Source of the DNA: Aporhodopirellula sallentina SM41
GTDB taxonomy: Bacteria > Planctomycetota > Planctomycetia > Pirellulales > Pirellulaceae
Length of the DNA: 33,431 bases
Direction: 5' to 3'
Assembly: GCF_000346505.1 (NCBI RefSeq)
Contig: NZ_ANOH01000357.1
Location: forward strand, 1 to 33,431
A program made the translations under genes and the position numbers. The number at the start of each line of letters is the position of its first letter. The first letter of the stretch is position 1. Under the pieces are notes generated by a model. The model was not told where the DNA came from. It was given only the letters and a program-made list of their open reading frames with translations, and did not search any database. Shown one piece after another: positions 1 through 33,431 of this stretch.

Positions 1-453
1 ATCACGCCTTGATGCCAAACGCGGATTGAACAGCTCAGCGCACCACGAGTGAAGCGAGAAGCGATACCCGTCGTGTTCGCACAGCACATCGCTCAAACCA
101 GCCCCCCCCTTCCTGGTTAGGGTGCGTCCATCTTTCTACTCACAATGGATAGCGCGGCGTTCACTTGGGAAGTGACTTTCTAATGCTCCATCGCCCGCAC
201 GCTCATCCACACCTGTTCGTCAGTCAGCTGCCTGCCCCGTCGCACAGGACGGTCTTCTTTACCAGCTGGTTCTGCCAACACCACCGCAGTTGAAGCCCTC
301 TGTGAATTGCAATCTGTCACGATTAGCCTGAAGAAGGATCTATCGACTTGGGGTCGTTTCGACAGCAACACAAGTTCGAACCGCACTCCGATCTCTCGGC
401 ATCGACCTTCCTCCCCAGCATTCCCAAGCCAACGCAGCATCTGAAGAGAACTC
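1..453. other. Upstream region without a confident gene
   Basis: No recognisable gene, RNA or mobile element was found here. It contains a C-tract near 103-109. A 86-codon open frame on the minus strand (180-440) diverges from the glycosidase gene and ends in a plausible hydrophilic peptide (RQLTDEQVWMSVRAMEH). I recognise no family in it, and its frame continues open into the antisense of the next gene, so I do not call it. The region probably holds the promoter of the gene starting at 454, but no convincing -35/-10 pair was seen. Confidence 0.4.
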
Positions 454-3327
454 ATGTTCCAAGAAGACAACAAATGTCCGCAGCACCCAAACAGGACGTT
501 GGATCGCCCAGTGTGCAAGTGCGACTCCGGTGAAACGGACTGCACACGTCGAGAAGTCATCACACTGGGAGCGATCGGAGCGACGCAGTTGGCGATGACG
601 GGATCTGCTGCGATGGCAGGCCCCTTCACGCAAGAGGATGTTGCCGAGCATTTGGTCCCGGCGGACAAAAAGTTGTCGTCCGACTGGATCGCCTCGTTAA
701 CGAAACGCGGGACACCGGAAGTCTTTCGCGATGCGCAACTAAAATATGTTGGTATGCCAATCGGTGGCATCGGATGCGGTCAACTGTATCTGGGTGGCGA
801 CGGAAAACTTTGGCTCTGGGATATTTTTAAGAGCAATTACCGACGTGAGCCCGATCATGGCCAACGCATTGCCGCGTTTACTCTGGGAGGCCACTACGCC
901 CATCCGGTTTCTCAAGGAAATCAGTACACCAAATGGAATGGGGCCGACGTTGCTCAGGGGTTCCTCGTCCGCACCGATGCCGGGACCAAGACGCTCGACC
1001 GCGAGGGATTTCCAGGGGTGACGTTTCGTGGAGAATATCCCATCGGCAAGGTGACGTATGCCGAAGACGGATATCCAATCACGGTCCAATTGGAAGCATT
1101 CAGTCCGTTCATACCACTCAGCGCGAAAGACTCCGCAATCCCCGCAACGGTGATGCGTTACACCGTCGTCAACGAATCCGATGCGGCGCTCGATGTTGAG
1201 TTGGGAGGCTGGATGCAGAACGCGACCTGTCCCTACATCGACAACGCCAATCTAGGTGAGCGTCACAATTCGGTGATTGATGCGGACGGACACGTCAGCC
1301 TCGTCGGCACCGTGACGGGGTCCCGTGTCGCGGGGAAACATGGCGACGGATCGATGACGCTCAGTCTCTTGCATTCGTCCAAAGAACCTGGCCTGACCAT
1401 TTCAGCCGCGTCTTCCTTGTACGATCCCGACACCCCGTCGGGTCTATTCGATCAGGCACTACCGCTAGAACAAAAAAACCAGGCAACAAAACCTCTCGAT
1501 GATTTGTTGGTTGGAGGGCTGTTTGTTCAGGTTTATCTCGAACCGGGCGAATCGAAAACACTGGACTTTGTGATCACCTGGTATTTTCCGGAGTACACGG
1601 AGATCGAATCTCTGCCTATCGTGAAGCGTACGCAGGATTCTCGTCATCTTTTTCGTGGCAAGAAACGATTCTATGCCACTCGATTTGAATCAGCCGAAGA
1701 CGTCGCCACGTATCTCGCGAATGACAACAAAAGCGTTATCGCGAGGACGCGACAATGGAATCAAACTTGGTACGACAGCACACTCCCGTATTGGCTGCTC
1801 GATCGCAGTTTCATCCCGCTCGATTGCATCGCGACTCAGACGTTTCACTACTTCGACGACGGACGCCCGTACGCGTGGGAAGGGGTCGATTGTTGTCCTG
1901 GAACATGCACGCACGTTTGGCATTACGCGCAAGCCTTGTCGAGGATCTTCCCTGAGCTCGAACGAGCGTTTCGGGAAAAGGTGGATTTCCAACCTGGCGT
2001 CGGACTTGAACTGGATACCGGCTTGATCAAGGACCGTGCCGACTTCCATGCCAACGGAAAAGAGGCGGTCGACGGCCAGGCCGGAACGATCATCCGTGTT
2101 TATCGCGAGCACCAAATGTCGGCCGACGACACATTCCTAAAGCGATTGTGGCCGAGCGTGAAATTGGCGACTGAGTTTTTGATCCGTAAGGACGCGGATG
2201 GTTCGGGGATGCTCGAAGGGAAACAACCCCACACGCTCGACGCCGCTTGGTTTGGGCCAATGGGTTGGCTCAGTAGTGTTTACCTAGGGGCGCTCGCGGC
2301 CGCCGAAGCCATGGCCATCGAAGTCGGTGATAGCGATTTCGCTCACGAGTGCCGAGGCATTCTCGATCGCGGCTACGAAAACATCGTCGCCGAAGTTTTC
2401 GACGGCGAATACTTCATTCACAAACCCACTGCGGCGCGTGCGTTGAACACAAACCGTGGCTGCCATATCGACCAGGTCCTCGGTCAGGCCTGGATGCATC
2501 AAGTGGGTCTCGGTCGCGTGATACCGAAAACTGAAACGGTCTCCGCGCTCAATAGTTTATGGAAATACAACTTTGCTCCCGACGCCGGGCAGTACGCACT
2601 GGATCATGTCGAAATCGAACAAGCGTTCCGATGGTACGCCATGCCCGGCGAAGCAGGACTGCTGATGACAACCTGGCCCAAGGGCGGAGCCGTTGACGCG
2701 ATCCCGGGAGTCAAGCTTCGCACGAAAGGGAAGAATCCGGATCGGTTCACCGGAGCAGGTGGATACTTCAACGAATGCATGAACGGATTTGAATACCAAG
2801 TCGCGGCACACATGGTTTACGAAGGGGGGCCCGATTCCGAACTGGTCCAAAAGGGACTCGCCATCGCCAAAGCCGTGCATGAACGTTACGGAGCCGCGAA
2901 GCGAAACCCTTACAACGAGATCGAATGCAGTGACCACTATGCTCGATCGATGGCCAGTTACGGTGTGTTCCTGGCCGCGTGTGGATTCGAATACCACGGC
3001 CCCAAAGGACGTCTGGCATTCGCACCACGCGTCAACCCGGATGACTTCAAAGCCGCTTTCACGACCGCCGAAGGTTGGGGCAGCTTCTCGCAAAGCGTCA
3101 ATGCGGAACGACAAATCGCATCGATCGAACTTCGCTATGGGCAACTAAGCCTACGCGAATTCGGCCTCGCTCAAGTCACGAATGTCACGGCAGACCGTGT
3201 TAACGTGGAGGTTGACGGCGCAGCAATCGAAGCGGAACTCACAACCGAGGCCGGCCGCTATCTCGTTAAGTTTGGACGCCGTGTCGTCCTTCATGAAGAT
3301 CAAACAATGAAATTGGAGTTTGTATGA
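454..3327 (+). CDS. GH116-family (GBA2-like / DUF608) glycosidase, Tat-exported
   Basis: 957 aa. Likely a retaining beta-glycosidase of family GH116, whose members hydrolyse beta-glucosides, beta-xylosides or glucosylceramide. A twin-arginine signal is visible at about residues 31-55 (TRREVITLGAIGATQLAM, then an Ala-rich cleavage region), predicting folded export. It is preceded by an unusual 30-residue Cys-rich leader with CKC and other Cys. A beta-sandwich N-domain (about 90-400) is followed by an alpha/alpha-barrel C-domain. By comparison with GH116, E476 in WEGVDCCPGTCTHVW is the likely nucleophile and D596 in HTLDAAWFGP the likely acid/base. The stop overlaps the sulfatase start (ATGA), so the two are probably co-translated. 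The substrate is not readable from sequence; a sulfated glycan or glycolipid is an inference from the partner gene. The start at 454 is the longest reasonable one and keeps the Tat motif; no good ribosome-binding site is present. Confidence 0.87.
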   Translation: MFQEDNKCPQHPNRTLDRPVCKCDSGETDCTRREVITLGAIGATQLAMTGSAAMAGPFTQEDVAEHLVPADKKLSSDWIASLTKRGTPEVFRDAQLKYVGMPIGGIGCGQLYLGGDGKLWLWDIFKSNYRREPDHGQRIAAFTLGGHYAHPVSQGNQYTKWNGADVAQGFLVRTDAGTKTLDREGFPGVTFRGEYPIGKVTYAEDGYPITVQLEAFSPFIPLSAKDSAIPATVMRYTVVNESDAALDVELGGWMQNATCPYIDNANLGERHNSVIDADGHVSLVGTVTGSRVAGKHGDGSMTLSLLHSSKEPGLTISAASSLYDPDTPSGLFDQALPLEQKNQATKPLDDLLVGGLFVQVYLEPGESKTLDFVITWYFPEYTEIESLPIVKRTQDSRHLFRGKKRFYATRFESAEDVATYLANDNKSVIARTRQWNQTWYDSTLPYWLLDRSFIPLDCIATQTFHYFDDGRPYAWEGVDCCPGTCTHVWHYAQALSRIFPELERAFREKVDFQPGVGLELDTGLIKDRADFHANGKEAVDGQAGTIIRVYREHQMSADDTFLKRLWPSVKLATEFLIRKDADGSGMLEGKQPHTLDAAWFGPMGWLSSVYLGALAAAEAMAIEVGDSDFAHECRGILDRGYENIVAEVFDGEYFIHKPTAARALNTNRGCHIDQVLGQAWMHQVGLGRVIPKTETVSALNSLWKYNFAPDAGQYALDHVEIEQAFRWYAMPGEAGLLMTTWPKGGAVDAIPGVKLRTKGKNPDRFTGAGGYFNECMNGFEYQVAAHMVYEGGPDSELVQKGLAIAKAVHERYGAAKRNPYNEIECSDHYARSMASYGVFLAACGFEYHGPKGRLAFAPRVNPDDFKAAFTTAEGWGSFSQSVNAERQIASIELRYGQLSLREFGLAQVTNVTADRVNVEVDGAAIEAELTTEAGRYLVKFGRRVVLHEDQTMKLEFV

Positions 3328-4925
3328 ATCGCCTGCTGTCTATCGGTGCCGCCCTGTCGTTAGGGATCGTCTTCGTTTGCTCCCTGTCGGTTGCCGATGC
3401 GGCCGATCCCGTGGCGACCATCAGCAAACCGCAACCTCCGAACATTGTGCTGATCTTTGCCGATGACCTCGGCTACGGGGATCTCGGTTGCTACGGTGCT
3501 ACCAAAGTACAGACGCCAAACATCGATCGTCTCGCTACCGAGGGGCGGCGTTTCACAGACGCGCATTCGGCGTCGGCGGTTTGCTCTCCGTCACGCTACG
3601 GCCTTTTGACCGGCGAGTATCCCTTCCGGAAGAACTTCTGGGGGCCTGTGGGGGCAGGGCATCCGTTGATGATTGATGAACAGCACGAAACGATCGCGGA
3701 TGTTCTCAAAGATTCGGGTTACCAAACTGCCTACTTCGGAAAATGGCATCTGGGATTCGGCAAAACCAAACCCAAATGGAACCAAGAACTCCAACCCGGA
3801 CCGCTCGAGCGTGGCTTTGACTATTTCTATGGGATCCCATGTGCCAACAGTGTTCCACCCTACGTCTACGTGGAAAATCATCATGTGGTCGGGCGTGATC
3901 CCGACGATCCGATGGGGACGGGGAAGAAGGTTCACGCGGTCGCGTTACCTGAGAAGGGCGCGGGGCGGTTCGGCGGTGGGAAAGTGGCACACGATTTGTA
4001 TGTCGACGAAATGATTGGGACGAACCTCACCGAACGCTCAATCAAATGGCTGCAGTCCACCGACAAGGACACGCCGTTCTTCCTGATGCTTTCAACCACC
4101 AATATCCACCACCCCTTCACGCCTGCGCCGCAGTTCAAGGGATCGAGCGAAGCGGGGCTCTATGGAGACTTCATTGCGGAACTCGACTGGATCACCGGGC
4201 AGATCATGGGATGCCTCGACGCGCAGGGCATCGCCGAAAACACGCTGGTGATCTTTACTAGCGACAACGGCGGGATGTTGAATATGGGCGGTCAGGCCGC
4301 AGTCAAAATGGGACACGATATCAATGGCGAACTGTTGGGGTCGAAGTTCGGTGTATGGGAAGGCGGCCATCGCGTACCGATGATCGTTCGTTGGCCCAAT
4401 CACGTGCCTGCGGGAACAACCTCGGACGACTTGATCAGCCACATCGATTTTCTTGCCACGTTTGCAGCAATCACAGGTGGCACGTTGGAGAATCCACGCG
4501 ACAGTGTCGACCAACTCGCAACGTTGACGGGGACGCCGGGCGAGCCAGCCAGACCCGAACTGTTGTTGTGCCCCAACAGCCCGCGGCACTTGTCGATCCG
4601 ACACGGAGACTGGGTCTACATTCCTGAGCAAGGTGAAGGCGGATTCCAAGGTGACACACCGGGCGAGCGCCATCTCGGTGGGGCAGGATCCGTTCCATTT
4701 CTGAGGAAAACGAACAGTGACGTGGTCGATGGGCAATGGAGTCCCGACGCTCCTCACGCCCAACTCTACAACCTAGCCGAGGACCGTGCACAAACCACCA
4801 ACGTCATCACGTCTCATCCGGAAATGGCTCAAGAGTTCGCTGCACGGCTCGAAAAAGAACGCGCATCGATCCCGAAAACAAAACCGATCGGATGGATCAA
4901 TATCAACATCAAGAAGAAGCGGTAA
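3324..4925 (+). CDS. Secreted sulfatase (type I, formylglycine-dependent)
   Basis: 533 aa arylsulfatase-type hydrolase that removes sulfate esters. A Sec signal peptide covers about residues 1-26 (cleavage near ADA/AD). Metal-binding D47-D48 lie in FADDLGYGDLG. The C-x-P-x-R signature is CSPSR, with C87 the residue converted to formylglycine. GKWHLG and FTSDNGG supply further conserved metal and substrate ligands. The length is normal for the family. It begins inside the end of the glycosidase gene (ATGA overlap), with GGAG five bases before the ATG, a clear case of translational coupling. It probably removes sulfate from the same carbohydrate that the neighbouring GH116 enzyme attacks. The sulfatase subfamily and exact substrate cannot be assigned by eye. 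Confidence 0.93.
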   Translation: MNRLLSIGAALSLGIVFVCSLSVADAADPVATISKPQPPNIVLIFADDLGYGDLGCYGATKVQTPNIDRLATEGRRFTDAHSASAVCSPSRYGLLTGEYPFRKNFWGPVGAGHPLMIDEQHETIADVLKDSGYQTAYFGKWHLGFGKTKPKWNQELQPGPLERGFDYFYGIPCANSVPPYVYVENHHVVGRDPDDPMGTGKKVHAVALPEKGAGRFGGGKVAHDLYVDEMIGTNLTERSIKWLQSTDKDTPFFLMLSTTNIHHPFTPAPQFKGSSEAGLYGDFIAELDWITGQIMGCLDAQGIAENTLVIFTSDNGGMLNMGGQAAVKMGHDINGELLGSKFGVWEGGHRVPMIVRWPNHVPAGTTSDDLISHIDFLATFAAITGGTLENPRDSVDQLATLTGTPGEPARPELLLCPNSPRHLSIRHGDWVYIPEQGEGGFQGDTPGERHLGGAGSVPFLRKTNSDVVDGQWSPDAPHAQLYNLAEDRAQTTNVITSHPEMAQEFAARLEKERASIPKTKPIGWININIKKKR

Positions 4926-5004
4926 AGTGCTTCGTTTATCAGAAGCGTGCTAGCCGATCGTCGTAACCCGCGATCGGCATCCAACAACCAAGGTTCGTAC
5001 TTCC

Positions 5005-5086
5005 GTAGTGGATCTTGTTGAAGATCCTTGGTAGGAATCCTTGATAAGAATCCTTGCGTATGAGGATCTTTAACAAGATCCACTAC
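5005..5086. repeat. 23-nt near-perfect inverted repeat, possible bidirectional terminator
   Basis: The arms at 5005-5027 and 5064-5086 are reverse complements with one mismatch (outer ends GTAGTGGATCTTGTT and AACAAGATCCACTAC). The 36-nt spacer itself contains a short direct repeat (GAATCCTTG twice). It lies between two convergent genes. A shorter, diverged relative is at 24764-24819, so this looks like a dispersed palindromic element. No T-tract follows either arm, so any terminator role is inferred from position only. Confidence 0.7.
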
Positions 5087-5192
5087 CGCCGACCGGTTAG
5101 GCACACTGCGGTCGCGAGAGAACAGACGGCTTCGCTCTTCCAAACGCTGCAACATCGACCGGCTAGTCAATCAACCTACGTGTTTGGATAGG

Positions 5193-6101
5193 TCAGTACA
5201 GCACACCGTCGACCGGTTCCAACTTTTCGGGTACATCCGTTTGGCCGAGCATTTGTCGGATGTTGATTTCGATCGTTCGGGAAAGACCGAGCATCGGGGT
5301 GTCCGAGGGTTTGTTGCTGAACGGGTCTTGCAGGTAGATCGCAACGTGTTCGACGAATAGAAATCCAAACGACAGGCACAGCGAAATAAACACCAACGCC
5401 GGTCCAGGAACTTGCACCAGCCCGAAGGGCAGGAAAAGCACGAAACCGCAAATCAAGCCGTGCAGCATGCGACTGTAGGAAGCCGGAAACGGTGTGTTTT
5501 TAATGCGTTCGCAACCACCCATCGCGTTGGTCAAACGGGTTAGGGTGCGTTCGAGTTCGACGAATTCGAATGGGTCGAGTTTGTCCTGACGTTTCAGTTC
5601 GCTCAGTTCAACGGCTTGCTGAAGCAGGATCTCATTGGGGACGTTGAGACACTCGCCGTATTTGTAGAGTTCGTCCGATTCAACGAGGCCGGAAAGACCT
5701 TCGAGGGGATTTTGGTTTCTCAAATGCCGACTCAACGCGTAACACCATGCGGTTTGGCGAAGCGCCATGCGGGTGACAGGCGATTGGCCGTGTTGGCCGT
5801 CAGCTTCGGGGCCCGCGAAGGCGAGCAGTTGACGCGTCCACGACCGAGAATCGTTCACGATCGCCCCCCACAAGGTTCTCGCTTCCCACCAACGGTCGTA
5901 ACTCGAATTGGTGCGAAAACCGAGCAGCAAACCGATGACTGTCCCTAAGATTCCGACGATCGAAATCGGGAACTCGTAGTCCTCAAGATGATAGGACAGA
6001 TCAATCCAGGAAACGACCAAGACATAAACGGTGATCAGCAGCATTGGTCGCCACAACTCGCCAACGATCCGCCATTGAACGCGAGACCCGCCAACAATCA
6101 T
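5193..6101 (-). CDS. Bestrophin-family (UPF0187) ion channel
   Basis: 302 aa inner-membrane protein of the bacterial bestrophin family, which form pentameric anion or cation channels. Hydrophobic segments lie near residues 18-35, 44-62, 210-232 and 233-250. The family hallmark RTNSSYDRWWEARTLWG follows the second segment, and GCERIKNTPFPASY precedes the third. QDPFSNKPSDTP matches the conserved D-P-F region near the C-terminal part of the core. The length agrees with bacterial homologues. It is downstream of the RND permease on the same strand with a gap of about 40 bp, so it may be co-transcribed, but a functional link to efflux is not shown. Confidence 0.88.
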   Translation of the reverse strand: MIVGGSRVQWRIVGELWRPMLLITVYVLVVSWIDLSYHLEDYEFPISIVGILGTVIGLLLGFRTNSSYDRWWEARTLWGAIVNDSRSWTRQLLAFAGPEADGQHGQSPVTRMALRQTAWCYALSRHLRNQNPLEGLSGLVESDELYKYGECLNVPNEILLQQAVELSELKRQDKLDPFEFVELERTLTRLTNAMGGCERIKNTPFPASYSRMLHGLICGFVLFLPFGLVQVPGPALVFISLCLSFGFLFVEHVAIYLQDPFSNKPSDTPMLGLSRTIEINIRQMLGQTDVPEKLEPVDGVLY

Positions 6102-6143
6102 AGAATGGACCTCGAATAAAGGGACATATCCATCACGAAGACG

Positions 6144-9100
6144 CTAGGCATTGGCAGCATCGTCGCCGTCGGGGGCGGAGGCTGAATCGAGATCACCATC
6201 CGCCGGGGCGGGATCCGCCTTCTTTCGGAACTCGGCGATGTTCTGGAAGACGACAAAGAACGTGGGAACGAACAACAGCGAGAACACGGTTGCCGCGACC
6301 ATGCCGCCGACAACAGCGTTTCCGACCGCCTGACGACTCGCCGCACCCGCGCCCGTTGCGACCAACAGCGGCAGGAAGCCCAGGATGGATGAAAATGCGG
6401 TCATCAAGATTGCGCGGAAACGCAACCGAGCGGCGTTCACCGCCGAGTCCCCGATCGTTAACCCGCGCCGACGTTCCTCACTCGCGAATTCAACAATGAG
6501 GATCGCGTTCTTACTCGCCAACGCAACTAGCAGCACAATTCCAATCTGTGTGTAGGTGTTATTGGGCGCCCCGCGAAGGATCAGAGCGAAGACCACACCG
6601 AGAACGGCGAGCGGAACCACCGCGATAACCGCCGCGGGGCTCGTCCAACTTTCATACTGGGCCGCCAAGACCAAGAAGACCGCGACCACGGCGAGTCCGA
6701 ACACCAACGCCTGACCGCCGCTGGCCAGTTTTTCCTGATAAGACATGCCTGTCCACGCGTAGCCGAATCCCGGCCCCATGCTGGCCTCCGCCATCTGTTC
6801 CATCAAATCAAGTGCTTCCCCTGAACTCGTGCCGGGTGAAGCCGAACCATTGATCGCGGCACTCGGGTAGAGGTTGTATCGCCGCACGACCGACGGTCCG
6901 AAATCGTCTTTCACATCAACGATCGATCCAAGAGGCACCATGCGACCTCCGCGATCCCGCACGTCGAGATCAGTGATGTCGTCCGCCGTTGCCCGGTATT
7001 TCGCTTCGGCCTGCACACGTACTTGGTACGAACGGTTGTTGTAGGTGAAGTCGTTGACGTAAGCGGATCCGAGATACGCCTGCAACGTTCCAAAGACCGT
7101 CGCCAACGGAACGTTCATGTTCTTCGCCTTCACCCGATCGACGTCCGCGAACAACTGCGGTGCATTCGCGCGAAACGATGTGTTCAGACCCGCGAGTCGG
7201 CTTTGCGCGTTCCCCGCAGCGACCATCTCTTCGGCCGTCGACTGCAACGTCGCGTAACCGTTTGCTCCTTGATCGAGAACTTCCATTTGGAAACCGCCGG
7301 CGGCACCGAGGCCGTCGATCGCGGGCGGCGAAAATGCAAACACGACCGCACTTTGCATCTTGCTGAAACGTTGGTCGAGCTCTTTCAGGATCGCCGGCAG
7401 ACTCTCCTCAGGCTCCGTGCGTTCCTCCCAAGGATCGAGAATGATGACCGAAAAACCGAGGTTCGATCCCGCGTAGCCGCCCAGCAGCGAATAGCCGGCG
7501 ATCGACAGGTTGTTCGAAACGCCGGGAATATCAGCGTAGATTTCTTCGAGTTCACGCATCACCTGCTGCGTTCGTTGACTCGACGCGGAATCAGGCAACT
7601 GCACGTTCACGAACAGGTATCCCTGATCTTCGGACGGAACAAATCCGGTCGGAAGCGAACTGAAGGTCAATCCCGTCGTCGCGACCAGGGCACCGTAGAC
7701 GACCAGGACGACCAAAACCAACCGCACGAACCACCGAATAATGAACGTGTACGCCGACGTCGCTCCGTCAAACCCTTGGTTGAACAAACGAAATCCGACG
7801 AAACTCGCCTCGGTCGGCGGACGCAAGATCAGTCCACATAGGGCTGGGCTGAGCGTGAGCGCGTTAAGCGTGCTGATCAAAACCGCCCCGGAAATCGTCA
7901 ACGCGAACTGTCTCGACAATTCTCCCGTGATGCCGCCCATGAATGCCGTCGGGACAAACACCGCCAAGAGAACCAGTGTGGTCGCGATCACCGGGCCAGT
8001 GATTTCCGACATCGCCTTGACCGCCGCCTCTTTTGGTTTGAGCCCGTCAGCGAGGTGACGCGTCGTGTTCTCAACCACTACGATCGCGTCGTCGACCACA
8101 ATCCCGATCGCAAGAACGATCCCAAACAGAGAAAGCATGTTGATCGAGAATCCGATCACGCTCATCACGGCGAACGTCCCGATCAACGAGACGGGGATCG
8201 CGACCACGGGAATGATGGTCGCTCTCCAATCCTGCAGAAAGATATAGATAACCACGACGACCAAGATCACCGCGACCACGAGGGTTTTATAAACCTCGAC
8301 GATCGATGCTTCGACAAAGAGCGTCGTGTCAAACGGGATTTGATACTCGAGCCCGTCAGGCCAATTGCTCTGTTCGCTGAGATCCTTCATCTTCGCTCGC
8401 AACAGCTCGGCCGTCGTCATCGCGTTCGCGTCGGGCAATTGGTAGATCCCGATCGATGCCGAAGCTTGACTGTCAAAACGCGAGTCGAACGTGTAGTCCT
8501 TTCCACCCAACTCCACCCGAGCGACGTCTTTGACACGCAGGGTTCGGCCATCCTCTCCCGTCGTGATGATGATGTCTTCGAATTCTTTGGTCGTCGCCAA
8601 ACGCCCACGCGCACTCACGGTGAGTTGGTAGGAAGTCCCCTCGGGCGCTGGCGCCGCGCCGACCTGTCCCGCAGCGACTTGGATGTTTTGCTCTGAGATC
8701 GCGTCAACCACGTCGGCTGTCGTTAGACCGCGTTGCTTCAACTTGGGCGGGTCCAACCAAACCCGCATGCTGTAGTCGCCCGCCCCGAAGACTTGAACTT
8801 CGCCGACACCGGCAACACGGCTGAGCTCGTCTTTGACCGCCAACGCGTAGTTGCTCAGAAACAGATCGTCATAAGTCCCGTCGGGCGACGTCAGGGCAAT
8901 GAACTGCAAGATTTGCGTCGATTTCTTCTTCGTCGTGATCCCTTGTGCTCGTACTTCGGACGGCAATTGTGCTTCCGCAATTGCGACCCGGTTTTGCACC
9001 AAGACCGATGCGATATCCATGTCCGTGCCGACTTCGAACGTGACCGTTAACGTGTACGTTCCGTCGTTCGAACTGGTCGATGACATGTAGATCATGCCTT

Positions 9101-9317
9101 CGACGCCGTTGACCTGTTGTTCGATCGGTGTCGCCACGGTTTCCGCGATCGTACGCGCGTCGCCGCCCGGATAGATCGCCGTGACACTGACCGTCGGCGG
9201 TGCGATCGGCGGGAACTTGGCGACCGGAAGAGCACCGAACGAAACCAGCCCCGCGATCACGATGATGATCGAAATCACGGAAGCAAAGATGGGGCGGTGG
9301 ATGAAAAAGCGTGACAT
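6144..9317 (-). CDS. RND efflux transporter permease (HAE1/AcrB-like)
   Basis: 1057 aa proton-driven inner-membrane pump, trimeric in its family, that exports drugs or other amphiphiles across the envelope. The start MSRFFIHRPIFASVISI is typical of HAE1 proteins. The protein follows the family plan of two repeats, each with one TM, a large periplasmic loop and then more TM helices. The proton-relay acids are D409-D410 in GIVVDDAIVVVENT, and the partner lysine is K936 in LASKNAILIVEF. All three are intact, so the pump should be active. The C-terminus carries a short Asp/Ala/Pro-rich tail not usual for AcrB. The adaptor gene lies 64 bp upstream on the same strand, forming a standard MFP-RND pair. 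No outer-membrane channel gene is in the window; the pump must use one encoded elsewhere. Confidence 0.95.
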   Translation of the reverse strand: MSRFFIHRPIFASVISIIIVIAGLVSFGALPVAKFPPIAPPTVSVTAIYPGGDARTIAETVATPIEQQVNGVEGMIYMSSTSSNDGTYTLTVTFEVGTDMDIASVLVQNRVAIAEAQLPSEVRAQGITTKKKSTQILQFIALTSPDGTYDDLFLSNYALAVKDELSRVAGVGEVQVFGAGDYSMRVWLDPPKLKQRGLTTADVVDAISEQNIQVAAGQVGAAPAPEGTSYQLTVSARGRLATTKEFEDIIITTGEDGRTLRVKDVARVELGGKDYTFDSRFDSQASASIGIYQLPDANAMTTAELLRAKMKDLSEQSNWPDGLEYQIPFDTTLFVEASIVEVYKTLVVAVILVVVVIYIFLQDWRATIIPVVAIPVSLIGTFAVMSVIGFSINMLSLFGIVLAIGIVVDDAIVVVENTTRHLADGLKPKEAAVKAMSEITGPVIATTLVLLAVFVPTAFMGGITGELSRQFALTISGAVLISTLNALTLSPALCGLILRPPTEASFVGFRLFNQGFDGATSAYTFIIRWFVRLVLVVLVVYGALVATTGLTFSSLPTGFVPSEDQGYLFVNVQLPDSASSQRTQQVMRELEEIYADIPGVSNNLSIAGYSLLGGYAGSNLGFSVIILDPWEERTEPEESLPAILKELDQRFSKMQSAVVFAFSPPAIDGLGAAGGFQMEVLDQGANGYATLQSTAEEMVAAGNAQSRLAGLNTSFRANAPQLFADVDRVKAKNMNVPLATVFGTLQAYLGSAYVNDFTYNNRSYQVRVQAEAKYRATADDITDLDVRDRGGRMVPLGSIVDVKDDFGPSVVRRYNLYPSAAINGSASPGTSSGEALDLMEQMAEASMGPGFGYAWTGMSYQEKLASGGQALVFGLAVVAVFLVLAAQYESWTSPAAVIAVVPLAVLGVVFALILRGAPNNTYTQIGIVLLVALASKNAILIVEFASEERRRGLTIGDSAVNAARLRFRAILMTAFSSILGFLPLLVATGAGAASRQAVGNAVVGGMVAATVFSLLFVPTFFVVFQNIAEFRKKADPAPADGDLDSASAPDGDDAANA

Positions 9318-9381
9318 CAGGCGGTTGCTTTCCTACGATTCATTCGGCTCGAGAAGTGTTGGCGTCCGCGCCGCGTGGTAG

Positions 9382-10782
9382 TTAGTTTTCTTGGTCTGAG
9401 TCGTTTGCACCGGAGTCATCCGCGTCTGCTGAGTCGGCCCCCGTCTCGTCTGGTTTTGCATCAGCCGACTGTGAGTCCGAAGTTGCGTCGTCGGTGAAGC
9501 CACGCATCAAGGCATCGTCGCTCAGTTGCAACGTCTCGGTGGTCGCGGAAACCTCGATGCCCGGGCGAGCCCGTTGCTGGCCATCGATCACCACGGTGCT
9601 CTCGAGCGTCACACCGGATTCGATCACCGACCAACCGCTCAGCACCTGCGATACCGTCACGTCGGCCCGTTCGACCTTTTGTTCGTCGTTGATGACCAGG
9701 CAGTACTGTCCACGTTGATCGCGGAGGACTGCATACTCGGGCAGCAGCATGACTTCCTGTGGATCGCCGACCGGAACGCGAACGGAAACGAAAAGTCCGG
9801 GAAAAAGTTTGTCATGTTTGTTTTCGAACACAGCCCTCAAACCGAGCGTTCCTGTCGCGGAATCGACGCCCTTTTGATCGACATAATCCATCACGCCTTC
9901 GATTCCAAAGCTTTCGTCGGTCTCACGTTTTAAGTAGACCTGCATGCTGCTCCAATCCGGTTCACTCAGCTCCTCGTTTGCCCGGAGTTTCTTGCGTGCC
10001 TTCTCCATCATCCGCAAGACCTTCCGGTCACTGACGCTGAAGTTAGCGAACATCGCATTGTGATCAACAACGGTCGCGAGTTTCGTCCCGTTCTCGACGA
10101 GGTTCCCCATTTTGACGTCCGTCTTGGAGATTCGTCCGTTGATTGGCGATTTGACTTCGGTGTACCCGAGGTCGAGTTCCGCTTGGGCCAAACTCGCTTC
10201 GCTGCGATTCTGTTCCGCTTCGGCGGCCTGGACGTTTGCCTTGGCCGACTTCAGTGCTGCGACGGCGGCATCGTTCTCTGCGATCGCCGCGTCGAGTTGC
10301 GCCTGCGAGCCGGCTTGCTTTTCCATCATCGATCGTTCGCGAGCGAGATTCTGAGCCGTCCTCAACGCATCCGCTTCCGCCCGCGTCACCGCAGCTTTGG
10401 CAACCTCCACCGAGGCGACCGCGGCATCCACGGTTGCTTTCGCCGAATTCACGATGGATTGATACTGGTCCTTCTCGATCCGAAAAAGGACGTCACCCAT
10501 TTTGACCTGTTGCCCAGGTCTGAATTCGATCGACTCAACAAAGCCTTGCACGCGTGCCCGCACGTCGGCTTCCTCAACCGCTTCGATCATCCCGTTCTCT
10601 TCCATCAACGGGGTAACCTCCTTCGTGATCGGCGACGCGACCGTAACCTCAGGAGGCGGTGGCGGTTCGTAGCTGTTCTTGGCAGATTGGCAGCCGACCA
10701 ATACGCTCGCGATGATCGCCAACGGCAGTCCACCGTAATGGCCAAAGGGAATTCGTTGCATCGTCCGATACCGGATTGTCAT
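9382..10782 (-). CDS. RND efflux periplasmic adaptor (membrane-fusion) lipoprotein
   Basis: 466 aa AcrA-like adaptor that links the RND permease to an outer-membrane channel. The signal peptide ends in a lipobox (LVGC, C31), so it is probably lipid-anchored. The order is a barrel-sandwich half (GMIEAVEEADVRARVQGFV), a long Ala-rich alpha-hairpin (about 110-205), the second lipoyl half (DLGYTEVKSPINGRISK), then beta-barrel and membrane-proximal domains. The C-terminal 50 residues form an acidic Asp/Ser/Ala tail unlike AcrA. A second Met at residue 8 would also give a good lipoprotein signal, so the exact start is uncertain. It is the first gene of the efflux pair and probably sits under its own promoter in 10783-10923. 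Confidence 0.93.
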   Translation of the reverse strand: MTIRYRTMQRIPFGHYGGLPLAIIASVLVGCQSAKNSYEPPPPPEVTVASPITKEVTPLMEENGMIEAVEEADVRARVQGFVESIEFRPGQQVKMGDVLFRIEKDQYQSIVNSAKATVDAAVASVEVAKAAVTRAEADALRTAQNLARERSMMEKQAGSQAQLDAAIAENDAAVAALKSAKANVQAAEAEQNRSEASLAQAELDLGYTEVKSPINGRISKTDVKMGNLVENGTKLATVVDHNAMFANFSVSDRKVLRMMEKARKKLRANEELSEPDWSSMQVYLKRETDESFGIEGVMDYVDQKGVDSATGTLGLRAVFENKHDKLFPGLFVSVRVPVGDPQEVMLLPEYAVLRDQRGQYCLVINDEQKVERADVTVSQVLSGWSVIESGVTLESTVVIDGQQRARPGIEVSATTETLQLSDDALMRGFTDDATSDSQSADAKPDETGADSADADDSGANDSDQEN

Positions 10783-10923
10783 GGATCAAAAACCTATCCG
10801 TAAAACTCGATCGGTCAGCACACGGTCGAGTGCCCGCGTCTTATCTGTTCCCGCCGACCAACCTTAAGATACGCGATTTCAGATCACCGCGTTACCCAGC
10901 AACACGCCGCCGAGACGACTTTA

Positions 10924-11718
10924 TCAGGATCGGTCGTCCTTCGGATTGGACGTGTCCGTGGCGATATGCACCCCAACCAAACGCGCGACCACGATGGCAA
11001 GGTACAACTGCCCGACCATTGCTTCGAGAGTGGCGAAATTGCGGGCGGGACGCGACACCGGTTGGATGTCGCCGTAACCCAATGTCGTCAGCGTGACGTT
11101 GCTGAAGTATATCAATCGACTGAGCGTTTCCTGATGCCCGGCGGAGTCTTCTGGCAATACCGCGAGGCTGAAGGAGCCCGGTTGGAAAATCTCCAACAAC
11201 GAGTAGACGAGCGCAAAGAGCAATCCCATCACGATGTAAATGCAAATCGCACCAAAGATGCGATTCAAGTGATTGCGCGCACTCGAAAACACCGACTCGC
11301 CAAGAGCGATCAACAACAGCACGAACACGATAATGAAACAGACGTCGGCGGCCGCAAGATACCAAACCGATCCGCCCAGTTCGCTGTAGGAATTGAGGGC
11401 ATACCCTAACACTCCCGCGCCCAACGCGAGATACCGACGCGTACGCGACCGGGAAAATGTGCGTATCGCCGAAAAGACCACGAGCAACAGCATCCAGTTG
11501 AAAACCGCACGCTGGAGGCCGTCGTCGGGCGACAGAAAGCTCTGGCTGATCTGCAGAAACACCAACATCGCCAACAGTTCCAAGTGAACCAGTCGGCCGC
11601 GATGCGTCCCCTCGGCGATGTCGGCTGCGTCCGTCGTGATCACTCGAGTATTGTCCTCAACGGATGGTTGTTGGAGGCGGTGCGAGAATTGGCCGCTGTG
11701 CGAAACCTGGTATTCCAC
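10924..11718 (-). CDS. Ion channel with K+ selectivity filter (Ion_trans_2 type)
   Basis: 264 aa membrane protein. About six hydrophobic segments are visible (near residues 45-62, 70-87, 95-112, 120-140, 153-173 and 224-246). Between the last two lies the pore helix and filter TLTTLGYGDIQPVS, which contains the K+ channel signature T-x-G-Y-G-D. The voltage-sensor-like region has only a few Arg (SRSRTRR), so strong voltage gating is doubtful. The soluble ends are short, with no RCK/TrkA-N domain. It probably conducts K+ across the inner membrane. It is upstream of the efflux adaptor on the same strand with 141 bp between them, so co-transcription is possible but not evident. Confidence 0.85.
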   Translation of the reverse strand: MEYQVSHSGQFSHRLQQPSVEDNTRVITTDAADIAEGTHRGRLVHLELLAMLVFLQISQSFLSPDDGLQRAVFNWMLLLVVFSAIRTFSRSRTRRYLALGAGVLGYALNSYSELGGSVWYLAAADVCFIIVFVLLLIALGESVFSSARNHLNRIFGAICIYIVMGLLFALVYSLLEIFQPGSFSLAVLPEDSAGHQETLSRLIYFSNVTLTTLGYGDIQPVSRPARNFATLEAMVGQLYLAIVVARLVGVHIATDTSNPKDDRS

Positions 11719-11753
11719 TGCAGCGTGGCGTTCGGGTGGAATCGTAGCGAATG

Positions 11754-11774
11754 ACGCAAGGAATCCCCTTGCGT
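11754..11774. repeat. Short perfect hairpin
   Basis: ACGCAAGG (11754-11761) and CCTTGCGT (11767-11774) are perfect inverted 8-mers with a five-base loop. It lies about 36 bp before the channel start codon on that gene's upstream side, so it could be a leader hairpin or an operator. No T-tract follows. Confidence 0.45.
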
Positions 11775-11836
11775 GACTAGCGCATCAAGGACTCGTCGCC
11801 TCGTCCACTACCCAAAAATCAAGTTGACATGAAGTA

Positions 11837-11872
11837 CCAGTGCCTGTGCGAAACCCAGTGCCTGTAAGAAAC
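11837..11872 (+). repeat. Imperfect 18-bp tandem duplication
   Basis: Two adjacent 18-bp units share CCAGTGCCTGT and differ at two positions before AAGAAAC / GCGAAAC. It is probably a replication-slippage duplication in non-coding DNA. Confidence 0.5.
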
Positions 11873-12042
11873 CCCGCTCGCCGAACTTCATTGGCGGATG
11901 ACGCCTAACAAAGTAACTCGATCACGCCCGACTTCCAACCGAAGCCTCGGCTAGCGATACGTCTCCAACGCCAAATAGCAGCTCGCGAACAACAGTGCCC
12001 TTGGGCGAGATCGAAAACCCCTACGAAAACGCGAGCTTTGAG

Positions 12043-12086
12043 CCCTCGCAATGCCACGTCCGGTCCGGTTGCGTGGATCGCAAGGG
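12043..12086 (+). repeat. Imperfect stem-loop upstream of the repeat protein
   Basis: 12043-12058 can pair with 12072-12086 (two mismatches and one bulge), leaving a 13-nt GC-rich loop. It ends about 67 bp before the candidate -35 box. No T-tract follows, so it is not a typical intrinsic terminator. Confidence 0.35.
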
Positions 12087-12145
12087 TTCGAGCGCCGCAG
12101 AACAGGAAAATTGCAATCGCGAATTGCCAATTTGTACGGCCCGCC

Positions 12146-12180
12146 GTTCAATTTGAACATAGGGTTTTATGCCGGATAAT
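12146..12180 (+). promoter_or_regulatory. Candidate sigma-70-type promoter with palindromic operator
   Basis: TTGAAC (12153-12158) and GATAAT (12175-12180) are separated by 16 bp and resemble -35 and -10 boxes. The -35 box is one arm of a perfect 6-1-6 palindrome, GTTCAA-T-TTGAAC (12146-12158), a good size for a dimeric repressor site. The predicted transcript would start near 12187, upstream of the ATG at 12232. This favours that start over the in-frame ATG at 12169, which lies between the two boxes. Confidence 0.4.
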
Positions 12181-12231
12181 GGGTCGTTGCCGGCGGAGCC
12201 GGGGGGCTTCCTCCTTGGACAGCATCACTCG

Positions 12232-15200
12232 ATGAGTGTTGTTGCGAGCGTGCTCCCTGTGACAATCAACTCAAACTACTCTTCTAACGCTGCGATCAAT
12301 CGCCGCTTGCTGATCGAGAACGTTCAGTACGCCGCGCGATCGTCCGAATATTCGGGCGACAGTTCGAGCCGCAGTTACGTCAATCCGTCATTCCGACGCA
12401 TCACGTCTTTGGTGTCCAACATCAAGGACCGGGTGATGAAGAGCATTAGCGACGACGGTTCCCTGCCACAATACGCGATCGACGACGCACTTTCGGAGAT
12501 CAGCAACCTGCTGGGCTCTTCCCTTTCGCTCGGTGGGCCGGAAAACGCGACCATCTCCGGTGTTAGCTCCGATCAGATCGCTGACGTCGAAGTCTTGGCT
12601 CTTCCGCTAGGAAAATCACTGTCCCTTTCCGGCGAAGTGACGCAGCGAGAAAGAGCCGCCAACGTGCGGATCTCCGAAACGCAGGCATTGCTCAGTGGCG
12701 GAGGGACGTTGCAGGTCGACAGCGGTTTGGGAAGCAAAACGGTCCAGATACGCGCCGGCACGACGCTCTCCGGCCTCGTTCGATCGATCAACTCGAGCGA
12801 CTACGGTGTCGACGCGATCAACAACGACGGGACCCTGCAACTCGTTTCTCGTAACTCATCTGCCGATGCTGTCCTGTCGGTCGATGTACGTCCGACTCGC
12901 GTGATCCGCCGTTCCAGCGATGCGACCATCGAGGGGCAAAATCACAGCCAGATCGCAAGCGTCGATGTCGACGCGCTGCGTCCGGGGCAATCGGCAACCT
13001 TAACCGGGACTCGTGATTCCGACGCCACGGCTGCGTCGGTGACCTATCTGGGTGACAGCAACGGGTTTGTTAATGGCACTGGTTCATTTGAGCTGACCGG
13101 ATCGATCGGTACCGAAACAATTGCGACGGTAAAAGGAGAATCGCTCGCCGACCTCGCCGCACGAATCAATGACGTGTCCGCCAACACCGGTGCTGAGGCA
13201 GAAGTCGTCAACGGTGAATTGCAAATCCGATCGCTCGAGAAGGGAGCCTCCTCGAGTCTGAGAGTCGATAATATTGTCCAACAGTACGAGACGTCGATCG
13301 AAGGGGACACCCAATCACAACTCGACGACTTCTCGTTGATCAACATCACCGAGGGAGCTGAGGTCACTCTAAGCGGATCGATCACCTCCGCGTCCGATCA
13401 CGCATCGGCAACCTATCACGGACATACCGACGGCACGATTCACAGCACGACGACGTTCGACCTTTCCGGCGATCTGGGAACCGTGCAATTCGCAGTCAGC
13501 CAAGGAGAATCGTTGACCGATGTCCGCGACCGCGTCAACTCGCAATCCGGCGCGACGGGAGTGGTCGCGTCGGTGGATGGAAACAACCTTGTTTTCGAAA
13601 GCCAACAGGTTGGTTCCGACGCAACGGTGCAGTTATCCGCAACCAACATCGGACGCCGCTCGAGCGTCTCTGGTGTGAACGCATCGCAGGTTGATTCATT
13701 CGATGTTCTCTCGATGTGGGATGAACCCGCCAGCACGCTCACCGGGGAAGTCTCGGTCGCAGCCACCCGGGCGAAACTGGTCTACCAGGGATCCAACGGC
13801 GACGCCGACGACAGCGCCTTGATTTCGATCAGCGGCGAACGAGGCACACGCTCGCTGCTGATCTTCAGCGGTCAATCGCTCGAGTCGGTGCGAAACTCGA
13901 TCAACGCACAAACCGACAACACCGGTGTGATTGCAACGCTACTCGGTGACGAGCTTACCCTGATCAGCGACTCGTTCGGATCCGACGGATTTGTCGAGGT
14001 CGACACGCAATCGGGAACGTTCGACACGACCGGCGGGGACGGCAACGGCAACGCCACCGGTCTCGATGCCGAATTGCAAATCAATGGCCAAGCCGTAACC
14101 GCGACCGAAAACCAAGTCACCTATAGCGACGGCGTCGGCACCTATTCGTTCGAACTTTCCGAAGGTTTCTCAGGTGAGTTGGATCCCATTTCTGTTCGCT
14201 CGAGCGACGGACAGGTGACGGGCGTGAACAACTCGCAACTTGATAGCTTCCAAGTCGACTCTCTCGAGCCGGTTCCCTCTCAAACGCTGAACATAGGTGT
14301 CACCGCAACAGCCTCCCGTGCTGAACTCGTTTATCGAGGTGCAAGCGGCCAACTTACGGATTCCGCCGACGTCTTGATTCAGGGCGAATTCGGTAACGCA
14401 ACCTTGAACCTAACCACAGGCCAAAGCCTCTCATCGGTTCGTGACGCGATCAACGCGGAAACGACTTCAACGGGCGTGATCGCAACACTCGACGGTGATG
14501 AACTCACGCTCGCGAGTGTCAATCGCAGTGCATCCGGAACCGTCAACGTCTCCGTCCAATCGGGCGAGTTCGACACAACCGGCGGCGACGGATCCGGAAC
14601 TGCCGTCGGTACGGACGCAACGCTAAACATCAACGGCCAGACCATCACCGGAACGGGAAACACAATCAGCTACAGCGATGGATTGGGAAGTTATTCGTTC
14701 CAATTGGCCGACGACGCGTCCGGAATGCTCGATCCGATCACCGTCACGTCGCATGAGGGCAGCTTCACTCTGTCGGGACTCGACGAGAACGGTTCGGCGA
14801 TAGGCGTCGACGCCGAAGCGACCATCAACGGTCAATCGTATACCGCATCAGGAAACGATTTTGATGTGAGCGTCAATGACGCCCAGGTTACGTTTGCGGT
14901 CACACAAGATTTCACAGGAACGCTCGATCCGATCACGATCCAATCTGCCCCCGCGAGCTTCGACGTTCAAGGAGGAGACGAAACCGGAACCGCGACGGGC
15001 ACCGATGGGATTGCCACAATCAATGGCACGTCGTACTCCTCCGCGAACGATACGTTTCTGGTTGACGTTGACGGCACCGAAGTTGCCTTCCAATTCGCCG
15101 ACGACCATCTCGGTTCCTTTGATCCGGTTCACATCAGCGCAGCAACTTCCGACTTGCGAGGCGCCTACTCCGCGAACTCCTACCGAGCGGTCGGTACCGA

Positions 15201-15594
15201 ACGTGTCGTTGAAATGAACGGTCAAGCATTGACCCGCGACGGTGACAGATACATTGTCGAGCAAGAAGGCGTTCGTCTCGCGATCACCCTCGCCGACGGG
15301 TTCCAGGGCGAGTTCGATACGTTCACCGTCAATTCAACGGTCGACGAAGATTGGGAGGAAACAACTTCGTCCTTCGATCCCCTGCAAGGCCAGGCACTCG
15401 AGTCCACTCGTGAAGCGATCTCGGATCTTTTCCAACTCGCCTCCGGGGGAATCTACTCCGGGGAGGATGCCAACCCGTTTGAAGCGATGCACGTTGTCAC
15501 CACATCACTCCTGCAGCTCGATGCTCTGACCGGCCACTCGTCGTTGCCAGACGGTCGATCGCTCAACGGTTTATTCCTGGATCAATACGCCTAG
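12232..15594 (+). CDS. Large flagellar hook-IN-like repeat protein
   Basis: About 1120 aa, with no signal peptide and no TM segment. After an N-terminal region (about 1-108) come five repeats starting G-x-x-x-S-Q-[ILV] at 12559, 12934, 13303, 13672 and 14221, spaced about 123 residues. Each ends in a hook-IN-like unit (SLxxVRDxIN, then TGVxAxxxGxxLxLxS). From 14020 a second type appears: five units of about 65 residues with TGGDGxGxAxGxDA, then INGQ, at 14020, 14569, 14764, 14959 and about 15154. This is close to the hook-IN motif of flagellin and FliD-like caps. The C-terminal about 80 residues lack repeats. I infer a filament or adhesin-like structural protein; no flagellar gene is nearby. 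The start at 12232 (MSVVASVLPVTINSNYSS) looks like a flagellin-type N-terminus and lies downstream of a candidate promoter; a longer frame begins at 12169. Confidence 0.72.
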   Translation: MSVVASVLPVTINSNYSSNAAINRRLLIENVQYAARSSEYSGDSSSRSYVNPSFRRITSLVSNIKDRVMKSISDDGSLPQYAIDDALSEISNLLGSSLSLGGPENATISGVSSDQIADVEVLALPLGKSLSLSGEVTQRERAANVRISETQALLSGGGTLQVDSGLGSKTVQIRAGTTLSGLVRSINSSDYGVDAINNDGTLQLVSRNSSADAVLSVDVRPTRVIRRSSDATIEGQNHSQIASVDVDALRPGQSATLTGTRDSDATAASVTYLGDSNGFVNGTGSFELTGSIGTETIATVKGESLADLAARINDVSANTGAEAEVVNGELQIRSLEKGASSSLRVDNIVQQYETSIEGDTQSQLDDFSLINITEGAEVTLSGSITSASDHASATYHGHTDGTIHSTTTFDLSGDLGTVQFAVSQGESLTDVRDRVNSQSGATGVVASVDGNNLVFESQQVGSDATVQLSATNIGRRSSVSGVNASQVDSFDVLSMWDEPASTLTGEVSVAATRAKLVYQGSNGDADDSALISISGERGTRSLLIFSGQSLESVRNSINAQTDNTGVIATLLGDELTLISDSFGSDGFVEVDTQSGTFDTTGGDGNGNATGLDAELQINGQAVTATENQVTYSDGVGTYSFELSEGFSGELDPISVRSSDGQVTGVNNSQLDSFQVDSLEPVPSQTLNIGVTATASRAELVYRGASGQLTDSADVLIQGEFGNATLNLTTGQSLSSVRDAINAETTSTGVIATLDGDELTLASVNRSASGTVNVSVQSGEFDTTGGDGSGTAVGTDATLNINGQTITGTGNTISYSDGLGSYSFQLADDASGMLDPITVTSHEGSFTLSGLDENGSAIGVDAEATINGQSYTASGNDFDVSVNDAQVTFAVTQDFTGTLDPITIQSAPASFDVQGGDETGTATGTDGIATINGTSYSSANDTFLVDVDGTEVAFQFADDHLGSFDPVHISAATSDLRGAYSANSYRAVGTERVVEMNGQALTRDGDRYIVEQEGVRLAITLADGFQGEFDTFTVNSTVDEDWEETTSSFDPLQGQALESTREAISDLFQLASGGIYSGEDANPFEAMHVVTTSLLQLDALTGHSSLPDGRSLNGLFLDQYA

Positions 15595-15851
15595 CTGTTC
15601 AGGCCGGGTTTAAAGCATTCTGCCACTTGAAAATTCCACCGCCGTAGCTGAAGTCGCCAGAATTCAGCCGCCTACAACTTCGCATGCCGAAGTATTGAGA
15701 TAGCGTCCCAGTGTTGCGTCAAAACTTCATCATAGGATAGCGAATCTCGCCAAAAGTTTCGGAAACGCTCGTGAATGCCCCCAAAGCCTCGGCGCCATTC
15801 GCTTCGGCATGAAACCCTCATTCCTGATCTTGACGCACCACTCGTCGCTCC
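15595..15851. other. Convergent intergenic region with palindromes
   Basis: This lies between the ends of two convergent genes. It contains a 32-nt palindromic repeat (15644-15675) and a perfect 10-bp inverted pair (CATGCCGAAG at 15683-15692 and CTTCGGCATG at 15802-15811) with 109 nt between the arms. No gene was seen. Confidence 0.5.
15644..15675. repeat. REP-like palindromic repeat
   Basis: The unit begins GTAGCTGAA and ends TTCAGCCGCCTAC, so the ends pair with a four-base bulge. The GTAG...CTAC ends match the style of the elements at 5005-5086 and 24764-24819, suggesting one family of small dispersed palindromes. Confidence 0.45.
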
Positions 15852-16772
15852 CTAACCGCTCTCTCGCTTGAGGAAACCGATCGTCGATTGAAACAGTCGG
15901 TCGTCGCGTGGTTGCGGCTCGGAGGCGTTTTGCATTTCGGACAGGTTTGCAAGGCAATATCGACAACCGAGCGTTTCGACATGAAAGTCGACAAAGCCTT
16001 GCCAAGACGATGGCAAGATTGCAAGCATGTATCGGCCTAGCGTCGAACGTTTGGGACACGTCGGTCGATTGAATTCCCACGCGGCAGCGAGATCCGCGTT
16101 GACTCGTGGCGTTTCGGATGGCACTGCTGAACCAATCGATCCGGTCGACTGAATCTGACGTTGCAACCGTTGAATAAACCGATGCTTCACTACCGCGATG
16201 TCATTTGCAGGCAACGTCATCAGCTCTGCAATTTGTCGATTTCGCAGACCTGCGTAGAAGATCGCCTCGACGATCGATAGGTCGCGAAACTTCTCCGCTT
16301 CTCGCATCTCTCTCGTGACGACTTCGATCCCGTGACACAACGCGTTCTGCTGTGCCAGGCACTGCTCTTCGTCTCTCGCGTATTGGCTCGCCGTCGCATC
16401 GGTTGACGGAACCTCATTGATACACACATGCTCGACATCATCACCGATTTCGCACGCCCGCAACGATTCCGCTTTGCCGCGACTCCGATAAAGATCAACA
16501 ACACGCCGACGCAGGATCCGAAATAGAAACGATTCGACGGACGATCGCTCTTCAAACCGGTTCATGTTCTGCAGGAAGCCAACAAACGTTTCCTGTACCA
16601 AATCCTGCGCCGTCGCGTTTTGATCCACACGCGCAACCGCGAAGGCGAGCAACCGCTTCTCGTAGCGGTCGACAAACTGACGCCAACCGTCCGCGTCGCC
16701 TGATCGGACCAACGTCAACAGATGTCGTTCGGCGGCACTTAGAGTACGTTCGTTGTTCGCGTCGGAACTCAT
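15852..16772 (-). CDS. ECF-type sigma-70 factor with C-terminal His/Cys motif
   Basis: 306 aa. Region sigma-2 spans about residues 20-100 (AQDLVQETFVGFLQNMNRF, then FLFRILRRRVVDLYR), the core-binding and -10 element. A sigma-4 helix-turn-helix follows at about 160-205 (LRNRQIAELMTLPANDIAVVKHR). The extra C-terminal 100 residues contain FHVETLGCRYCLANL, a H-x5-C-x2-C arrangement that resembles zinc-binding anti-sigma (ZAS) domains, although the ZAS spacing is H-x3-C-x2-C. The sigma factor may therefore carry its own sensor or inhibitor. The ATG shares one base with the stop of the upstream gene (TGATG), which fixes the start. An upstream in-frame extension of 88 codons is read through that neighbour and is not used. 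It is the last gene of a five-gene operon. Confidence 0.82.
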   Translation of the reverse strand: MSSDANNERTLSAAERHLLTLVRSGDADGWRQFVDRYEKRLLAFAVARVDQNATAQDLVQETFVGFLQNMNRFEERSSVESFLFRILRRRVVDLYRSRGKAESLRACEIGDDVEHVCINEVPSTDATASQYARDEEQCLAQQNALCHGIEVVTREMREAEKFRDLSIVEAIFYAGLRNRQIAELMTLPANDIAVVKHRFIQRLQRQIQSTGSIGSAVPSETPRVNADLAAAWEFNRPTCPKRSTLGRYMLAILPSSWQGFVDFHVETLGCRYCLANLSEMQNASEPQPRDDRLFQSTIGFLKRESG

Positions 16773-18058
16773 CACGCGATCGTGTTCAGCGCTACCACTG
16801 CGGCGACAACAAAAGCGCCAAGCAAACAAGCAAACCACCCAATTGATTTGCGGTGATAGCCTTGTGTCAAGAAATTCGCGATTAAACAAATAATCATCGT
16901 TGTCAAAATCAGCAGCACTGCCGCAAAGATGGTAGAGTGTCGCTCGCTCTCGCCACGTGACACCGTGGCGTTTGCCGCTGCCGCCGTGCTGTTGACCGAC
17001 AGATCCTCCAAATCGATCAACACCGCTTCTCGCCACACGTTGCCATAGGGACGTGATAGTTTCTGAGCGAAACGATCGATCACATGGGAATCGTCGAGCA
17101 CAACCATGGCCCCATAGCGCGTTCGGACATCAACCTGAGACCGCGCGTTGGCGATCGCCGATTCGCGTGCCTCGGCTTCCGTCGATGCCAGCGTGTCGCT
17201 GTACCCGACGACAAACTTCTTGGATGGAAACGCCGAAACGACTTGGTCGAGGTTGTGCACCCAAGGTTTATCGACAAATCGCAACCGCGTTTCCAACGAA
17301 CCGCGATCGCTAGTGACCACCGCACTGACGCGTCCCGGTGCATCCATGGTGCCCGGATCCCACGGTCGTGAGCGACTGGTCTGTTCGTAGTCCGCGGAAA
17401 GTCGAATCAGAATCGGCTGCGCGTTTGGCGAATCGGCAGGATTCTTCGGTTGAGCGTCGCTCTCGATTGCGATCACATCGGTGTCTTTCAACTCCTGCTC
17501 GAGCGCTTTCGAGAAAGCGGATCGAAAACCGAGTTGCTCGTCACGAAACGAAGGCTCCCCCACGACATGAACAACTTGTCGCGTGGGATTCTCTGACGAC
17601 GTGAACCATTCGGCTTCCTTCAACTCGTCGGCGGTTTGTTGCGCAAGTGGTTCAGCGGCCTCCAACAAACTCGGGTACAGATTCGCCCGAAACTCGTCAT
17701 GGTTCATGCTGGACCATTGTCCCGGACGTGACTGCGGATACGCACTAACGACAACCGGTTCAAGCCCGCGTGCTGCGAGGCGATCGTCAGCCGTATGCTG
17801 AGAACTACGAGATCCAGCAACAGTCGTCGATAAAGTGGCCGCGTTCTGGTCGGCTTCTAACTCGACCGATTGGAGGCGGACATACGCAAGGCCCACGAAC
17901 AGCAACGCCGGGATCGCAATCGCAGTGATAACCACCGCCAACGCGTTAAATAGACCGCGTGACCGATACGAATAGATTGCGAATGCGATGACGCCAGCCA
18001 ACAGGCAAAGCAGTGCGACGACAATAACCAAGACGATCGGGATTGCGATAACGCTCAT
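16772..18058 (-). CDS. Four-TM membrane protein of unknown function in kinase operon
   Basis: 428 aa, no family recognised. There are two hydrophobic helices at the N-terminus (about 3-27 and 37-60), a soluble central region of about 300 residues and two more helices at the C-terminus (about 365-390 and 403-426). The middle region would lie in the periplasm if the first helix enters from the cytoplasm, or in the cytoplasm with the reverse orientation; the sequence does not decide. It contains Ser- and Ala-rich stretches and a pattern VVGYSDTLASTEAEARESAIANARSQV that is helical. It overlaps the kinase upstream by ATGA and the sigma factor downstream by TGATG, so all three are probably made in fixed proportion. 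A plausible role is a signal-receiving partner of the kinase. Confidence 0.7.
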   Translation of the reverse strand: MSVIAIPIVLVIVVALLCLLAGVIAFAIYSYRSRGLFNALAVVITAIAIPALLFVGLAYVRLQSVELEADQNAATLSTTVAGSRSSQHTADDRLAARGLEPVVVSAYPQSRPGQWSSMNHDEFRANLYPSLLEAAEPLAQQTADELKEAEWFTSSENPTRQVVHVVGEPSFRDEQLGFRSAFSKALEQELKDTDVIAIESDAQPKNPADSPNAQPILIRLSADYEQTSRSRPWDPGTMDAPGRVSAVVTSDRGSLETRLRFVDKPWVHNLDQVVSAFPSKKFVVGYSDTLASTEAEARESAIANARSQVDVRTRYGAMVVLDDSHVIDRFAQKLSRPYGNVWREAVLIDLEDLSVNSTAAAANATVSRGESERHSTIFAAVLLILTTMIICLIANFLTQGYHRKSIGWFACLLGAFVVAAVVALNTIA

Positions 18059-19740
18059 GCTTTCACCATAGGTTTGTTTTTGCTGGACTCCGCCATCGCG
18101 GGAGCACTCTTGAGGATGTCCACCGACTCTCGAGAAAGCGTTCCGCGATCTCGCTCATGACCGATCGCTTCGCGCTGCACAGAATCACCTTCGGGTTCTC
18201 GGTGAGGCGACAACAATTGGATGGTGATTGCGGATGAAAACACCAATGCCCCCACAACGAGAACGTGGCCAATGTCGCCTTCAAACATGGCCGTAGCCAC
18301 CATCGCGATCGTGCCCGCGAGTACGGTCCGCAGTACGCCGACCCTTGGCATCCGATCGATGGAGAGAAACGACCGGAAATCAAGAATCGCAGTGACAAAG
18401 ACGGCCCCGACGACACAATCCACGTAGTCTTCAAACGGCAGGTGCGGCGGCAACGATTCAAAAACCGCCGCCACGGCCAAACAAGGCGAAACCGCGATCG
18501 CTCGGGTGACGATCGCCGGTACCAAACCGTAGGTTCGCGGCAGCGCGGCCAAGAAGAATCCCGTCAGCGCCGCACTCACCAAAACGCAGCAAACGGACAG
18601 CGTCAGAATGTCGCCCCAGAACCACGACTGGCGATCACCCATGCATCCGAATGGAACCAGCAACAAACAAACAACCGTCGCGATTGTAAAACGCAACGCG
18701 ATCCCGGTCGTTTCCTCTCGAAGTCCGGTTGGATAAGTCGGACGCCACCACAATCCGATCGAACTCCAGTCAAAATGGGACGGTCGCTCGAACGGTAACG
18801 AGTCGTCTTGTTGTGTATCGCGGAACGCGGTCGGAGTCGCCAGTGTTTCCGTCAACGCGGGCGACGATGCCTCCGCGCGAACAACGCGATGCTGAACCGC
18901 GCGTTCCCCGATCATCGAGAGAGTCGACGGAGGCAACGTGTATTGCAGTTCTTCACCCTGATTAAGATCACGCAGCAGTTCGCTTGCGTTTTGGTATCGC
19001 TCGTTGGGATCACGTCGCATGGCTTTGGGGACGATGTCGTCGAACGGCGCCGGCAACCGACTGATATCGGGTTCTGCGGAGAGGTGCTTCATCAAAACCT
19101 CTCCCATGCTTTCACCTTCGAAGGGAGGGACTCCGGTCAACATTTCATACAGGATCACACCGAGAGCATAGATGTCGACTGTTTTATCGTACCGGCCTTG
19201 GCCAATCTCCGGCGCCATGTAGTGCACACTACCGACCGTTGCTGTGTGCCCGCTGCGATGACTCGCCGTGATCGCTTTACTGAGACTGTAGTCACCGATC
19301 TTGACCACGCCCTCTTCGAAAAAGATGTTGTGCGGTTTGAGATCGCGATGCACCACGCCAGCGTCGTGCAGATACGAAAGACCGCGACACAACTCGCGTA
19401 AAAAGTATGTTGCCTGATCGGCACCGAGGCCGTCCGGTGACTCGTCCAGTATCTCGCGCAGGTTTGCCCCGGCGACGTATTCCATGATCACCCACGCCGT
19501 ACCCTCGGCGTCTTGCTTGACGTCAAAAATCGATACCAGGTGTTGCGACTTCAGGTTCATGCAGTGACCGATCCCACGCAGTTCAATGTCTTCGTAGTTT
19601 TGAACCGCCTTCAACGCCACCTCACGGCCCGCGTCACTGATCGCAAAGTACACTTCGCCAAACCCGCCTCGCCCGAGAGCGTGCTGGATTGTGTATCCGT
19701 CGAGTGGCGAATCGCCGTTTTGATATCGATACGCTGGCAT
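18055..19740 (-). CDS. Membrane Ser/Thr protein kinase (DYS variant)
   Basis: 561 aa Hanks-type kinase. The Gly-rich loop LGRGGFGEVYF (about 23-33), K44 in VALKAV, the catalytic loop HRDLKPHN with D133, and GSVHYMAPEI are intact. The magnesium motif DFG is replaced by D150-Y-S in VVKIGDYSLSK, so the metal Asp is kept. The kinase domain spans about 15-275. After a linker, about five hydrophobic segments (about 345-500) anchor it in the membrane, and a charged tail follows. The start at 19740 shares TGATG with the stop of the upstream FHA-like gene; a 20-codon longer frame would overlap that gene further and is unlikely. The downstream gene overlaps by four bases. It probably phosphorylates operon partners, for example the FHA-like protein or the sigma factor, but no substrate is shown. 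Confidence 0.85.
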   Translation of the reverse strand: MPAYRYQNGDSPLDGYTIQHALGRGGFGEVYFAISDAGREVALKAVQNYEDIELRGIGHCMNLKSQHLVSIFDVKQDAEGTAWVIMEYVAGANLREILDESPDGLGADQATYFLRELCRGLSYLHDAGVVHRDLKPHNIFFEEGVVKIGDYSLSKAITASHRSGHTATVGSVHYMAPEIGQGRYDKTVDIYALGVILYEMLTGVPPFEGESMGEVLMKHLSAEPDISRLPAPFDDIVPKAMRRDPNERYQNASELLRDLNQGEELQYTLPPSTLSMIGERAVQHRVVRAEASSPALTETLATPTAFRDTQQDDSLPFERPSHFDWSSIGLWWRPTYPTGLREETTGIALRFTIATVVCLLLVPFGCMGDRQSWFWGDILTLSVCCVLVSAALTGFFLAALPRTYGLVPAIVTRAIAVSPCLAVAAVFESLPPHLPFEDYVDCVVGAVFVTAILDFRSFLSIDRMPRVGVLRTVLAGTIAMVATAMFEGDIGHVLVVGALVFSSAITIQLLSPHREPEGDSVQREAIGHERDRGTLSRESVDILKSAPAMAESSKNKPMVKA

Positions 19741-20696
19741 CAGACGAGAGCTTTTGAGTGTGAAAGGACCGTCAATGTGAACCGAATGTCGTTGATACAA
19801 ACGCTATCGCCATGCATGAGCGTCTGCGTGTCGTATCCGCCTTGCCGATGAAGTGTGTAGGCGTCACCGGAGGGCTGCAGGATGACGGGAGGATTCATGT
19901 TTGGCAACGTGAAGTGGCATCCTGCGTGACCAAAAAGAACCGAGTCGGCCACCAAGACCACACGCCGCACATCGCTTCGAAAAAGTTTCGCACCGCTGAC
20001 ATCGAGGATCGCCGAATTGCTCGCGGCGACTGCTCGAGTGAACCGCAAACGCCCTCGTCGTCCGACCGCGATCGAATCGCCCGAACTCAAGAGACGCTGG
20101 CTTTCGCACTGCCAGAAATAATCTTCATCATCTCGATAAATTCGGATCGGCTTGGATACGCCCACTGTTCGCAACGAAATATCGAGCGGTGCAGTTGTTG
20201 ATTCTCCCCCGATCGAAACCGTATCGGATCGCAGCAACAACAAACTGCCGATCCCATCGACTTGCAAGATGTCGCCTCGTGAGTTGACGCCACCTCGTTC
20301 CGACGTGAATCGCAATTCGCGTCCTTCTTCGAGATGCTGGGCGATACGTTGACGCAGTTTTGCGATCTCAATTTGTCGTCCACCCAAATGATAGGCGGCG
20401 TCCGCGTCATGCCGCGCGTCGTCCGCACGCCCGTCATCGAAATGCTGGTTTCCCCGTCGCACAAATTCGTCCACGAGACGATCGACCAGCGTTTGTGCGT
20501 CGCGATGATGGCGAGACGGCGACGATTTCAGCAACGCGAATGCCTCATCCAAACGCCCTGCGTTCATCGCAATTTCGGTTCGTTTAAGGTCGGTGTGAAA
20601 CAATGCAAACGGTTCCAATACTAATGGATTCACTCGGTGGATTGTCGTCGCGGAAGAGCCTTCTCGATACCGGAGAGGCACATGACACCCAGACAT
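19740..20696 (-). CDS. TPR-like / FHA-like protein
   Basis: 318 aa soluble protein. The N-terminal third (about 35-120) is helical and rich in Ala and Arg, with TPR-like phasing (RGNQHFDDGRADDARHDADAAYHLGG). The C-terminal half is beta-rich. Two segments look like forkhead-associated (FHA) cores: one around GDSIAVGRRGRLRF and one around VLVADSVLFGHAGCHFTLPN, followed by YTLHRQGGYDTQTLMHGDSVCINDIRF. The usual S-x-x-H and N-G residues are absent or altered, so phosphothreonine binding cannot be claimed. Its position just before a Ser/Thr kinase, with overlapping TGATG, fits an adaptor or target of that kinase. It is separated from the upstream gene by two bases. Confidence 0.6.
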   Translation of the reverse strand: MSGCHVPLRYREGSSATTIHRVNPLVLEPFALFHTDLKRTEIAMNAGRLDEAFALLKSSPSRHHRDAQTLVDRLVDEFVRRGNQHFDDGRADDARHDADAAYHLGGRQIEIAKLRQRIAQHLEEGRELRFTSERGGVNSRGDILQVDGIGSLLLLRSDTVSIGGESTTAPLDISLRTVGVSKPIRIYRDDEDYFWQCESQRLLSSGDSIAVGRRGRLRFTRAVAASNSAILDVSGAKLFRSDVRRVVLVADSVLFGHAGCHFTLPNMNPPVILQPSGDAYTLHRQGGYDTQTLMHGDSVCINDIRFTLTVLSHSKALV

Positions 20697-20698
20697 GG

Positions 20699-21577
20699 CT
20701 ACTTTGAAGTCAGTTTCAGGCGCACATTCTGTTCGTCCGGTTCAACATCATCCGATCCCTCAGCCTCAAAGCCCTGCACTTCATTGGATGTCCCGTCAAA
20801 ATGCAGATCGTACGCCGATAGGATATCATTCTCGGTCATCGCGGAATCATCGAGTGGAATGGCCACGACGTCCTGTTCGTGTTCGAGCACTCGCTGAGCG
20901 ACCGCGAGTCGCGTCTCGATTTGATCGAGCAATTCATCGGCTTCACGCATCTCGCTGCCGCCTACGGCCATTTTCGATCCGAGTTCAGAATCGACTCTTG
21001 ACGCCTTCTGCAGCCGATCCTGGGCGATAAGCATTTCGACTTTCTGTTCGAGCTGAACCTTTCGATTTCGCATCTCTTCCAACTTGAACAAAGCAGCCCC
21101 GAGAACCTCTTCGCGTTTTTCCAGCAATCGAGTTTTCATGTCGATCGCCAATTCACTTTGCTTGAACCGCTCCAGCCGCGATCTTAATTGGCCGGCGAGT
21201 TGTTTGCGTGGCACTTCGCGATCGCCGATCCGATAGGAAACCTGCTGGACTCGCAGTTGGTCACGCAGCGCCGCCAAGTTGGACTTCTCGCTGGAGAGAC
21301 GCTCGGTGCTCGCGTGGAGGTCATTTCTCAATGCCTGAATCGCGACCTCTTCTTCGGCGATGACGCGGACCTGTGATTGCAATTCCGGCAGAATCTCGTC
21401 AATCAAATCGCGTGCTCGCCGCAGTTCGAATTCGAGCGGCACGGAGTCTTGCACCGATTCCTGAACTGCCCGAGCCGACGTGCGTAGGTAGCTGGTGAAA
21501 CTCGTTCCCAGAAGAAGAAAGCCGCCAACGATCAACGCGGCAACCGCACCTAATGAGAATTTGACGATCCGAAGCAT
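20699..21577 (-). CDS. Membrane-anchored coiled-coil protein, first gene of kinase operon
   Basis: 292 aa. A single N-terminal hydrophobic helix (about 5-27) is followed by long stretches with heptad patterning (about 50-230), rich in Leu, Glu and Arg, and then by an acidic tail. No enzymatic motif is visible. The architecture recalls PspA-like or scaffolding coiled-coil proteins, but the N-terminal TM differs from PspA, so I do not name it. It is two bases upstream of the FHA-like gene and is the first of five genes transcribed away from the shared intergenic region. A structural or envelope-sensing role is an inference from location. Confidence 0.62.
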   Translation of the reverse strand: MLRIVKFSLGAVAALIVGGFLLLGTSFTSYLRTSARAVQESVQDSVPLEFELRRARDLIDEILPELQSQVRVIAEEEVAIQALRNDLHASTERLSSEKSNLAALRDQLRVQQVSYRIGDREVPRKQLAGQLRSRLERFKQSELAIDMKTRLLEKREEVLGAALFKLEEMRNRKVQLEQKVEMLIAQDRLQKASRVDSELGSKMAVGGSEMREADELLDQIETRLAVAQRVLEHEQDVVAIPLDDSAMTENDILSAYDLHFDGTSNEVQGFEAEGSDDVEPDEQNVRLKLTSK

Positions 21578-21948
21578 GACGATTGACCCTCCCGAGAGTC
21601 ATTTTCAAGGCGGTATGGGACCACGAACTGCGGTCTCTCAAAGGGCAGTCGTTGCCGAGCAAAAAATGTTGCAGCAGAAAATGCGAAAATTTGAATTCTC
21701 TTTCTCAGCGGCACTCCACGCGTGCGAGACTTTTCCAACAGATGTCGCCCACTCGTGATACTCTTCCCGGCACTCCCGGTTCAAACACCAGGAACCTGTC
21801 CAGAACCTCATCATCCGATCGGCGTTCGTCGCGTTTTGCATGAAAGAGCGGTGCCCGTCGAACATTCGCGCAGATTCTCAGATTGACTGGATCGTTGACC
21901 GCGTCCATCGCCCAGGCTAATTTCTGGTCCCCGCTCTCCGCACTGCGT
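21578..21948. promoter_or_regulatory. Shared divergent intergenic region of the two sigma/kinase operons
   Basis: 371 bp lie between the divergent start codons of the coiled-coil gene (minus) and the second sigma factor (plus), so promoters of both operons must lie here or in the flanking codons. On the plus strand TTGACC (21895-21900) and GCTAAT (21916-21921) form a weak -35/-10 pair with a short 15-bp spacer. An A/T-rich stretch near 21661-21705 could be part of the minus-strand promoter. No clear ECF-type -35 (GAAC) with a matching -10 could be fixed by eye. Confidence 0.45.
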
Positions 21949-22566
21949 ATGACCAGCCAATCACACAATCTGCCGACCCGCCTTTCGTTGCTCGAGCTTG
22001 CGCAATCAGAAAAGAACCACCCCGCGTGGGAAGAACTGCTTGACTACTACCGGCCCTTCATCAGCCGCATTCTCGTGCATCTCGGTGTCGCGAAATCCGA
22101 CGTGGATGACGTCTGCCAATTGACTTTGGTGCGTCTTTGGAAAGACCTCGCCAACTATCAACACCAACCCAAACGAGCCCGATTTCGAAGCTGGCTCTCG
22201 CACCTGATCCGTAGCACGGCGGTGGATTGGCACCGGCAACAACGACGCAATCAGAAGATGGTCGACACCGATTCGCCGGTGATCAACGATATCCTGATGG
22301 CAGAATCGGAATTGGAACAACGGATCGAGGTAGAATGGCGGGACCACATTATCGGACTCGCCCTCGAACGTCTCAGGACGATCTTCTCCGGTAACGCCGT
22401 CGACGTTTTCGTACGCAGCGTCGAGGGTGAATCGGCCGCATCCATCAGCGAGGATTTGAACATGAGCGAAGAGAGCGTTTATGTCCTCAAACACCGGGTC
22501 AAGAAGCGTTTGGTGCATGAAGCGTACGAACTGCGACGCGAACTAGAACTGCCCGATGACGTCTAA
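21949..22566 (+). CDS. ECF-type sigma-70 family factor
   Basis: 205 aa. Region sigma-2 is clear (about 20-95: WEELLDYYRPFISRIL, then DVDDVCQLTLVRLWKDL and FRSWLSHLIRSTAVDWHR), as is a sigma-4 helix-turn-helix (about 145-195: SAASISEDLNMSEESVYVLKHRV). It directs RNA polymerase to a set of promoters, probably including its own operon. The start at 21949 (MTSQSHNLPTRLSLLEL) is chosen because family N-termini are short; an in-frame ATG at 21883 adds 22 residues without similarity. It has no C-terminal Cys motif, unlike the sigma factor at 15852. The stop lies 11 bases inside the kinase gene, so the two are co-translated. Confidence 0.85.
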   Translation: MTSQSHNLPTRLSLLELAQSEKNHPAWEELLDYYRPFISRILVHLGVAKSDVDDVCQLTLVRLWKDLANYQHQPKRARFRSWLSHLIRSTAVDWHRQQRRNQKMVDTDSPVINDILMAESELEQRIEVEWRDHIIGLALERLRTIFSGNAVDVFVRSVEGESAASISEDLNMSEESVYVLKHRVKKRLVHEAYELRRELELPDDV

Positions 22567-24709
22567 TTTGCCCCGCGACGAAGCGCTCAAACGCATCAAA
22601 CCGATCCTCAACGATCTCTTCGAACAGGCTGATCCGGCCCAGGCTGCAGGCCAGAAAATCGAGTCGGACGACGATATCTGCCCCCTTTATTGCGCGATTT
22701 CTCGTATCGAAAACCGATACCAAAATCCCGAACTGATCGGGCGCGGGGGGATGAAGGAGGTCTACCGAGTCTATGACGCTCGTGCGACCCGGCATGTGGC
22801 AATGGCGAAACCGTTGCCAGAGTTCAACAGTGACCAATTCGATGCGTTTCTACGCGAGGCGCATCTCACGGCACGTTTGGACCATCCGAACATCATCGAC
22901 ATGTTTGACATGGATCTCGATGAGCAGGGCCGGCCATTCTTCACGATGCAGTTGAAACAGGGCCGGTCGCTCCGAGCGGTCATTAATTTGCTCCGCAGTG
23001 GTGAAGGCGAAACGGCCTATTCGCTACGCGATCGCCTGGAAATTTTCTCTCGCGTGTGTGACGCAATCGCGTACGCACACTCACGCCAAGTGCTTCACCT
23101 CGACATCAAACCGGAGAATGTCTTCGTCGGTGAATTTGGCGAAGTGAAGGTCTGCGATTGGGGCATGGGCGTCGTCATGTCGCAAACCGAAGGACAGAGC
23201 CCATCGACCGTCCTTTTGGATCCCGATCTGTATGGTTCCTTGCTAGAGTCCGCCAAGGGTACGCCGATCTACATGGCGCCGGAGCAAAAGGAGAAACGGC
23301 GACACAAAACACCGCAAATGGACATCTACGCGCTCGGATGCCTGCTGCACGAATTGCTGACGTTCGAACTACCGGTCCGAGTCCGTTCCGGAAATTCGAA
23401 AATCGGCCTCGCGCTCGCCGCAACCATTGCGAAGGCCACCGCACACGATCCAGCAGATCGCTATCAAACCGTCGAAGACCTGCGACAGGACATCGCGCGC
23501 TTTCTCGCCGGCTACAGCGTTTCGGTAGAACAAGCTGGTCTTCGCCGGGAAGCCGCGTTGTTCTACCGGCGCCATCGCGAGGCGTGTGCGATCACGTTGG
23601 GTTTGCTGACCGTTCTGTCGCTCTGCGTGTTCTTCTTTGTAATGCAGTTGCGCGAGAGCCGTGCAGACGCGTTGGACGCGATGGCTGCTGCGGTCGCCGC
23701 CCGCGGGCATTCACAGGAGGCTCAACTACGCGCCGAAAACGCCCAGGAACGAACCAAACGAGCGCTCATCAGCGCCGAAGAGGCGCAATCTCGAGCAGAA
23801 GAAGCCCAAACCCGAGCCGAACAAGCGCAGTCTCGGGCGGAAGAGTCACTGGCGAAATACCTTGCCGAGAAAGCGGAATCGGAACGACGCCGTGATCGCC
23901 AAGTTTCCGAAGCCGTTCTCCACGCTGAGTTGTTGACGGACATCGCGTTTTTGCGTGACGAAACACTTCCACTCGCGTTTCAACACACCAACCAACACCT
24001 CGACTCGATACTCTCGTTCAACCCGCCTCCACAATCACACGCGTGGACGCAAAAGTACTGGCTGCATTTCCTGACCCAGGACTTCGAATCGGCGTTGCAG
24101 CTAGTACGCGACGGCAAAATCATTCAACCCGACTTGGTGCGGTTGGCTCGCAAATACCAACCGCACGTCGGACCGAATGGACGACTCGATACCGATCATT
24201 TCATTCAGTTGGTACGTGACCTGTCTCGGAACGAACCGTGGCGAGCGCCGCTGGCGGAAAAAATGCTGGTCTACGACAACCTCACCCCAAGACCCGCCGA
24301 CGATCAAACGCGCCTCGTTCGGGAATGGATCGAGATCAACAACCCCGAGTGCGAAAACCTCCAGCTGGATTTTAATGCCGAAACGGAAACCGTCCGTCTT
24401 CGCAGCACCGGCGTGACTCAATTGCTCCGCACGATCGCGAGCACCAACTATCAACCGAGTCGCATTTGTTTGCTGCAGACGCTCCGGCCCCGTGTCCTCG
24501 ATTTGCGGGGCACGAACATTCACGATCTGTCGCAGCTACGCAGTTTGGAACTGATCGAATTGGATCTGCGTGGGACGCCGATCACGGATCTGTCCCCGTT
24601 GAAGGGAAACCGAATGCTCCGGCGACTCTATGTTTCCCCCGACCAGTTCACGGAATCAGACATGGAGGCGCTGCCGAAGTCGATCGAAGTCATTGTCGGA
24701 GACGAATAG
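22556..24709 (+). CDS. Membrane Ser/Thr kinase with coiled coil and LRR-like C-terminus
   Basis: 717 aa. The kinase domain (about 55-325) has IGRGGMKEVYR, K85 in VAMAKPLP, a catalytic loop HLDIKPEN with D183 (HRD changed to HLD, so a non-RD kinase), D201-W-G in place of DFG, and PIYMAPEQ. The catalytic Lys and both Asp remain. One TM helix (about 343-363) follows. Beyond it is an Ala/Glu/Arg coiled coil with seven-residue RAEEAQ[ST] repeats (about 390-440). The C-terminal region ends with two or three leucine-rich-like units (RVLDLRGTNIHDLSQLRSL and then ELDLRGTPITDLSPLKG). The kinase would be cytoplasmic and the repeats on the far side of the membrane. It overlaps the sigma factor by 11 bases. 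The sensor domain could detect an envelope ligand, but the signal is unknown. Confidence 0.87.
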   Translation: MTSNLPRDEALKRIKPILNDLFEQADPAQAAGQKIESDDDICPLYCAISRIENRYQNPELIGRGGMKEVYRVYDARATRHVAMAKPLPEFNSDQFDAFLREAHLTARLDHPNIIDMFDMDLDEQGRPFFTMQLKQGRSLRAVINLLRSGEGETAYSLRDRLEIFSRVCDAIAYAHSRQVLHLDIKPENVFVGEFGEVKVCDWGMGVVMSQTEGQSPSTVLLDPDLYGSLLESAKGTPIYMAPEQKEKRRHKTPQMDIYALGCLLHELLTFELPVRVRSGNSKIGLALAATIAKATAHDPADRYQTVEDLRQDIARFLAGYSVSVEQAGLRREAALFYRRHREACAITLGLLTVLSLCVFFFVMQLRESRADALDAMAAAVAARGHSQEAQLRAENAQERTKRALISAEEAQSRAEEAQTRAEQAQSRAEESLAKYLAEKAESERRRDRQVSEAVLHAELLTDIAFLRDETLPLAFQHTNQHLDSILSFNPPPQSHAWTQKYWLHFLTQDFESALQLVRDGKIIQPDLVRLARKYQPHVGPNGRLDTDHFIQLVRDLSRNEPWRAPLAEKMLVYDNLTPRPADDQTRLVREWIEINNPECENLQLDFNAETETVRLRSTGVTQLLRTIASTNYQPSRICLLQTLRPRVLDLRGTNIHDLSQLRSLELIELDLRGTPITDLSPLKGNRMLRRLYVSPDQFTESDMEALPKSIEVIVGDE

Positions 24710-25067
24710 CGCGGGCGCAAAACGTCTTGCATGCACCATCCGTTTGCGTGAACGCTATCTCCCGTAGTGAATCTTGCAAAAGATCCTCACGCAGCGGGAT
24801 CTTCAACAAGATCCCCTACAGCCTCCCGAAAGCGAACATGCCTCCCACGGAGTTTTCTTTTCGATTTTCTCCGCCGAGTGTTTAGATCCGGCGAGACAGA
24901 CCCGGTTATACATGCGAGGACCGCGCCCGCAAAACCGGATCGGCCTCATCACTCGCACCTCGAATCACTCACATATTCGACTCCAAGATTCGGCCCCGCC
25001 CGACGAATAGGACCGGTTGCTACACGCGGCGGCAGGTCAAGCACTCCGTAGTGGACACCCCAACGAC
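24710..25067. other. Intergenic region with palindromic element
   Basis: 358 bp between the kinase and the secreted glycosidase. It contains the palindromic repeat at 24764-24819, and CGCAAAACG can pair imperfectly with CGTTTGCG just after the kinase stop (about 24717-24748). No gene was recognised. Confidence 0.5.
24764..24819. repeat. Palindromic repeat related to 5005-5086
   Basis: The unit begins GTAGTGAATCTTGCAAAAGA and ends in CAACAAGATCCCCTAC. The arms are near reverse complements with several mismatches. Shared words with the 5005 element (GTAGTG, ATCTTG, AACAAGATC, CTAC) show both belong to one family, inserted about 19.8 kb apart. Confidence 0.6.
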
Positions 25068-27257
25068 ATGATAAAAAACGCAAAAAAGGCAGTATTCGGT
25101 GCCATTCGGGTGGTCGCATTGTTGCTGCTGACGTCGACCTGCGTGCCCGCAGGAGGCCCAAACTTGGTGCCGCCGGCGGACGGTCAAACCGCAAACTATT
25201 GGTGTACCTGGTACGCCCAAAACTACTGGATTGGCCGCGGCACTGATCTGAAAGACTTGCGAGGCGTCTCCAACCAAGCCGCCCGTGAAGAGTTGACCGA
25301 ACACGCCGTCTTCAACGAGAAAGACGGATGGGCGACGACGTATCTGGACGGTGCACGAGAGGACTTTATCTTCCTGATCGACCATGGCTGGCAAACGAAA
25401 GACGCGTCGAAACGGATCGCTGGCGGACCGCCGTTTTTCAATCTCGTGGCCGACGAAGATGACTTCCCGAGATACGCGGGACTTTCGCCGCAGGACGCGT
25501 TGCTCCAGTTCAACAAAGAGATCAAAGCACTCGGATGGAATTCGCTCGGCATCTGGACACGTGGCGACGTGACGCCCGAGCAAGCACGAACGTTCGTTGA
25601 GTGGTCCAAGCACGCCGGAATCCGCTATTGGAAAATTGACGGCGGAGACATCGCTCAGTTCAATTCGTTCAAGGCAAAGCAGGAAATATACCCCGACCTC
25701 GTCCTTGAATATGTCACCGGGGCGGGTGGGAACCTCAATCCCAAATGGGATCAAGAACGATCTTCGTATCCGTCGGTTTATGAAATCGGCGGACGGTTGC
25801 AAGCTCCCATGCTACGTTGCCTGCAGCATTCCGATACTTTTCGGACTTACGACGCGTCGCCCTTGTTGATGTCCGTAACGACGCTGCGGCGAACGCATGA
25901 CATCTTGAAACAAACCCAACAACAACCCAAATACCGAGCGATCCTCAACGTACAAGACGATTGCAATATCGCGATCGGTTTAGGTGTTTTAGTCGCCAGC
26001 AAACGACATCCGAACCTAAACGAACGCACCCTGCTCGGACGCGACCTACACCACCAGTTGTCGGGCAAACGGACCATGCAGCGACGCATCAACGAAGTCG
26101 AGCGACTCGGAAGATGGTCGCGAATTGCCCCGGCTTTTCCCGCGGGTGAAGGCGTCTATCTGTCTTCCAAAGAGGAGCTGATCGATCGCTGCGAGTTCAC
26201 CAAATGGGACACGTGGGCATCGAACACCTACGGCAAAATCGTGCATCAAAGCGCTCCCGCAATCATGTCGCGAAACATGCCCCTTCCCATCGTGGAAACC
26301 GACGGTGACGCACCGTACGTCTGCGCGACAACCTATCCCAATGGGCCAACCGGAATCGCGACCGAGGGCCGAGTGAGTCCGGCCAACCAGTGGTACCATC
26401 CGCGTGCGAAAGTTTCGGTGCAGATTCGTGATGCGTCTCAACCGATCGGAATTGCCGGACACTACCAACAACTGAAACTCGGTTTCGCCGGCAGCATCGA
26501 AGACGTCAAACACGTATGGGCGCAAGACTTGTTGGCGGCGGAATCGATCGACATCAAAAGCCAGGTATCGATCCAGGGTGCAACAATGACGATCGATGGA
26601 AATCTGATTGACGAACTGGGAACCTCCGAAGCCGACCGCGGTGACCTCTCCGCCCCCGGTCTCGTGATTCGTTTGGAGGGAGACTCCCTGCCCAAAGCCG
26701 GCGACGATTTCACGCCCGTAACCGAACCGGTGACTGCCGCCGAACCTCTCGATGAACAAACGCAGACGTTGCAGGACGGGTTCACCGGGCGGGCGGAACT
26801 GAAGCGTTGCCGTTATGGCTATCGAGTGACCGCGACAGGGCCGGCGCAAACCATGTTGAAGGAACTCGACGAAAGCATCACGTCAGGGAAACTCTCTGTT
26901 CAATGGCGAATGAAGCCAGCCAACCGATCGGCAACCAAGAACGGCATGTTGGTGCTTTCGAGTGACGAGGACGCGAACGCTGCCTTATGCGCCGGAAGCT
27001 GGATCGGATCCAACGAAATAACGCTTTTCGAAAATCATTCCCAATGGGGCAACGATTTGAAGGGTTCTTTGGACCCAGACGGAGAGTTGTATTGCCGGAT
27101 CGATGTCGATCTTGATTCGCGAACGGCGGAGCTGACGATTAACGAAAAAACAATCTCGCTCGCGTTCTCTGAAACCGTCACGAGTATCAACTACATCGGA
27201 TTCGGCGTGCACAACTCGGCCACCCTGTTCACCGAGCCAAAGATCACTCGCCAATAG
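25068..27257 (+). CDS. Secreted clan GH-D-like glycosidase with C-terminal beta-sandwich
   Basis: 729 aa. The signal peptide is MIKNAKKAVFGAIRVVALLL, with cleavage near residue 30. The N-terminal two thirds look like the TIM barrel of clan GH-D (GH27/31/36, alpha-galactosidase-like): GWNSLGIWTRGDVTP, then RYWKIDGGD. Here D191 matches the nucleophile position, and HSDTFRTYDASP holds D262, a candidate acid/base. A C-terminal domain of about 150 residues (from about 575) is predicted beta-rich and resembles concanavalin-like sandwich modules. The precise GH family and substrate are not assignable by eye. The start at 25068 is chosen because an upstream in-frame ATG at 25017 would put 17 hydrophilic residues before the signal peptide. 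A strong terminator follows it. Confidence 0.65.
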   Translation: MIKNAKKAVFGAIRVVALLLLTSTCVPAGGPNLVPPADGQTANYWCTWYAQNYWIGRGTDLKDLRGVSNQAAREELTEHAVFNEKDGWATTYLDGAREDFIFLIDHGWQTKDASKRIAGGPPFFNLVADEDDFPRYAGLSPQDALLQFNKEIKALGWNSLGIWTRGDVTPEQARTFVEWSKHAGIRYWKIDGGDIAQFNSFKAKQEIYPDLVLEYVTGAGGNLNPKWDQERSSYPSVYEIGGRLQAPMLRCLQHSDTFRTYDASPLLMSVTTLRRTHDILKQTQQQPKYRAILNVQDDCNIAIGLGVLVASKRHPNLNERTLLGRDLHHQLSGKRTMQRRINEVERLGRWSRIAPAFPAGEGVYLSSKEELIDRCEFTKWDTWASNTYGKIVHQSAPAIMSRNMPLPIVETDGDAPYVCATTYPNGPTGIATEGRVSPANQWYHPRAKVSVQIRDASQPIGIAGHYQQLKLGFAGSIEDVKHVWAQDLLAAESIDIKSQVSIQGATMTIDGNLIDELGTSEADRGDLSAPGLVIRLEGDSLPKAGDDFTPVTEPVTAAEPLDEQTQTLQDGFTGRAELKRCRYGYRVTATGPAQTMLKELDESITSGKLSVQWRMKPANRSATKNGMLVLSSDEDANAALCAGSWIGSNEITLFENHSQWGNDLKGSLDPDGELYCRIDVDLDSRTAELTINEKTISLAFSETVTSINYIGFGVHNSATLFTEPKITRQ

Positions 27258-27264
27258 CGTTTTT

Positions 27265-27308
27265 CGAACGGCGCTCCGCTCACATGACGGATCGCGGCCG
27301 TTCGTTTT
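27265..27308 (+). terminator. Rho-independent terminator after the secreted glycosidase
   Basis: CGAACGGC (27265-27272) pairs perfectly with GCCGTTCG (27297-27304). GCTCCG and CGGATC extend the stem inward, leaving a loop of about nine bases. TTTTC follows immediately. It starts eight bases past the stop codon. Confidence 0.7.
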
Positions 27309-27687
27309 CTCTGGGCTACTTCCAATATAGCCTCGCGTTTCGGCCGCCACGCCGTGTTCATGCCGCCGTGTTTATCGCAAAGAACACCGCTCGAGCCCCG
27401 TGCGCACCGCAATTACGAAAGCCGTTCTCAAATGGCGAAGCCGATGTCGCCAGACTTCGGTGGCCTGGATTCTGGCAATCTCTGATACCTGGATGAAGCA
27501 CGTCAAATTCCCAAACACTGGGCACCGGTGCGTGTACGTGTCATCCCCCCCGTCCTCCGCAAAACAGCTACCTTTGAATATCGAAAACTTTTTTTGTGGA
27601 GGTGTTTAGATTCCTGGCCCCTGATTCGGTTGAGCTAGTAGGTGAGGTGATTCTCCCTAATCGCCGAATAGTGTTTTTTTCCCATTC

Positions 27688-27692
27688 AGAGG
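27688..27692 (+). promoter_or_regulatory. Shine-Dalgarno site of the DUF1559 gene
   Basis: AGAGG lies seven bases before the ATG at 27700, an optimal spacing and one of the few clear SD sites in this window. It supports that start codon. Confidence 0.55.
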
Positions 27693-27699
27693 TCCTCAA

Positions 27700-28980
27700 A
27701 TGGATACGCGAAATTGTCCCCGCCAGAAATCAGGCGGATTTACCTTGGTCGAATTGCTCGTAGTAATCGCAATCATTGGCGTGCTCGTCGGTCTGCTCTT
27801 GCCGGCCGTTCAAGCAGCCCGTGAAGCTGCCCGGCGGATGAGTTGCAGTAACAACTTCAAACAAATCGGTTTGGCAATTCACAACTACCACTCCGCCTAC
27901 AAGCAACTTCCAATTCACAAAGGTGGAACCGGCACCTCGTTCCAGGCGACCCGCGTCGGAACCGACAACTCGAACTTCTACAACGGACAACGACAAAGCA
28001 TCTTTGTTGGTTTGCTTCCGTTCTTTGAAGGCCAGGCTCTCTGGGAACAAGTCTCCAATCCACTCGTCGAGCGTACCGACGGTCAAGCCGTCGCGCATGG
28101 CGGTGTCGCAACCGCGCCTTGGCCGGCATTCGGACCTCATCCAGGACACGTTCAATATCCGCCATGGGCGACCGAAATCCCAACCCTGCGATGCCCCAGC
28201 GATCCCGGCATTGGCCTTCCGTCGCTCGGTCGAACCAACTACGCCGCGTGTCTCGGAGACAGCCCCTTCCGCGCCGCCTCCGGAGCGACGGACCAGAACT
28301 TGGTCGTCACCAGTGCTCGTTCACAGCGTACTCGCGCCGCACAACGGGGCATCTTTGTGGCACGACAAAGCACTCGCTTTCGCGACATCCTTGACGGACT
28401 GGCGAACACGATCATGGCAGGCGAGATCCCCACGGACCTCGGTGATCGCGACACCCGAACGGCCATCAACTACAACGACGGAATGGTCATGCGTGCGGAG
28501 CTGAGTGACGCGGTGGAAACTCCCGCCGGTGCCCCGAACGACTGCTCGAATCATCCGAAGATTGACGCGGCACGACCGCAGTTCTGGACATCCGCAGCAA
28601 CCATATCTACCAATAACGCGGTTCTCGGACGCGGTTACCGTTGGGGTTCGGGCGAATGCATGTTCACAACCATGTTCACGATATCGCCACCGAACTCTCC
28701 TGCGTGTGCCCTGCTGAGCAACGAGACCGGAGTGTGGCAATTCTGGCAACGCGCAGGTGTGCTTCCTCCAGGCAGTCGCCACCAAGGAGGATGCCACGTC
28801 TTGATGGGCGACGGAGCCGTGAAGTTCGTTACCGATTCCATCGACGCGGGGAATCAGAGCAGCACTCCCGTCGCCATGGGAGGAGGAGTCTCCAACGCGC
28901 CCGGTTCGATCAGCCCCTACGGTCTTTGGGGAGCCCTCGGGACACGTGCCAGCAAAGAAGTCATCGACGAAGAAATCTAA
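27700..28980 (+). CDS. DUF1559 protein with prepilin-type N-terminus
   Basis: 426 aa. It begins with a short charged leader, then [20 protein letters not shown], the class III prepilin signal with a conserved Glu after the cleavage site, followed by [17 protein letters not shown]. This N-terminal part is the same as in type II secretion and type IV pseudopilins. The rest is the DUF1559 domain, which ends with the family H-x9-D-G motif ([16 protein letters not shown]). The family is strongly expanded in planctomycetes and its function is not known; surface or periplasmic filament roles are inferred. It is followed by a small lipoprotein gene, a common arrangement in these organisms. The length is typical. 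Confidence 0.94.
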
Positions 28981-29081
28981 GCGACCACATCCCAACGAAG
29001 GCTTTCCGAAACGCTTCTGTTTCAACGAATCGCGAGGCGAGAAAACTCACCATGCGAACTTTCTCCGGCCATCGACTTCTT

Positions 29082-29099
29082 CCCTGCAAATTCGCAGGG
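29082..29099 (+). repeat. Short hairpin between DUF1559 gene and lipoprotein
   Basis: CCCTGC and GCAGGG are perfect arms with a six-base loop (AAATTC). It could trim or attenuate transcription between the two genes; no clear T-tract follows. Confidence 0.4.
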
Positions 29100-29184
29100 C
29101 GGGTTTCGATGGTCAAAAAGTTTGGTCGCTATTGCAATCACAAACTCTCTACTTCCATCCCTACCGTCGAGCATTGAATCTCTC

Positions 29185-29364
29185 ATGACCCAAACGTATC
29201 TCAAAATTGCCCTCATCACCCTTTGCCTGAACGTCGCCGTTGGATGTGGAAAAAAAGGAACGAGCCTGGCGACGGAGCACGGCAACATGTCCATCGAAGA
29301 ATACGAGAAACTGGTTGATCAATCGCAAGCCGAAGGCGGTGATGATTCCGCCAAGGAGGAATAA
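29185..29364 (+). CDS. Small lipoprotein
   Basis: 59 aa. The start MTQTYLKIALITLCLNVAVG is a lipoprotein-type signal ending at C21 in AVGC, followed by a short hydrophilic acidic tail (SIEEYEKLVDQSQAEGG). It is 204 bp downstream of the DUF1559 gene on the same strand, as often seen for planctomycete DUF1559 genes, and is probably co-transcribed. Its function is unknown. An in-frame ATG at 29122 would add 21 residues before the signal and is rejected. Confidence 0.6.
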   Translation: MTQTYLKIALITLCLNVAVGCGKKGTSLATEHGNMSIEEYEKLVDQSQAEGGDDSAKEE

Positions 29365-29374
29365 CGAGATCCGA

Positions 29375-29439
29375 GCCAGACGTTCTTCTATTAATCGAAG
29401 TAGCAGCCGAGTCTGGCGTAGGTGTGCCGTAGAAGAACG
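29375..29439. repeat. Interleaved inverted repeats with pseudoknot topology
   Basis: GCCAGAC (29375-29381) pairs with GTCTGGC (29411-29417), and CGTTCTTCTA (29381-29390) pairs with TAGAAGAACG (29430-29439). The arms alternate along the strand (1-2-1'-2'), so both can form only as a pseudoknot or as alternative hairpins. It lies 11 bases after the lipoprotein stop. Confidence 0.45.
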
Positions 29440-29591
29440 CTGTTGAAATCGCTGCGACGCATGCAGGCAACCGCTTCTGTGCGCAAAAGGTTGCCGGCCC
29501 CACGATCACCCGCCCAGCTTGGCGGCGTCGATCGCGTTAAAATAGGTTTCGGAGGTTCTGGGTCTTGGCGGTGTTTTTCCGCGTGTTTTAG

Positions 29592-29756
29592 AACCTTCCG
29601 CTCGGGCCGCGGTTCCTGAGAACCCCCAGGGCCAACATCGCGAAAGAGGTCGATGCCACGACGTTTTCGGATCGGATCTGGGCGTCGTTTAGTGAGACGT
29701 TTGCCAAACAGACGCCTCAAATGCGGCACCTCCTTCGCGGCTCGATTACTGTATAG
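29592..29756 (+). pseudogene. Possible C-terminal gene relic
   Basis: A 55-codon frame opens right after a TAG and ends in a TAG. It lacks a good start and reads like the tail of a protein (ATTFSDRIWASFSETFAKQ, then MRHLLRGSITV). No family is recognised, and chance is not excluded. Confidence 0.2.
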
Positions 29757-30024
29757 AATCGACCGGCAGGTTGACGCTCACGCGGGTTCGCAGAGCCGTC
29801 AATTCGAACGCTTCGAGCTTCCGTGACCGAGCATTTTGCCGGATAGGTACTCTCGCGTCGCCGAATACTCGATTCGTTTGCGTTGTGCCGTTTGTGTTTC
29901 CGAGCATCTCGTTTTCGGATGATTCGGCGACGCACGCCAACACCTACCGCTGTCCTGATTGGTTCGGTTGCACCGGTGTCTTCCACACCCAGATCTTCAC
30001 ACCTCAAAATCCTCAGATTCCTCT

Positions 30025-31509
30025 ATGAAATTGCCCGCTTCGATCGTTGCCTTTGCTCTCACCTGCACAGTAGCAACTACTCATGTGTGTCCCTCCGCAT
30101 ACGCGGCCGAGTCGGAGACGCAGCGTCCACCCAACGTGGTCGTGTTTTTGGTCGACGACCTCGGATACATGGACGTGGGAGCGAACAACCCTGACTGCTT
30201 CTACGACACACCGAACATCGATCGACTGTCCGACTCAGGCATGCGTTTCACCGACGGATATGCGGCCAATCCTGTTTGTTCGCCGACCCGATATAGCTTG
30301 ATGACGGGCAAATACCCGACGCGGGTGCAAGCGACCAACTTTTTCTCCGGTCGTCGTGGCGGAACGTTCAAACCGGCACCGCTCAACAGCAACATGCCGA
30401 TCGAAGAAGTCACGATCGCTGAAGCACTCAAGACGAAGGGCTATGCGACCTTCTTCGCCGGCAAGTGGCACCTCGGTGAATCCGAAGAATACTATCCACA
30501 AAACCAAGGGTTCGATGTCAACATCGGTGGATACAGTCGCGGCGGTCCGTATTCGGGCAAACGCTACTTTGCTCCCTTTGAAAATCCCCAAATGGAAGTC
30601 GAGAGCCCCGCGGGTGATCACCTGCCGGATCGGTTGGCACGAGACACCGCTGCATTTATCGACGAACACAAAGACGAGCCATTCTTGGCATACCTCGCGT
30701 TCTATTCGGTACACACTCCTTTGATGGGACGTCCGGACCTGGTCGCGAAGTACAAAGAGAAAGCAGAGGCGATCGAAGGCGAAGAGTTCGCGGACGAAGA
30801 GCAAGTCATCGGCAAGAAACCTCGCAAGGTTCGCGTGCTACAAAAGCACGCCGTCTATGCCGCAATGGTGGAAGCGATGGACCAAGCCGTTGGCAAAGTT
30901 CTCAAACAACTCGAAGAGTCGGGCGTGGAAGACAACACCATCGTCGTCTTCACATCCGACAACGGTGGTCTCTCCACATCCGAAGGAAGCCCGACGAGCA
31001 ATCTGCCACTTCGCGGAGGCAAAGGATGGGTCTACGAAGGCGGCGTGCGAGAACCGTGGATCATTCGTTACCCGGGTGTGACCAAAGCGGGATCGGTATC
31101 ATCGACTCCGATCTGCTCAATCGACTTGTTACCAACAATTGCATCCGCCGCAGGTGTGGAAATCGATCATCCTATCGACGGAATCGATATTCGCCCGGCT
31201 CTCGAAGGCGGTTCGCTCGATCGTGACGCGTTGTACTGGCACTACCCGCACTACAGCAACCAAGGCGGTATCCCCGGCGGTGCGATCCGGGTCGGGAAGT
31301 ACAAACTGTTCGAACGCTACGAAGACGGCCGAGTTCATCTGTACGATTTGGAAGCGGACCTTAGCGAGAGCAAAGACCTCGCAGCCGAAATGCCCGAACG
31401 AGTTCAACAAATGCGCAAGAAACTTCACGAGTGGTACCAAGACGTCGACGCGAAGTTTTTGCAACCTAAGAACGGCAACGAGCCATGGAAGCCAGAGTAT
31501 ATGCAATAA
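30025..31509 (+). CDS. Secreted sulfatase (type I)
   Basis: 494 aa. A signal peptide covers about residues 1-28 (cleavage near AYA/AE). The metal-binding pair D44-D45 is in FLVDDLGYMDVG. The formylglycine motif is CSPTR with C85. GKWHLGE, a conserved His region and TSDNGG follow, and WHYPHYSN near the C-terminus is typical of arylsulfatase A-like enzymes. It differs clearly from the sulfatases at 3324 and 31612 in its central region (for example GGKGWVYEGGVREPWIIRYP), so substrate preference probably differs. The start at 30025 gives an ideal signal peptide; an in-frame ATG at 29959 adds 22 unlikely residues. The next sulfatase gene starts 102 bp downstream on the same strand, so the pair is probably one unit. 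Confidence 0.92.
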   Translation: MKLPASIVAFALTCTVATTHVCPSAYAAESETQRPPNVVVFLVDDLGYMDVGANNPDCFYDTPNIDRLSDSGMRFTDGYAANPVCSPTRYSLMTGKYPTRVQATNFFSGRRGGTFKPAPLNSNMPIEEVTIAEALKTKGYATFFAGKWHLGESEEYYPQNQGFDVNIGGYSRGGPYSGKRYFAPFENPQMEVESPAGDHLPDRLARDTAAFIDEHKDEPFLAYLAFYSVHTPLMGRPDLVAKYKEKAEAIEGEEFADEEQVIGKKPRKVRVLQKHAVYAAMVEAMDQAVGKVLKQLEESGVEDNTIVVFTSDNGGLSTSEGSPTSNLPLRGGKGWVYEGGVREPWIIRYPGVTKAGSVSSTPICSIDLLPTIASAAGVEIDHPIDGIDIRPALEGGSLDRDALYWHYPHYSNQGGIPGGAIRVGKYKLFERYEDGRVHLYDLEADLSESKDLAAEMPERVQQMRKKLHEWYQDVDAKFLQPKNGNEPWKPEYMQ

Positions 31510-31611
31510 TGCTCTGACTCCCCCGCTGACATGTTCGTGGCAGGTGGACGCTCCGCGTTTACTTGCCTCGAACTCGTCGGCGACTATTCCTCTTCTCTCG
31601 TTGATATCACC

Positions 31612-33159
31612 ATGACCATCTTGGGTTCGCGTTCTTGTCTCGTTGGGATTCTTTGCTCCTTATCTCTGTTTGTTGCATCCTCGCGAACTTCTTTCGCGGA
31701 AACAGGCTCGCTCGATCATCCGAATATCGTTCTGATCCTGGCAGACGATCTCGGCTACGGAGACATTCAGTGTCTCAATCCCGAACGCGGTAAAATCTCG
31801 ACGCCTCATATCGACTCGTTGGCTCAACAGGGAATCACGTTCACCGACGCGCACTCGACCTCGTCGGTTTGCACACCGACGAGATACAGCCTGCTGACGG
31901 GTCGGTACAACTGGCGAACGTCTCTGCAAAGGTTCGTGATTTACGGCTACGATCCGCCGATGATCGAGCAAGACCGGATGACACTGGGCAGTCTGCTGCA
32001 AACGAGCGGATACAAGACCGCCGCGATCGGAAAATGGCACCTCGGGATGACCATCCCCTACACCGACGAACGGCGAGTCAGAGGTCACAATCCACCGAAC
32101 GTGGACTGGGATGCTCGCATCAGCGACGGCCCCAACGAACGTGGGTTTGACTACTACTTTGGCATCTCCGCGTCGCTGGACATGACGCCGTACATCTACA
32201 TCGAGAACGATCGGTTCGTTGGTAAGGGCAACGTTGTCAAAGCTTTCGGGTTTCGCAAAGGCCCCGCCGAACCTGATTTCGAGGCGGTCGACGTTCTGCC
32301 GAAGATTCAAGACAAGACCGTCGAGTTCATCAGCAAAGAAAGGGACAACCAACCGTTCTTTGCGTTCGTTTCACTCACCTCCCCCCATACACCGATCGCT
32401 CCTGCGAAAGAGTGGGAGGGGAAAAGCGGTTTGGGGCGATACGGTGACTTTGTCATGCAGACGGATTCGGTCGTTGGCGAAATCACCCGAGCGATCGATG
32501 AAGCCGGACTGAAGGAAAACACGCTCATCATTTTTACGGCCGACAATGGTTGTTCCAAATCAGCCCGGATCCCCGACCTGCAGGCAAAGGGGCACTACCC
32601 GAGCGCACAGTATCGCGGATCAAAGGGCGATCTATGGGACGGCGGACACCGGATCCCGTTGATCGCGCGTTGGCCAGCACAAATCGCGCCAGCGACGCAG
32701 TCGGACCAATTGATCTGTCAAAGCGATTGCTTGGCGACGTTCGCGGATATCGTCGGTAAAAAACTTCCCGAAAGCGCCGGCGAAGACAGCGTCAGCTTCC
32801 TACCCGCGTTCTACGACAAACCGATCGAGTCCACACGAACAGGGGTGATCCATCATTCCATCGACGGCTACTTCTCGTATCGTCACGGGAAATGGAAACT
32901 GCTCTTGGCGAGAGGGTCCGGCGGATTGACCGCACCTCGAGAGCACCAGGTGGCCGAGGACAGCCCAATCGGACAGCTCTACGACATGGACGCCGATCCG
33001 GGTGAAACCAACAATCTCTACGAAAGCCATCCCGAAGTCGCCAAGCAGTTGCTCGATCAGTTGACCTCGGACATCGAAAACGGCCGTAGCACAGCAGGAG
33101 ATCCGGTCCCCAACGACGTCGAGAACATCGTGTTGTGGAAGAAGCCCACAAAGAAGTAG
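31612..33159 (+). CDS. Secreted sulfatase (type I)
   Basis: 515 aa. A signal peptide covers about residues 1-29 (cleavage near SFA/ET). The metal-binding pair D45-D46 is in ILADDLGYGDIQ. The formylglycine motif is CTPTR with C87, followed by GKWHLGM, TADNGC and GDLWDGGHRIPLIARWP. In overall pattern it is closer to the sulfatase at 3324 than to its neighbour at 30025. The start at 31612 gives a Sec signal; an earlier in-frame ATG at 31531 would add 27 residues without such a signal. The family usually has TSDNGG or FTSDNG where this has FTADNGC, a modest variation near a metal ligand. It is complete, ending 272 bp before the window edge. Confidence 0.93.
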   Translation: MTILGSRSCLVGILCSLSLFVASSRTSFAETGSLDHPNIVLILADDLGYGDIQCLNPERGKISTPHIDSLAQQGITFTDAHSTSSVCTPTRYSLLTGRYNWRTSLQRFVIYGYDPPMIEQDRMTLGSLLQTSGYKTAAIGKWHLGMTIPYTDERRVRGHNPPNVDWDARISDGPNERGFDYYFGISASLDMTPYIYIENDRFVGKGNVVKAFGFRKGPAEPDFEAVDVLPKIQDKTVEFISKERDNQPFFAFVSLTSPHTPIAPAKEWEGKSGLGRYGDFVMQTDSVVGEITRAIDEAGLKENTLIIFTADNGCSKSARIPDLQAKGHYPSAQYRGSKGDLWDGGHRIPLIARWPAQIAPATQSDQLICQSDCLATFADIVGKKLPESAGEDSVSFLPAFYDKPIESTRTGVIHHSIDGYFSYRHGKWKLLLARGSGGLTAPREHQVAEDSPIGQLYDMDADPGETNNLYESHPEVAKQLLDQLTSDIENGRSTAGDPVPNDVENIVLWKKPTKK

Positions 33160-33225
33160 TCACCCGCCCGGTCCCCATCGCAAAGTTGAAAGCCGACGAG
33201 CACACACATCAACCGCACTGCGTTA

Positions 33226-33274
33226 GCGGTTCCCGGCCTCAACTCGCGTGAAATCCCATTCCGCCGATAACCTT
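33226..33274 (+). repeat. Direct repeat, copy 1 (49 bp)
   Basis: This 49-bp unit starts GCGGTTCCCGGCCTCAACT and ends CCGCCGATAACCTT. It recurs 157 bp downstream with two mismatches. It lies in the non-coding region after the last sulfatase. Confidence 0.8.
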
Positions 33275-33275
33275 T

Positions 33276-33358
33276 GTAGGCCGGACCAAGCGAAGCGACG
33301 TTCCGGCATCCACACCACCGCCGGATACGCGTCGCAAAGCCTCCTTCATCCGGCCTAC
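33276..33358. repeat. Inverted repeat between the direct repeats
   Basis: GTAGGCCGGA (33276-33285) and TCCGGCCTAC (33349-33358) are perfect inverted 10-mers. Inside, GTTCCGGCATCC and GCCGGATACGC extend the symmetry. This looks like a REP/BIME-type element, with GTAG/CTAC ends like the other palindromes of this window. Confidence 0.65.
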
Positions 33359-33382
33359 TTTCATTCCGGCCCCACACGAACC

Positions 33383-33431
33383 GCGGTTCCTGGCCTCAAC
33401 CCGCGTGAAATCCCATTCCGCCGATAACCTT
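33383..33431 (+). repeat. Direct repeat, copy 2 (49 bp, runs to window end)
   Basis: This is the second copy of the unit at 33226-33274, with two mismatches. It stops at the last base of the window, so the true length of the repeat and any further copies cannot be seen. Confidence 0.8.

Follow-up and report, generated by a model that had tools for sequence, protein, structure and literature searches.

Two kinase–sigma factor modules, probably independent, in a divergent locus of Aporhodopirellula sallentina

Background

The literature describes planctomycetes as having many Ser/Thr kinases and ECF sigma factors (PMC8567305, PMC4807772). The closest described systems, EcfP/PknT (ECF43) of Vibrio parahaemolyticus and EcfK/PknS of Xanthomonas citri, place an ECF sigma factor beside a membrane Hanks-type kinase, as does the locus analysed here (PMC8999054, PMC13147305, PMC8103513). 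The planctomycete groups ECF59, ECF61, ECF62 and ECF217 have been proposed to be linked to Ser/Thr kinases (STPK; PMC8999054), and in Rhodopirellula baltica RB1789 is described as an FHA domain protein and RB1790 as an ECF sigma factor that is up in high salinity (PMC2754498). The parts of the literature searched contained no planctomycete kinase–ECF pair with a defined target promoter.

Results

Anatomy of the locus

The window is a stretch of 33,431 nucleotides from A. sallentina SM41. The original prediction, made from the sequence, described two tight operons within it that diverge from a single short gap, and this anatomy was confirmed by the ORF coordinates:

15852–16772, minus: m5, ECF sigma factor with a zinc-finger-like domain fused at its C terminus (306 aa; Sigma70_r2, E = 5e-16)
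16772–18058, minus: m4, four-TM protein whose central part is soluble (428 aa; 4 hydrophobic segments)
18055–19740, minus: m3, membrane Hanks-type Ser/Thr kinase (561 aa from the ATG at 19740; Pkinase, E = 7e-47; 6 hydrophobic segments)
19740–20696, minus: m2, protein with a TPR-like helical N-terminal half and a degenerate FHA-like C-terminal half (318 aa)
20699–21577, minus: m1, coiled-coil protein with a membrane anchor, encoded at the head of the operon (292 aa; 1 hydrophobic segment)
21578–21948: divergent intergenic region (371 bp)
21949–22566, plus: p1, ECF sigma factor encoded by the plus bicistron (205 aa; Sigma70_r2, E = 1e-11; DVDD at the DAED position)
22556–24709, plus: p2, Ser/Thr kinase (717 aa; Pkinase, E = 4e-38; 1 hydrophobic segment; sub-threshold LRR-like C-terminal tail)

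Hydrophobic segments were counted with a Kyte-Doolittle window rather than a dedicated predictor. The junctions were indeed short overlaps or a two-base gap: from m1 to m5, a gap of 2 bp was followed by overlaps of 1, 4 and 1 bp, while p1 and p2 overlapped by 11 bp. Pfam matches to Sigma70_r2 and Pkinase likewise upheld the pairing of an ECF sigma factor with a Ser/Thr kinase in each half. Both kinases had been called non-canonical. This description suits their membrane parts but not their active sites, because both kept the catalytic Lys, the HRD/HLD Asp, the Asn and the Asp at the DFG position (DYS in m3, which has HRDLKPHN, and DWG in p2).

A core operon and its accessory paralogue

Relatives of the m3 kinase occurred in 227 of 241 genomes of the family. 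The minus operon belongs to an accessory type (B), paralogous to a core operon (type A); the kinases of G244, G207 and G205, which matched well over the kinase domain only, were classed as intermediate and not as type B. Twelve of 14 type-B loci carried all five minus genes in the same order, so that their co-linearity is not due to chance. The sigma factor and m4 were each present in 14/14 type-B loci. The m1 family profile found matches in 12 of them, the others being G378, where m1 lies elsewhere (L342), and L129, where a contig end cuts the locus.

In type A, m1, m2 and m3 were found together in 19 of 20 loci; the m1 profile also matched in 19/20, these loci having been chosen by their kinase. 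Just nine of the 20 had the sigma gene at most 2 kb from the kinase, and in five the stretch contained the free C-domain protein, the counterpart of the m5 C-terminal domain; therefore, kinase, sigma factor and C-domain protein need not travel together in type A. The free C-domain protein was often encoded near the sigma gene.

The two halves are found apart

The original prediction had suggested that the seven genes form a joint circuit, called for a search for their co-occurrence across genomes, and held that the idea would fail if homologues of the two operons were usually found apart. Homologues of p1 (E ≤ 1e-25) and p2 (E ≤ 1e-70) were absent from the 14 type-B loci and from 43 loci taken from the surroundings of type-A genes, the type-A kinase being present in 39. 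Reciprocally, a search of the 22 p1–p2 loci for genes of m1, m2, m4 and the C-domain (E ≤ 1e-5) and for m3-type kinases (E ≤ 1e-50) found none; the m5 sigma profile matched only eight p1 genes there and, weakly, a single 708-aa frame. The halves were apart in every locus examined, 14 of type B and 22 of p1–p2, and in the two genomes G331 and G329, where both were present, they occupied different contigs. Cross-talk of the two kinases and sigma factors through the shared 371-bp region is suggested by the divergent arrangement and the shortness of that region, but this separation is what was set beforehand as grounds for rejection, and the conserved element in the region (described below) serves the minus side. 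A joint circuit was accordingly considered highly improbable. Each half is conserved as a separate unit and pairs an ECF sigma factor with a Ser/Thr kinase. We therefore favour, with moderate confidence, two independent kinase–sigma modules whose adjacency in this genome is accidental; the sigma factor of the minus module would be controlled by its kinase, carry its own brake and transcribe its own operon.

Components m1, m2 and m4

Comparison of m1 with the PDB produced three weak matches, the best to a tail needle protein (E = 1e-4), which were taken as generic coiled coil. No Pfam family matched m4 above the cut-off, nor was m4 matched in the other 195 of 196 sampled genomes of the order. 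The TPR/FHA-like label given to m2 fared unevenly. Its FHA-like half (about residues 142–310) was supported through type-A relatives that matched PF00498 (E = 3e-8 in L070 and 4e-5 in L075), but m2 itself had no Pfam FHA match and lacked the typical Arg. In phospho-threonine-binding FHA domains this Arg follows the first IG strand; the position is Gly in the window, and Arg was present in only 3 of 55 m2 proteins (0/18 in the type-B set, 3/37 among other members). The missing Arg speaks against m2 as a phospho-threonine-binding FHA protein. An AlphaFold model showed a helical part followed by an all-beta part, with a mean pLDDT of only 63; a fold search with this model returned nothing at E ≤ 0.001, the best rows being an S-layer fragment and TPR-like helices.

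The sigma factor m5 and its C-terminal domain

The Sigma70_r2 match supports m5 as a sigma factor, as predicted; what had been overlooked was an additional C-terminal domain of about 80 aa. Two features of the protein are relevant here:

15855–16112, minus: C-terminal domain of m5, residues 221–306, with C239, H264, C270 and C273; a separate gene in type A
16611–16613, minus: codon for Thr54 of m5, a candidate phosphorylation site in TAQD, the sequence found where sigma region 2.2 otherwise has its DAED motif

The domain was fused to the sigma factor in 14/14 type-B loci and encoded by a separate gene in type A, and the pattern C…H-x5-C-x2-C was present in m5 of the window as well as in the aligned domains of both types. 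The predicted model comprised four helices (block pLDDT 71–96 over residues 221–290), with the conserved Cys, and then the His and CxxC, on neighbouring helices. No hydrophobic segments were found in m5. A first scan of genome contigs with m5 alone gave no match, and Foldseek with the m5 model returned no chain below E = 0.001, the best being AlgU (1.0e-3); a second look covered the sigma part only. By sequence, the only PDB matches to the C-domain were two Cas5 sequences (E = 0.014).

Class I zinc anti-sigma domains (ZAS/ASDI) are described by the signature Hx3Cx2C (PMC7406223). The C-domain has Hx5Cx2C instead and its profile similarity was weak: hhalign gave 8% and 3% against two zinc anti-sigma-like sets, the former in the N-terminal half and not the Cys/His part, where the two sets gave 85% against each other and an unrelated control 0.1%. 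Membership of this class is not claimed.

Rather than a brake, the C-domain might be a docking or metal-sensing domain that is needed for activity, as in CorE-like sigma factors. The invariant Cys/His set and its C-terminal position would fit, and CorE is described as activated in a metal-dependent manner by its own C-terminal domain (PMC8999054). However, the sigma2–sigma4 linker of m5 lacks the CXC motif given for CorE-like proteins, and the existence of the type-A domain as a separate protein, often near the sigma factor, is better suited to an anti-sigma-like partner; a docking or sensing role was thus judged unlikely.

Ser or Thr was present in the first two DAED-equivalent positions in 42 of 52 family sigma factors, against 15 of 75 other ECFs. 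Acidic residues were mostly kept at the last two positions among the family members, and by the logic of EcfP phosphorylation is therefore not strictly needed.

Promoter-like elements

A conserved element was identified in the intergenic region:

21644–21673, minus: promoter-like element TGCAACATT-N13-CGACTGCC, 66 bp upstream of the m1 start

The type-B dyad ACAT-N15-GACT occurred in 10 of 13 upstream regions, the window included (shuffled maximum 3–4), and 32 of 36 non-redundant type-A upstream regions carried a dyad of their own, where shuffling gave at most 4–5. The elements differed by type, GCAACAT/CGACTGCC in B versus CCAAGAT/GGCGAAT in A. Type A has this different element and makes its C-domain as a free small protein; the two copies are therefore probably insulated from one another.

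Across the window genome, the type-B pattern was found at 38 sites, of which 30 were read; two were intergenic, the operon's own and one at a contig end, and no wider regulon was found among the sites read. The same pattern had 36 matches in nine related genomes, where the operon's own site was recovered in seven and the others, of which a minority was looked at, were scattered or in repeats. As the operon's own element is the only intergenic site found besides that at the contig end, the operon may be a self-amplifying, possibly bistable unit. The type-A pattern was hardly commoner across ten genomes (97 matches) than with a wrong spacer (83); among the A-like sites read, 13/30 with the right spacer were intergenic, against 1/30 with a spacer one base longer. 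Despite this intergenic excess, only a DUF1549/DUF1553 gene recurred, in two genomes (L323 and L331), and a wider type-A regulon is not claimed.

A proposed mechanism for the minus operon

Under the proposed mechanism, m3, together with m1, m2 and m4, would phosphorylate m5 (candidate Thr54, in region 2.2), its C-domain, or both; phosphorylation would relieve an in-cis brake imposed by the zinc-finger-like domain, and the freed sigma factor would then act at the GCAACAT/CGACTGCC promoter to transcribe the operon that encodes it. In its full form, as a duplicated kinase-gated switch whose sigma factor has its own zinc-finger brake and its own promoter as sole strong target, type B having changed promoter specificity after duplication of the core operon to leave two insulated copies, the proposal is tentative and rather doubtful. 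In a somewhat unlikely alternative, m1, m2 or m4 would be the chief target of the kinase, for instance in an envelope sensor complex, with the sigma factor only an output of the operon, regulated by its amount. The cohesion of m1–m2–m3 in type A (19/20 loci, with sigma ≤2 kb in 9), the short junctions and the conserved promoter-like elements are compatible with this, whereas the Ser/Thr enrichment in the region 2.2 motif and the constancy of the sigma factor in type B (14/14) speak against it.

The plus bicistron and the genes behind it

Four further genes follow p1–p2 on the plus strand:

25056–27257, plus: protein without a Pfam match; its homologue in L106 lies behind p1–p2 and DUF1559 (E printed as 0)
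27700–28980, plus: DUF1559 protein with an N_methyl signal, probable partner gene of p1–p2
29959–31509, plus: sulfatase, probable member of the p1–p2 cluster
31531–33159, plus: second sulfatase

Among close-relative loci with a readable flank, which came from few genomes and are not independent, the gene behind p1–p2 was DUF1559 (14) or a sulfatase (2) in 16 of 17, and the window contains a similar DUF1559/sulfatase cluster; the genomic background of DUF1559 was about one match per 73 kb. Hence, p1–p2 is most likely a kinase–sigma pair that switches on the cluster behind it. The regions upstream of p1 yielded no outstanding DNA motif (best dyad 5/19, with shuffles reaching 3–5), and control of the cluster by p1 is thus deduced from gene order. 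The result provides a concrete candidate regulator for sulfatase clusters.

Discussion

Kinase–ECF pairs are already known, and the minus operon is a new variant of them: it seems to be a widespread five-part switch that controls its own promoter. Neither this operon nor ECF–DUF1559–sulfatase clusters were found described in the titles, openings of abstracts and passages covered by the literature search. The operon has a promoter-like element with a footprint and a candidate site of phosphorylation, and it provides a natural experiment, in which the C-domain is fused or free and the element is of the B or the A form; therefore, kinase control of sigma factors in planctomycetes becomes directly testable.

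Several described systems resemble parts of the locus. RB1789 and RB1790, compared by their published description only, are likewise an FHA protein and an ECF sigma factor of a planctomycete, with consecutive gene numbers. The C-domain recalls zf-HC2 in its Cys followed by His and CxxC, and type-A proteins had weak zf-HC2 matches (best E = 9e-4, below the curated cut-off). ECF238 (CorE) and ECF48/52/53 (the latter with a fused zinc-finger anti-sigma part) share with m5 a Cys/His C-terminal domain joined to a sigma2–sigma4 ECF (PMC8999054), but m5 has no hydrophobic segment, no CXC linker motif and a partner kinase operon, and its type-A sister system has the domain as a free protein. The linker of m5 (residues 98–128) contains no CXC, which speaks against CorE-like ECF238, although a Cys-rich C-terminal extension is present.

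Either m5 or p1 could belong to ECF59, ECF61, ECF62 or ECF217. With ECF43-like systems, the minus operon shares a sigma gene beside a Ser/Thr kinase gene, generally in type B and within 2 kb in 9/20 type-A loci. An uncharged replacement of DAED with a phosphorylatable Thr, as in ECF43, is approached by TAQD in the window, where an acidic residue remains. The likeness to EcfP/PknT and EcfK/PknS extends to the Ser/Thr in region 2.2 (42/52 members of the m5 family), but the last two motif positions stay acidic in most members, unlike EcfP and EcfK, and here the pair is embedded in a system of five or six genes, whose other parts are coiled-coil, TPR/FHA-like, multi-TM and zinc-finger-like.

Two systems at one locus

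Reading of the open reading frames and their junctions bore out the original prediction's description of seven genes: a minus-strand operon (m1, coiled-coil membrane protein; m2, TPR/FHA-like protein; m3, kinase; m4, four-TM protein; m5, ECF sigma factor) and a plus-strand bicistron (p1, ECF sigma factor; p2, Ser/Thr kinase). Pfam identified Sigma70_r2 in m5 and p1 and Pkinase in m3 and p2; m1, m2 and m4 matched no family above the curated cut-off. The further proposal, that all seven genes form one divergent circuit, did not survive the search for co-occurrence. The two halves were apart in all 14 type-B loci (homologues of the window's minus operon, the accessory paralogue of a core operon, in which, as in the window, a C-terminal domain is fused to the sigma factor) and in all 22 p1–p2 loci read besides the window (L090-L092, L097-L115). 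The locus is a juxtaposition of two systems.

Relatives of p1 at 49-75% identity were present in 7 of 241 family genomes, i.e., the window genome with three paralogues, G322, G329 and G331 (same genus), G315, G317 and G320; four further genomes had relatives at 37-41%. Sigma factor and kinase adjoined in the 22 loci, of which L102 ends inside p2 and L114 has its kinase frame in two pieces. These loci contained no match to m1, m2, m4 or the C-domain (E <= 1e-5) and no m3-type kinase (E <= 1e-50), while the m5 sigma profile detected eight p1 genes and one 708-aa frame, weakly (9e-6). Likewise, no homologue of p1 (E <= 1e-25) or p2 (E <= 1e-70) was found in the 14 type-B loci, nor, at the same thresholds, in 43 loci fetched around genes of type A, the core operon with a separate C-domain gene (39 with a type-A kinase). 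In G331 and G329 the two halves were on different contigs.

Elsewhere in the window were genes for a GH116 glycoside hydrolase and, overlapping it by 4 bp, a downstream sulfatase (454-4925, plus strand); genes for a Bestrophin-like protein, an AcrB-type RND pump, a HlyD-type adaptor and an ion-channel protein (5193-11718, minus strand); and, convergent with m5, one for a protein of 1141 aa that contains four stretches of the Flagellin hook IN motif (12169-15594, plus strand).

Distribution of the five-gene operon

The five-gene half is real and widespread, and no description of it was found in those portions of the literature that were searched. At least 227 of 241 family genomes had a relative of m3 (kinase search, E <= 1e-70). 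Type A made up most of the matches listed and had longer frames, generally some 680-900 aa. In type B, present in 14 genomes besides the window's, the match extends past the kinase domain at 48-67% identity; G244, G207 and G205 were intermediate. Of the 14 type-B loci, 12 kept the five genes in order and every one had a fused sigma factor; L129 was interrupted by a contig end and L125 (G378) lacked m1 from the stretch holding m2-m5. In G378, m1 was located on another contig (L342, G378:C115), behind a perfect copy of the promoter pattern.

Among 20 type-A loci chosen by kinase, m1, m2 and m3 were together in 19, a sigma factor lay within 2 kb in nine and the C-protein was in the stretch in five; therefore, the type-A sigma factor and C-protein are often encoded elsewhere. 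Single stretches combining m1, m3, a multi-TM gene and a sigma factor came from Pirellula (L161), Schlesneria (L162), Planctomycetales (L163) and L166. Fused sigma proteins were observed on contigs named Phycisphaerae, Sedimentisphaerales and Phycisphaerales (L156, L157, L165), accompanied in L156 by m2 and m3 relatives. In a phylum-wide sample of 246 genomes, the type-A C-protein profile had matches in 44.

Promoter-like elements

The dyad ACAT-N15-GACT occurred upstream of m1 in 10 of 13 type-B regions (the window plus 12 loci, five of the 12 from one genus), where shuffling gave a maximum of 3-4. The window contained this element:

21644-21673, minus strand: type-B promoter-like element TGCAACATT-N13-CGACTGCC, 66 bp upstream of the m1 start

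For type A, m1 was usable in 41 of 47 loci, 36 of them non-redundant; AAGA-N15-CGAA preceded m1 in 32 of these 36 (shuffled maximum 4-5), and 35 of the 41 regions gave the consensus CCAAGAT-N12-GGCGAAT. Conservation of the upstream elements may in part reflect plain descent. Across ten genomes, the N12 pattern (<=1 mismatch) matched 97 times and an N13 spacer control 83 times, but 13 of 30 N12 matches read were intergenic, against 1 of 30 for the control; type-A sites thus differ in place rather than number. Three of the 13 precede m1 itself. In the window genome the type-B pattern (up to 3 mismatches) had 38 sites, against 19 with a reversed-pattern control; of 30 read, two fell between genes, one belonging to the operon itself and the other sitting where a contig ends. 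The minus operon may be autoregulated by its own sigma factor.

Type-A-like elements also lay 37 and 75 bp upstream of genes for homologous DUF1549/DUF1553 proteins (L323 in G341, L331 in G334), and singly before TM2, FxsA and DUF4013 genes. On contig C1 of G372 one 28-bp match to a promoter pattern recurred identically about a dozen times, probably as a multi-copy repeated element; G320 had a similar repeated match.

The plus-strand pair and its cluster

Eighteen loci had p1 at >= 49% identity, 17 being usable since L102 is cut at p2; these represent seven genomes and are not independent. The next recognised same-strand gene after p2 encoded DUF1559 in 14 of 17, a sulfatase in two (L101, L103) and a BNR_4 protein in L090; neither DUF1559 nor sulfatase came next in four more distant loci (L112-L115). 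The genes behind p1–p2 in the window encode a protein of more than 700 aa that matches no Pfam family (25056-27257, plus strand), a DUF1559 protein and a pair of sulfatases. The protein of no family has a homologue behind p1–p2 in the L106 cluster, and the first sulfatase had matches in L097 and L103 (E below 1e-280). The window genome (8.19 Mb, 491 contigs) had 74 sigma region-4 and 119 DUF1559 matches, and DUF1559 lay within 4 kb of 23 of 74 ECF matches (9.2 expected from density). DUF1559 is described as apparently confined to the PVC superphylum (PMC4807772); this, and the Pirellula, Schlesneria and Planctomycetales records among the named relatives of the minus operon, point to a planctomycete as the source of the window. 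The search upstream of p1 yielded no promoter motif. The gene order suggests that p1–p2 would regulate its own DUF1559/sulfatase cluster.

The FHA-like half of m2

Phospho-binding FHA domains carry a characteristic Arg. This was present in 3 of 55 aligned m2 members and in none of the 18 in the type-B set, window included; type A mostly had Gln (24/37) or Gly (9/37), and a Ser-x-x-His remnant was visible in part of type A only. A phospho-reader role for the window's m2 is therefore doubtful. Of four other m2 proteins submitted to Pfam, FHA scored in the two of type A and not in the two of type B.

Comparison with known sigma factor systems

Catalytic motifs HRD and DYG/DYS were retained in 60 of 62 family kinases (HRD/DYS in m3; p2 has HLD/DWG). 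The minus-operon kinase may phosphorylate its sigma factor. Where many sigma factors have DAED, m5 has TAQD. A Ser or Thr was present within the first two equivalent positions in 42 of 52 family sigmas (14/16 in the type-B set including the window, 28/36 in others). Among 75 ECFs not belonging to the family the count was 15; this control set, gathered by a pattern scan plus some own-genome loci, is not random, and only 24 of its members have an acidic first residue. The last two positions mostly stayed acidic, so that the EcfP model, as set out in PMC8999054 and PMC13147305, fits at best in part.

The last ~80 residues of m5 match separate type-A genes, mostly of 131-158 aa and often near the sigma gene. 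Cys239, His264, Cys270 and Cys273 were invariant in nine aligned rows (window, seven type-B loci, intermediate L132), as were the equivalent positions in twelve type-A proteins. The structure model (mean pLDDT 81) combined a sigma fold with a C-domain of four confident helices, and this domain may act as a brake. Profile comparison with zinc anti-sigma sets was weak (8% with one set, over the N-terminal half, and 3% with a second, over the His-Cys part), where the two sets gave 85% with each other and an unrelated control 0.1%. The domain appears zinc-finger-like, and zinc anti-sigma membership is not claimed: its layout is like that of the zinc anti-sigma domain, but its spacing, H-x5-C-x2-C, is different.
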